Notes under the pieces: generated by a model
What the model was told of the DNA's origin: nothing
Database searches by the model: none
Seen by the model: the letters and a program-made list of their open reading frames with translations, nothing else
Translations under genes and position numbers: made by a program
Shown: piece by piece, positions 1-64,000 of the stretch
How the letters are laid out: the number at the start of each line of letters is the position of its first letter
How positions within the stretch are numbered: position 1 is the first letter of the stretch
Origin: Bryum argenteum
Taxonomy: Eukaryota; Streptophyta; Bryopsida; Bryales; Bryaceae
Direction of reading: 5' to 3'
NCBI GenBank assembly: GCA_037043015.1
Contig: CM073321.1
Span: 2,857,001-2,921,000 of the forward strand
Length of the DNA: 64,000 bases

Positions 1-48
1 TGAGTTAGCCATACACAAAGAATGACTCGATCGACACAAGCAAAATAT

Positions 49-1477
49 CTACGATTCAAGGATAGTAATGAAAACGTTCGACAAAAATACCTTGTACTTC
101 TTTGGGTTATAGACGCTTGCGTTGGATCGACGCTCAGACTCATTTAACCTATTTGAAGGACATCCACAATCGATCCAGATGGAGCACCCTGGTTGAATTT
201 GGTTCCCCCATGTCGGTTGAGCATGGGTAAGGGGATTTGTAATGTTATAGTGCGCAGATATGGCAGTTAGTCTAGTTGGGTCCTTGTCATAGACAATGTA
301 CGCATCCCAAGTCTTAAGGGGTACACAAATCATTAATTACAAATCATTAATTAGCTCCCGGGCAGCTTCGACGGAGTGCTGGCCGTCGATGATTGCAAAA
401 CTCTTGGATTTGATCTCGTCCCAATTCCTGGGCTTTCTATCGAGAAGATCACCGTTCTCCTTAATAGGTGTGATGACAAGAGTCCTGCGAGCTTGGATGT
501 CTCCTAACGTAGCGAGGTAAACTTTTAGGCTATCTTTGATTTCTTCCTCGAAAGCTCAAATTGTCCACTGGGCCTTCCCGCGGCTCAGTTGCTCTAATGT
601 AACTGCTTTTGGTTCCTTGTTGAAGAGGAAGGAAACAACGTAATCCTTCTGGAACTTGGTCTGGGCTAATGCCATCTTTGCCCAGTCGATGCCATCGTCC
701 TTATCCTTCCCATGCTTGTCCTTCTTCGCCTTCTTCTTCTTCAATGGGCTTGCCTACGTTTCCCGAACCTCCGAGACGTTGCTCGGTGCTTCGGATGCTC
801 TGCATCTTCTCTTCCTCTGAGGCTTTGGTTGCTCTTGTGCGTTCGACATCCTCTTCCTTGTCGACCGCGCTGGGGCAGACCACTCAGGGTTATCTGTCTG
901 CACACTCTGATCCGGAACTGACATAACGGGTTTCGCCGGAGAAGCCTTCTTCTTGGAATTCGACGGGTTGTTTTGACAAATTTGTCAATAATCGGTTCAG
1001 TATCCGCGTAAGGTCATCTGCCTTAGGCTCGCCTCAGGAAAAGAGAAGGTTTACCCATGAATCGAGGAATCCATGCTGCACATTTTGAAGGTGCTCGACG
1101 AAACCATCCGGGTCGAACTAGGGACCACAATTTGTTCCAACTTCCACAATAATTCCAAATTCGTAGATGTCCTTGTCCTTTTCATGGAAATGCTGGTGGC
1201 AACGAATAAAGACAAACTTGGACCGGTGTGGCTTGAAAGCTGCAACTCGAACATTCTGATGCAGAGAAATTTAGACGTCGTTCATTTCTTCACGATGCAT
1301 GATAAGCAAAGTGTTCCTTGTAATCTTCAGGGTCCAGCTCACAACGACATCCTTGAATTGAAAGAGGTTGGATGCCTCTATGTCGTCTTCTTTGAGGAAT
1401 GGAGTGTACCCAAATGGATACTGGAATAGGTCTATGACCAAGAATATAGGGCTCGTGTCTGTGACTGCAACTGCCAT
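49..1477 (-). pseudogene. Decayed gene with ParB/DGQHR-like motif
   Basis: Reading the minus strand from an ATG at 1477, one frame begins MAVAVTDTSPIF and continues with several stops to about 735. It passes through a Lys/Glu-rich linker and then resumes one frame over from 744 to 49, with a TGA near 553-555 and a TAA near 331-333. The second part holds KSFAIIDGQHSVEAARELI, which resembles the nucleotide-binding core of ParB/DGQHR-fold domains (family pattern IxDGxHRxxAA). The residue after the H is Ser, not the usual Arg. A basic stretch (KKKKAKKDKHGKDK) precedes it. I do not recognise the N-terminal part. It is a pseudogene because of the frameshift and stops, and it may extend beyond the left edge. 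A ParB-like assignment is inferred from one motif plus predicted order; another DGQHR-type role is possible. Confidence 0.42.
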
Positions 1478-1526
1478 CTTGGGTCTGCAAATTTAGAGAC
1501 GATAGGTTGTAAGCATGAGGGTCACT

Positions 1527-2402
1527 CAAATTATCCCCGACCCAGGGATAATTCATGTTTTAACGAGCGGCAGTATTCGATCATGACTAATGTCATCTAC
1601 GGAAATTGGGATTGTTAGACTTATTGATGATTTGGATGATCCGAGCTCTCGGATACGTTACTGTCTTCAACCAACCGCTTGCGACGTTGCTCAAACACTC
1701 CTTGAACTTTGTCAGGGCTAGCCCTAATGATCCGAGCGGTGCTCTTTGTTCGCGCCAGATTTGATGATACCACTCTCTGAAACAGATGGAATAAATTGTT
1801 GGTTTATTTCGACGATACGAATAATTTGTAGGAGCGTAGGTTTATTTATCCCCGACCCGGGGATAATGCGTTTTTTTGGCTGGGTCTTACTACATAATCT
1901 CACTAAATTGTAACCATCATTGATTTATTTTGCAACACTTAGATTGTTACAGACTAAAAAGCATATGTTCACTTATTTCTGGAGGGGGAGTAAAATGTGT
2001 TTTTCTGTAGAAAAATAGTTTCGCAAGATAGTATCTTCTTAATGTGTAGGGCATGTTATCTCCGGGATAATTGTATCAAGTAAGTGGCTTGTTCTACACC
2101 TGGAGTACATATTCTACTACTTCGAGGAAAATTATGTCCGGAACGAGGATAACTACTGATATAGAGATCGAATTATCCTCGGACCGGGGATAAATGCTAA
2201 TAAATAGTGGCGGATTATCTCCTGACCTGGGAATACTTCAGATATATGGAGCAAATTATCCCCAGACCGGGGATAATTCCTGCAAATTATCAGCAATTAT
2301 CTCCGGGCTGGGGATAATTGCTGATAATTAGAGGCAAATTATCCCCGGTCGGGGATAACTTCCATTCAGTAGAAGCAAATTATAGATGGTACGGGGATAA
2401 TA
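1527..2402. repeat. Dispersed short palindromes, ATTATCCCC...GGGGATAAT
   Basis: At least eight imperfect copies of a ~22-bp palindrome (consensus half-site ATTATCCCCG, mirrored as CGGGGATAAT) occur here, near 1531, 1847, 2050, 2172, 2213, 2246, 2297 and 2337, with a half-site near 2390. From 2170 to 2400 they are spaced about 35-50 bp with unrelated AT-rich spacers. The same motif recurs at 6500-6840 and once near 17957. Copies diverge from one another, unlike a CRISPR array. Function unknown; subterminal repeats of a transposon or small foldback elements are possible. Confidence 0.7.
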
Positions 2403-3439
2403 GAAATCTGATTGCTAATATCTGCTAACACCAGAACCTAAAATATAACAGTGCTATAGATTTCAAATCGACAAGTAATATGCATTGGCAATTCACACAA
2501 TACAAGGATTCTGGTAGACATGAATCACCTGGCAACAATGCTGAGCGACAACGCTTCTGGATTCTTAAAAATGTATACGAACACATGAATGAAAAAAGAA
2601 ATGTAACACGTGTTCAGTAAAGTGCATTGGATCAGAATGAGAAGCACAAGATGAAGCAAACTGATACAAAACCAGTGATTCAACCTATGCAAACTGATGC
2701 ACACACAAGCACATTGCAGCAAACAATGCAAACTAAAGCACATTGCAACACATTTGCTCATTGAACAAAAGCACAAAAGCAAAACTACAAATTCAATAAA
2801 AAGCATTCACAAACCTGCGAAACTCTAATGCGCAACTCTTGCTAGCTCCATTCTTCTCCAAAAACTCAAAAACTCCACTTCCGTAGCTCTCAAAAACTTA
2901 AATGTACCTCCAAAAAGTAGTCTATTCAGACGGTGTACAGGAGAGCAGGCGGAGACGATGACCACAGAGCAAGTTCTTAACATATGCAAAGTACTCGAAG
3001 CATCGGCAAGGTAAGCAAAGTGACTATCTACGTGCGCAGGCAGAAAATCGTCCGAACGAGTCTAGCGACAAAGGAACGAAGACGAGATAAGCGCGAAGAC
3101 AATGACAAGCACAGACGATGACAAGCTCGGAGAGCAGGCGGAGCGATGCGCTGCGACAACGACGACGACAAATGTGCGGAGGGAGACATTGTGCGGGCGT
3201 GAAGTGAAAGAAAGGACTGCGCTCGCAAATGGCGGCGCAGTCGGCCATCATGACCCGGTCATAATGGAAGCATGCGGCACGTTGTTTACAAAAGTTTGGT
3301 ATCAAAAAGAAGGTGGCAGTTATGATTTCATATTCAAACATACCAGCAGAAAAAACGAAAATGAAGAATTTCCCACTACCGTATTGAATAGATCCACAAT
3401 TTGAAGCTAATTGGGAGGAGAATTATGAGGATAACAATA
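2403..3439. other. No gene recognised
   Basis: AT-rich then GC-richer sequence. It has open frames of about 100 codons on both strands at 3024-3404, but they overlap antisense in a segment rich in GACGA/GCG repeats and show no motif I recognise. I see no supported gene. Confidence 0.5.
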
Positions 3440-4229
3440 TATTCCCTATTCAAAAGAAAAATGTGTTGGTATTGAACGGCTATGATATTATAAATACAAA
3501 AGTTATAAATACTCAAAACATAATGTAATGCTGGTATATTTTCAAAAGATATGGGTTAATAGACTAAGTTATCGACATACCTTGGCTACTGCTAACACTT
3601 ACTTTGAGACATCTTCATATGAAGGGAAAAAAAATGATGATAATGCACAAAGAGGCACATGTAAATTTACTAGTCATGGATTTTTAGCACATGGAGGTTT
3701 AGAAGGTGATGTAGTAAAGTACAATAGGAAAAAGGTATCAAACGTTGTTCACAAAAGTTTTAGAGATCTTGGTAATGCTCTTGGCTCTTCCATTTGGCAA
3801 CATCTACCAAAATTTGGTAAGGAGGTGGAAAACTTTTTTGAAGTTCAACATGCACCTTTTAATTCTGTATAGATAGGTGTTGAAGAGTATCCTACAAAAG
3901 TACACCAGATGCACCTAAGTAAAAACACATATATCAAAGCTCACCTTGACAAAGAGGATATGGGAGCATCATTAATATCATGGTTTACATGAGGAGATCC
4001 AAAAGGAGGATACTTTAGTGTATTTCAATCATGTCACAAGATCAATACAAACAAGGGAGCTCTTCTATTTATTCACAGTAAAGAGTATGTACATGGAACA
4101 ATGAAGTTCCAAGAAGAAACACTTGGTGACCAAGTTTACAAAATTGGTATTGCTCTAGTGAACAAAAAACAATTGCATACAAGAATCATAAATCAATTCA
4201 AAAGAGGGGAAAAAATGACTTGGAGGTAA
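3440..4229 (+). pseudogene. Possible TET/JBP-like 2OG-Fe(II) oxygenase relic
   Basis: One plus-strand frame opens at 3528 (MLVYFQKIWVNRL) and runs, with stops at 3870 and near 3990, to about 4227. Its C-terminal part contains AHLDKED, then GASLISWFT, GGYFSVFQ, GALLFIHSKEYVHGTMKF and TRIINQF. The order HxD, beta-strand core, GA-F and a second His (VHGT) followed by an Arg fits the double-stranded beta-helix core of 2-oxoglutarate/Fe(II) dioxygenases. The surroundings resemble the TET/JBP-type oxygenases known from transposons of fungi, algae and mosses. The assignment comes from recognised motif order only, with no alignment. The two in-frame stops make it a relic. Sequence upstream of 3528 contains further fragments in other frames, so the true N-terminus is lost. 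Confidence 0.45.
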
Positions 4230-4406
4230 GTAGTAAGTCAGGAGGTGCATCCACCTCAAAGCAATGAGTAATATCATGTGTATGTAAATTTTGGCGGCTT
4301 GTAATATGATGTACATGTAAATTTTTGGGTATATCAATAAAAAAACAAAAATAATTTTGACGGCTTGTATGTATAGATTCATTAGCCTAGTTCAATTCTG
4401 ACTAAC

Positions 4407-4785
4407 TAACTCTAACTTGATTATTTACTTAATTTGATATAGTATTCTAAGTTTAGTACTCAAATATTCTTAAAGTAATATTCTAAGATTCGAATTAAGT
4501 TATTTTAAGTGAAATATTCTAAGATTAGTATCTAGTAAATAAGGTGAGGTACTCTAACTTGATTATTTACTAAATTTGATATGATAATCTAAGTATAGTA
4601 CCCAAATATTCTAAAAATAATATTCTAGGATTAAACTGAGTTATTATAAGTTAAATATTCTAAGATTAGTATCTAGTAAATAATGTGAGGTACTCTAACA
4701 TGATTATTTACTAAATTTGATATGGTATTCGAAGTTTAGTACTCAAATATTCTTAATGTAGTAAGATTAGAATTGAGTTATTTGA
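4407..4785. repeat. 141-bp tandem repeat, about 2.7 copies
   Basis: Units begin with ACTCTAACTTGATTATTTAC near 4409, 4551 and 4692. Each continues through AGTTTAGTACTCAAATATTC and TATTCTAAGATTAGTATC. The period is about 141 bp and the third copy is partial. AT-rich; no coding potential. Confidence 0.8.
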
Positions 4786-5584
4786 AAATTGAGCAAAGTA
4801 ATTGAAAATTGCGAGCGAGAAAATGGAATTGAGTGTTCAAGGGGGTGAATGATGGCAGAGGAGGTCAATAGGCCTCTTCATGATGATAGGTCAGGTCATG
4901 ATGAGGGTATGCCTATGTTTATGTTTATGCTTGTGTTATTAAAAAAACAAAATTATGAATAAATTGAGTAATCTTAAAACTTCAACTCACTTGTATGATG
5001 TTTTCGAAGGTCGTAATTTCTTAAACTTAACCTCTAAATATTGAACATCGTCTATATTTGGACCATACTTCTTAAATTTAACTTCTTCTTACATTTATCT
5101 TGTTGTTTGAACAACTTCATGACTTTGATTGTAATAGATTCTTCATGACGTTGAATGTTATCCTATTTAACAATTTAAAGTGATCATAATTGGATTTATG
5201 TAAGTAATAACCAAGCAAAATTTGCATTTTCTTTTATTGGTTCTCAAGTTGAATTGCTTATAAAAGAAGATATATCCATATAAGAAACTTAATATTTTCA
5301 AAAGTATTATTGGTGTTATGAATATCTCATGCAATGGTCATACACTTTGCATAATAAATTTTGAACCTAAAATTACATGTTGGTCACTCAAAATGTTACT
5401 TAGAATACATAGGAACCACCTCTTTTTGGATAAATTGATAAATACTTCTAAAATTGAACTAAGAAATTATTAAATGAATTAGATTAATTACAATATTAAA
5501 ATAACCAAAATTCGATTCAGAGAAAAAAATACATGAAATATTAATAGTTTATATATTTATATGTGAATAACTAAAATATTAGTA
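4786..5584. other. AT-rich intergenic DNA
   Basis: No open frame of note, no RNA gene and no clear repeat seen in this stretch. Confidence 0.5.
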
Positions 5585-5790
5585 AACTCTAAACCATAAA
5601 TCTTAGCTCTATTTCCTAAACCCTAAACATACCCTTAAACCCTAAAGCTTAGTCTAAAAATCCTAGATCCAAATCCTAACGCTAAACCCCAAACTATAAA
5701 TTCTAAATTTTAAACCCTATATATTAGCTTTAAATCCAAAATCTTCTCCGGAACTTTAAACCTTAAAGCATTGATTTTGAACCTTAAATC
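5585..5790. repeat. Degenerate interstitial telomere-like repeats
   Basis: About 200 bp of variants of CCCTAAA/CCTAAAC (AAACCCTAAAC, CCCTTAAACCCTAAAG, CGCTAAACCCC, TTTTAAACCC and others). This resembles the plant telomere unit TTTAGGG on the opposite strand. The units are too diverged and too few to be an active telomere. AT-rich DNA lies on both sides, so it is an internal site. Confidence 0.6.
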
Positions 5791-6519
5791 CTTACTTAAG
5801 TAAAGTTAAATAATGTTCAATATATATTGTAAGATTTTCTTTTGATTAGATTTTTGTAAAAATTTATTACAAAAGATTAATAAGAAATATAAATTTTGCA
5901 ATTGTATATGGATTTTCCGCTGAAATATGGTTACTTCGGAAATGGCTTCCCGCCCAAATAGTTTCCTGCCAAAAAAGTAGAGTCTTTAATATTTACTTTT
6001 CACGGCGGCGCCACGTTTCGAGTAGCGACAGGCCAACGTTCCAGCCGTTAAGCTTGGAGCTTGAGTTAAGTTCCATTCGTCACTTTTGGGTAGCTCTTTC
6101 TCTCTCTTTGTTTTGCTCGACTGAGCTGCGGCTTCTTTGTGTTGTCTTTGCGTCTAGGTTTAATTGCTGCCGTTTGGTGTTTATGGTGTTGGTGTAGCGC
6201 GCGTGTGTGTCGTTGTTTCTCAAAGAGGGCAGTATTGGGTTCGCTAGGATGCGCGAGCATTTTCAAGCTAGTATGATCAATTTTGTACCTTCATAGTCAT
6301 AGTCTTCTGTAGGGGATTGTTCGGATGCTGATACTGGTCGATTCTGCTATTTCTTCAGCTTCGTAGCAAACTTCTTCCTCTTCGAATTTGCACGGTCCAG
6401 GTATGCATGGTTACCCTATTTTGTACTTAAGTTCTTTTTCATTCATCATTTTCGCATGACTTACTACTTATACTTAGTCTATTATCCCGTAGTTGGTTCA
6501 GACCAATGGAATACAAAGA
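5791..6519. other. No gene recognised
   Basis: Mixed sequence with a short GC-rich stretch around 6000-6060 and a T-rich stretch around 6100-6130. The only open frames are under 70 codons and have no recognised motif. Confidence 0.45.
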
Positions 6520-6570
6520 TATATGATAATCCCCGTATCAAAGATACTTTTATCCCTAGGAATATTCGCG

Positions 6571-6686
6571 TTATCTCTGACTCGGTGATAAAGTCAGCGT
6601 CTGTATTTATCCCTGACCCGGGGATGAAGTTATCTCTGGGTCGGGGATAAATACAGACGCTGACTTTATCACCGAGTCGGGGATAA
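6571..6686. repeat. Long hairpin with ~50-bp arms
   Basis: The arm at 6579-6625 pairs with 6632-6678 with only about 3 mismatches, around a loop of about 6 bases. The outer flanks TTATCTCT and GGGGATAA extend the pairing. Each arm contains the ATTATCCC/GGGGATAA palindrome described at 1527-2402, so this looks like a foldback built from that repeat family. Confidence 0.8.
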
Positions 6687-6730
6687 AATTATCCTTAGTA
6701 ATTTTAGCATTATTCTTGCGCGAAGATAAA

Positions 6731-6802
6731 GCCAGCCTCTGTATTTATCCCTGACCCCGAGATAACTTTATCCCCGGGTCGGGGATAAATGCAGACGCTG
6801 AC
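6731..6802. repeat. Second, smaller hairpin of the same family
   Basis: CAGCCTCTGTATTTATCCC near 6733 pairs with GGGATAAATGCAGACGCTG ending near 6800, with about 3 mismatches. It repeats much of the arm of the 6571-6686 hairpin and is followed by another CGAGTCGGGGATAAAAT copy. Confidence 0.7.
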
Positions 6803-7156
6803 TATATCATCGAGTCGGGGATAAAATCATCTTTGATAATTCTTGCATTATCACGGCCCAAAGAGATATATAAACATCGCCACAGGAACTCATTATCTCT
6901 TTCGTACCACTCGTATGTCCAATCTCTTGCACTAGCTTCTACCATGACTTCCTTCTCTGAGCCAGGTTGTCTTATTAGACACCGTCGGACGTCAGACAGA
7001 CACGACATGTCAGACAGACATTGAGCCTCAGAATGTCTAATGGAATCTACAAAATCTTTTTTTTACCCTTGATTTACCCACGTTGCATCCTAAGTGGCTG
7101 CCACGTAGTGTGTACAACTCAGCAATACGGTGCGCGACTGCGCAACGTAGGACTGG

Positions 7157-7322
7157 ACCGGCGGTCGCCTCGTCTACACCGGCGGTCGCCTTCTCTGGAC
7201 CGGCGGTCGCCTTAGCGACCGACAATCGCCCATGAGCGACCGATGATCGCCCGGGAGCGACTGACGATCGCCCATGAGCGACCGACGATCGCCCATGAGC
7301 GATCGACGATCGCCCATGAGCA
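7157..7322. repeat. 21-bp tandem minisatellite
   Basis: Three units of ACCGGCGGTCGCCTTCTCTGG type (7157-7215) are followed by about five units of GCGACCGACGATCGCCCATGA type (7216-7322). The block abuts the truncated 5' edge of the Copia fragment at about 7324. Open frames through it are repeat artefacts. Confidence 0.75.
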
Positions 7323-7323
7323 A

Positions 7324-9097
7324 CAGAGGGATGCACAAGGCAACGTGGTGCGCTACAAGGCACGGTTGGCGGCGAGGGGCTTCTCTCAAGTAGAAGGTGT
7401 GGATCTCCATGAGACCTTTGCACCCGTGGCAAAGTTTACCACCATTCGTTGCATGTTGGCGGTTGGGGCAGCCATAGACTTGGAGATTCACCAATTGGAT
7501 GTCAAGACGGCGTTTTTGAATGGTGAGTTGAAGGAGGACATCTATATGGACCAGCCCCTTGGTTTTGTGGAGGAGGGCACTCAACACCTTGTTTGCTAGC
7601 TCAAGAAGTTGTTGTATGGGCTCAAGCAATCACCAAGGGCGTGGTACCAAAGGATTGACATGTTTTTCACCAAAGATGGCTTCTTTAGAAGCCATGCGGA
7701 TCACTCCTTGTATGTGAAGAAAACAAGAGAGTTGTTGTTGATTGTAATCATCTATGTGGATGATTTGATTATCTTGGCTAGTGATGATGCGGTTTTGGGG
7801 TGGTTGAAGGCCAAGCTTGAGAAGGAGTTTGAGATGAGTGATCTTGGGCCTTTGGAGTTTTGCCTTGGTGTTGCGTTTGAGAGGAATCGCAGTGCACGCA
7901 TCATCACCATGAGCCAAGGCAAATACATTGAGGAGGTGCTCAAGCGGTTTAGCATGGAGGAGTGCAAGCCGATTGGCACGCCGCTTGATGTGAAGGGGTT
8001 GTTGTTGAAGCTTTCGGACGAGGAATTTAAGGAGGTTGAAGAGGAGATGAAGGCTATTCCATACAAGGCTGTAGTAGGGTCGTTGATGTATGCAATGGTG
8101 GCCACAAGGGCTGACCTTGCATTTCCGGTGAGCATGGTGAGCCAATTCATGGCAAAGGCTGAGCCTCAACATTGGATGGCGGTTAAACGCATCTTGAGGT
8201 ACTCGAAAGGCACCATTGATTACAAATTGTGCCTTGGTGGTAACAACCTTGATTTGAAGGGATATTGTCCTGCGGATTGGGCGGGTGATGTGAATGAGCG
8301 CCGGTCCACGATGGGGTAAGTGTTCTTTGTAGGACATGGTGCAATCTCGTGGAATTGCAAGAAGCAACCTACAATAGCGGTGTCTACTACGGAGGCGGAG
8401 TACATAGCAACTAGCCATTGCTTGAAGGAGGCGATGTGGCTACGGCAACTATTGGAAGATGTTGGGTTTGTGCAAGCGGAGGCCACAAGGATCATGTGTG
8501 ACAACCAAGGGTGCATTGCGCTTGCAAAGGACCCCTAACACCACTCTCGTACGAAGCACATAGATGTGCAACATCACTTCATTCGGGAGAAGTTAGAGGA
8601 TGGAGAGGTGAGCTTGTGGTATTGCCCAACGGAGGACATGGTGGCGGATGTGTTGACAAAGGCGCTTGCTAGGGTGAGGCACGAGAAGCTAACAAAGGCG
8701 ATGGGATTGCGAGGTGGTAACTACTCGCAAAGTAGGAGTGTTGAAGATTAGATTGCTCGTAGTTACTAAGGGTAACTAGAGTTGATTAGAGTATGTGGAG
8801 AGGGTTGGATGAATAGAGTCTTATCGTATATGGAGAGTGTTGGATGAATAGAGTCTTATCGTATATGGAGAGGGGTTGTCCACAAGAGCCTTATCATGTG
8901 TAGAGAAGGATGGACCACTAGAGCCTTATCGTATGTAGAGAGAAAAGGTCCTCTAGTGGTCTATCCTTTGTAGAGTCATCTTGATCACAGAAACCTTATC
9001 TTTGTTGAGTGAGTATCTCACTCAAGCATTCTTTGCTCTACTACTTGTAAGGTTAGAGTGTGTTGTATTCTCTCTCTCTCTCTATTGAATCTCAATA
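7324..9097 (+). mobile_element. 5'-truncated Copia element (RT, RNase H, 3' LTR)
   Basis: Only the 3' part remains. Reverse transcriptase frames (VKTAFLNGELKEDIYMDQP, then IIYVDDLIIL with the Copia YVDD motif) are followed by RNase H (AVSTTEAEYIATSHC), then a polypurine-like CAAAGTAGGAG and an LTR at 8739-9097. TAG at 7597-7599, TAA at 8317-8319 and TAA at 8536-8538 break the frame. The sequence is very similar to the nested Copia element at 37673-43165, so both belong to one family. This copy keeps about 165 bp of RNase H sequence that the other lacks. Its left edge lies inside the RT region next to a minisatellite. Cannot move by itself. Confidence 0.9.
8739..9097 (+). repeat. Copia LTR (3')
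   Basis: Starts TGTTGAAGATTAG and ends ATTGAATCTCAATA, the same termini as the two LTRs of the nested Copia. It contains internal ~35-bp repeats (GGATGAATAGAGTCTTATCG). G-rich DNA begins directly after it. Confidence 0.88.
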
Positions 9098-9595
9098 GAG
9101 GGCAAGGCGGAGAGGTGGGAGGCAGGGAAGTGAGGGGGGGGGCAGGGCGGGGGAGGGAGGTGGGGCAGGGTTGGGGAGGGAGGTGGGGCAGAGCGGGAGG
9201 GGGGATAGGGCTGGGAGGGTAGGGCGGGGGTAGGGAGGAAAGGTAGGGCGGGTAGGGCGAGGGAGGGGAGGGTAGGGCGGCGGAGGAGGGGGGTAGGGCG
9301 GCGGAGGGGGTGTAGGGCGAGGGTAGGAAGGACAGGGTGGGGGAGGGGGGGGCAGGGCGGGGAAAGGTGGTGGGGAGGCAGGGGGTGGGGGAGGGGGGGG
9401 TCAGGGCGGGGGAAGGAGGTGCGGCAGGGCGGGACTGGGGAGGGGGGGTAGGACGGAGGAGAGAAGAGGTTGGGCGAGGGTAGAGAGGGTAGGGCAGGGG
9501 AGTGGGGGTAAGGGGATAAGGTGGGTTAGACGAGGGTAGGGAGGGGGTAGGGCGGGAGTAAGGGAGGGTTTAGGGAAAGGGATAAGGGTGGTTAC
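9098..9595. repeat. G-rich low-complexity block (GGGAGG/GGGCGG)
   Basis: About 500 bp of irregular GGGGAGGGAGGTGGGGCAGG-type units on the plus strand. Many G-runs of three or more could form G-quadruplexes. A similar block at 12540-12940 is also followed by the module described at 9600-9838. Confidence 0.8.
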
Positions 9596-9599
9596 TGCG

Positions 9600-9838
9600 T
9601 TTTTATTTATTTATTTTTAAAAAATTTTGGAGAAGTTTTTTTTTCTGAAAATTTCTTTAAATAGAAATATCGTAGTATTCATGCATAGGTTGAGTGGTAT
9701 TTGGCAAGGTATCCTTATGAGCGGTTGGAAGAGTGAGGAGGGCTAAGAATAAGTAAGTATGTGCACTCAAATCAAAACAATGCAATTAAATATGTCATGT
9801 GACGAAGAACACATACATCGAATAAGAGAAATTGCCTT
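9600..9838. repeat. Duplicated module, copy 1
   Basis: A T-rich stretch, then GGTTGAGTGGTATTTGGCAA, then ATCAAAACAATGCAATTAAA and CATCGAATAAGAGAA. The same order recurs at 12945-13176, in both cases directly after a G-rich block. This suggests two copies of one larger repeat unit. Confidence 0.75.
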
Positions 9839-9839
9839 A

Positions 9840-11450
9840 TTTTTCAAACATGATAGATTTATTTGTAATATAGTATTGGGAAGAAGAATGAAATAAACAT
9901 AATAATACAGACCACTATATCCTTTAGTCTTAATGTAAATAGTAAGCGTAAAATCAAATATATGTTTAGTTCATTAGAATGATAAGTTCATTTCTGAAAT
10001 AGTATTGGGAAGAAGAATGAAATGAAATTAATACTACCCACCACTATATCCTTTAGTCTTGATATAAATAGAAAGCGTAAAATCAAATAATTGATAAAAG
10101 CATTAGGATGATAGATTTATTTGTAATATAGTATAGGGAAGAAGAATGAAATAAACATATTACTACCCACCGTTATATCCTTTAGTCTTAATATAAATAG
10201 TAAGCGTAAAATCAAATATATGCTTAAACCATTAGAATGATAAATTTCTTTGAAATATAGTATTGGGAAGAAGAATGAAATGAAATTAATACTACCCACC
10301 ACTATATGCTTTTGTCTTAATGTAAATAGTAAGCGTAAAATCAAATATATGGTTAAACCATTAGAATGATAAATTTATTTGTAATATAGTATTAGGAAGA
10401 AGAATGAAATAAACATGGTAATTTAGACCACTATATCCTTTAGTCTTAATGTAAATAGTAAGCGTAAAATCAAATATATGTTTAGTTCATTAGAATGATA
10501 AGTTCATTTCTGATATAGTATTGGGAAGAAGAATGAAATAAACATAATACTAGCCACCATTATATCCTTAAGTCTTAATATAAATAGTAAGCGTAAGATC
10601 AAATATATGGTTAAACCATTAGGATGATAAATTTATTTGTTTTATAGTATTGGGAAGAAGAATGAAATAAACATAATACTACCCACCTCTATATGCTTTA
10701 GTCTTAATATAAATAGTAAGCGTAAGATCAAATATATGGTTAAATAATTAGAATGATAAATTTATTTGTAATTTAGTATAGAGAAGAAGAATGAAAGTAA
10801 CTTATTACTACCCACCACTTTATGCTTTAGTCTTAATATAAATAGTTAGCGTAAAATTAAATATTTGGTAAACAATTTGAATGATTAGTTTATTTGTAAT
10901 ATAGTACTGGGAAGAAGTATGAAGTAAACATAGTACTACCCTCCATTATATCTTTGAGTCTTAATATAAATAGTAAGCATAAAATCAAATATATGGTTAA
11001 ACCTTAAGAATGATTAATTTATTTGTAATATAGTATTGGGAAGAAGAATGAAATAAACATATTACTACCCTCCATTATATCCTTGAGTCTTAATATAAAT
11101 AGTAAGCGTAAAATCAAATATATGGTTAAACCATTAGGATGATAAATTTATTTTTAATATAGTATTGGGAAGAAGAATGAAATATACATAATACTACCCA
11201 CCATTGTATCCTTTGGTCTTAATATAAATAGTAAGCGTAAAATCAAATATATGGTTAAACCATTAGAATGATAAATTTATTTGTGATATAGTATTGGGAA
11301 GAAGAATGAAATAAACATAATACTACTCACCATTATATCCTTTAGTCCTAATATAAACAGTAAGCATAAAATCAAATATATGGTTAAACCATTAGAATGA
11401 TAAATTTATTTGTAATATAGTATTGGGAAGAAGAATGATAAAAACATAAT
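9840..11450. repeat. ~129-bp satellite, about 13 copies
   Basis: Each unit contains TAGTATTGGGAAGAAGAATG, a CCTTTAGTCTTAATATAAAT block and GTAAGCGTAAAATCAAATAT. TAGTATTGGG occurs at about 9871, 10000, 10129, 10258 and so on to 11417, giving a period close to 129 bp. Copies differ by scattered substitutions. No coding capacity. Confidence 0.88.
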
Positions 11451-11734
11451 AGAAGGTGGGATTGGAGAGAAATAGCACACATTTTAAGAAGATCATATTT
11501 TTCGGGATGTGGTAGCTAGACTATGAAATAGAGGGGGGCATATTTGGATAAGAAGGGGAAGTATGGAAACTTCAATTCTCTCTTTTCTTAGATCTCCCCT
11601 TCGCTCCTTCTTTCACGTTCCGAGTATTTTGAAGGTAATGAAGTTCTAATATTTTCTCATTTAAGCCGGGAATTGGAGTATTCCGGATATAGTGGTGGAA
11701 TGTTTGGATTCCCAATGATTGGATTGACCATCAT

Positions 11735-12470
11735 TTCACTCCTCTTCCACTGCCTCCCCTTCTCTCCTGTTCCCTCCCCTTCTCTCCCCTCTTCTCCCTT
11801 TCTTTTCTTCTCCCCCCCCCTCACCGCCCCCTCATCTTCACCCCCCCACCCTCACCCCCCCTCTCACCGTCACCCTCCCCCTCACCCCACCCTCATCCTC
11901 ACTCTTCGCACTCCACCTTACCTCCTCCGCTCTACCTTCCCGATACCCGCCCTACCTCCCCCGATACCCGCCGTACCCCCCTTCGGTACCCACCCTACCC
12001 CCCACCTTCACCCCCCACCTTCACCCCCCCTCTCACCTTCACCCCCCCTCTCACCCTCACCCTCCCTTCTCTCACCCTCACCCTCCCATCTCTACCTCAC
12101 CCTCCCTCTCACCCTCACCCCCCCTCTCACCGTCACCCTCCTCCTCACCCCACCCTCATCCTCACTCCTCTCACTCCACCTTACCTCCTCCGCCCTACTC
12201 CTCCAAGACTCCGCCTCCCCCCACTCCGCCCTACCCCCTCGGTACCCGCCCTTCCCCCCCCGTCGCCCTACCCCCCCCCCCCGCCCCCCCCACCCCGGCC
12301 CTACTCCCCACGTTACCAGCCCTACCCCCTCTCACATTCGCCCCCTACCCCCCGGTACCCGCCCTCCCCCCCTGTTACCCACCCTACCTCTTCGGTACCC
12401 GCCCTACCCCCCCATGTTACCCGCCCCTCCCCTCCGTAACCCGCCCCTCTCCATCTCACCCACCCTAGGT
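11735..12470. repeat. C-rich polypyrimidine block
   Basis: CCCTCACCCTCACCCC and TACCCGCCC motifs dominate for about 700 bp. The 333-codon open frame across it is a Pro/Ser/Leu-rich translation of low-complexity DNA and is not treated as a gene. On the minus strand this is G-rich, mirroring the block at 9098. Confidence 0.8.
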
Positions 12471-12539
12471 AGTTTTTTGAAGTTTTTTGCAAATGTTTTT
12501 GTCATCTCTCTCATCAATCTTATGTTTTGCAAAGAAGCA

Positions 12540-12940
12540 TCATTGGATAAGCAGGGCGGAGGCGAGAGGGGGGGGGCCAAGGCAAGGGCGGGAAGGGGGC
12601 CAGGGCGAGGAGGGGGGGGGGCTAGAGCGGAAGCGGAGGGGGGGCGAGGGGGAGGGGGGTTAGGGGCGGGTTAGAGGGGGTAATGGGGGGTTAGGGGCAA
12701 GTTAGAGGGGGTAGGGGGGTTAGGGCGGGTTAGCGGGGGTAGGGGGTAGGGGGATAAGGGGGGGTTGGTATATATTTTAAATTTTTTTTACTTTTTTTTT
12801 AATCTTTTTTAAAATTTTTAAAATTTTTCATAGGGACGGGGGAGGGGGGGGAGGTAAGGGGCGGGAGTGGAGGGGGTAGGGGCGGGGTAGAGGGGTTAGG
12901 AGAGGGATTAAAGGATAGCGGGGGGTGAGGGAAGTAGCGG
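12540..12940. repeat. G-rich low-complexity block
   Basis: Two G-rich segments (12540-12770 and 12830-12940, units such as GGGGGTTAGGGGCGGGTTAG) are separated by an A/T-run stretch. They lead into the duplicated module at 12945. Confidence 0.78.
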
Positions 12941-12944
12941 CGTT

Positions 12945-13176
12945 CTTTATTTATTATATTTTTTTTATTTATTTTTTACTTTTTGTTTATTTTTTTTCAA
13001 ATTAATTTTTTGAGTTTTTTAAAAATAAAATTTCGTAGTATTTACCAAGCGATTCATGAATAGGTTGAGTGGTATTTGGCAAGTATGGAACCAATAAATA
13101 TGTGCACCCAACTCAAAACAATGCAATTAAATATGTCATACGAAGATGTACAAATGCATCGAATAAGAGAAGTTGC
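12945..13176. repeat. Duplicated module, copy 2
   Basis: Repeats the arrangement of 9600-9838 (T-rich stretch, GGTTGAGTGGTATTTGGCAA, CTCAAAACAATGCAATTAAA, CATCGAATAAGAGAA). It lies about 110 bp beyond the 3' end of the kinase relic, so it may be the 3' flank of that unit. Confidence 0.72.
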
Positions 13177-13285
13177 TGCGTATATTATATGTATGTGCAC
13201 AAATGGGGAGTACATATAGTATTGTAATTATCCATGCAATCCTTCTACATACAATAGGCACACGCTAACTTTGAAGACCACTAAA

Positions 13286-14996
13286 CTAAATAGCTGAATT
13301 ATGGAAACAACACATGGGCATGGTCCAATTAAATGGATACTTTTCCAAGGCCTCTTTAACATCGGGCACGGTCAACCTTTTGGACACGTCCGGGTCCTAG
13401 AGGGCTTTTAATTTGAAACTCAGGTGCTCGTGATTCATGGCGCGGTCTGTGCGGTGTGGTATAAAGTACTTCATATCGTACTCTTCTTGCCAAATGCGTT
13501 GTGCTAACCACCCGGCGGAGAATGCATCGGCTGCCTTGGAATATATGTGTTTGCATTCCATAACCTCAAGGGGATTGTCAGAACCACGTGGACCATATAA
13601 AAACCATAATTCCGGTGCCACAAAGTTTTGCCGTTCGCGTTCTTCATTCAACTCCTCTAGCTTCGCAAATCCATACTTAAATGGCGCTTGTTCCACCACT
13701 TGACTTGAAATCCCCCAATCACAAAGCCCGATGTAAACCGTATCTGGTTTCCAATCATCGAAATGCAATAGAACATTGGTTGGAGTAATGTCGTTGTGTA
13801 GATAATTGTGTTCATGACACTTTTCCACAATGACAAGCAACGACAATGCCAAGTCAAGTCGTTGTTTACGGAATGTTACAACCCAACGTAGTTGTATATC
13901 GTGTAGCCCTGAGTTGAGCTCTTTTGGAATGTCGTCGTATTCCAAGTGCTTTGGGATTTTCCGATTGATATGGATGTCAAAATCTTTGAAGCTACCTCCG
14001 TTCCACCATAGCAAAAATCCATCCATTGTTTTAGGATGCAAGTACAATAGTCAGATGATTTCAGGGTGCTTTATTGGACATCCACCCGCCTCATTTACAA
14101 TTGCCATGCGCTTCTCCCTCTCGTTCTTCACGTTCGTCAATTGTTTACGCGCGAATGGAATCCAACTAGGAATATGTTGAAGTTTTGTAAGCACCACCTT
14201 AGTAACCTTCCCATATCCACCTTGGATACGTTGTCCTGGCATAGATACCATGGTAACGGTTGCTTCTAGCCACTTGAAAGTTCCATTGTTGCAATGAGAC
14301 ATAACAACATCCTCGGCTTTTAATTTCCATCTCTCATTCCTCTTGCTACGAGCTTTCGAGAAGGATTGACCAAAACTTTTCACTAAATCTAGCTTTGAGA
14401 CTAGTTCCTCATCTTCTATTGTCCATTTGCTCTTGTTTGTCAATTTCTTCCCCGAAATATACGTCCACGCGTCTACGGTGTTGGTAGTCAACTCTACCAC
14501 TCTGAGGTCCAACCATGCACCATGGTCGTAGAAGTTGGTCCAATCACAAAGTTCGTAATTGTTTCAAAACAACGCTCCAAGTATTGGTGAAGATCGTGAC
14601 ACAAATTGTGGTATCGTTCCTCATTCCCCCCAAGCTAAGACCTATGCAAATCTGGCATAGTTCGTATCTCATAGAAATGTATACCACTCCGTCGAGCAAA
14701 TTTGAGATACTTCTCGGTTGGCAAAAGTGGTGTCTCTTCCTCCTGTGGCAAGATCGAATTGTTCTTTTTTGACCCCTCACTTTTTTTCTTTTTTCCCTTT
14801 CTTTCCCGTGATCCCGATGAAGAAGGGTTTGTAGATTCTGTTTCCTTTCAAATTTCCTCTGTTTCCTCACGACGGTCAAGGGGGGTTTCCAAATCTTGAT
14901 TTCCGTGTCGCATACTTGAACCTTGGCTCCCTTCACCCTCCATTTTGAATCTGAGAAAAAAACGGCAAAAACTCCTCCCTCGTGCTGAAAAAACAC
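13286..14996 (-). pseudogene. Protein kinase domain pseudogene
   Basis: The minus-strand frame from about 14557 to 13286 shows kinase motifs in order: glycine loop GQRIQGGYGKVTKV, FARKQL (candidate VAIK lysine), HNDITPTNVLL (catalytic loop, HxDxxxxN), GLCDWG (DFG replaced by DWG), APELWF (APE) and DPDVSKRLTVPDV (subdomain XI). Two in-frame stops interrupt it: TGA at 14048-14050 inside HPEII/LLYLHP, and TAG at 13397-13399 just before DPDVSKRL. Upstream coding sequence (14544-14996) is in another frame after a stop, so the N-terminal region is also broken. The reading frame ends with TAG at 13286-13288. The family is not one I can name; it is probably a multicopy element-borne kinase, because G-rich and C-rich blocks frame it. 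HxD and the metal-binding Asp are still present. Confidence 0.82.
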
Positions 14997-15129
14997 CCCG
15001 CCAAGTGCCTACACTAACTCAATGAAGAAGTAGTGCTTGACAACTAGCGGAGTGAGGTGAATAATGAAACAACTTAGCTTTTATAGGGGAGGGGAGTGGA
15101 GGCACTTGGAGTGTGGAAAAGTAAAAGGA

Positions 15130-15345
15130 GAGTGGGCCCAACCCCGCCCCCCCCTCCCCCTCTCCCCCTCTCCCCCCCGCCCCCGCTCTGGCACCCCCCG
15201 CCCCCGCCCTGGCCCTCCATGCCCCCGCCCTAGCTCCCCCCCGCCCTAGCCCTGGCCCCCCCCTGCCCTGGCCCTGGCCCCGCCCCCCGCCCTGGCCCTG
15301 GCCCTCCCGCCCCCGCCCTGGCCCCCCTTGACCCGCCCCTTACCC
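15130..15345. repeat. C-rich block upstream of kinase relic
   Basis: CCCCCGCCCTGGCCCT-type units on the plus strand, G-rich on the minus strand. With the G-rich block at 12540-12940 they form inverted low-complexity borders around the kinase relic. Short tandem GTACGTGGCG units follow at 15370-15410. Confidence 0.75.
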
Positions 15346-15549
15346 CTTTCACCTGCCAGTTCCTCAGACTACGTTGTGCGTACGTGGCGCGTACGTGGCG
15401 TGTACGTGGCGGCCAAGTGGCTTGGTTTTTACCCAAACCCTTGCCACGTCCTCGTTTTTTTACCTAAATTAAAAGTCAACAGAGGTTTGACCGTATTAGG
15501 CGAGTGAGAGCTCTATCGGACGGTCAAGGCAGACGGACGGGCTGGCGGC

Positions 15550-17569
15550 GTGCCCGCCCGGTATGACAACCTTGCCATTGTTATATCGGATTCATCAGAA
15601 AACGAGAAGAAGTCTCCTCTGCAGCCATGTCGTTTGTCGTTTGAAATTCCATTGCAACCTCCTATTAGGGATAACTATTCAAGAGCCACGCCTTTTTTAC
15701 TTTCATCGCAAATTGTAAAACCCAATATAATTCTTCCATCCCTCTGCAATCTTGCTAGAATGCCCAGTAGCAAGACTCTCCTCAAAAAAATAGATTGCAA
15801 AACCATCCGCATTGTCAACGTATCTTTCTTGCCTCCGTCATTCAATGGCGATGTTCTCTTCATCTTTCCGCCCTCTCTTCCGTCTGCAACTCACAAGGTT
15901 GCGAAGTCCATGAAGGGGATGGATAAACGGTATGACGGTTATGTGTGGACTAGGACAATGACTACCAACATCAGCAATACGCAAGGCTTGTCTTTTCGAT
16001 ACTCAAACTGTGTAGGACATTTACAGTGCCACAACCCAAATTGCGACTTCTTGGAACGACCGGATCGAGTCGTTGGAGTGAACGATGTGAAGTTTGAAGG
16101 CATTACCAAAGACCCCTTCCGGGTAGACGGAGCGCCCCCGCCCACCTCGACTTTGGTCTGTAAGCTTTGCAAAGATCCTCCTGTTTGTGTTGCGCCTTGT
16201 TCTGCAAAGATCTTTTACGTACTTGGAGAAGATTGTCAGGAGCGTGCATGTGTCTATATAGGAACGCACGAACACCCTGTCAAACTTGGAGATTATAGAT
16301 GTGTAAGAAAACAAATAGATGAGTTACTAGAAGAGCATGTTGACCCTAACCCTCAAGCAACCGTTTCCAAAATAGTTATGGAAACCAGTAAAGACTTGTT
16401 AGGTAACCTACTTCTCCGTGACGAAGGTGACCTCGAAACTGGCAACCTTTCTCTCCAGCAGCTGGAACCAGTCTTTGAACAATGCAAAGAGTTAAACTCT
16501 CCGAGCATGCGGAATCGTATCTACACTTTCAAGTACTTGTGTAGGTATGGCATTCTCGATGGGATTACGAAGCTCAGAGGTCTCAGCAACTGGGCATATA
16601 TGCAACGCAACATGTTCCCTGGCCAAGGCGACGAATCGGAGAAAGTCTTCATCTTCAAGATGTCCGAGGTCGGCCCCGGTAGCGTTGTTGCTCTGGTTCG
16701 CCGTATGCATCCTAGAGGAAATCTCTCGTACGCATGGATGATGTTTGACCATGTCAAACGCGTTACGGATTGGACCACCATGGCCTGCCACGTGTACGAC
16801 TCACGTTACCAACGCATTCTAACCATTGCATGCTGTGATTTCCAATCAAAGGACAAAGATGCTCAACTCGTCTTCTGGAAGAACCTTAATCATGTGATGG
16901 CTAGGAACGGAGTACCCAAGCCGCAGTTACAAGGATTTATGGCTGATAGTGTTCAAGCCAACTAAAACGCAGTGAGCATCATCTACGGCTGTGGAAACCC
17001 TGCTCTCCTCATGGAAGGCCGCGAACGAACATGTTATTTCCATTGAACGCAGTCTCTTAAGAAACATACGAAACAATAGATTGTGCCCGAATCGCAAGGC
17101 CAACACCGGATTCTCTGTAAGCAGTATAAGGATGCGCGCACCATGGAAGAGGCTGAGACCCGATATTGGGCTATAAGAGCGTGGTGGGCATCCTCGAAGG
17201 CCACCTCCGAAGTTGGTTTAGAACACTTAGGTCATTGGCTTGCGTACTGGCACTTCAAATACAGACAATGGGGCGGATTTATGGAACTAGTAAGTGTACA
17301 ATTTCTTTGCGATATTTTTGCTGATTTTATGCTCTATGGTAGCTTCTCTAATGTTATGACAGTACCAAAGAAATTAACAGTTATTTTTTATATATTATTA
17401 GTTGATTTTTTTGTGGATTTATATACTTTGAATCTGTACTTAGTACAAATATAAAATATGAATAAAGATCTAATACGTTTGTACATTGCAGGGGAAAAAA
17501 TATCCGGCAGAAGAACCTGCAGAGATGCCTTCTTGTAATCTTGCTGAGTCAATCCATAAGAAGTGGCTG
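15550..17569 (+). pseudogene. Outer MULE-type transposase gene, 5' part
   Basis: Transposase of the older element, cut by the insertion at 17570. One frame from 15550 to 17289 encodes a WRKY-GCM1/FLYWCH-like zinc domain (NCVGHLQCHNPNCDF, later RACVYIGTHEHPV with the HxH pair) and then a MULE-like DDE-type core (ACHVYDSRYQRILTIACCDF, GFMADSVQAN). Stops TAA 16963-16965 and TGA 17044-17046 replace Trp codons retained in the related inner copy. An intron at 17290-17491 (GTAAGT...TTGCAG) follows GGFMEL, and exon 2 (17492-17569) ends in HKKWL. The gene resumes at 34253 with QASGNKG. The N-terminus before about 15555 is missing compared with the inner copy, and so is the left terminal repeat. Family assignment rests on domain order and the 9-bp TSD. 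Confidence 0.8.
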
Positions 17570-17619
17570 GGACGTTGCAAGTATGCGAGCGTAGATCGTA
17601 GAGCGGAGAGCGGTGAGCG
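17570..17619 (+). repeat. Left terminal inverted repeat of inner element
   Basis: Starts GGACGTTGCAAGTATG and contains GAGCGTAGAT and GGAGAGCGGTGAGCG. It matches the reverse complement of 34193-34243 over most positions. Followed by a TTTTTTATTATTAGTAAAA stretch also seen at the outer element's end. Confidence 0.85.
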
Positions 17620-18079
17620 TACATTTTCAGAATTGCGAGAGGAGATTTTTTATTATTAGTAAAACAAATACTAAAAATAAAAATAAAAATTATAAAATGA
17701 GAATTTACTTGAGAATATTTGTATATTCCTGACCCATGACCATGGAACTTGGTACCCATTACCGTGGAATTTAGGGTAGTATAATTCAAGATTGATGGCG
17801 ATATTCGTTACATAGACGGCAATTTGAAGACCTATATTTTATCCAGGGATAAAGAAAAACTGTTCTACATGTTCAATATTGAATCTTTTTGATAATTTGA
17901 GGCTTTTACATATCAATATATATGAATACATTTGTTTCCCAAAGGTTGCATTCAAGTATTATCCCCGACCTGGTAATAAATCCAACAGACCAAAAATATT
18001 CTTGTAGTCTCAAAGTGCTCTATTGTCTCAACGTAACAAATACTGCCATATTGGGTGGTCAAAATACATATACTACAAT

Positions 18080-18202
18080 AATATAAATATATATATATAT
18101 ATATATTTATTTATTTAATGATACTCACAAAGTGGTAGATATTTTGTATTTACATAACGTATGTAGTGTACGTCAATATATTTATATATCTATATATCTA
18201 TA

Positions 18203-18256
<54 letters not shown>
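18080..18256. repeat. AT-rich microsatellites
   Basis: (AT)n tracts at about 18088-18112 and 18200-18254, with TATATC units between. They lie just beyond the 3' end of the inner transposase gene. Low complexity. Confidence 0.85.
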
Positions 18257-18257
<1 letters not shown>

Positions 18258-18276
18258 ATCATGTAAGTGTGGTGAC

Positions 18277-21200
18277 CTAAGATGTAACATGGTCTAGAAG
18301 TCTGCTCTCAATGATCTTCTTCACCTCGTTGAAACTGAGGGTAGGGGCATGCATAAAGAGGTCCACGTCAACATCTAGATTGCACATCGACATTAGGATG
18401 TAGTACATGTGCTTACAATTTTTATACGGATGTCCTTTTCTCCCTAAGGTGACTAGAGTATCCTTGAACGCTGGGCATGTGCATGTTGGGTTTGAACTAA
18501 TTGTGATATGGTAAACTGACTCGGTAGGCGCCGGTTTAGACCGCAACTTAACAATGCATCCAAGAGCGGGTTGAGGTATCATGGTCACCTTCAGAATGGT
18601 TGCTTCCATAGCTCGGGCAGAATAAACGTTCTTCATATACTTTGAGCTAGCACTATGGATGAGACGACGAAGGGCCTTAGAGTTTCGCCTCTTAGGAAAA
18701 ACATCAGCATCGTCTGGCACTGGAATGTGAGACAAATCCTGTGGCAATTCAGTATTAGAAAACGTGCGGTTGATAGGAAGTTGTTCCTTTTGAGGGAGTT
18801 GAAATCCCGCATTCTCCAAAGCATCTATCTCAGTACGTGTGAGCTTTGTCCCTATCTTCACAGGCCAAATTGAAGGAATAGGCGGTTTATCTTGGTTACG
18901 GGAGAACTGCTCAACCCACCTTCGACGCTGGCCTTTCACACAACGCTCAATATCGTCAGCACAGAAAAAGAAATGTTCTTCCACTTTGGTTTTTCTAGGA
19001 GGATGCCATATCCCGGTGTAGGTTGGAGCTGGAGTAGCCTTCCCATGCTGGACAATGCGTGACTTGCAATTTTTCTTGCTCCTGGCCATAATTGCCCAAC
19101 AAGCCTTAAATGAAGACTCCTTGAGACGAGCAATGTGCCATAGCTTCTCGTTCACTTTAGTCTCAAGAACAGCGGTGACACGGGTGATATCGGTTCCAAC
19201 GGATGCTAGTGGTTCAACTAGGCGTTCCTAAACTTCATCTTCCTCGTTGATTGTAATAAGAGTTTGAACACGAGCTCGAGTAACCCTCCTCCCTATTTTA
19301 GGATGTGAGAAGTTCACAGTGTCCGGCCGATGAGTTTCCTCCTCAGCTCCAATTGGTACATCTGGCATCCGTGGTTTGGAACCAAATACCTCAGCTCCCT
19401 CTAGATGTGCATCCCAAATACAATATTTTTGAGCTTCAGGCAACTCCATTATGGCAGCATTGAGGGCCGATGGATCGCCAGTATGATGTGCTTTTCGTTG
19501 GGCTGAGCGTAGCTTAAGTTCTTCTACTGAAGGTCCACCACCACCATTACCACCATTGTTGAAATGATGGTAAGCTACCACTTGCAGAAATGCTCGAACA
19601 TAGTCGTCTACCGCCGCAGCGTACAAGTCTGTACCTTTGTTTCCCGAAGCTTGTAGCCATTTGTTGTGTACAGTCTCTGCAAGATTACAAGATGGCATTT
19701 CCGCAATTTCCTCCGGAGTGTATTTTTTCTCCTATTTAGGGAGATCAGGGAGAAATCAAAGTCAGGAAAAATGGTGATTGGAGAAACCTCTCGTATAAGA
19801 TAGGTTACCTAAAAATAGTTTTATTGAAGAACAATTAGTAGATTTAAGGTGGAATTTTGGTAGAATATTGTACGGACACCTACAATATCTGCAGTAGTGC
19901 AGTAAATAGTAGAATAAATAATCCACCACATCGGTAAGAGTATTCTTACCAGTTCCATGAATCCCCCCCATTGGCGATATCGATAATGCCAGAATCCTAG
20001 CCAGAATCCCAATCGTGTTGCGCCTTCTTCAAATGCTGCCCCTGAGGATGTCCACCACGCTTTGATAGCCAAAAACCGCGTCTCAGCCTCCTCCATTGAT
20101 GATGCATTCTTATATTGAAAGCATAGATGCTTATGTTGATCCTACAATTCATGAATGATGTATTGTTTGGTGTGCTTCTCCAAAGATTGGGCCCAGTGGA
20201 AGAAGCACGTTCTCTCACGACCTTCGAGGGGATCAGCAGGATTGCCCGAACCGTATACAATTCGAACAACATTCCAATTGGCCTGAGCACTATCAGCCAT
20301 GAAGCCTTTAAAGTATGGCTTAGGAACACCGTGCCGGGACATGACGTGATTAAGGTTTTTCCAAAACACAATCTAAGCTTCTCTGTCCTCAGACTGAAAA
20401 TCACAACAAGCAATGGTCAGTACTCATTGGAAATGTGAGTCATACACGTGGCACGCCATGGTTGTCCAACCTGCCACTCGTTTGACATGATCAAACATCA
20501 TCCACGCATTTTTCAGGGGAGCGCCGGGCTGCATTCGTCGGACTAGATCAACCCCGCTACCTGGGCCAACCTCTGACATCTTGAAGATGAAGACTCTGTC
20601 GCCATCATCTTCTTGCCCTGGAAATTGGTTGCGCTAAACAAAGGCCCAATTACTAAGCCCTCTCAATTTCGTAATGCCGTCCATGATGCCAAATCGACGT
20701 AAGTACTTGAACCCGTATATCCTATTTTTCACGCTTGGAGAATTGAGCTCCTTGCAACTGTCGAAGAGAGGTTCTAACTGATTCAATGAAAAATGCGTAC
20801 TGGGCTCACCCTCTTTGTGAAGGAGGAAATTACCTAATAGGTCCTTGCTAGTCTCCATAACAATCTTAGAAACTGTGGCTTGGGGGTTACGTTCGACGTG
20901 ATCTTCTAAAAGTTCGTCTATCGTTCTACGGGTGCCCCTATACTCACCAACCTTGACTGGGTGATGATGAGTCCCAATGTGAACACATGCTCTTTCTTGG
21001 TCTTTACTTCCAATGATATAGAAAATCTTAGCGCTACATGCTGCAACACAAGCAGGAGGCTCCTTACAGATCTTGCAGACGATGGTAGATGTAGGAGGAG
21101 GTGGGCCACCAACAGGGAAGCTTTCCTTTGAGATCCCTTCGTACTCGACTTTGTTCACGCCAGCTGATTGTCCTGATCGTTGTAGAAATGCACAACTTTG

Positions 21201-22086
21201 ATTGTGACACTGAACATGACCAACACAGTTAGAAGATCTGAAAGTCAATCCCATGGTGTTGGAGATGTTAGTGGTCATGGTTCTGGTCCAGATATGTCCG
21301 TCGAATCGTTTGTCCATGCCCTCCATAGATTTTGCTTGTTTATGAGCTGCAGATGGAAGAGCCGGTGGTAGAATGAAGAGTATGTCCCCATTGAATGAAG
21401 GGGGCAGAGGTATCAACATTCAGAGTTTGGATAGTACTGTAATCTAGTTTCTTCAGCACTGTTTTGCTACCAGGCATACTACCTAACTTGCGGATGGAAG
21501 GAAGAATTTTTTTGGGTTTTGAAGATTGTATAGAGTGGAAGGAAGAGGGCGCAGATCGTAAGGAGTTATCAGAAGCAGGTGATGGAGATGATAGTATTGT
21601 AGAAGGTCTACTGGATTGATAGAAAGGCCTTCGCTCATCGTCTTCAGAATCTGACAAATCGATAGTATGACGTAGTCTTGGTTCGACCTTGACACGAGAA
21701 AGTATAGGAGCAACAGTGGAGAGAGTAGACAAACTACGCGGAGTGAGAAGTTGAGTGGTTGCGTTCATAATAGAATCACTCATGCCATATACGCGATACT
21801 TTCCGACCGGTAGTTTCCATATGCTAGAGTTGTTCTCTAAGAGGATTGGCTTGACAACCAAGGAATACTGAACGTCTTGAGTGACAGAATCAACGACGTC
21901 TGTTACTAACCAAACGGAAGCGGCGTCGAAACCAAATCGAATGCCAAGCCACTGTGGTGTGATTTCTGCCACACCTTCAGGACCTGGAGGAACGCATGTA
22001 GGGGCTGCAGAGTGACCGGACCTAAATTCTATAACTTTCAGAGCAGAGGGCTGGGAAGAGGAGGAAGCCATGAAGCAAGCTAGCAA
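18277..22086 (-). pseudogene. Inner MULE-type transposase with SWIM zinc finger, decayed
   Basis: The minus-strand gene starts at ATG 22068 (MASSSSQPSALK) or 22086. Order: N-terminal region with an acidic SDSEDDE stretch, WRKY-GCM1/FLYWCH-like zinc domain (NCVGHVQCHNQSCAF ... RACVHIGTHHHPV), DDE-type core (GFMADSAQANW, FFHWAQSL), intron at about 19949-19732 in the same place as in the outer copy, then a long C-terminal region. This ends in a SWIM zinc finger (CTCPAF ... YKNCKHMYYIL, pattern CxCxnCxH) and HAPTLSFNEV. Decay: a frameshift near 21410, TAG 20634-20636, further stops within HFQ/VLTIAC and DREA/IVFWKN, one before DQHKH, and TAG near 19228. Several match CGA-to-TGA or CAG-to-TAG changes against the outer copy. 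Together the two copies show the complete domain order. Confidence 0.85.
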
Positions 22087-24270
22087 GAGAGGTCGCTACA
22101 ATGGAGATACAGAAAGAGAGTTTAACACAAGATTCAGATCTTTATATTCTAATCAAGTTACTGTTGAATCGGTATGAACTACAATAGGCCGGCACGGATA
22201 TTTATTATGATAATTACCGCGGTTATTGTAAATATTGCAGAGTTTTAAGTTACAATGCTACTAGATCCTACCGAATTGTGGCCACGCCAATTGCTGTTGT
22301 AATTTGGGGTGAAGAATATAATTTGCATGCATCGGTTAGAACTGAATTTAGCAAATGCATAAAAGATGAGCGGTCAATTATCTGGAGAGGTGACGGCGGC
22401 CGTCAATGTCAGATTAGTTCCATATAAGTGTATGTTCTTGAAAAATAGATTGGCAATGGATATTAGACACGACAATCTCATGTCGTAAAAAAAGATATTG
22501 TGGGCGTTGCAATGTTAGGTAACTTATACGCATTGGAAAGATTAGGGTTCGTCAGTGGGGACTGAAGTTGCGGTAAAAGGGATGAGGATGCATGAGTCAA
22601 GTCAAGTCTGCATGACGGCGACCAAATTTTATAATACTATCATCAATTCGCCTATTTCTTTTCTCTTTTTCTTCCACTCAGCAAGATCACCAACTCAGGT
22701 TCCATCTTCAATCAGCTTTTACATTCTCTTGGTCTCAACTCCAATTCGGTCTTTTATTTAATCACTTTTCTTAATCTCATTCCGAATTGTCTGCTGCACT
22801 GACTTCCTTCCTAGTCGGCACACCAACTCACTTGGTATTTTCTATAGAATCTATATCAGTCCACTCTGGCTTTCTTCAACCTCCAACTTGCATTCTTTCA
22901 ATTTTTAATTTGTCACAATCAGTCTTACTTTCTTGATATACATTCAATCCACGACTTGGACTACAACGACATCACAAAACCCACAACTTGGGATAAAATA
23001 TGCTTTTATTTCATTTACAATTTACATACATAGTTCAAATTCTCACACAATTTGCAACACTTTCTATTTCAAATAGTTCATCATATACACAATTCAACTT
23101 CAAACTTCACTTTCCTTCTCACATCCCAATTCGCAACAAGCAAAAGAAAAATACACAGCACAATTCGGCTGGGACACGCCTGGAGTTACTCTCAAACAGT
23201 CGGTCCTTTCTTACTCGGAAGAGAGACCTTTTATGCTCCCGAATCCGCACTTACTTAACCGTTCTCCCACTAGGTACTCCTCCATATCACTAATACCTAG
23301 TTCATTTCACACACTCCGAATTGGTTTTCACTCCTTCTTCATACTCACTAATTGGTTTCTTACTTTCTGACTTCAATTTGGACTTAGCTCCGACTTGATT
23401 TCTTCCCCACTTGGTATCTGTGTACTGATCTCATTCGGACTTGTTGACAGAACTGGGTTCTAATCACTCAATTACCTACTTGGAATTTTTCACTACTTGC
23501 TCTCTTCATACTGAATCTCACCATTCCAACTCGGCTTATCACTCCCCAAACTAACTCTCCAATCACTTTCTGGCTTCTTGTCCCACTCGGTTTATCCTAT
23601 TTGACTGATTTGACAATTCTAACTTGCAAGAAAATCCCACAAATCACATGCAAAAACCTCCATTTGAACACTCAATCTCGGCAAAAATTGGAAATTGTTT
23701 GAATTTAACACTCCAAAATTGTAACAGCAAAATCCAACTTGTTTATCTACACAGGCTCCATTCACTTAATTATCGCTCAGAGGACGACCAAGCACATATC
23801 AAGGATTGGTCGAACGAAGTTAGAAGTCCTTTATAGGTCAACTTGATGACGGTCAACTGTTGTGTTTGAGAGTCGAAGAATGGGTTATTTCCCTAGCTGT
23901 CGCCATTTCCTCCTTCTTGCATGTGCCATCTTCCTTAAACTGCTAAACGAGAGAGAAGGGACAGTTTTTTAAAAACAAATGCGTAGTTTTTACAAAATTT
24001 GAAACTGTGGCTCCATATATATCTCAAGATCCGTATGGTAAAATTGAATAAAAATTGGTGGATAAACTAATTAGACAGTTATAAGGAGATCTTACGGTTG
24101 GATCTTTCAAAATCAATTTTCTACATTATTTATTAATGAATTACAAATATGGTCGTCTAGAAGGTCATTGTAGTCTATCCAATTTAGGGTTTGATAGTCT
24201 TCTTCCTACTAGGAGGTCTTCCTTTTGTCCTCTGCATTTGTTAGAAGGCTTGTTTTCGGTTGGATTTAGG
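22087..24270. other. Intergenic DNA inside inner element, no gene seen
   Basis: From about 22560 to 23600 the plus strand is C/T-rich with recurrent CACTCGG/ACTTGG words. Open frames here are under 100 codons and lack recognised motifs. The first 300 bp are the likely upstream region of the minus-strand transposase. Confidence 0.5.
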
Positions 24271-24304
24271 GTTTGATTGTAGAAGAAGGTTTAAGCGAAG
24301 CTAA

Positions 24305-24532
24305 ATGGACCTGTCAGATGAAGGTGAGGAGAATTCGAAAGGTGGATCAATGGATCATGACGACCCAACATCTCCAGAACATGAAGGTAAAGATCGAATC
24401 TGTATGTTTTGTGGGAATTTCGGGGTGTGCAGGGCGTGCGAGGCGTTCAAAGATTGCCGGTGCCGGCTTCCGCGATCCAACTGCCGTTACGGTGATGGTG
24501 AGGTCCTCAGAGAGCCGGTGCCGGCAGTCTGA
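24305..24532 (+). CDS. Small Cys-rich ORF, unrecognised
   Basis: A 75-codon frame starting MDLSDEGEENSKGG, with an acidic first half and a Cys-rich second half: CMFCGNFGVCRACEAFKDCRC and a further Cys. The spacing CxxC, x4, CxxC, x5, CxC could bind zinc. Two GCCGGTGCCGG motifs, the same as in the satellite at 27.4-28.2 kb, lie inside or at the end of the frame. It could be a 5' exon of a longer gene or a chance frame. No splice partner could be shown and no function is assigned. Confidence 0.3.
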   Translation: MDLSDEGEENSKGGSMDHDDPTSPEHEGKDRICMFCGNFGVCRACEAFKDCRCRLPRSNCRYGDGEVLREPVPAV

Positions 24533-25429
24533 GGAAGGCGAAGATTCCCATTCCCATTCTCTCACGTGTCCTCCCTAATTGAAGGGGCAGTCGATTTCAG
24601 AACGCTTGTTCGATTGCCTTTTAGTGAAGATTCAAAAATGTCGAGTTGTCTTCGGCGAAGCAGACGTCGTTACTCGACACCTATATACTCCGATCAGCTC
24701 AAGCCCGAGGTCGGTGCCGCAACTCTCTCTCAATTGCTTCCAATTTCAGTCTTAAGCTTTGATCTAATCAATGCATTTTGGGTACCCACACTCATTTTCA
24801 GTTTCAGTGATTGTCAGTGCAGCAGGATCGAAGTACAGAGCTCTTGCTTTTCGATTACTGAAATGGATCATTGATAGCTTGGTGCATGTTGTTGTTTGAT
24901 GTTTCATGGCTTGGATTTTTCCAGACTTCTTCATTACTGAACTTACTGTGGTTATTTTTACCAATTATTTTGCAGCAGAGGTGCTTCGTTGATAGATCTC
25001 TGGAATACGTGCATTCTTTTAAAACTTCGGAGATCTTACTTGTCTCCGCATGTATTTACATTATTCGCCTTCTTTGTGGCGTTTTTATTGTGCAGATATG
25101 TTTGCTTGTTATGAGATCCTGCGGGGATATCCGAGATTGCTTTGCTGGGGCTAATGGTACAGAAACTGTTTAAAGGGGGTCAAGTTTGTCAATATTTTTC
25201 CTCACCAACGACGAGACAAACAAACAGTATGTTGGTCATAATTATCCTTGATTTTAAGTTGAGTCGACGATCAGTATGAACGTTGTCGGGCTGAAGTGTT
25301 CAACTTTGTTGTTTGCTCGTTGATGATCGTTGTTTACGTTTCCCTTTTGCTCTGATCCCTTTCTTGTTATTATGGGACCTTCAGGAGTTAAAAGGAAAGG
25401 GTCAAAAATTTCTTCTTCGGAAGATCAGG

Positions 25430-27360
25430 ATGGGCGTATTCGGACCATCGGGAGGTTTTGACATTCACAATTTTTTTAACAAGTCGCCGCTCAGTCCTTA
25501 TCCTCCTCAGCAACATGCTTCCCAACCACCTTACCCTGCTAGTCAGATTTCTCAGAATCCAGGATCTTTTACTTCAAATTCTGGCACCACCCGCACTGTC
25601 TTCTTCGGCTCAAACCTCACCTTCTCTTTTGGATGGCGCCCGCCTTATGGCACTTCTAACAACGAACATTGGAGCTGAAGCATCTAGCAATGACGACAGT
25701 ACATTCCTTTCTAGTACTCAGCACAGTGTCAGTGGCCAATACCCTTCCTACCAGGCTATTAGCCAAGATGTCGCTGTACATCCACTTGCTTTGGCTCCAG
25801 CATTGCCCACAGCTCCGCCAGCCCTAGACTCGCAAGCAAGTTCCACATTTGTTAGACCATCCAGTGGCAAGCAACCTCGGGGTCGGTCTCTTTGGGGTGA
25901 TCACGTTGTCTATGATGTGGATGTTCGTAAACCTGGAGAGGCTCAGCCTCAGCTGGAAGTTAGCCCTATTACAATTTATGAATTGGACCCACTTTTGGTC
26001 CTCGGACCCACTTTTAATCCTCGGAAGACAAATTGCTGTAAACAAAAGGTACATATGCTACGGTTTGCGGCAGGGCACAATTCGCATTCTGAATATCAAT
26101 ACGGCATTGAAAGCACCGCTTCGAGGTCATATGCAAGTACTAGAAACTTTTGGTTTTTGGCTTAGTTTGCTACGTCAATGCCGGTAGTTCTCTATCTGAC
26201 AGAAAGATGTGAGGGAGTTGCACCTTTTAAGATATCTACTTTCTCATCTTGTGAATGCAGAGGGTAACGGACATGGTGTTTTTGTCAAAATTTCAACACC
26301 TGCTTGCAAGGTTCGTACTCTTAGTCTTGTCTGTATGCTACAGTCGCACGCCGCCACGCCCTTGTCGAAGTGTTCAATTTTCTGGGTATTCGCTGACGAC
26401 CCACAGCTCTATTTGTTACGGAGATACTTTGTTCCAGCGTGGAAATCTTGACATTTACGTAGCTGTAATTTATGCCATTACGAGCCATTTGCTGGTTCGA
26501 GTTCACTGACTGGATTAAAGGGAAATGTCTCCGTCGATTTCGTGTAAGTCACGGAAAGTCTCTTCCCATTCTATATCTGATGCACACAACTGCTGCAGCG
26601 CAAGCGTAGATGGACGCATCTATGTCCAAAGAATTCTAGAGGGACCATGTTCTGAAGGCGGCAAGATCCATATCACGGAGCAGATGTTGGTGGCCATACA
26701 CATTGTTGGGAACTGGGAGTCGTGTCATCCACGTGTTTGCTGGTATCTGCAAGTGAAGGTAAATAATAGGTCTGTCATGAGTGAAAGTGGCGCATCTGTA
26801 ATGTGCTTACATTTTTTTTTTAATATGAAGATGTGATAAATTTATCGGCATCGTCCATTTGCTTCAGATGACATCCTATAATTTGTAAGCTTAGTCTTCG
26901 TGGCCTTGCCTTCTGTTTCGGCTTGGCCATCTTACATTGGTACGCCCGTACTGACGCAGGACGTATTGGAAGTAGCGATTGGGAAGGTTGTTCTCAGTAT
27001 CAATGTTCTGAAGTTACAGCAGGCCGCACCTCAAGAAGGTTTTTTGGCCGATCAACCTCTCAAGTGTCAAGTCGATAAACCATTAGAAGGAGTGCATGTG
27101 GTGGGTGCGCACAACGGCAATGTCACGGACTTGGTTGTGCCTTCTTTTTCCACCTTCAAAGTGGCATCACCCTCAGAAGATGGCATGGTGCGTAACTTTT
27201 CGTGGTTGAAATACACATTGTATACAGTAGTCTTGCGTCTTCACACAACTAGAATTAGCTTCTGTCTCGGTGCACATCTATTAACAGTTCATTACTATAT
27301 TCTTCAGATGCGCTTATGGGGTGACAGTAATCAGAACCCCCTCTCAATCATGTCCGAACT
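25430..27360 (+). pseudogene. VCS: Captured VARICOSE (EDC4-like) fragment, N-terminal half
   Basis: VARICOSE is the WD40 scaffold of the plant mRNA-decapping complex in the cytoplasm. Visible exons are 25430-26136 ([31 protein letters not shown], then [12 protein letters not shown]), 26261-26310 (RVTDMVFLSKFQHLLA), 26599-26758 (SVDGRIYVQRILEG, HPRVCWYLQ), 26960-27187 (VLEVAIGKVVLSI, GVHVVGAHNGNVTDL) and 27308-about 27350 (MRLWGD). GT-AG intron borders are kept, so this is a copy of genomic DNA and not of mRNA. Exon 1 has a frameshift near 25590. A near-perfect 19-bp duplication (GACCCACTTTT..TCCTCG) near 25988-26025 causes a second. The coding sequence stops where GCCGGTGCCGG repeats begin at about 27390, and the C-terminal half is absent. 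Gene family is recognised with good confidence; functional use is unlikely. Confidence 0.82.
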
Positions 27361-27388
27361 GTCAAGAAATGTCCGAACTGAGATGGCC

Positions 27389-28210
27389 ATTTAGAGTGCC
27401 GGTGCCGGCAGTGTGGTCAACCAACCGCCGAACTGAGATGGCCATTTAGAATGCCGGTGCCGGCAGTGTGGTTGACAAATGATTACTTTCAGACCATTCA
27501 AGCGAACAAAAAGAAGTTCCAACCATTCCATTCTCATTGCTGAAACGTATTGTCGCATTAAGAGAAGGATGAACTATGATGTTGATTTGCTCTTTCGAGT
27601 GCTTCATTTCATGGTTCGTCATGCGGCTCGACAGCTTTCCCTTTGTGCTCCCTCAAAGCTTAAAGTAAGTAGCTCTTTCATCTGGTGAAAGTGTATTTTG
27701 TCAAGGAAATTAGGTTACAGGCAATGATGTGTGTTATGGTGAGTTGAGTTCACGTCATGTTATGAGTGCCGGTGCCGGCAGTGGAAAGTAGCTACGGAAA
27801 ATATGGCCCGACAATGAGAGTATGAAACGAGTATAAGCAAATTATTAAGTGCCAATGCCGGCAATGTGCACATTATGGTTATAAGCAGATTATTGAATGC
27901 CGGTGTCGGCAATGAGATGGGTATAAGCAAATTATTGAATGCCGGTGCCGGCAATGAGATGGGTATAAGCAAATTATTGAATGCCGGTGCCGGCAATGAG
28001 AGGCGTATAAGCAAATTATTGAATGCCGGTGCCGGCAATGAGATGGATATAAGCAAAGTGTTAAATTCTGGTGCTGGCAATGACAATGTAAGTTGTCGCT
28101 AATGGAATTGGATGCATGTCTCTTCCTGGATTACAGGTTTATCGGTGCCAATTTGGATAAACATGATTGCTTTCGTAATAGATATTTTTCTATGCCGGTG
28201 CCAATAGTAC
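27389..28210. repeat. GCCGGTGCCGGCA satellite and dispersed copies
   Basis: The motif TGCCGGTGCCGGCA occurs at about 27391, 27449 and 27764. About six tandem ~42-bp units (ATAAGCAAATTATTGAATGC plus GGTGCCGGCAATGAG) follow at 27840-28085, with a last degraded copy near 28193. Two further copies lie at about 24458 and 24510, so the repeat brackets the VARICOSE fragment. Stretches between copies hold short non-repeat DNA. The long open frames across the tandem part are repeat artefacts. Confidence 0.8.
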
Positions 28211-28611
28211 CCCTCAGGTATGGTGTTTAATAATGAAAAGATGAAAATAAGTATTTTTTGAGTTGTATTTAGTTTTAAGTTAATCTAGTATTCGTAGTAA
28301 GGAGCTAATTTCAATTTGATGTATTAAAATTATGCTATGTGTTTTGGTGTAAGTGATACAACTATGGACTTTAAATTTTGGTGTTTCTTACATCATTTGG
28401 ATCCTATTATTTGGTGCTGATTGATTTGTGGGTTTGACTTGGTGCAGCTCTAGGAACATTCCTCTTCTCAATGGCCTTAAGATGGAGGGGTTTGTTCCAA
28501 TATGATGTTGTGCCAATAGCAACACATCGGGCTCTATCATCTTGAGTACTAAAGAATTATATCTTTATTAGTGGTTTTTGCTAATGGTTATGATTTGTTT
28601 GGTTTTTGTAG

Positions 28612-31600
28612 GGACACATCAAGATGATACACCTCTTGATGATACCATAGGAGATGAATCAGATGATGGAGAAGGGAATCTTGGGGATTCAACAAGCAAA
28701 TCGCACAGTGTTGTACAAGAAGAAGGCGAAATTGTAAAGACCAAGAGAATGAAGAAGAAGCAACCTGAAGTGTTATCAGAGTCACAGCTCCAAGGAGAGC
28801 TAAATCAGCTTTTGGCAGAGCAATCAGTGGACACCACATCGAAAATAGAACAACTTCGATTCCAGCCAGTTAATAAATCAAGGTTGTTTATCCCCTTGTG
28901 TCGACTGGTGTCCCTCCAAGCTGTGCGGCCTGCTCTCAAAGGTGATATTACGGATCTACAGGCGCATTTTGTTAGTAAGGGCTACATGGAAGGCTTTGGA
29001 GCATTTTACGTATCTTTGGAGGATGACGAAGGAAATTCTGCCAACCTTACACCGGCTAGCGAATCTACGTGGAGTGCACAGTGGAAAACCAGGAATGCCG
29101 AGTTTGAAAAGCTATTGCTTGCAGATCCAGTGCTCAAAGTTTTTTCAAACAAAATGTTTCACGTTTGGGATGGCAATCACAGGCTTCAAGCATGGCGTCC
29201 CATCATTGACATGTATCATGCCAACGAACTGAAGTGGCATTATACCGTTGACTGCATAATCCTCACACTGAAAGGAAATCTTGTCACAACGTTGACAGCA
29301 TTGCATGAAATTAATTGGTAAGTTTTAAATAAACAATCTGGATTGTATTAACCTTTACAATATTGTTAAGTTCCAAATTATTTCATTTAGCGCAATCAAT
29401 TACTGTCCTAACGTGCATTGTGCTTACAGGAGCAATGAGAAGTCTTATGTGAAAGCAAACTTGGTGCACAAACTCTATCGAGTAAACAGGGTCGGACAAA
29501 AGCCTGTAGAAAATTTCAAAACATTAATTTCTAAAGAAGAATATGATGCGTCCATCAACAAGAAGAAGAAGACTTGGTACAAGTTGACCGTAGAGGCGCT
29601 TAATGGAGTATTGTACCAGGTATTTTACTTGTGCAATTAACTTGAATTTAGATTTTTGTGTTTATTTGTTGGATTGACATTTCCATTGGATTGCAGCAAG
29701 ACATTGCTGAGGAGGCTGCTTGTCAAACAAGGAAGTACTACAAGAAATATCCCAACAAGGAGGATTGGACGAAGGAATCGGTCCATGATTATGTGAATGC
29801 TGTAGTTATGGACATGAAGAAGAAAACTCTTTCGGAATTGAGGAAACAACTTCCTATTGCAAGTACAGATAATGGGGAACAATTCCCTGAGGAGATTAAG
29901 CGTCATTACGAGCTTTACGAAAAAAAACCAGAAATGTTGGTAGAAAAATTGTGGACGTTTTCTATGACTACAATGGATATCAACACTAAAATTAAGTGGC
30001 TACAACATTGGAACATGGCGCCCCGATCTCGCGAGCAATCAAAATTTCCAAAATCTGGTTTTTCCGATGTTAAATTTGAGAAATTCTTGGACAAGGCTAC
30101 TTGGTGGGCACATGTAGGTTTACATATTCACATGCAATGTCTTGAGATTTGGAGTGTATGTGTAACATAGTATTCTTTACAATATAAAGTGTCAAGTCAA
30201 TTGAATCATATGTTTATGATTGTTAATAAGTTTTAACTTGAATTTCAACTCTAACGTAAATATTCATGTTTTGAACTTCTATATTAATTTTTTGCATTTT
30301 ATTCTAATGTAAACCTTACTCTGAACCTTTTATCATGCTTTATAAGTGTTGAGAGTTTAGTAATAGCAAGTTTTATAATGTTCCAAATAATTCATGTACT
30401 CAAAAAATTTCTCTTTTATTTATTACTAAGCACTAAAATTATTGTGTGTGCAGTTGGCAAAACAAGTTACAACCTTGTTTGAAGATTCTCTCACTGAGTT
30501 GAATGCAACAATCAACTACAAGTCCCTAGACGCGAATCCGATTCCAGAGATTTTGGATTACGTTGAGCAGTGGAGAATTTCTCTTTGGGATGACGCATTC
30601 TTTAGGGAGTTTAAGGAAGCCAAAGGCGTCAAGAGAAATCATGAACCACATCAACAACTCAATTTTGATTCCGCTTGTAGCCGTGTGCTTTACAGATATT
30701 ACACACATGTTCTTGTCCCTGCCAAGGCTGTAGAGAAACTTCCAGCCTCCTTCATGTCTTACACTAATTTGAATAATCCTGAGTGCATGTATACAGCTGA
30801 AATGGTGGCAGATTGGAATGTGGTGCATTACAAGTTCTGTGGATGGTACATGGATTGTCCAATGAACAAATGTCCATCCGATGAGCTTGCTATGAGGACT
30901 ACGTTGGAGCCCAATCTCATCATCAACCAATCACTTCAGAAAAGTGTTGAAGATGAAGAAGTAGGTACTTCAAGAAGAGGCAAGCGAATCATAAAGAAGA
31001 AGTCGGCAGTTGTTGAGCCTTCAGAGGCTCCTCGTCAAGCTGCACAAACTTCAGGAGTTCAAGCATTGCTTCAACCAGTTGAAAGTGATGACGGAATGGA
31101 GAGTTCTGGAGCATTGCCTTCTAAAAATATTCCGGTTTTGCAGGCCGGAAAGAGATCAAGGAATGTTTCACTTCTAGGGCCCTCTTCACCAACTCACAAG
31201 CGCCACAAACCGAACAAAGATGTGTCACAGTTTTCAATGTCTCCAACTGCTGAAATTTCACAACTTCCATTGACCTTAAGAGGGATGTTCAATGATTTAC
31301 ACCCAGTTCGATCGTCGTCGTCATCAAAAACAAAGCTAATCAATGATTCTCTGGTTCGTTGGTGTGAGATGAAACAAGCTCATAAAGAAAAACAATGGCC
31401 AGGAGAGTTTGATGAAATGTTGGCTTTTATCAAACTTGTAAGTAATTTCCGCTAACATAAAATGTTTTATTATTTCTCTTGGTTTTCTTGACTATATGAT
31501 TTTGTTTAAACTTTTGTTGACAGAAATCTCAAAGGCTTTTGCAGGTTGGAGCGGGACGAGATATGTATTTCAATGGTGTGAAAAATTCATCCCCAGGGGT

Positions 31601-32787
31601 CGATTTGCTAATTGCAGACTACCCGGATGGCCTTCCTGTTCCTGGAGTGAGTGACCCGCCTCATCAAATTCCTAATTGGAATTCTCATACTCCATGGTTT
31701 TTGAAGACAATTATGATGTTCTTTAAGAATGTTGTTCATGATGATGGTGCACTATTGATTTTCTACCCCGAAAGTTCAGCTGTACGACGTGAGATTTTGA
31801 GTCTTTTTCCAAGTTTTGGTGTTAAGCTACGGGATGAATGGAAGGTTCTCAACTCCCTGCCCTTAACAAGTGCATCGAACCCAGGAAAAGAAGTAAGTTC
31901 TCTACTTTTATGTTTCATTTGCATTTTGGTCGATCATGTTTGTAATATGACTACTTTCCTGGTTTATTCTTCAGACCTACATGTCAAAGGCGATGTTACT
32001 GGTACGATCACTTGCACCTGAAATTTCTAGACAAGCTAAGCCACTTATTATTGCAGAGGATCCATACACATCGGAAGTCAACCTCAGAAAGCACGATATG
32101 ATATGTAACTTGGTGGATTCCAAGTCTTTGTTGTGTAGAGCAGCAGATGGTAAACCATGGAGAGGACCTAAACAGAAATCAGACCTTATTATGAAGGTTC
32201 TAATTCATGGCTTAACTCCAACGAATGGCATTGTGGTTGATTTTCGAGCCGGCACAGGTATTTGTCTATCATACAATTAATAATTGTTTCATTAATTTGT
32301 CTTCTTTTGCTTTGAAGCTTAATACTAAATGTTAAAATGTGTGTGCAGGTGACACGATTCGGGCGGGATTGTCCTTGAATCGCCATGTTGTAGCTCTAGA
32401 GCGTGATCCTCACATCTTCAAGGAGCTACTTGAGGCAATCATCAGAGCCCCAACAACAGTTTCACATGCACCAAGTGAAGTGAGCACTGACTTGGACGAA
32501 GATGAATCTCCAATTGTAGCCGCCCCATTGGAGGATTTTTGTAAGTGAGTTGATAATCTTTTTTAATTTAATTCCACACATGTTAATTAAATGAGTTCTA
32601 ATGTAATTTGTATATGTGTTTGTGCAGTCATGTAAGCAACGGCCCTCCGGATTCGACCTTTAATTTCTTCATCCGCTCTAGGACACCATCACCTTCCTTT
32701 AGCCTTCCATGTTACGCTGAAGGAATTGCTCGTGCATTTTGTAGTGTGATTTCGGATTCGAGTGATGAAATATCATCGCCACCTTGA
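28612..32787 (+). CDS. ParB-like domain plus beta-class DNA methyltransferase-like protein
   Basis: Eight exons: 28612-29317, 29430-29619, 29697-30113, 30454-31437, 31524-31892, 31975-32257, 32349-32544 and 32628-32787 (TGA 32785). All joins keep phase with GT-AG borders, giving about 1,101 codons with no stop. The first exon upstream of the TTTTTGTAG acceptor is not resolved. Near visible residue 183, FHVWDGNHRLQAW fits a ParB-like core. Residues about 450-760 form a linker with basic, nuclear-signal-like patches (GKRIIKKKS, KRHKPNK). From about 767 comes a beta-class MTase layout: LLIADYPDG at the motif IV place (normally DPPY/SPPW), a DGALLIFYPES strand, RGPKQKSDLIMKVL (motif X) and VVDFRAGTGDTIRAG (motif I, AdoMet binding). 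Such ParB-methylase fusions occur in phages and bacteria, where they modify adenine N6 or cytosine N4. Catalysis here is uncertain because motif IV is altered. Confidence 0.78.
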
Positions 32788-34192
32788 TACGACTCTCGTG
32801 TTCGGCAGTATTTGGATATTAGTGCTATAGAGTCTGACTGTTCTTCTTAGAACATTTTGTATCAAGTGACTCGCATATTATTTGAATTGATTTTCTATTA
32901 CTATAAATTGCTCCAAAATTTGAATTGTTGTTTTACCATTGGATCTGTTCTATTACCATTAATCACAAAATTCCAATTTTGAGAAACCTTGCTTCATAAG
33001 TGTACTCTATCTACTGAATGGCCTATTCAAAATTCCCAAATGGACCCCCACTCTACTATTGAATTTCAATACTTGTATTTTCAGCATTTGTGGAATCACA
33101 ACATTTGTAGTTAATTTAAAAATATTAGTGAGCATTTCTTGGAAATATTTAGTCTACGTTTTACAAACTCAAACGGAAATGTAATGATTGTTACTTTGAA
33201 GTATTATCATCATAATTTTTTGTTATGTAGATAAAGCAGTTGAAGATTTCCATGCAAAATTTTTGAAATTCATTGCGTTTTTAGAACCTTAAATCCTTAA
33301 TGCATATAATTTACTAAAATAATGTCAAAAAATAATGTTAGAACATGCAACACAATGACTGTATATTATTTAGGGGAAAAATTAACAATTATTAAATATC
33401 CTTACGTATTTGTAATTTTAGGCATACTTTTTAAAATAGAATCCCAAAATCATGAATTTTAACAAACATTGAAAGACTTTCATTTGGAGAATCACTTTTG
33501 ACATGTGATAAGAGTATTGCTATTTTGAATAGTGCCTCTGCGCTACAATTCAAACTAAAAGTCTTTAATACGGAAAAAATGACACTAACGCCTATTATAT
33601 CATTATGTGCATTAAATGATGTTGGAGCTAAATAATATAGACCTTATTTATTGAACAATATTATTAGGCCATTATGTGTTGTCCCCCTGATTATGGGCAC
33701 AGTTCTTGTATATTTTCTTACCAAATATAATTCATACATTTTGTATTCAATTTTATTTTTTTCAAATTTCCTTAAACTTGTAAGCTTCAAATTATTATTA
33801 AGATTATCCCTTGCAAAATTGGGCATGTAACCCTCCGTGAGGAGCCTTTGTCATGAAACTAAAACACGAAATTAAATTCTTGCCATCACAGATACAAAAT
33901 GATGACGTCAGCCCTAAATTGTAACAACTTTGTATAGTATAAGGGATATTAAATAATATTTGAATGTATTTGATTTATAACGTCAGCCTCAATTTTTTAA
34001 AGCAAACTACTTAGGATTTATTTTATCAATACAGTATATCTAAAAATCCACGGACTTAGGACCCATTTGTTTTGAAAAACAAATTAAATTATTATATATT
34101 AAATAATATTTTTGGTAGTAGGCTACCTTTCTTTTTATATTTCCTCAAAATACTTTGGAAAAATTCCTCACTGCTCTCCTCTCACCGCTCTC
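32788..34192. other. AT-rich 3' flank within inner element
   Basis: Includes the probable 3' UTR of the methyltransferase-like gene and AT-rich subterminal DNA. No open frame with recognised motifs. CTCACCGCTCTCC units begin at about 34170. Confidence 0.5.
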
Positions 34193-34243
34193 CTCTCACC
34201 GCTCTCCGATCACCGCTCTACGCTCACATACGTGCATTCCCCA
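34193..34243 (-). repeat. Right terminal inverted repeat of inner element
   Basis: The reverse complement starts TGGGGAATGCACGTATG and contains GAGCGTAGAG and GGAGAGCGGTGAG, pairing with 17570-17619. Just inside it, CTCACCGCTCTCCT is tandemly repeated three to four times (about 34170-34210), a subterminal feature common in Mutator-like elements. Confidence 0.85.
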
Positions 34244-34252
34244 AAGTGGCTG

Positions 34253-35626
34253 CAAGCGTCTGGCAATAAGGGTAGAAATCTCTACGTCGCAACCGTTGAC
34301 AACTACGTTCGTGCCTTCCTCCAAGTCGTCGGCTACCATCAATTTAACAAAGGCGGTGCAAGTGGTTCTGGACCATCCGTAGAAGAACTTCGTCAGCGTC
34401 TTTATACCGCTCAACGTCATGCGAATCGATCTGGAAATCCATCTTGCCTCAACAAGGCTATTATGGACTTCCCTGAAGCAGAAGCTTGTTGTACGCGTCA
34501 CGCCCACTTGGACGGGGCAGAGATTTTTGGTTCCATGAAATGTAAGGCTGATGTTCCCATTGGTGCTGAAGATGAAACTCATCAACCTGACACCGTGAGC
34601 TACTCACGTCCTCGAATAGGGAGAAGAGTCACACGAGCTCTTGCTGAGAATCTCAATCCTATCCACGAAGAAGGTGAAGATCAAGAGCAACCGCTGGAAC
34701 CGTCCTCTTCTCCTAGACCCAGTATTCAGTGCGTCATTGCTATCCAAGAGACTAGAGTGAATGAGCGTCTATGGTACATTGCCCGTTTGAAAGAATCCTC
34801 ATCTAAGGCTTGTTGGAGTATTATGGCTAAGACCAGGAAGAAATGCGAATCCCGCACTGTCCGAAACGAGAACGCGACCGCAGCTCCAACCTACACCAGA
34901 GTATGGCAGCGTCCTCAAGAAGGTCCAAAAAAAACTGATCAGTTCTTCTTTTGTCCAGACGACATTGAGCGTTGTGTGAAGGGCGGTCGTCGTAAATGGA
35001 TTGAGCCGTTCTCTTGGAAACAAGGTCGACCGCCTATTCCCTCGGTTTAGCCTGTGAAGATTGGGACTAATCTGACACGTGACGATATAGAGGCGTTGGA
35101 GAATGCGGGTTTTCGGCTCCCACAAAAGGAACGCCTTCCTCTCAACCGCACATTCAATACTTCTGCCCCACCGAGAGACGTGTCACATATTCCAGTGCCG
35201 GACAAGGCTGATCTGTACCCCAAATCACGCAAGTCTAAAGTTCTTCGGCGTATCAAGGCTGTGACTCCGAAGCACATGAAGAACATTGACTCAGCTTGTG
35301 CCATGGAGGCAAAAATACTCGAGGTAACCATGATACCACAACCTAGTTTTGGATGTATCATTGCTTAGGAGTCGGATTCAGAGTCTATCTATAAACTATC
35401 TCTAAGTGAGAACCCTGAGTGTTCTTGCCCAGTGTTCAAAAAAACCATAACTAAATTAGGATGAAAATGCGAACCGTATAGACATTGCAAGCACCTATAC
35501 TTCGTGTTGGTATTGGTATGCAAATTTGATGTTGATAGGGACTTCTTCATCCACGCGCCCACCCTCAGTTTCAACGAGGTGAAAATGATCCTAGAGAGGG
35601 GAATCCTAGACCAAGTTACAGAGTAG
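34253..35626 (+). pseudogene. Outer MULE-type transposase gene, 3' part
   Basis: Continues the frame of 15550-17569 after the insertion: QASGNKGRNLYVATVDNY and onward, collinear with the inner copy's C-terminal region. It ends in a SWIM-type finger (CSCPVF ... YRHCKHLYFVL) and HAPTLSFNEV, then TAG at about 35624. Stops occur at TAG 35048-35050 (Trp in the inner copy), TAG near 35366 and TGA 35462-35464 (Arg in the inner copy). It had therefore already decayed, or decayed after being split. The frames seen from 34112 upstream belong to the inner element's end, not to this protein. Confidence 0.83.
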
Positions 35627-36056
35627 ACTGCCTCAAGGTCACATTACGTAAACCAACATCCACAACTACCCGTTCTATATGTTATCCATGTAATCGTGTG
35701 TTTCACACGTTATTTATTTTGATGTCAGCGTTTTACTATAATCAATAAATGTATCCCTATTTACAAAAAATTATGAATTGTTATACAACTTCGACTGTTG
35801 ATTTCGCAGTAATAATATACTAGTCTACTCTGTAAAATTCTTAAATGTCTCTTAAAGTTTGAAGAACATGGTTTAAGTCCACCGAATTTCAGAAATTTTA
35901 GCCTCATTTCCACGGGTTTAGGAACACTAAACCACGGTAATAAGTCAAGAATATTTGCATATTCTTGAGAATATTCTAGAAAAATAGTAAAATATTAGTT
36001 TTAGAAATTTTTTTATTAATAATACCAATTCACCGCTCAAATTGCTGAAATTTGAT

Positions 36057-36103
36057 GGCTCAACGCTCACCGCTCACCGCTCTCCGCTCACACCGTAGCT
36101 ACG
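36057..36103 (-). repeat. Right terminal repeat of outer MULE-type element
   Basis: The reverse complement reads CGTAGCTACGGTGTGAGC, then GGAGAGCGGTGAGCG. It is followed inward by TTTCAGCAATTTGAG and an ATTATTAATAAAAAAAT stretch, the same order as at the left end of the inner element. The outer element therefore ends here, next to chromovirus LTR sequence. Its left partner is missing. Confidence 0.7.
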
Positions 36104-36290
36104 TCCGAGACTGAAGAACCCTTCAACCTCGACTCCTATACATACTACCAGATGAGACGCTTCTTCCACGACTTCTCTGGCAACTTCCGAGACTTCTCTG
36201 GCAACTTCCGAGACTTCTCTAGCAACTTCCGAGACGCTTTGAGACGCTTCTCTATCTTCTAGAAGTTTCTAATGTAAATCCGTGCCATCA
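36104..36290 (-). repeat. Partial chromovirus 3' LTR with 21-bp repeats
   Basis: On the minus strand the LTR begins TGATGGCACGG right after a polypurine tract AGAAGGGGAGG (36291-36302). It contains three tandem ~21-bp units (CTTCTCTGGCAACTTCCGAGA on the plus strand, 36171-36233). Truncated at about 36104 by the outer MULE terminus. Confidence 0.65.
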
Positions 36291-36370
36291 CCTCCCCTTC
36301 TAACTTCAAGGTCTTCAAGAAGCAATATTGTAAATCACGGTGGTGTAATGGCATCAGAGAGAAACTAGTG

Positions 36371-37667
36371 TTAGGATGGCCTAGGCTTATGAGGGTATCG
36401 TTGATGAAATGCCTGTACCTTTTCCAGCGCGTTTGCAAGATTTTCGGCATCCTCCCACGTTCTTTCATTGATGTCGTAGCCGCTCCAATGCACAAAATAC
36501 TCCAATTTTCCCCTTTTGTGCCCTGAATCTAATACTGTTTCCACTTCATATTCCTCGTGGTTCTCAATTTCGGTACCAGGTGGCGGCCCTTGCACTCTTT
36601 CTGAAAAAGTCCATGCGCGATAAGGTTCCAACAAAGACACGTCGAAGACTGGATGTACCTTTATAGCAACCGGTAACTCTAGCCGGTAAGCCACTGAATT
36701 CGTTTGTTTCTCGATGACAAATGGTTCCAATTTTCGATAGTCCAACTTGTCACACGGCCGCTTGGTCTTGATGTTCTGTCGAAGCAGCCATACCTTATCT
36801 CCAATCTTGAAACTAGGTCCCTTGTCCCAAAATTTATCTGCGGACGCCTTGTAAGACTCTTGTGCAGCTTGCAATTGAAGTTTCAACATTGCTTGAATCT
36901 TTGATAGTTGCTTCGTAGATTCCTTAGCTACCAGATTGATGTCACTTTGTTGATGAACTCAACAAATCACGCTTTGGATGATATCCATAGTTGGAAAAGA
37001 ATGGTGTTTGTTGAGTTGACGCATAAAGAGTGTTGTTGTAAGCCAACTCGACAAGTGGTAGATATGTGGTCCGATTGTCTTGTTGATAGTTGATGTTGCA
37101 TTGTAGGTTTTATTTCAAAACTTGATTCACCCGCTCCGTTTGGCCGTCAGTATGGGGATGGAAAGCCAAAAAAAACTTGATATCCACCATCAATGCTTCA
37201 AAGAGAGATCTCCAGAACTTCGATACGAGCTGAGTTCCTCAATCCAAAACAATATCATCTAGTAGGCCATGATAACGATATATGTTATCAAGAAAGAGCC
37301 TTGCAGTATCTTCACTTGAAGACGCCTTCTTGCAAGGGAAAAAATGTGCCATCTTTGTGAGCTGATCCACTACAACAAAAATGCTATAAAAAATGAACCT
37401 GATGGTGTTAGGTCTGTAATGAAGTCCATAGAAACCGAAGACCATGGTCGACACGGAATAAGCAATGGCTGTAGAAGTCCATAAGGGCGATGCCGAGGAT
37501 TCTTGGATCTCGAACAAATGTCATAAGTAAGGACAAACTCCTTTACATCCTTTCACATTTGAGGCCACCAAAAGACTTGGGAGATAAGTTCCAAAGTCTT
37601 ATTCAACCTGAACTGTCCCGCAGCTGGAAAGTCATGACGAGATTGAAGAACTCGGAGCCGTGTTGGT
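36371..37667 (-). pseudogene. Chromovirus integrase core, C-terminal region and chromodomain
   Basis: The minus-strand frame 36889-36371 carries the integrase C-terminal GPY-type region (FKIGDKVWLL, DKLDYRKLEPFVI, HPVFDVSLLEPY) and a chromodomain (YEVETVLDSGHKRGKLEYFV, WSGYDINERTWEDAENL). The aromatic cage-type residues Y, W and W are visible. The integrase core at 37100-37667 is spread over frames (SMDFITDL, VVVDQLTKMAHFFPCKKA, HPHTDGQTERVNQ) with at least one frameshift and one stop. Chromodomains of this kind direct insertion into heterochromatin. Confidence 0.85.
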
Positions 37668-37672
37668 CCCTT

Positions 37673-38078
37673 TATTGAGATTCAATAGAGGGAGAGAGAG
37701 AATTCAACACACTCAAAGCTCACAAATAGTAGAGCAAAGAATGCTTGAATGAAATACTCACTCATTCCAAGTACTTACTTATATATCCAAGTGAAGGCAC
37801 TAGGTGCTACAACAAAGATAAGGTTAGAGTGATCAAGATCGCTCTACAAAGGATAGACTACTAGAGGACCTTCTCTCTCTACATACGATAAGGCTCTAGT
37901 GGTCCATCCTTCTCTACACACGATAAGGCTCTTGTGGACAAGCCCTCTCCATATATGATAAGACTCTATTCATCCAACACTCTCCATATACGATAAGACT
38001 CTATTCATCCAACCCTCTCCACATACTCAAATTAACTCTAGTTACCCTTAGTAACTACGAGCAGTCTAATCTTCAACA
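37673..38078 (-). repeat. Copia 3' LTR
   Basis: On the plus strand it starts TATTGAGATTCAATAG and ends TAATCTTCAACA. It is 406 bp, about 35 bp longer than its partner because it has one extra CTCTCCATATACGATAAGAC-type unit. Confidence 0.9.
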
Positions 38079-39841
38079 CTCCTACTTTGCGAGTAGTTAC
38101 CACCTCGCAATCCCATCGCCTTTGTTAGCTTCTCGTGCCTCACCCTAGCAAGCGCCTTTGTCAACACATCCGCCATCATGTCCTCCGTTGGGCAATACCA
38201 CAAGCTCACCTCTCCGTCCTCTAACTTCTCCCAAATGAAGTGATGTTGCACATCTATGTGCTTCGTACGAGAGTAGTGTTAGGGGTCCTTTGCAAGCGCA
38301 ATGCACCCTTGGTTGTCACACAAGATCTTGTGGCCTCCGCTTGCACAAACCAAACATCCTCCAATAGTTGCCCTAGCCACAACGCCTCCTTCAAGCAATG
38401 ACTAGTTGCCATGTACTCCGCCTCCGTAGTAGACACCGCTATCGTAAGTTGCCTCTTGCAATTCTACGAGATTGCACCATCTCCTCAAGATGCGTTTAAT
38501 CGCCATCCAATGTTGAGGCCCAGCCTTCGCCATGAATTGGCTCACCATGCTCACTGCAAATGCAAGGTCAGCCCTTGTGGCCACCATTGCATACATCAAC
38601 GACCCCACTACAGCCTTGTATGGAATAGCCTTCATCTCCTCTTCAACCTCCTTAAACTCCTCGTCCGAAAACTTCAACAACGACCCCTTCACATCAAGCG
38701 GCGTGCCAATCGGCTTGCACTCCTCCATTCTAAACCGCTTGAGCACCTCCTCAATGTATTTGCCTTGGCTCATGGTGATGATGCGTGCACTGCGATTCCT
38801 CTCAAACGCAACACCAAGGCAAAACTCCAAAGGCCCAAGATCACTCATCTCAGACTCCTTCTCAAGCTTGGCCTTCAACCACCCCAAAACCGCATCAGCA
38901 CTAGCCAAGATAATCAAATCATCCACATAGATGATTACAATCAACAACAACTCTCTTGTTTTCTTCACATACGAGGAGTGATCCGCATGGCTTCTAAAGA
39001 AGCCTTCTTTGGTGAAAAACATGTCAATCCTTTGGTACCACGCCCTTGGTGATTGCTTGAGCCCATACAACAACTTCTTGAGCTTGTAAACAAGGTGTTG
39101 AGTGCCCTCCTCCACAAAACCAAGGGGCTGGTCTATGTAGATGTCCTCCTCCAACTCACCATTCAAAAACGCCGTCTTGACATCCATTTGGTGAATCTCC
39201 AAGTCTATGGCTGCCCCAATCGCCAACATGCAACGAATGGTGGTAAACTTTGCCACGGGTGCAAAGGTCTCATGGAAATCCACACCTTCCACTTGAGAGA
39301 AGCCCCTCGCCACCAACCGTGCCTTGTAGCGCACCACGTTGCCTTGTGCATCCCTCTTGGTCCTAAACACCCACTTGCAACCAACACTCTTGCGGGCTTT
39401 TGGCAATGGAGCGAGCTCCCATCTGCCATTGGCCATTAGAGACGCATACTCCTCTTGCATGGCCAACTCCCACTTGCTTGCATCCACACTTTGCAAAACA
39501 TCACCCAAACTCAAAGGATCATCAAAAGAAGCCACATTTGCACATTGTATCTCGTTAGTGGATGGAAGAACGTGATTCAACCACCACTCACCTGGCGGCC
39601 TCCTCTCCCTTCTTGGATACCTTGAGCCTTGTGCACGTTGCCCTTCATCAATCTCCTCGTATGGACCTTGCTTTTCTTCCACTACCTCCTCTTCTTCTTT
39701 CTCTTGTGGATTTTGCACACCTTTAAACTCCTCTCTAACTTCTGCCTCTTGTACAACGGGCGCTGAAATTGGAGGTGTATCCACCAAAATTACCGAAGGT
39801 GGCTCCAAACTCCCACTTGGATGCATCTCCACATATACCAA
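38079..39841 (-). pseudogene. Copia reverse transcriptase and RNase H
   Basis: The frame at 39841-38402 contains RT motifs VRYKARLVARGFSQ, VKTAFLNGELEEDIYIDQP, GLKQSPRAWYQ and IIYVDDLIIL (catalytic YVDD), then VVGSLMYAMVATRADLAF. Near 38487 the frame runs abnormally from KRILR into a different frame: the SKGTIDYKLCL to DADWAG region found in the 7.3-kb copy is deleted. RNase H remnants (STTEAEYMATSHCLKEALW, and the final 61 codons to 38066) follow in separate frames. Confidence 0.88.
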
Positions 39842-40712
39842 ATAGCATCCTTCACAAATACCACATCACGACACTTGAGGATCTTCTTTGTCTCCAAACA
39901 CATCAACCTATAAGCCTTGGTTCCTTCACAATAACCAAGAAACACACACTTTGTGCCCTTTGCATCAAGTTTAGTCTTCTTTTCATCCGGCACCTTTGCA
40001 TAAGCAACACACCCAAACACACGCATGTGTGTCACAAAAGGCTTCTTACCACTCCATGCCTCTTCGGGTGTCTTACCAACAAGTGCACTAGTTGGGCACC
40101 TATTGCGTGTGTACACCGCTGTAACCACCACTTCCGCCTTAAGGTTCTTGTTGAGGTTTTGGTGATGTAGCATGCTCCCTGCCATCTCTACAATGGTGCG
40201 ATTTGCTCTCTCCGCCACTCCATTTTGTTGTGGTGTGTATGGTGTTGATAGTTGTCTCTCAATGCCATGTGCTTGCAAGAAGCGTTCAAAGGCCTTGGAA
40301 GTGAACTCCCCTCCATTGTCGGACCGAAATGCTTTGATCTTGTGCTCCGATTGCTACTCCACAAGGGCCTTGAACTCCACAAACTTGGCAAACACCTCTC
40401 CCTTGGACTTCAACACATACACCCACACCTTCCTAAGAAATCATCAATGAAAGTGACAAAGTACAAGCAACCGCCTATAGAAATGGTCTTAAATGGACCA
40501 CACACATCCGAGTGAACTAACTCCAAAGGCTTGGTTGCACGTTGACTTCCCTCACTTGGAAATGGAGTCCTTGAGAGCTTGCCTTCAACGCACCCCTTAC
40601 AAACCGCCAAATTCGATGGTCCATCCTTGATTTGCATGCCATTCACCATGCTTTGAAGCGCCTTGACACTCTTCACATTCAAATGCCCAAGGCGTCTACG
40701 CCATAGCTCCAA
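39790..40712 (-). pseudogene. Copia integrase
   Basis: N-terminal zinc-binding part at 40712-40410 (LWRRRLGHLNVKSVKAL, CKGCVEGK; HHCC type) and catalytic core start (VHSDVCGPFKTISIGG, FVTFIDDF). After a frame break it continues at 40278-39790 with GIERQLSTPYTPQQNGVAER and RTIVEMAGSMLHH. DDE-type core; frames are interrupted near 40410 and 40350. Confidence 0.87.
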
Positions 40713-40749
40713 AGCGGCTAATTGTGGTATTTAGTGTGCTACATTGGCC

Positions 40750-40856
40750 ATTTCATGCATGAAAAGGGCATTTCATGCATGAAAAGGGCATTTCATGCAT
40801 GAAAAGGGCATTTCATGCATGAAAAGGGCATTTCATGCATGAAAAGGGCATTTCAT
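40750..40856. repeat. 20-bp palindromic tandem repeat in Copia
   Basis: CATTTCATGCATGAAAAGGG is repeated about five times. Its core TTTCATGCATGAAA is a perfect 14-bp palindrome. It lies between the protease and integrase coding regions and helps to break the polyprotein frame. Confidence 0.9.
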
Positions 40857-42063
40857 ACAAGCTCCCTACTTTTGGCAATCTAACAATCACCTTTCTATTG
40901 ACATCTCTAACAATGCATGCATCATCATCAAACTCCACTTTTAAACCGTTAAGAGCAAGTTTTACGACGGAAATCAAGTTCCACTTGAACTTAGGGATGT
41001 GGAGCACCTCCTTCATGTTGATCTTGTGCTTGACTCCCATCACCTTCACCTCCTCAACAATGGTGTCAACTCCAACCGCATGCACAATGCTATCATCTCC
41101 CAAGTGCACATTTCGTGGTGGTGATATTACCTCATATGTTTGGAACGATGCCCTATGGGGTGACATGTGCTTAGTTGCTCCTGAATCCATGATCCACTTG
41201 GCTATGGTCTTGTGATCTCCATCATTGATTGCAAAGGCATGCTCCACTTCCATCTCCTCTTTGCTTGCAACATCGACGCTAAGAAACGCATAATCCGCCT
41301 CGTTGTCGTTGTTGCTTGCAACATTGGCACTCTCCTCCTCCTTCTTGTTGTTTCGAAAGCAATACCTTGCAATGTGGCCCGGTTTGCCACAATTGTAGCA
41401 CATTCTTGGGCCATTTTGCATCCTCCCTTTGTTTTGGGCCGCCACCAACGCTACGTCACTACTTGGAGCACCCTTCTCCTTCCTCTTAGACACTTCATGC
41501 ATCAACCTTGACACAACAAACTCCATCTCAAGGTCAGCAAGTTTTAAGGTCTCCAATGCCGTGATCAAACTCTCAAATGAAGGTGGCAAACTATCAAGCA
41601 ATGTCATGACAATGTCATCCTCCCTCATAGGCACATCCAAGCATGCGACTTGATCCGCAAGTGTCTTGATGTTGTTGATGTGCTCCAACAAGTCCGCCCC
41701 TTCCTCCATCTTGATTGTGAAGAACTTGCGCCTCAAATAGAGTATGTTGGACAAGCTTCTTGTCTCGTGGATGTTACAAAGCATGCTCCATGCTTCCGCT
41801 GGACCCTTGCAACTCTTGATGTGCGCAAGTTGCGCATCCACCAAGTTGAACCCAATCATGGACATCGCCTTGTGCACCCTCTTTTGGTAGTCCTTCTCGT
41901 CCTTCTCACTTGCTTCGGATGGTGGAGCCTCCTCCGTGCATTCAACAATCTCCCACAAGTCCATGGAAGAAAGTGCCAAGTTCATCTTGAACTTTCACAA
42001 GTTGAAGTTGGTGCCATTGAACCTTTCAAGCACTCTAACACTCTCATCTTCCAAAGAAGCCAT
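40813..42063 (-). pseudogene. Copia Gag and protease
   Basis: ATG at 42063 (MASLEDESVRVLERFNGTN), then TGA at 41995-41997 where a Trp is expected (FNL-stop-KFKM). The frame then runs open to 40813 with capsid-type sequence (KAMSMIGFNLVDAQLAHIK), the zinc knuckle CYNCGKPGHIARYC and the aspartic protease site WIMDSGATKHM. It ends in codons made by the 20-bp repeat. Confidence 0.87.
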
Positions 42064-42780
42064 GGCAAAGCTCCAATGTTGCCCCTACAACACTCAAACA
42101 AGCAAGATACACTTGCTCCTACTTAAACTTGATCTTCAAGCTATTTGACCTCCAAATAAAATATCTAGATCTCTTACACACACACAAGGTGTGGTTGCAC
42201 TTCAAAGCACTCAAATCAACCCTCAATGCATGCAAATGAGCACTTGTGCACTCTTTACACTAGATCAACTCTCAAACTATGTCAACAAAGCTTGTAGATT
42301 CACAAATCACTCAATTTTAAGCTTAGGAGTCTCAAAACACCTACTTTTGCACCTCAAATGCTAAAATCAGCCCTATGTGTGCACATATGCACCCCAAATG
42401 CTAGTTTCGGCTCTCTCAACTCTAAGTGCACTCAAGTAAACATTACAACACACACTCCTAAGCTCAAAACACTTCAAAGAATGGATTTGAGAGCCCTTAA
42501 TGCAAAGAAGCACCTACAATGTGTAAGGAGGACTCAAACAACAAGCATGCAATCTTACAAGCGTTTGAGTCACCTCCAACACCTCCAAATTGCTTCTGTT
42601 GCTTCCAATGCTCCAAATCTCCCTCAAAATGGTTGCAAACACCTCCAAATGACTCCAAGTGCACCTCCAAATCTCCAAGAGACTCCAAGTAGTGCAAATG
42701 AGCCCTACATGTGCATGCAACACCTCCTTGACCTCTCCAAGCCTCCAAAAGTACTCAAAGTCAACCTCACTACAAGAGTA

Positions 42781-42794
42781 GTGGGCCCATAACC
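42781..42794 (-). other. Primer-binding site for half tRNA-iMet
   Basis: Directly inside the 5' LTR the minus strand reads GGTTATGGGCCCAC. It is complementary to the anticodon-arm region GUGGGCCCAUAACC of plant initiator tRNA-Met rather than to its 3' CCA end. This is the half-tRNA priming known for Drosophila copia and Volvox Osser. Confidence 0.8.
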
Positions 42795-43165
42795 TATTGA
42801 GATTCAATAGAGGGAGAGAGAGAATTCAACACACTCAAAGCTCACAAATAGTAGAGCAAAGAATGCTTGAATGAAATACTCACTCATTCCAAGTACTTAC
42901 TTATATATCCAAGTGAAGGCACTAGGTGCTACAACAAAGATAAGGTTAGAGTGATCAAGATCGCTCTACAAAGGATAGACTACTAGAGGACCTTCTCTCT
43001 CTACATACGATAAGGCTCTAGTGGTCCATCCTTCTCTACACACGATAAGGCTCTTGTGGACAAGCCCTCTCCATATATGATAAGACTCTATTCATCCAAC
43101 CCTCTCCACATACTCAAATTAACTCTAGTTACCCTTAGTAACTACGAGCAGTCTAATCTTCAACA
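42795..43165 (-). repeat. Copia 5' LTR
   Basis: 371 bp with the same termini as 37673-38078, near-identical apart from a missing ~35-bp internal unit. The flanking CCCTT at 43166-43170 is the target-site duplicate. Confidence 0.9.
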
Positions 43166-43170
43166 CCCTT

Positions 43171-44730
43171 CAAAATGTACAGCCGCTCTTTAAAGTATAA
43201 GAGATCTTCTTTGACCTTGAATTTGTCATTGTCGATGCGTTGCTTGATATCAACGGCCACAGCATCTTCAAGAGTTGCAACACGTACTTGGTTGAGGAAA
43301 TCGGCATGAATTGGCATAGAAGCAGCGCAAATTGTAAATTGTTCTGGCTTCAACAATGTTGCACACTTTTGGTAGAAAACTCCATCTCCAACCTTTGCGC
43401 AAGATATGATCTCCTTGATAATGCATCGGATAATCCTTGTTGTTTTCCAGATCAATAAGTAATAATGAGGTCAATTTTAGATAGCGACATATTCCATCGA
43501 GCTTGACAACGATTGAGAACTCGAGACGTCATGAAGAAATCCAAATTCTTGTGATCCTTGTGTACGGTCAATGGATATGCAGCTCCTTCAAGAAAATGAC
43601 GCCACTCTTGAAAAGAATCCACTATTGCAAGGAGTTCTTTATCATGGATCTCATAGTTGATCTCAGCAGCTGGAAAAACTTGCGGCAATAGAATGTAACT
43701 GGATGGAGCTTCCCGTCTGCGCCCATCTGTAAAAGCACCGCTCTCAAAGCAAAATCTGAAGCATTGGTCTCTCAATAGAAGGCTTTTGCAAAATCAGGAT
43801 GTACCAAGATTGGAGCCATAGTAAATGCGGCCTTAAGATCTTGAAATGCTTTTTCCGCTTGAGGCCCCATTCGAGTTTGTCTTTACATGTCAACCGAGTG
43901 AGGGGAGCAGCAACCTGGGAGTAATTTTTGATGAAGATCCAATAGAAGTTAGCAAAGCCGAGGAAGCATTGTACGTCACAAACTGTCGTTGGAACTTCCC
44001 AAGACACGATTGCCTCCACCTTCGAAGGATCCATATTTAATCCTTCTATTGTCGCGATATATTTCAAAAATTCCATCTCAGTCTGGTGTAATAGGCATTT
44101 CTCCAATTTGGCGTAGAGCCCTCGTTCGCGTAGTTTCTCCAGGACCAAATAAACGTGTTTCTCATGTTCCTCCTTGTTCTTTGAAAATATAAGAATGTCA
44201 TCTAAGTAGATGACAATGAAGTCGTCAAGGTGCTCTCGAAAGATGTCATTCATCATGTGTTGGAAGACGCCAGGAGCATTGGTAAGGCCAAAAGGCATGA
44301 CATTGTACTCAAAATGGCCATATCTTGTATGGAAAGCTGTCTTCCAGTTGTCTCCTTCCTTGATACGCACAAGATTGTAAGCGCCTCATAGATCAATTTT
44401 TGTGAAGATTCTTGCATGTCCAAGTTGTTCTAATAGACCGGAGATCAACGGTAACAGATAACGATTCTTCTTAGTCACCTTCTTGAGGCCTCAATAATCA
44501 ACGCACATCCGCAATGATCCATTCTTCTTCTTCACAAATAAGATTGGTGCTCCAGCCGGTGACTTAGAATGACAAATGAAATTCTTGGCGAGATTCTCGT
44601 TGATGTACCTCCGCAACTCTGCCAACTCCGTTCGCGATAGATTGTAGATTGGGCCAAACGATCGTTGTGCTCCTTCCTGCAAATCAATGGCGCAATCGTA
44701 TGGCGGGTGCTCATGTAGCATGTCAGCGTT
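43171..44730 (-). pseudogene. Chromovirus reverse transcriptase, RNase H and integrase zinc region
   Basis: Minus strand: LPPYDCAIDL-like start (HEHPPYDCAIDLQEGAQ) and FVKKKNGSLRMCVDY at 44721-44491, then GHFEYNVMPFGLTNAP and FIVIYLDDILIFSKN (catalytic YLDD) at 44370-43744, RNase H (YEIHDKELLAIVDSFQEWRH) at 43775-43452, and an integrase N-terminal stretch to 43171. TGA codons follow VDY (before GLKKVT) and IDL (before GAYNLV); both sites normally encode Arg, consistent with CGA-to-TGA. Frameshifts separate RT from RNase H. Confidence 0.87.
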
Positions 44731-44736
44731 CTTCTT

Positions 44737-45590
44737 TTAAAATACGTCTTGGAAATCCTTGTATTTCTCCGGTATGTTTGCTGTTGAAATTGTTTTTGTG
44801 CTAGGTCGGGCTGCGTAAATAACAAATGGTGTGCCTTCCCTAGATGTCCTTGCAGACGCTCTTGCTCTTATAAACAGGGGTTTCCTGACTTGAGATGTCT
44901 TATCAAGCTTATTTTCGAGGTAAACTCTAGGGAATGTTATCCTCTGCAACCTCCAATCTATGGACAGGTTATATTCTTCTAACCAAGAAAGGCCAAGAAC
45001 AAAAGAGTTTGATGGAGTTCTGATAATGTTGAAAATATTATAGCTACTATGGTCTTCAAAGGTTACTTCCATAGGTTCCGCCTCATAGATAACACTACTG
45101 AATAATAGAGGTCGTCCATCTATTACTTCTACATGTACTGATTTGGATTTTTGTGCTAGAGGAATCTTATTATGCTTGGCAAATTCCTCATCTAAGAAAC
45201 AAGCAGATGCTCTTGAATCTACTAATGCTAAGGTTTTTAATTTTTAAGGGCCTAAAGACAAAGGAATTGTAAAACAGCGGGCAGGTTGGGCAGCAAAGGA
45301 GGAACCTGATTGAGGTATTGAATTGTCCAGCCGCACGGTTCCTACTGTGGCTGGGCACCTTCATTTTCCTGAATCACAAAGCTTATGGTCTTGACAATGC
45401 GTCTGTTTGGCTTCTTAGGACAGTTCGCAGTCTTATGGCCTTCTTCACCGCAGTATAAACATAATCCTGATTCCTTTTACCAAGGCTATTTTGAAGGGTT
45501 CGGAGATTTGTTTGGACTCCCTCCTTCCTCTACCAGAGGTGGTGATTCTTGCTAAACCCTTGCCTCCTATATTGGTTTTGCAGCTGGATA
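44737..45590 (-). pseudogene. Chromovirus protease and Gag zinc knuckle
   Basis: Zinc knuckle CLYCGEEGHKTANC lies at about 45465-45415 on the minus strand. The protease site ALVDSRASACFLDEEFA at about 45230 has Arg where Gly is expected in DSGA. The 45072-44737 frame (SFVLGLSWLEEYNLSIDW) is the protease-RT connector. More gag coding (YRRQGFSKNHHLW) continues to about 45585, where the element ends against the next relic. Confidence 0.8.
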
Positions 45591-46715
45591 GTGCTTCTAG
45601 TGACAATAAAAATAGACACGTTTTTGCCTTTTGTTTGCTGCTTGTATACAAAGGCATTTTCCGTGAAGTGTACATCAACATTCTCATAGTAGGGCACACA
45701 CATGAAGACATAGATGCCATGTTCGGGCGATAGAGCTTGAAGTTGAAGGCAAATAACTTTCCAACTATTCCTAGACTTATGAAATCTTTCATGGATTGTG
45801 AGACACACCCTGTGATTGCTCATTTGGTAGAAGAAGTTTGTGATTTTAAGGAGTTTGTTGAAGGTTACTTAGGGAGTGGTGGTGATTTTTTAGAAGGTCA
45901 TTCAATATCCCAGCAATTCAAATTCTTTATGGATTCTAATGGATGGCCACTGATGGAGTACAAGATTATGTGTACGGATAAGAAGTGGTTGCTTACGCAT
46001 GGCAACGGGATCCGGTTGTGGTGGACGACCCATAGTTCCGAATGGCGAACCCTTTCCGGTGGAACCTCGTACGCTGCGTACAGTCAATGAGATCAGGAAA
46101 GGGTTGAACGGTTTTATTTCTCACTGGACTTGAATGGCAAACGATGATCTCTCTGGAGAATTAAGGCGCAAGAATGATCCTTTAAAAGAGTATTGGAAGG
46201 ATGTTGGAGTAGCTCTTAATGCGGAACTCGAGCCTCGGGAAAGGTTACTATACGGATTTTGGCCGGCTACGAGAGTACTTTACGACGAGGCGGATTGTAG
46301 GCTTAGAGATGGGAGGCTCCAAGAAGCGGATGCAAAAGATGAACCCTTTGTTGGACGTACACGTAATCGTGCACGCGCTTCATTTTGTGTAAATTGCGAT
46401 ACTTTTGCAGGGTATTTTGTTGTAGTTCGCCCAACGGATGATGACTTGAGGCCAATGGCGCTGGCTAGGGCAATAATCAATCCCAGTCCGGATCCCGGTC
46501 ATATGCATATGATCAAGATTCAATATTGGAAGCTCGCAGGTCTCAACGACACATTAATGTGGAAACATATGAAGGATGGGACACAAAAAAAGGGAATTCT
46601 TGGCGTGAAGATTGGTCTATGAATCCAACTTGGTCTAGTACAAGTTGTATCATGACAGCTTGGAAGCCATGTTTTCTGGAAGGAACTTCATATCCAAAGG
46701 TGGCAATACCTTAGC
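45581..46715 (+). pseudogene. Transposase-like relic (DUF7869-type)
   Basis: After a TTGGTTTTGCAG that looks like an intron acceptor, one frame reads LDSASSDNKNRHVFAF, VGHTHEDIDAMFGR, TAG (45731-45733) and then LKANNFPTIPRLMKSFMD, HSISQQFKFFMDSNGWPLM and GIRLWW. Coding then moves to another frame (LNGFISHWT, TGA, MANDDLSG, FWPATRVLYDEAD, FAGYFVVVRP). After a further shift it reads YEGWDTKKGNSW and TSCIMTAWKP. The NKNR plus GHTHEDID combination is typical of the DUF7869 group of transposon-derived proteins; that name is recalled, not searched. At least two stops and two frameshifts. Its 5' part is replaced by chromovirus gag sequence. Confidence 0.55.
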
Positions 46716-47420
46716 CTCAATTTGACATCATCAAGGCATCCGTTCAAGCCTTTTTAAGTGACTGAGAACAAGACTCTTTTGCTGCAGAATGATGTGTTAT
46801 TTAAGTATATAGTGGTTTGTTTTTTTGTTGACGAAGGAATAGATAAGACTATGGATTTCATTGGTTAGAGATAAATGATTACTTCAAAGATATGTTCGAC
46901 AATTGTTGTCGTTATAGAATTTGGCATAGTCTAAAATTTGCATATACAAATGTTTTTTGATAGCGTGAGAATATTCTCATTATTATTCACATCGACGTAC
47001 CTAGAAGTGTAAGGATTGGTTGTTACTATTTATAGCATGTTCACATTTCATTATTTGTTCCAATGTCGTTTATTGATTTTTTTTTTTCTTTCTAGAATAA
47101 TAGAAAATGTTAGATGTTTCATACTAATGTTTAGAAACGCTATAAGTGAGGTTTGTAGACGATGGCCTTAGATTATTTTGATTGGAATGAAGAATTTCAA
47201 TGTGAGATAGAACAACTACATAATTTAGAGTCATGTTTTAATAGCTTGTCTCAATTTAATGAACAAATTTAAAGAGTTATTTAAACAAAGTTTCATAAAT
47301 TTGCAAGTCTCATTTTAATGATATTTCTCAATTTAATGATATGTCTCAATTTAATGAACCAATTTAATGATCTAAAATTAGTGAGAATAAAATGAGACTT
47401 AAACTTGTCTCATTTTAACG
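46716..47420. other. No gene recognised
   Basis: AT-rich. Near 47270-47410 short runs of CTCATTTTAATGA/TCTCAATTTAATGA repeat a few times. Nothing coding is supported. Confidence 0.5.
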
Positions 47421-47616
47421 AATATGGCCTTGTTTGAGCTTTCCGGCATCCATCCTGCTCCTCGTAGCGTTTCGACATCGAACCAAACGGCATCTTCAAC
47501 GTGTCTGCGTAGGACAAGTGGACCGGTCAAAAGAACTAGATCACTATCACTAGCGACAAGGGTCGTCTTTCGAAAGACAAGATCGAGAAGATGGTCCAAG
47601 AGGCTGAGAAGTAAGG
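47421..47616 (+). pseudogene. HSP70 fragment (substrate-binding domain)
   Basis: Plus-strand FELSGIHPAPRSV matches the HSP70 substrate-binding domain (family FxLxGIPPAPRGVP). After a one-base shift it continues as FDIEPNGIFNVSA, stop, DKWTGQKN, stop, ITITSDKGRLSKDKIEKMVQ and EAEK, in the family order. Only about 65 codons remain, with no intron, one frameshift and two stops. It is a short degraded piece of a cytosolic-type HSP70 gene. How it got here is not visible. Confidence 0.8.
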
Positions 47617-50600
47617 TAATGCCCTTAAACCGTTTGGCCCCCTTGAAGCGCATGTTAGAGCGGCCTGCACGCAATGAAAGCGGACGGATGGAGGGAGCGG
47701 GAGAGCTGAAGCGAGTGCGAGTGCAGTCGAAGTGAGAGTGTGTGGAGACAGGTGGCGAACAAGAGCAATACTGGAGTGGAGGACAATGCAAACGAGGCAG
47801 CGCCCTTCCTCTCCTCGTTCACATTGTCAGAGGGCACACCAACCGGAGGCTGTTGTCAAGGACGGAGTATCACAAGCAAGGCGAGCTAAAGGTCCTCCTT
47901 GTCCTCCTTGGAACATTGTTCTTTATCAATTTCCTGGTATCTGTTATGACTTGAGGTGGACGGCGATTCTGTTCTTTCCGGTAAAGTCACGAGACAGAGT
48001 TTGTTGGAATACTCTGGGTTTGCACGCCCTCAAATCAACTCTCAATGCACACTACATGATGCACGATAGAAAAAGACTAGCACTTCTAGAGGGCAATGCC
48101 AAAATCACCACTCATTTTCTATATTGCCACCACCGATCATAAGCAATAACATAGAGGTTACTTCACCCCTCTGGGAAAGGACATGGATCGATGTAACTAA
48201 TGTTATTACTATCTTATTATCAATGTAAACCATTACCTTTCAATGGGCAGTCATTTTCAAGATAGATAACTTCTTTAGATTTTTGGCTAATATACAAAAC
48301 TATATAATAAGGGATCATTGATTTTTCTTTCACCGTTGAATGACATTTATTGATGTGCAAAGGTGTCTTTCCTAATGCAGTCCCTTTCGGTTGATGATTG
48401 CAAAAATGGCTAATTTGCATTCACCCATCGTTTATCAATCTAAAACTTTGAAGGGCCATAACTCCTTCATTCAAGCTCCGTTATAGACAAAATCGCTTAG
48501 GTTGAGTCCCAAATCAAGTTGTTTGAGCGGTAATTTGCATACCCATACAATGACTTATACATTCAACGGCATGCATTTTGAAAGAGGCAACGTTTGGTTT
48601 TCAAGCATTAGGCATGTTCTACCAGCAAGAAAATTATTTGAAACCAAAAGTAGTTTTTGTTGAATTTTTTTTATATGATCTTCATCTCATCAAAGATGAC
48701 ATCTAATAGCTCTATAGTTGAAATGTACTTGATCCAAATACTTTTGGTATTGGATTTGCAATGATTTTTTCACGATGAAGAAAGTGAAAAAATGGATGAT
48801 GTTTGTAGAGCTATATCTCCTTCATCCATTGTTAAATTTCAACTTTATTTTTATAATATATATTTCATTTGGAGTCATAGTAGTAGAAATCTTGACCAAA
48901 TTATAGATGTTTTAGAGATAAGGCAAGATTTTGAGTGCAACGGCTCTACATCTAGACTATTTCCCTTTTCAAAATTGTTTGGGCAGTTCATAACATTGCA
49001 AGGCTACTACATGAGCCATAATTATAATTTAATGAATTTTTTGGTGCAAGGTTTTTTTGAGACGAAGGTGAACAACTTTTTGGTTGGTGATTTTATGATG
49101 AAATTTGTTTGTTGGTAGAATCTCCACACTAAAGTGAAATTGATGCAGATTAGCAATTTGTTTTTAGCACTACTACGTTATGATCTCGCAATCTATGAAG
49201 CCTCATGACTCAAATCTTTTGCATTCTAGATAGAGTCTATTTTCTTGTGGTGGAAGTCTTATCTCAACTCAAAATCTTATAATTTATGGCATGAATTCTT
49301 GTGCAGAATTCAATAGAGCTGCTATTGAAAACATGTGGCATGTTTCACTATTCCAATTGCTTGTTCAAAATCAAACATAATTATACATGTATGTTTTTAC
49401 CCAACTGGGATCTTAAGTTATCCTCTAACAAACTTTGTGGTTGAAAGTCTCTTGATCCATATACATTTGCTTTTAGCCCCTAAATAGTTTGACTCAATTG
49501 TACAAAAGTGAATACATTATAAATCAAGAGTTTCTTAAATGGAAACATATGTTAGTTATTAGAATCTCAACCGCACAATCTTATAGTAGACATATATTGT
49601 ACATCATATGGATCACATTCTGGGTCATGAGGCCTTATAGATTGGAAAATCATAACATATTGGTACTTAAAAACATCACAAAATGTTAGCATTTTTAGTT
49701 TGAAGTGAAAATGCTAACAAAAAACTTACTATTGCAATAATAAATTCACCAACTACCAAATTGTGCAGAAGAAGAGAACATCCAATCTATCTAAAGGCCA
49801 ATGTAAATTGAGTGGTTGTTCAACCCATCCTTGGATAAATGCACGGACGCACTAATGGTTGGACAAATAAGCCTTCTCAAGGTAAACAATATGATAGTTC
49901 TTACCTAGCCCTAGTGCCTTAAAGACACCCAAAATGGAATCCTCTAAAGAGTTTTGAGGTACCTGTACAGAGATATCCAAGAACCTCTTACCATATTATG
50001 GTGGGCTATGGTAATGAGCACCATGGCGGCATGAATAATAGAACTCATGACCTCCTCATCGGGGGCCATGAGCCCTAACCGCCAAGCCAAGGCTTGTAGT
50101 GCCTTCAAAGATGTTTGCCTTCAATTGAGTGATACCCTTGAAAAAAAAAAAAAATTGAGAAAATTTCTTTGCACAAATTAATGGCCTTGCAATGGTGAAA
50201 ATTGCCAAAAGAATTACAAAACAAAAAAAAAATTGTCTGAAACTCAACCTTAGCACTCAAATCCATGCATTATTTTCAATACATCTTCAATTTTTGTCAA
50301 GGTTTCTACCACTAGACTCTAGACTCTAATTAGAAATCATCACATAAAATAAAGTCAAAATCCATCGGTGGAGGAAGGAGATATAGCTCCTCAAAAATCA
50401 TCTATTTATTTACTTTTTTCATTGTTGAAACACCATTGCAAATTGAATACCAAAAGGTAATGGATCAAAAATCTTTATACTAGAATGTCAATCAAGTATA
50501 TATTAGTATCATGGTTTTGTAATTTTTTTTTTATGAACACATTTCTTTCATTTATGGTTATCGCCTTACAATAACAAATCATACGTCATGTTTGAAAATC

Positions 50601-51640
50601 CAAAAACAGGAGTTGTCTTCACTAAAATGCATGTCATTTATCGATACTTCATTGGATGGATTTGCATTGGATGGATTTTTTACCACACAAACAAGACTCC
50701 ATTTGGAACCCAATCATAGTAAATTAATCCAAAACTAACTTTGGATGAAGAAGCTATGGCTCTTCAAAGTTTTTGCTCTTCATCCAAAATGTCGTTCTTA
50801 ACATTTAGCACGTTTACAAGTTAGATTTGCGATGATGTTTGTAGAATGAAAAAAATGAAACATTAATACGATATGATTTGGCAATGTATGCTGCCTCATG
50901 ACTCAACTTTTGGTCAACATTGTTTACAATAAGTCTATTACAAATCTGTACGGTTGAGATCTAAAGAGCTTGCCATTATTTTCATCTATGACACATTTCT
51001 CAAAATTGAGTATTGGCTTAAAATAGCCATGCATGTTTGGAGATTAGAAGATTATAAAGAGGTTTACAGTTGAATAAAAATAACTTAGAAATATATAAGA
51101 GAATTTTGTTATGGAAATCCACCTATGATCACAAGAGATTTTCTTTGGTTAGTTAAGTCTAATTGAGATACATGTAAGTAGGTATTACATATTAATATCA
51201 CAAAATTCCAGTCGTCTACGTGCATCTGATGCTATTGAATAGACTATGGTCATGTGAATTGAACAACAAGAGATTAGAATTTATGATGATAGTATGAATT
51301 ACTATAGTGGTATAGTAATCATTTCACATATACTTTTACAAGGGAACTATTTACACTATAACGTAAATGTTTACTTTGCAATTGAATGCTGCTATATTCT
51401 TAAACTTAGATAGTGCATTCATTATATTTTCTAATGAAGGTTAAATGTTTGGTGCAAATTATAGTTCTTTATTATCACAAAGAAGATACTCGTTGTGAGT
51501 ACAAAACTCTTATTGTTATTTGTGACAAATGTCTGAAATTGTTTAGCCACTCTTTACAATCTATCATTCTACATACCTATATAATAGATAACTTATGTAT
51601 ACTTTAAAAGGTCTGGTGTTCTTCTTCTTGGTTACTTCAA
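47617..51640. other. AT-rich intergenic DNA, no gene seen
   Basis: Open frames are below 140 codons, overlap antisense at 47655-48142 and carry no recognised motif. Long A or T runs at 50140-50155 and 50520-50535. No tRNA or other RNA gene found by eye. Confidence 0.5.
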
Positions 51641-54600
51641 TTACAATAACTTGGTGAGAGATTTGAAATTATATGAGGCTATTGGGAGAGAATTGCAGGT
51701 GTTGGTCGGCGTTCAGAGCAGATGGGGGGGGCAGAGAAGGGGTTGCCCGGGACTAGCATTAGGGTTGGGGAGGTGAAGGACAAGATACACACAAGCAGTG
51801 AAGAGGGGCTGTTGGTGCTGTAACTACATCGCAGCTCCGACCTTGGAGTCCTGCTCCGCAACCTCTCTACCTATTCCTCTACCTCGCCAGGTTCCTCTCT
51901 CCACTCGCTCTCTTCATCGCTGGTGTGTTGCCCTTCTTTCTTGATCAATCGCCTATCCCCACACTCCACACATACCTCTTCCGCATTTCTATTTCAAGCT
52001 CATTTCCTTTCTCTCCCCCGCGTTTCTCCTGCTCCTTCATTTTTTATTTCATCACTTTCTACCAGCATTTGGTCCATCCTTGGCTGTTTGTCTCCTGCTT
52101 CTCTATTGTGTTGCCTCCGCTTTCTCCTCAATGCTCAACTATCTACCTTCGTACCAATCGCAAAAGGGTGAGTCCGTTTTGCACTAGTTAATCAAAAGAG
52201 TAGTAGTAGTAAGCGAGGTTTAGGACTTAAGGGGTTGTTAGATTGGATTCTTAGATGCTGAATTGAGTCATTTTGGGGTACATTTTCAGCTGAGCGTTGA
52301 GGTGTTGACGCCCATGGGGTCTGAAACGGGCAGCCCAAAATTGGATCACAACATCTTTTGGACTTGGACATCATGAATAGTGCACTTATTGAGCTTGGGC
52401 ATCATGAATGAACCAATCAATGAAGAGCTTGCAACCTCCTACAAGGTTATGTACAATTCTAACCTACCTACCACATTCCTTTCAAAGCACAAAATCACCG
52501 ATTTGAGTTGTAACATTTCACTTTTTGAATGCATCACAAGAAGGTGACTAGTTTGACAAGCACAACTGCACACGATAAAGGAATTGAGATTTGCTTGTGA
52601 TGATAGCTTTTTCTCCACAATTCAATGAAAATCTTTCATCTTAAATTTTGCTATTGTGAAGATTGTATAAATATGAATTTTGCATGTATTTTCTACATTA
52701 GTAATAATTTTTCTACAATTTTTGGAGTGGTGTACATTCATACTCATTGTTGTGCAATTTTTAGAGTAATATAAATTGTACTCATTGTTTTGCAATTTTT
52801 AGAGCGGTGTACATTGATACTCATTATTCTGCAATTTCTGGAGTAGTTTACAGATAGGCGAATTCAAATTGAAAAATTTCCTACAATATGGCTTCCTAAA
52901 TATCATATTTGTTTTCAACCACACAATGGTTCAGGGCTTGTTGTCAATTGCAACACTATGCATTGTATTACGAGGTAAAAATCAGTGGGAGCTTTGGCAA
53001 TGGCATTTGTCATGAAGCGCAATTTGATCACTCAATTGAAGAAAGCCTTAAAGAAGCCCAACAGCGAAATGACCATTAGCTTTTTCAAACTACGAGCTAA
53101 ATATGAGAATGCAAAGGTAACTTATTTATTTTCTAATTATTATTTTACAATTTTAATTGCCATATATATGGCAATTCTTATACATTTTTTTATTTTTTTT
53201 TGATCACGTTACATATGGGTGTGCAAATACTTATCGAGGCTCTCTTGTTGCAGCCCCTTTTTTCTAGTAAAGATATTTAAGAAGAGATACAATTTTTATA
53301 TAGTCAGCATTATAATATTAAGAGCATGATATGTTTGATACTTTTGTATCTTATATTCTATCATATATGTTTGATGTTTTCATATCTTATATTTTGTTAT
53401 ATATGTATTATACTTTTATATCTTATACTATGTTTTTAATTGTTTATGTTGTGTTTGATTATTATAATAATCAAATGCCTTTAAATTTATGCTTATATGA
53501 TCTTTATCATAATCTAAATTGCACGTATATCTGTATATTTTTGAAGTTTTAATAGTCCATTGTTATTAGGTGAAAGAGTATTTGCCTTTCATTATATTTA
53601 TTTATATATGATAATATTTATTGTTTGTTTAAATTTGTTTCTAATATTTTACAAAATTAAAAAAAAATTACATATGATATTACAGACTCACATTGTTTTA
53701 ATAGATTTGTTGTGTCATTGATTAACAATTATAATAACATTCTGTTGATTATAAATTCACACATTGCAAATGAATTTGAATTTGAAAGATGATGTATGAA
53801 TCTGTAGGTGTGTGGTGGCTGCATATAATAATATGATTTCAAATTGTCACCGTGAAATCACTTATTACATTTAATAATATAAATCATAGTGACGGTTTAA
53901 GGATGGCAGCTGCATTAATCAGCACAATTCCCAACTATTATGACGATTATGGTACATCCACGTACAAATACAACATAAAGACCCTTATAGGCTATTAAAA
54001 TTTTCTCCTGACAGTGATACATGTTCCGCAAGTGCGTTGTTTCTTGTAGACTTGTTATGATTTCTTGAGCTCCATTGTCTGGTTTTCTCCCACACTTTGT
54101 AGTTGTCGTTGTAGTTGAAAGTTGTTGTAGTTAAATTGAAAATATTTTTGGCAACAGGATAAGCTTGAATAATATTGTTGTGGTGCAAAAGAATTGCTAT
54201 GGATAGTCCATGAGAAGGTGTCAACTTTGAAGATGTGGTTACTGTGAAGAGTACTCAATTCTCACAGAGTGATTACAATAAGCCTCAAGTTCAAACCGGC
54301 ATAGAGGTACACAAGTTTCAATTTTTTTGTATGGAAATTTATGCAATTACAAAAGGTATATTTCAATCAAAATTGGTGTATAAGCTATTGGTCTAATGTA
54401 ACAATATAGTTTATGTTCGAAAGCAAGGATTTGTATATGGCATCGCAACAAAGACCTTATAGTCATTCCTAGGTAAAGAATTCTACTTCATAACTTCATA
54501 CCATAGGTCTTTGTTAGAATGACATATTTCTGTAAATTAACAATTTTGATTATAGTGATAGAACCTTGAATGAAATTACGCACCAATATGACATTATAAT

Positions 54601-54779
54601 TTCTTTCATTGTCTAGTACATTCCACTTTAAGGCATGCCACTAGCTCAAAGAGGTCATCTTCAAGTGAGAATTACTTTATTCACATATAGGTTCATTGAA
54701 AATTTATTGCAACGAGTTGAAATGCAATTTCATTTTTACTGACTATTGGATATAATTGTTAAGAATGTCAGACATGTTT
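51641..54779. other. Mostly AT-rich DNA, one possible exon
   Basis: A GC-richer stretch at 51690-52180 has only short frames. At 52985-53116 a frame (MGALAMAFVMKRNLITQLKK ... LRAKYENAK) ends at a plausible donor AAAG/GTAACT. It could be an exon of the gene relic further right, but no link could be shown. Confidence 0.4.
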
Positions 54780-57700
54780 CCTTTTGTGTCACCGATCCAT
54801 TATGGACAAAATTTTTGGCCAAACTATGCACCTGCTTAGGGACCAACAGTTCATTCAATGCAAGAAGCATTTGGACATGATTTTTTTCCAACACATGCAA
54901 GTGCAAACTTCAACAATTCTACATCTTTATATGGGGTACCAACTCAAAATGTTCATATCAAAGGCTTCCGTACTCCACAAGTGGTACAAACATGTGGTGG
55001 CAATTATAACGGTGATTGGTCTATGATGCGCAACACCAATCAACCGATAGGTGAATTTATCCAAAGATCACCATTCCATATTTAACCTCGCGAGGATACT
55101 CAACCACAATCTTTATCGACAAGATTATATGCAAATAGTGTGGAGCGATTGCAATACGAATACTTTGAATATAAGGAGGATGAATAAGTACTCCAAACAC
55201 CTATGAAAGTAAGAAATTCACCACCTCGAAGTTCGGTATAGAGGCAATGCAGACCACATCGAGTACAAATACAGACCTTGAGAAAGATGATGCAAAATTT
55301 GGCAAAACTCAAGTACAGACTCATTCAACAACTCCAATTGAGCATACTTATAGTCCACGGAAGGGCATCAAAGTTTCAAGTAAGTCATGTACTCGTTAGT
55401 CATTGTCCTTGCAAAAAGCTCTAAGAGAGGAGGAGAAATCATATTCGAAAGAAGTGAAAATGGCAATTTCAGATAGAAGGGTACCACAAGTGATAGTACT
55501 CCAAGATGAAAGTGGCAACTTTTTGCGTTACAAGCCTCAATTTCTGAATGCATTGAAGTTAGCAGCTTGTACGATTGTTCAAGAAGCATATATAAATGTG
55601 AATGAAGAGGAGACTATGAATGAAATAATGGAGGAAGTGAAGAGGAAATTCAAATTATCAAAGCCATTACCTAATAAGATGGTGGAGGAATATTTAAAAG
55701 GTTATTTCAAGAGGCTTAGATCGCAATATTACAAGTTTTGGATCAAACATGGGGATAAAAAGAAGCGTGATAATTGTAAACAAACGGCTTGGGTGCAACT
55801 GATAGAGTATTGGAAATCAGCAGAAGGAAAGAAGAGAAGCCAACAAAATAAGAAAAATGTGATGGCCCAAAAATTACATCAGGTACAATTCTATCTCTAT
55901 AAATACATCTTAGTGAATTTTGATTGTAAATTATTATGTTCGTAATGTGTGTTACAATAATAGTGCTTAGATCATGTGCGCTCTTAGATACGATGTATTT
56001 TCTTTTGTACATATGATAGCAAATGTCCTTTGTTAGTTGTTGAATACCATGTAATAAAAGATTGGAGTACACAAAGCTTAATTCATTTTCACCGAATTCA
56101 TGTATAAAGTATGTAATTTGTGATACTCACACTTGATTAGTGATCTTGGATAAAAAATTCTTACTACTTTTTGGTGGTGGATGGAATGCAATAGAAGAGA
56201 AATAAATAATTTGAAGACGGATCTTTTGTCAAAGCACACAATGTTTCTAACAAAGAAACATTATGGTCTCATATTCACCATTCTCGCGGAGCCGCATTGG
56301 TACGTAGGACAACAAATGTATATTGTCTCAAACTTTCTAAACCAACATTGAATATCAACAATATTGTTCTACCATTTTCTATAAGCATGATATTGGTTTG
56401 ATGTAGTATAGTACTCACAAAGAAAATTCCTAAAAGTATGCTTGTATTTTATTTGCAGGATTCCCTGGGATTTGATAATATTGTGCCAAAGACAACAAAA
56501 ACGCCATCAACAGAGCTGATTATGAATTCTATGATGGCCATAAGCAACCAATTGCTTGATGGCGTTGACAATATATTGTCTTCATATGCATCTAAATATG
56601 AATCTTTGCCTTCCACAAAGACAATGACAATAAATTCTAAAGCACGTCTCCAACAACAAGGTACAACTCAAACACCAGCAGAAGTACTTCATAGTCTGAG
56701 GCGGCCACATGTAAATGAAGATGCTATTTTATTTCCTTGTACATCCCAGTCTGTTCTTCAAGGCGTTGGTGGAAACATTGGAATTGGAATTAGATGGTGA
56801 TACCAATGAAGAGGAGGCACCAGTGTTGCCAAGGCAAGGATAATTTAGGAATTAGATGGTGATACCAATGAAGAGGAGGCACCAGTATTGCCAAGGCAAT
56901 TTGAGAAGTGGATTGAGTCGCGAGACGATGGTGGAAGTAGTAGACAAAAGGAGGTGAAAGCAAAAGAAAAGAAGAAGGCCAGTAAAACACCAACAAAGAA
57001 GTAGAAGGTTTTATAAATTGACGCAACTCTTGTCAAGAAGTTGGAGTTTTATAGGCGACCTAAGAATTCGGTGAGTTATAGTTTGTGTATTTTAACAAGT
57101 ACAAGATTTTTTCAATATAATAAAAGTTAAGATAATTGAAATTTTTAAATGATAATGATCACTGATACAAAATATGTACAATGTAAAAATTGTTTATTTG
57201 ATTTATGAATTGACAAGGGGATTTATAGTTCATTTAGTTATTGAGATATAGTACTGCAGGCATCAATGGAAAATATAAAAATATAATAAGTAGAAATTTT
57301 GTTTTTGTTTGTAGATGCCAATAAAGACAAGAGTCAAAGTATGGGTTTTGCATCCCAACTTTGTTGGAAGAGTGGTAGCAGAGGCACATGCACATGTCAA
57401 CCGAGAATCAAGATGTATCGATTCTGCAAACAAATTGTGCCATGAAGGTCAACAAATGATCTCTGTGATACGGATTTTTTTTACAGAGATACCAATCATG
57501 TATGACGCTAATACACGATTTCCTAAATATATACATTTCTTGGACCAAGCAGAGGGGCTTCCGAATACTCCAGTGCTATGGTGCGTTTCTGACCAGATTG
57601 AGATACTACAACTAGATCAAATTACAAGATTACTAGGAGAAGTCATGGAGCCATCATTCAAAGTGAATGTTAACAGTGACTCCGATTTTGAGGACAATAG

Positions 57701-57956
57701 GAGAGTCCAAAAATCAAAGTCAAAGGCCGTGATTGGGAAGGACACCCAAAAAGGACACATTGCAAATGTGCCACCATTTAATATCAGTGGTTTGACAGCA
57801 CCAAGGAATATTAGAAAGTCCGAAATTATAGAAATTATAGCTTGGCTTGTGAAAAGACCAGAAAGAGTGACCATTGGAGAAGTACAACTTGGATGGGGCA
57901 ATGGGCAAAATGACGTGTTGAGTGGTATATGTATTTGCCTATGGCATTCAACCTAA
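54780..57956 (+). pseudogene. Unrecognised multi-exon gene relic
   Basis: Visible coding pieces are: 54826-55084 (EAFGHDFFPTHASANFNNS, Asn/Pro/Gln-rich, stop at the end); 55403-55881 (SDRRVPQVIVLQDESGNFLR, FKLSKPLPNKMVEEYLKGYF, TAWVQLIEYWKSAEGKKRS, then donor CAG/GTACAA); 56459-56800 after TTTGCAG (NIVPKTTKTPSTELIMNSMM, QLLDGVDNILSSYASKYESL); an acidic/basic tail to about 57070; and 57315-57956 after TTTGTAG (MPIKTRVKVWVLHPNFVGR, ARLL-type region, PPFNISGLTAPRNIRKSEI). The trihelix-like basic segment in the second piece suggests DNA binding, but I cannot name the family. Stops and a 51-bp tandem duplication suggest decay. It may be transposon-derived. Confidence 0.42.
56786..56898 (+). repeat. 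51-bp direct duplication in coding sequence
   Basis: GGAATTAGATGGTGATACCA through TTGCCAAGGCA occurs at 56786-56836 and again at 56848-56898 with one difference (GTGTTG/GTATTG). The intervening bases contain a stop (GGATAATTTA), so the duplication breaks the frame. Confidence 0.9.
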
Positions 57957-59435
57957 TATAACTTTTGATATTTTGAAAACAATTTGAATTTGTTAGTCAT
58001 TATGAATGTTGATAAAAGTTTAGCAAATATAGTGTTATTTGATAAGTAGTTTGTAAACAAGTTTTTATTCAAGCTCCTGAATTTGATTTCTAATGACCAA
58101 GATATTGTTTGTCGTAGTGAATGATAAGTGATTATAGTCAAAGTTTACTGCATTGAGTACAAGGACGTTGCAGTTGAAGGTAAAATTTGGGTATAATGTT
58201 TTATAGATAGAATTTAAGCATGAAACGAATTGCATCCTTGATCAATTGTGCAATATGCTCTTTTTTGAGATCGTTTTTAGTCACAAGTGTGAAAATTAAA
58301 CACAATCAATAGCGACACAATAGGTAAGAAAGATCGTATCATACTTTCAGTTGTTTATATTTCTTTATTGATAGTTTGCATATTTTACTTTTAATTTATA
58401 TTTAAGTTTGTATTCCTCAATCATCGATATTATAGGATGACACTATTATGGAGATTTTTAGATTGTGCCTAATTAATAGAGACTATCTTATAAGTGTTCT
58501 TTTTAAACTTGTGTCATATATGAATTTTGAAAATTTTCCTTTCAATCTTTGTAAATTTCACGATGAGGACAATGATGAAGATGGTACAAGTCGTATAGAT
58601 GTAAACAGGTTTGATGTTCATTTCATCAAATTCGATTATTTGTTTTGATGTCCAAGAATTTTGTTTTATTCTTCTTTTTGTATATGTTAGTTGTTAGTGA
58701 GTATTGAATGCAAGTGAACAAAATCTAGTAGAGATGGAATCACTAGTGTATCCTTCTAAGGTCTCCTGAATAGAATCTATACTAACTTTTATGCAATCTT
58801 CAATATGGCTTATGAAATTGATCCTTTGGAATGCTTTCGTAGATTAAGTGTGAAAGAATTGTACTTTTCTCGACAAAAAGGGGATGTAAGTTTTGTGAGG
58901 CACAAGCTTATAGATCTTCAATCCTAGATCAACTTCCAAATGAATCAAGTAGGTTTTCAGTTTCTAATGATAAACATTGTATCTATTTATTCATGCTTTA
59001 AGTTTTGTGTTTGTTATAATTAACTCTCGCTTTTTGATACCCTCTTTTACACCCTAAACTTTTGAATCTTATAGTCATGTTTGATTGTCATTGTTTGCAG
59101 GTGAAGAAATTTTTTTGTTGTTCAGACATAAATGAAACGTAAAAGAAATGGGCATTGCTATTAGACATTTGTAAGTAATATTCCAATTCTTTCACAGTTT
59201 TTTTCTTCTAGATTATTGAATGCTTTAGAAATGAGTGATAATCAATTGTAGTAGCTATACTGACAAGGTTTTCATTTCCTATTATCATGTTGCTTCACGT
59301 ACTTGTGAATATTCTTCAACATGCAAATGTAATCTTTCAATTGAATTTCAAAATAATTCTTCTAACTATATCAAATGTAGCCTTCCCATGAAATTAAAAA
59401 TTAGTAACTTCTATAGTATAACTTAGACAATTGTG

Positions 59436-59438
<3 letters not shown>
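57957..59438. other. No gene recognised
   Basis: AT-rich, with no frame longer than 66 codons and no motif seen. Confidence 0.5.

Positions 59439-59514
<76 letters not shown>
59439..59514. repeat. (AT)n microsatellite
   Basis: About 37 uninterrupted AT units. Confidence 0.97.
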
Positions 59515-59516
<2 letters not shown>

Positions 59517-59754
59517 ACATTTTAAGCATTTATTGATCAAATGACATGTGAGAGCATTCTTGTTAAATGGTTTTTATCCATGTGATTTTCTAAAGAAGAA
59601 ATATTACTACTTTACCGTATTTTAAATGTAATTTAGCTTTTTTTGGTTCATTAAATCAAGTTTGTAGCCCTTGCAGGATACATGAAGAATTTTTAGTACT
59701 ACACTTTATCTATTTGCATTACAATAGTTGACTTTGTAGTCTTGTACAAGAAGT

Positions 59755-61160
59755 GGATTTCATGCACTCATCCATGCACTTACTGTCAACTTCATGCAGT
59801 TGCAGTCAACTTCATGCACCTGCAAATGAATTCATATATTTGAAATCGATTTTATGCACTTGTAGTTATTCTTATTCACTTGTAGTTAAATTTATGCTCT
59901 TGTAGTTGCTATTATAAAGTTGTAGTTAGATTTTTGTACTTGTAGTCAATTTTATGCACTTATCCTCAGATTTATGCACTCACCGTCATTTTTTCCCACT
60001 TGTAGTTGATTTTATGCACTTAATTGCAATCAATTTTATGCGCTTACTCGTGATTTAAATTTCATACACTAGCAGTCGATTTTATGCTCTTACAATTAGT
60101 TTTATGCACTCACAGTCGCTTCTATGCTCTTGCAATAGATTTTATGCACTTGTAGTCAAATTTGTGTACTTGTTGTCGCTTTTATGCACTCACAATCGGT
60201 TTTATACACTCGTAGTCAATTTTATGCACTTGCAACCAATTTTATGCGCTTGCAGTTGATTTAAATTTTATGCACTTGTAGTCAAATTCATGCTCCTACA
60301 ATCAGTTTTATATATACACTGCTTCTATGCTCTTATAGTTGATTTTATGCATTTATAGTTGATTTTATGCACTTGCAATCAATTTTACGCACTTGTAGTC
60401 GATTTTCTGCACTCGTAGATGATTTTATGCACTTATGATCAAATTTATGCACTGGCAATCATTTTCTCGCACTTCTAATAGATTTTATGCACTTGCAATC
60501 AATTTTATGCGCTTACTTGTGATTTGAATTTCATGCATTTGCAGTCGATTATATGCTCTTGCAGTCAGTTTTATGCACTCACAGTCGCTTCTATACTCTT
60601 GCAATTGATTTTATGCAATTCATTTTATGCACTCGTAGTCAAATTTATGCACTTGTTGTCGCTTTTATGCACTCACAATCAATTTTTTTTACTCGTAGTC
60701 GATTTTATGCTCTGCAACCGCTTCTATGCTATTGCAATTGATTTTATGCACTTGCAATCAAATTTACGCACTTCCAATCAATTTTACACACTTGTAGTCG
60801 ATTTTCTGCACTCATAGTCAATTTTATGCACTTGTAGTTAATTTTATGTACTCGTAGTCGATTTTATACACTTGTAGTCAACTTTATGTACTTGCAGTCC
60901 ATTTTATGCACTTGCGATTGCATATATGCACTTTTGTGCATTTGTATGCACTTATAGTTGATTTTATGCACTTGCAACTGATATTATGCGCTTATAGTTG
61001 ATTTAATCATCACGCAGTTGTAGTCAATTTTATCCTCTTGCAATTAGTTTCATGCACTTGCAATCGCTTCTATGCTCTTTCAGTTGATTTTAAGCATGTG
61101 TAGTCAATTCTACAAACTCGTAGTCAATTTGATGCACTTGCAGCCAAATGACTGCAAGTG
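59755..61160. repeat. 1.4-kb minisatellite, ~20-24-bp units
   Basis: Some 55-65 variants of GATTTTATGCACTTGTAGTC, with TTGCAATCAATTTTATGCAC and CTCACAGTCGCTTCTATGC sub-variants. Unit length varies between about 20 and 24 bp and there is local higher-order order (GATTTAAATTTCATGCAC inserts recur near 60055, 60260 and 60525). Open frames through it are repeat artefacts. Confidence 0.93.
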
Positions 61161-61781
61161 TAATCAACTTCATACATTTGTATTTGATTGATTGTTTTAA
61201 ATTAGTATTTATTAGATCTTAGATGTGAACATGCACTGAACTATGACTGCAATTGTTGTTCACTTCCGAGACCTTATATTTCATTGATTGACAATCAAAA
61301 AATCAAGTGACTACAAATGATTTCAAATTTTTTTGCAATGAATTCCATTGTCACAAACAAGTGGTCAAAAGAACCGTAGTGGCAAATCCACTGCAATTTT
61401 TTTCTACCATGTTTTGTTATAGTGTTAAGGCAAACGAGAGGATTGTTGACAACACCATCCACATCATCATCCATGACTTGCTTAGTGTAATGGACAGCCG
61501 GGGCATCGTCTGAAGCAGGAAAGAGCCAAAATCCCCTCTGCCTCTCCGACGAAGTCTTGGAGTCCGCACTGGTGAAGGGGGCATCCGACACCGTAGAAGG
61601 ACCAATATGGAGATTGGTATGGAGGGTTGCAAAGTGAGCAGTGGGCAGCTGAGAGTCATGTCGTGAAATGTGCAATATGTAGACAAGTATAAATTAACGA
61701 GATTTATGGACCGTAGTATTTAAAAAGATTCTCGAATTCGGAGTATTGGAATATTAAAAGAAATTCCAGAGATATTAGAAT

Positions 61782-62263
61782 TCATGGTAGCTTCTTCCCG
61801 GTGACGAGATGCTCGTTCCATAGATAGGTAAGATTACGCATTAAAAGTTTACACAACTCCGAGTCCCTTGGTAAGTCATTACTTGTGGGCCTACGACAAT
61901 GCATTGTCTGACGGAAGCAATTAGGACCATTTAAGTGAACTTCAAGAATAATCTCGCCTAACTGCTTTAGAGCCTCGACACCCCTGAGGTCTAAATGATT
62001 CGACCGATCTGGGAAAAGGTTATTCAATGATCAACGACTACGCAAGTTTTGCTTTTACTGTTGATAAGTAGCAAGTTCTGGTCACAAAAACTAAAATCCC
62101 TCCTAGTGTACAACCGGCGCCGCGGATATTTTGGAGAGATGGGCTTCGTTGTGTCCAGGTACGTGACTTTTGCGTAATTCTTCAACAAGAGGTCATCGCA
62201 TTGGTTGGAAGCCATAACAACGTGAGGGGCAACATTGGACTCCTCAAACAAGAAGGAGCACAA
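61782..62263 (-). pseudogene. Unrecognised minus-strand coding relic
   Basis: Two minus-strand frames join with a shift near 62025: CSFLFEESNVAPHVVMASNQ with KNYAKVTYLDTTKPISPKYP (62263-62024), then DLRGVEALKQLGEIILEVHL and LCKLLMRNLTYLWNEHLVTG (62027-61782). The composition looks like real protein and not repeat, but I do not recognise a family. Similar in style to the transposon-linked relics elsewhere in the window. Low certainty. Confidence 0.3.
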
Positions 62264-64000
62264 GCCGCAAACAACTCTAGCATCCAGAGTACTCCATATA
62301 TATATGTTACAAAATAAACTAAGTAACCGAGGGATGTAGAAGGGTTTTGTATCTAAGACAAATATATCTCAAATAAAATCCTAGTGGGGGATCTTTGATG
62401 GAAGGTTTCATGCGTCTAACGTTTTAATGCAACTAATGTCATATGTTAATAAATAGTAATGTTGGGATCTTAAACTCAATCCAGGATACTCTAGATCACG
62501 TTCTACAACCACTCAATATCTAAGTGAACCCATTGGTCAATTGGACACCATGCTATCGGGCTTTGGTTTGGTCAACTTGACAATGGTCACGGATGCATTT
62601 AGTATCATTGGTGGTCAAATGGACAGAGGGTTATAGTCAAATTGATACCCTGCATTTAAAAGCTTTAAGTCCATTTAACTACCATCTTACTCTTCCAATT
62701 CAATGAGTTTTAAGGTTAGAGGACTTATCAAGATCTGCTTTAGTCCTTCCCTATTTGTTCCTTCTTTAGTTTTCATTCCTCACCTTCCTCATGTCGTCGT
62801 TCACCTGCATGACATTCTTATAACAACAATTCTTATTAGTTTAAGTTGAATAAATAATATTAGGATGATTAAGCCCAACAAAAATATACTCAAAGAATGA
62901 ATGGTAACTCTCTTAAGAATATGCTTTATCCTATATATCTCACTCTTAACAAGGAGTTAGTTAGACTCCGTTTCTTCACCTCACTTGTTGATCAACCCTA
63001 TTTTCTCTTCACAATGCTCTCGGCATTTCCTCTTAACATTATTGATTTAAATAATCTTGCTCGTGACAAATTGACAGTGTGGGCTATCTCTAAACCCTTT
63101 CACCGAATTTGCACCTTATCTCCAAAGTGATTGACTCTTCTCAACTGAGGTGCATCCTTTCACCTCTAATTGGTCTCTCCAGTCCAATCGACTTTTATTC
63201 TCTTGCTAGCTTACCTTTCATTACTTTCTCTATTGTCTATTCATATCGACTTCAATTATACATGTCAAATAGATCTCAATTCATCATTAATTTCCTCATG
63301 CAATTAATGCAAGTCAATTAGACAATTTCCTATTTAATCATACATAAATTATTATGTATAATTGAGAATCTGTTTATAATACTTCTATTATGATTCACTT
63401 GACCATCAACTCCTATTTGATGTCAATTCGTCACGTTGAAGCTCCCGGGCTTCCTAGGTTGACTCTTCTTGTCAACTCCACACATTCGCTATCTTATTAC
63501 TCCCGGAGTAATAAGATTCACGCAAACAAATTTAATACAATGACAAATTTAATAGTTTTATAATAGAAGAATTTGTATTGCAATAATTTCACAATGGAAT
63601 ACACGAAGAGAGAGGTGTAGACAAGAATGTCTTGTCTTCCCACACCTTTTATCTCTCTGAAATCAAAAAGGTACATATGTAGATCTTTTGAAATCTACCT
63701 TTCTATTTCTAAAACCATTTTGTCCTATTATTTCCTATCTTGTCTATTTGTCTTATCTAATTATAAACCTTTTTACATTCTAAAGGACATTTGAGCCTAA
63801 TTAAAGCTCATTTTTCATCACATAGCCCCGTTCTTTAAAGGCTTGGCACCTGACAAGCCCTACTTGCCTCCCGGTACTTCTTGCACTCTTTATCTCGTAA
63901 GGAAGGCTTTTTGTCCGCTAAAATTGTCCTCGTACATCCGTATGTCATGCACTTGATTTTATAATTGATGTAACTAGTTGTCAGCTTTATTTTTGATTTC
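62264..64000. other. No gene recognised
   Basis: AT-rich sequence with short frames only. 63400-63560 contains TGACTCTTCTTGTCAACTCC and a palindromic ATTACTCCCGGAGTAAT. Some of it could be LTR or MITE sequence, but no ends, repeats or coding region support that here. Confidence 0.45.

Follow-up and report, generated by a model that had tools for sequence, protein, structure and literature searches.

A conserved gene with ParB-like and methyltransferase-like parts in a putative two-gene Mutator-like transposon family of Bryum argenteum

On a eukaryotic transposon, what is the role of a gene whose predicted product fuses ParB-like and DNA methyltransferase-like parts? The question is raised by a locus at 28612–32787 of the window, which here means the whole stretch of 64,000 nucleotides of Bryum argenteum DNA that was analyzed. 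A sequence-only reading had described eight exons joined in phase over about 1,100 codons without a stop, and as a predicted gene model this is borne out by the splice borders and by spliced relatives. The exons all lie on the forward strand with GT..AG borders (28612–29317, 29430–29619, 29697–30113, 30454–31437, 31524–31892, 31975–32257, 32349–32544 and 32628–32787), and their open join comprises 1,100 codons and ends with the TGA at 32785–32787. Exon 7 can only use the GT at 32545 as its donor, since splicing at the GT at 32541 would shift the frame. Homology-guided splicing, the evidence noted for exons 2 to 4, was applied to five relatives of the same genome (in m7, m9 and m1b the script placed one or two additional introns). 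Their exons largely correspond to those of the window gene and therefore the eight-exon join is not a product of chance; in three of the five, the protein is 43–46% identical to the window protein.

The start of the model had to be revised, as the exon at 28612–29317 has no opening ATG. A predicted 5′ exon of 82 bp at 24305–24386 on the forward strand supplies one, adding 28 codons including the split junction codon. Its ATG directly follows a stop, it has a GT donor and joins position 28612 in frame, and in the C3 and C1:36247 copies it is conserved without loss of the reading frame. The predicted first intron is thus 4.2 kb long (24387–28611, forward strand) and contains all eight copies of the palindrome TGCCGGCA found in the window.

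That the gene is transposon cargo, as had been proposed, was confirmed by terminal inverted repeats, target duplications and ends aligned to the C3 copy. The whole transposon, element A, occupies 16,673 bp (17570–34242). Its left terminal inverted repeat (17570–17620, forward) pairs with the right one (34195–34242, reverse) over 42-nt arms that are 86% complementary, and the flanking target-site duplications, GAAGTGGCTG at 17560–17569 and AAAGTGGCTG at 34243–34252, agree in nine of ten bases, versus ten of ten in the C3 copy. Mutator-like elements have terminal inverted repeats and a target duplication of 8–11 bp, and this combination is present both in the window and at C3. Right ends of the same pattern also occur at C3:2842100 and C1:23749315. 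A third element, on C7, encodes a 43% identical protein and has an unusual 17-bp direct repeat; for the element at C9:562165, no second end was found within the 4.6 kb examined. Element A lies inside an older, related transposase gene, element B, and splits it into a 5′ part (15508–17559, forward) with an open 485-aa ORF at 15508–16965 and a 3′ SWIM part (34253–35620, forward) with an ORF at 34103–35050. Inverted repeats link the 5′ part with 19940–20791 (I1, I2) and the 3′ part with 18283–19662 (I3–I6).

Element A's own transposase is encoded on the reverse strand (18277–22095) and is Mutator-like, with a SWIM-type CxCx(n)CxH motif recognized by eye. Its decay had been noted before with at least five stops; we counted at least four in frame, three within 393 aligned residues and one further between the ORFs at 19231–19731 and 18277–19227, and the decay stands. 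The core is 40–46% identical to the open C7 transposase, and no Pfam transposase profile, those for MULE included, matched any transposase piece scanned. The cargo gene is divergent from the transposase, and this two-gene layout is common to the C3 copy and the C7 lineage. Moreover, 10 of the 14 listed gene–transposase pairs within 12 kb are divergent with the transposase upstream, while about 0.6 would be expected per arrangement. The gene is thus probably the second gene of a two-gene family of Mutator-like DNA transposons.

The N-terminal part of the protein appears ParB-like at the level of a motif. DGNHR lies at residues 186–190 of the 1,100 in exon 1, and the surrounding VWDGNHRL is invariant in all five aligned sequences, a fern protein included. 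We take a DGNHR-type core motif as a link to ParB/Srx, and the putative ParB assignment is drawn from this motif only. The core claimed by the sequence-only reading is therefore present and invariant, but no ParB family was matched in the Pfam scan of the window protein and members, or among PHROG and PDB profiles; DndB was matched (E 0.027) in one of five sequences scanned. AlphaFold2 models reached a pLDDT of 34 for the fern protein by itself and of 42 for an exon-1 stretch combined with it, and both were discarded as unusable.

The claimed C-terminal methyltransferase fold, with motifs X and I in beta-class order, is better supported, since several profiles agree on it. The protein contains both RGPKQKSDLIMKVL and VVDFRAGTG (motif I), and profile comparison matches them to beta-class methyltransferases. 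PF01555 gave an E-value of 2.5e-5 with the window protein (24.8 bits, slightly below the cut-off of 26.7) and was matched in three of four family members scanned; CcrM and further beta-class enzymes headed the PDB profile matches, with a best E of 0.0028, and hhalign gave a probability of 92.9 to phage methyltransferases. Motifs X and I lie in exon 6, and exon 7 completes the motif I region and also holds the acidic residue that follows motif I; all three are retained. The catalytic motif IV of N4C/N6A enzymes has the consensus [DNS]PP[YFW]. The compared beta-class enzymes (CcrM, RsrI, HpyAVI, phage) share the motif order and the S-adenosylmethionine-binding region by profile and have DPPY, whereas the window protein has DYPD (in ADYPDG, exon 5), besides long extra N-terminal and middle regions. 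None of 26 sequences, several of them near-identical, has an aromatic fourth residue or the PP. Because motif IV reads DYPD and not DPPY, ordinary amino-methylation by the window protein is doubtful, and the proposal of an N4C/N6A enzyme that marks DNA is weakened; the fold may still bind S-adenosylmethionine.

As a protein query, the window protein alone had no match at E ≤ 10. The fern relative, Adiantum nelumboides L7F22_033079 (P0001, 807 aa; profile E 4e-18), likewise has a DGNHR part followed by a methyltransferase-like part, with DPPS in place of the window's DYPD. Against phages it gave weak matches over the motif I region (E 0.09–1 among those listed), the annotated ones being mostly methyltransferases, while a ParB query retrieved phage tape measure proteins only (E 4–6) and none of three phage methyltransferases checked carried a ParB domain. 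A phage or bacterial donor was considered and set aside: of 29 and 34 pattern stretches in viral and genome contigs, respectively, none was confirmed as a relative by tblastn.

The non-coding DNA of the element was a further source of evidence, and the arrays described here were not part of the earlier finding. The CCGG-rich palindrome, which adjoins the gene, forms amplified arrays upstream of the long first exon and, in one relative, within intron 5 as well. In the window, two TGCCGGTGCCGGC-type sites (24455–24532, forward) lie just 3′ of the predicted 5′ exon, within a block (23756–24544) common to the C3 copy, and an array of near-palindromic TGCCGGTGCCGGCA sites occupies 27397–28083 (forward), with a 42-bp tandem unit at 27875–28083. 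The 17-mer form occurs 37 times genome-wide (control, 0); 35 of these, spread over 12 loci, lie no more than 2.5 kb upstream of a family exon, although 31 of the 35 are non-independent because they belong to eight near copies of element A. The pair pattern of TGCCGGCA was found 261 times, versus 166 per strand for the reversed control, and 5 of its 14 listed clusters have no listed family exon within 5 kb, with one additional exon already taken into account; a motif-dense flank pointed to a previously unsuspected family gene. TGCCGGC is the sole 7-mer enriched in four of eight upstream regions tested and is not enriched in the other four (m7, m9, m1 and C9_562), where the m7 and m9 arrays consist of other units of 59 and 85 bp. 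Any sequence can be spread by tandem arrays without selection.

Our preferred reading, in which we place evenly balanced confidence, is that the protein acts as a self-recognition, perhaps anti-silencing, factor of the two-gene transposon. It would bind the TGCCGGCA arrays as candidate targets, so that the transposon would recognize its own regulatory DNA, and this recognition would keep its genes expressed, or its copies otherwise controlled, against host silencing, with the VANC proteins of Arabidopsis VANDAL elements as the model. Binding or recruitment would be expected over 4mC/6mA marking, because the altered motif IV makes DPPY chemistry unlikely. More tentatively, a ParB–methyltransferase fusion might have evolved, in this large Mutator-like family, into an anti-silencing protein with altered catalysis and sequence specificity. 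It would be a counterpart of VANC that arose independently, and its TGCCGGCA targets would have multiplied in tandem within its own control regions and introns. It is rather unlikely that the protein is instead a working methyltransferase for N4-cytosine or N6-adenine, marking the palindromes so as to protect or label the transposon. Such an enzyme would suit the retained motif I, motif X and acidic residue, the CCGG-rich palindrome beside the gene and the proposal made for algal relatives (PMC12477816), and it is opposed by the altered motif IV in all 26 sequences and by the DPPS of the fern protein.

Two-gene Mutator elements are known, and maize MuDR has a second gene (MuDRB). A helper or regulator of transposition of that kind, acting on the transposase or the ends and not on silencing, would agree with the pairing of gene and transposase in distant lineages; we give it a low probability, as the repeats are concentrated upstream of the long first exon and within intron 5, away from the element ends. 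It is very improbable that the gene is a captured hitch-hiker which, like its repeats, is under little selection. Among the nine near copies that were checked, eight are broken by stops or frameshifts and one is a fragment of 13%, and MULEs tend to acquire host gene fragments (PMC6446971). The hitch-hiker reading is contradicted by selection and pairing. The sequence-only reading had named dN/dS across genomic copies as a check, and we obtained 0.31–0.56 for the window against nine copies (window–C3 comparison, Fisher p 1.2e-9), which shows purifying selection on the protein. Across the genome, about 150 related matches to the first exon were scored, and the family is deeply conserved: its introns largely correspond and many of its residues are invariant; the same divergent layout recurs in the distant C7 lineage. 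A recent accidental capture was rejected on these same grounds.

The idea of a new strategy, also put forward earlier, was too strong, because ParB–methyltransferase transposon genes have already been reported in algae, with active methyltransferase marking suggested for them, in the account of Dinatale et al. 2025 (PMC12477816) that concerns these genes. By that description, the accessory protein of Sola1-1_Ec32 in Ectocarpus has a ParB-like part and a 4mC/6mA-type methyltransferase in 1,104 aa, compared with 1,100 codons plus the predicted 28-codon 5′ exon here, and its gene and the transposase occupy opposite strands of a giant DNA transposon, as in element A. It differs in being a Sola1 element of a brown alga and not Mutator-like, and the passages describing it mention neither palindrome arrays nor an altered motif IV, both present in the window family. 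The present results extend such accessory genes to a plant-like genome and to a Mutator-like family within it, and beyond the algal description in those passages we add a candidate target in the DNA, an active site that is non-canonical yet conserved, evidence of selection and a long-standing transposase pairing. Whether transposons use these proteins to recognize and protect their own DNA thereby becomes directly testable.

VANDAL elements likewise carry an accessory gene beside a MULE transposase, and the window family shares their trait of element-specific motif arrays in non-coding DNA. VANC has DUF1985/DUF287, with no methyltransferase fold reported in the VANC account of PMC5735166, and its binding and hypomethylation have been demonstrated there, whereas the window family is known from its sequence; no Pfam match to DUF1985/DUF287 was found in the window protein or family members scanned. 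Transposons encoding a methyltransferase also include the DNMT-carrying retrotransposons, but the enzyme described for these in PMC5890265 is of the C5 type and is borne by retrotransposons.

The gene under study lies in a transposon of a 258.8-Mb genome (25 contigs), here referred to as element A (17570–34242), whose inverted arms (17576–17617 and 34195–34236) reach both ends and whose direct flanks, GAAGTGGCTG and AAAGTGGCTG, are alike in nine of ten bases. On either side are pieces of an older, related transposase (15508–17559 and 34253–35620), so element A apparently landed within the transposase gene of a related element B and split it. A second copy, on contig C3, aligns with the window across the transposase region (93%), the greater part of the gene (94–95%) and both ends, and is flanked by a perfect 10-bp duplication, GTTGTTGTAA; the stretches 22655–23755 and 24545–27371 are not common to it and are probably later insertions or replaced filler. 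The transposase of element A (18277–22095, minus strand) carries a SWIM-like CxCx(n)CxH by eye. The Mutator-like assignment is drawn from the ends, the duplication length and the SWIM-like motif, with no Pfam transposase match in any transposase piece scanned. Among the matches listed, a search for the end pattern returned the window and C3 pairs together with short pairs such as C2:20746307–20747615, a 1.3-kb pair that is probably a non-autonomous derivative. Elements with a variant right end (C1:39689557–39702245 and C1:31708263–31710383) hold a more diverged family gene (motif IV DAPE) about 2 kb inward of that end. The window also holds, on the minus strand and judged by eye, open reading frames resembling gag, integrase and reverse transcriptase of a Copia-like retrotransposon (36371–42126) and others resembling a protein kinase gene (13397–15008).

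The sequence-only reading joined eight exons in phase over 28612–32787, and this join was borne out: the plus-strand exons 28612–29317, 29430–29619, 29697–30113, 30454–31437, 31524–31892, 31975–32257, 32349–32544 and 32628–32787 give 1,100 codons with AG acceptors and GT donors throughout; the donor of exon 7 is necessarily the GT at 32545. The exon at 28612–29317 does not open with ATG. An 82-bp 5' exon is predicted at 24305–24386 (plus strand), with an ATG directly after a stop, a GT at its end and a frame continuous with 28612; it is kept, frame intact, in the C3 copy (with one 3-base insertion) and in another copy at C1:36247. If it holds, the gene would have nine exons and a first intron of 4.2 kb (24387–28611). 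A spliced-alignment script recovered the window exon structure and largely corresponding exons in five relatives from the same genome. For m7, m9 and m1b it gave an additional intron or two; in-frame stops occur in m1 (two), m7 (one), m9 (three) and m1b (two), and m10 has none. The aligned proteins of the window, m10, m7 and m1b are 43–46% identical, with many invariant residues.

The gene has been under selection. The dN/dS across genomic copies, named in the sequence-only reading as a check on its claim, came out in its favour: 0.31–0.56 for the window against nine copies, fragments included. Against C3 there are 68 non-synonymous and 57 synonymous changes (Fisher p 1.2e-9), and copy pairs without the window gave 2.04 over 140 codons and 1.01 over 100 codons. 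Among the copies examined, none but the window gene is both near-complete and free of stops; the C3 copy carries two of them and an insertion of one base, and four copies (c4_4111, c1_36902, c1_9896 and c6_860) have stops at the same codon, 157. Window and C3 differ at 12.7% of CpG sites versus 3.8% of CHH and A/T sites, as would be expected with host 5mC deamination at CpG. Since intron divergence (0.059) is below dS (0.085), dS is raised here, perhaps through CpG.

The family is large and its pairing with the transposase is ancient. Scoring 150 of 1,062 exon-1 candidates gave at least 151 matches, and scoring 150 of 813 for the motif-IV exon gave at least 150. An element on C7 encodes a protein 43% identical to that of the window and, divergent from it, an open 600-aa transposase frame 40–46% identical to the window transposases. 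Its inverted ends (11377906 and 11394443) are 74% alike over 76 bp, and outside them is a 17-bp direct repeat (C7:11377884–11377900 and 11394454–11394470), longer than is usual for Mutator elements. For pairing we used at least 153 exon-1 places (149 from one search and 4 from another, one split row dropped) and at least 165 transposase places (146, and 19 picked by eye and perhaps incomplete); these lists are lower bounds, from which the true C3 and C7 transposase partners are missing. Within 12 kb there are at least 14 listed pairs, ten with the transposase upstream on the opposite strand, where each of the four arrangements would be expected about 0.6 times; with the limit widened to 25 kb, 17 are divergent versus 5, 5 and 4 in the others. 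For most of the listed genes, no transposase in the list is near. For 35 gene loci, a transposase among the matches listed lies within 60 kb divergently in six cases and in another orientation in seven more.

Palindrome arrays lie within the predicted first intron of the gene. Six exact copies of TGCCGGTGCCGGCA occur at 27397–28037, partly as a 42-bp tandem unit, and all eight TGCCGGCA of the 64-kb window fall inside the predicted first intron. Genome-wide, TGCCGGTGCCGGCANTG occurs 37 times and its reversed control not once; 35 of the 37, spread over 12 loci, are followed on the same strand by a family exon 1 within 2.5 kb. Thirty-one of these belong to eight near copies of element A, and so are dependent, while four are at other genes, which were not known when the pattern was chosen. 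Of the two remaining sites, C1:21480054 precedes a gene copy by about 11 kb, and C6:625255 is an isolated 17-mer palindrome for which no family exon is listed in the vicinity. In eight 1.8-kb upstream regions, no 7-mer other than TGCCGGC/GCCGGCA showed enrichment in four of them (window, m1b, m10 and C3_245); it is not enriched in m7, m9, m1 and C9_562. The flank piece L024, an outlier among twelve counted with 27 TGCCGGCA, holds another family gene (about C6:851728–855649), preceded by 117-bp and 21-bp arrays and with further arrays between exons 5 and 6. Across the genome, a looser pattern, two TGCCGGCA 12–42 bp apart, gave 261 per strand against 166 for the control. Among the matches listed, 8 of 14 clusters have a listed exon 1 no more than 5 kb away, against 0.29 expected; they represent seven genes, two of them element A copies. 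A ninth (C1:2731360) is 0.35 kb past an exon-5 match, and five have no listed family exon nearby.

The sequence-only reading also described a fusion of ParB and a beta-class methyltransferase, of which the methyltransferase fold stood, on profiles and PDB comparisons, and the ParB part found no profile match. VWDGNHRL is invariant in a set of five sequences, the fern protein included; ParB profiles, PHROG and PDB chains gave no ParB match, the sole hint being DndB in one of five sequences (E 0.027), and two structure predictions gave no usable model. The C-terminal methyltransferase fold assignment is, on balance, good. The METHYLTRANSFERASE part scored 24.8 bits to PF01555 over residues 953–1007 (cut-off 26.7), and PF01555 matches three of four family members and PHROG DNA methyltransferases four of five sequences. 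A five-sequence profile against the PDB placed beta-class enzymes, CcrM and HpyAVI among them, at the top (best E 0.0028), with a weak second stretch aligning 'avdLiiaDyPdglrvPG' to CcrM 'VDLIFADPPYNLQLGG'. Profile-profile comparison with phage enzymes gave a probability of 92.9 for a 64-column stretch surrounding motifs X and I. Used by itself against the PDB, the four-member profile of the full length retrieved no methyltransferase.

An active methyltransferase is a possible but less likely reading of the protein. Its motif IV is conserved yet non-canonical, which suggests that the chemistry is changed or lost: DYPD in five spliced members, EYPD in one, and D-[YFLIAV]-[PLS]-[DE] in 20 further exon-5 loci drawn across lower-scoring rows, several near-identical, with P third in 18. 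The fourth residue is acidic in all 26 sequences and never aromatic, and the fern relative reads DPPS. Taken with the observed transposon, pairing, selection, C-terminal fold and arrays, a binding role can be proposed, in which the ParB-methyltransferase-like protein would bind the palindrome arrays and thereby protect expression of the element from host silencing. In PMC5735166 (2017), VANC proteins are shown to bind short motifs amplified as tandem repeats upstream and in introns of their own VANDAL elements. The layout here is closely parallel, intron arrays included, although no VANC domain was found; the protein may thus act as VANC does, though not itself a VANC protein.

Transposon genes that combine ParB and methyltransferase parts have been described in algae by Dinatale et al. 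2025 (PMC12477816). The open-licence PubMed Central literature returned no report of such a gene in a Mutator-like element, nor of these palindrome arrays, and a paper on Mutator evolution (PMC6446971) contains none of the terms methyltransferase, ParB, moss, Physcomitrella, accessory or additional gene. No relative was confirmed in viral and prokaryote contigs. The host counts as plant-like on account of a single fern match: in a large protein set, with about 7,990 candidates scored in each search, two profiles returned the same single match, a protein of the fern Adiantum nelumboides (E 4e-18 with the first).
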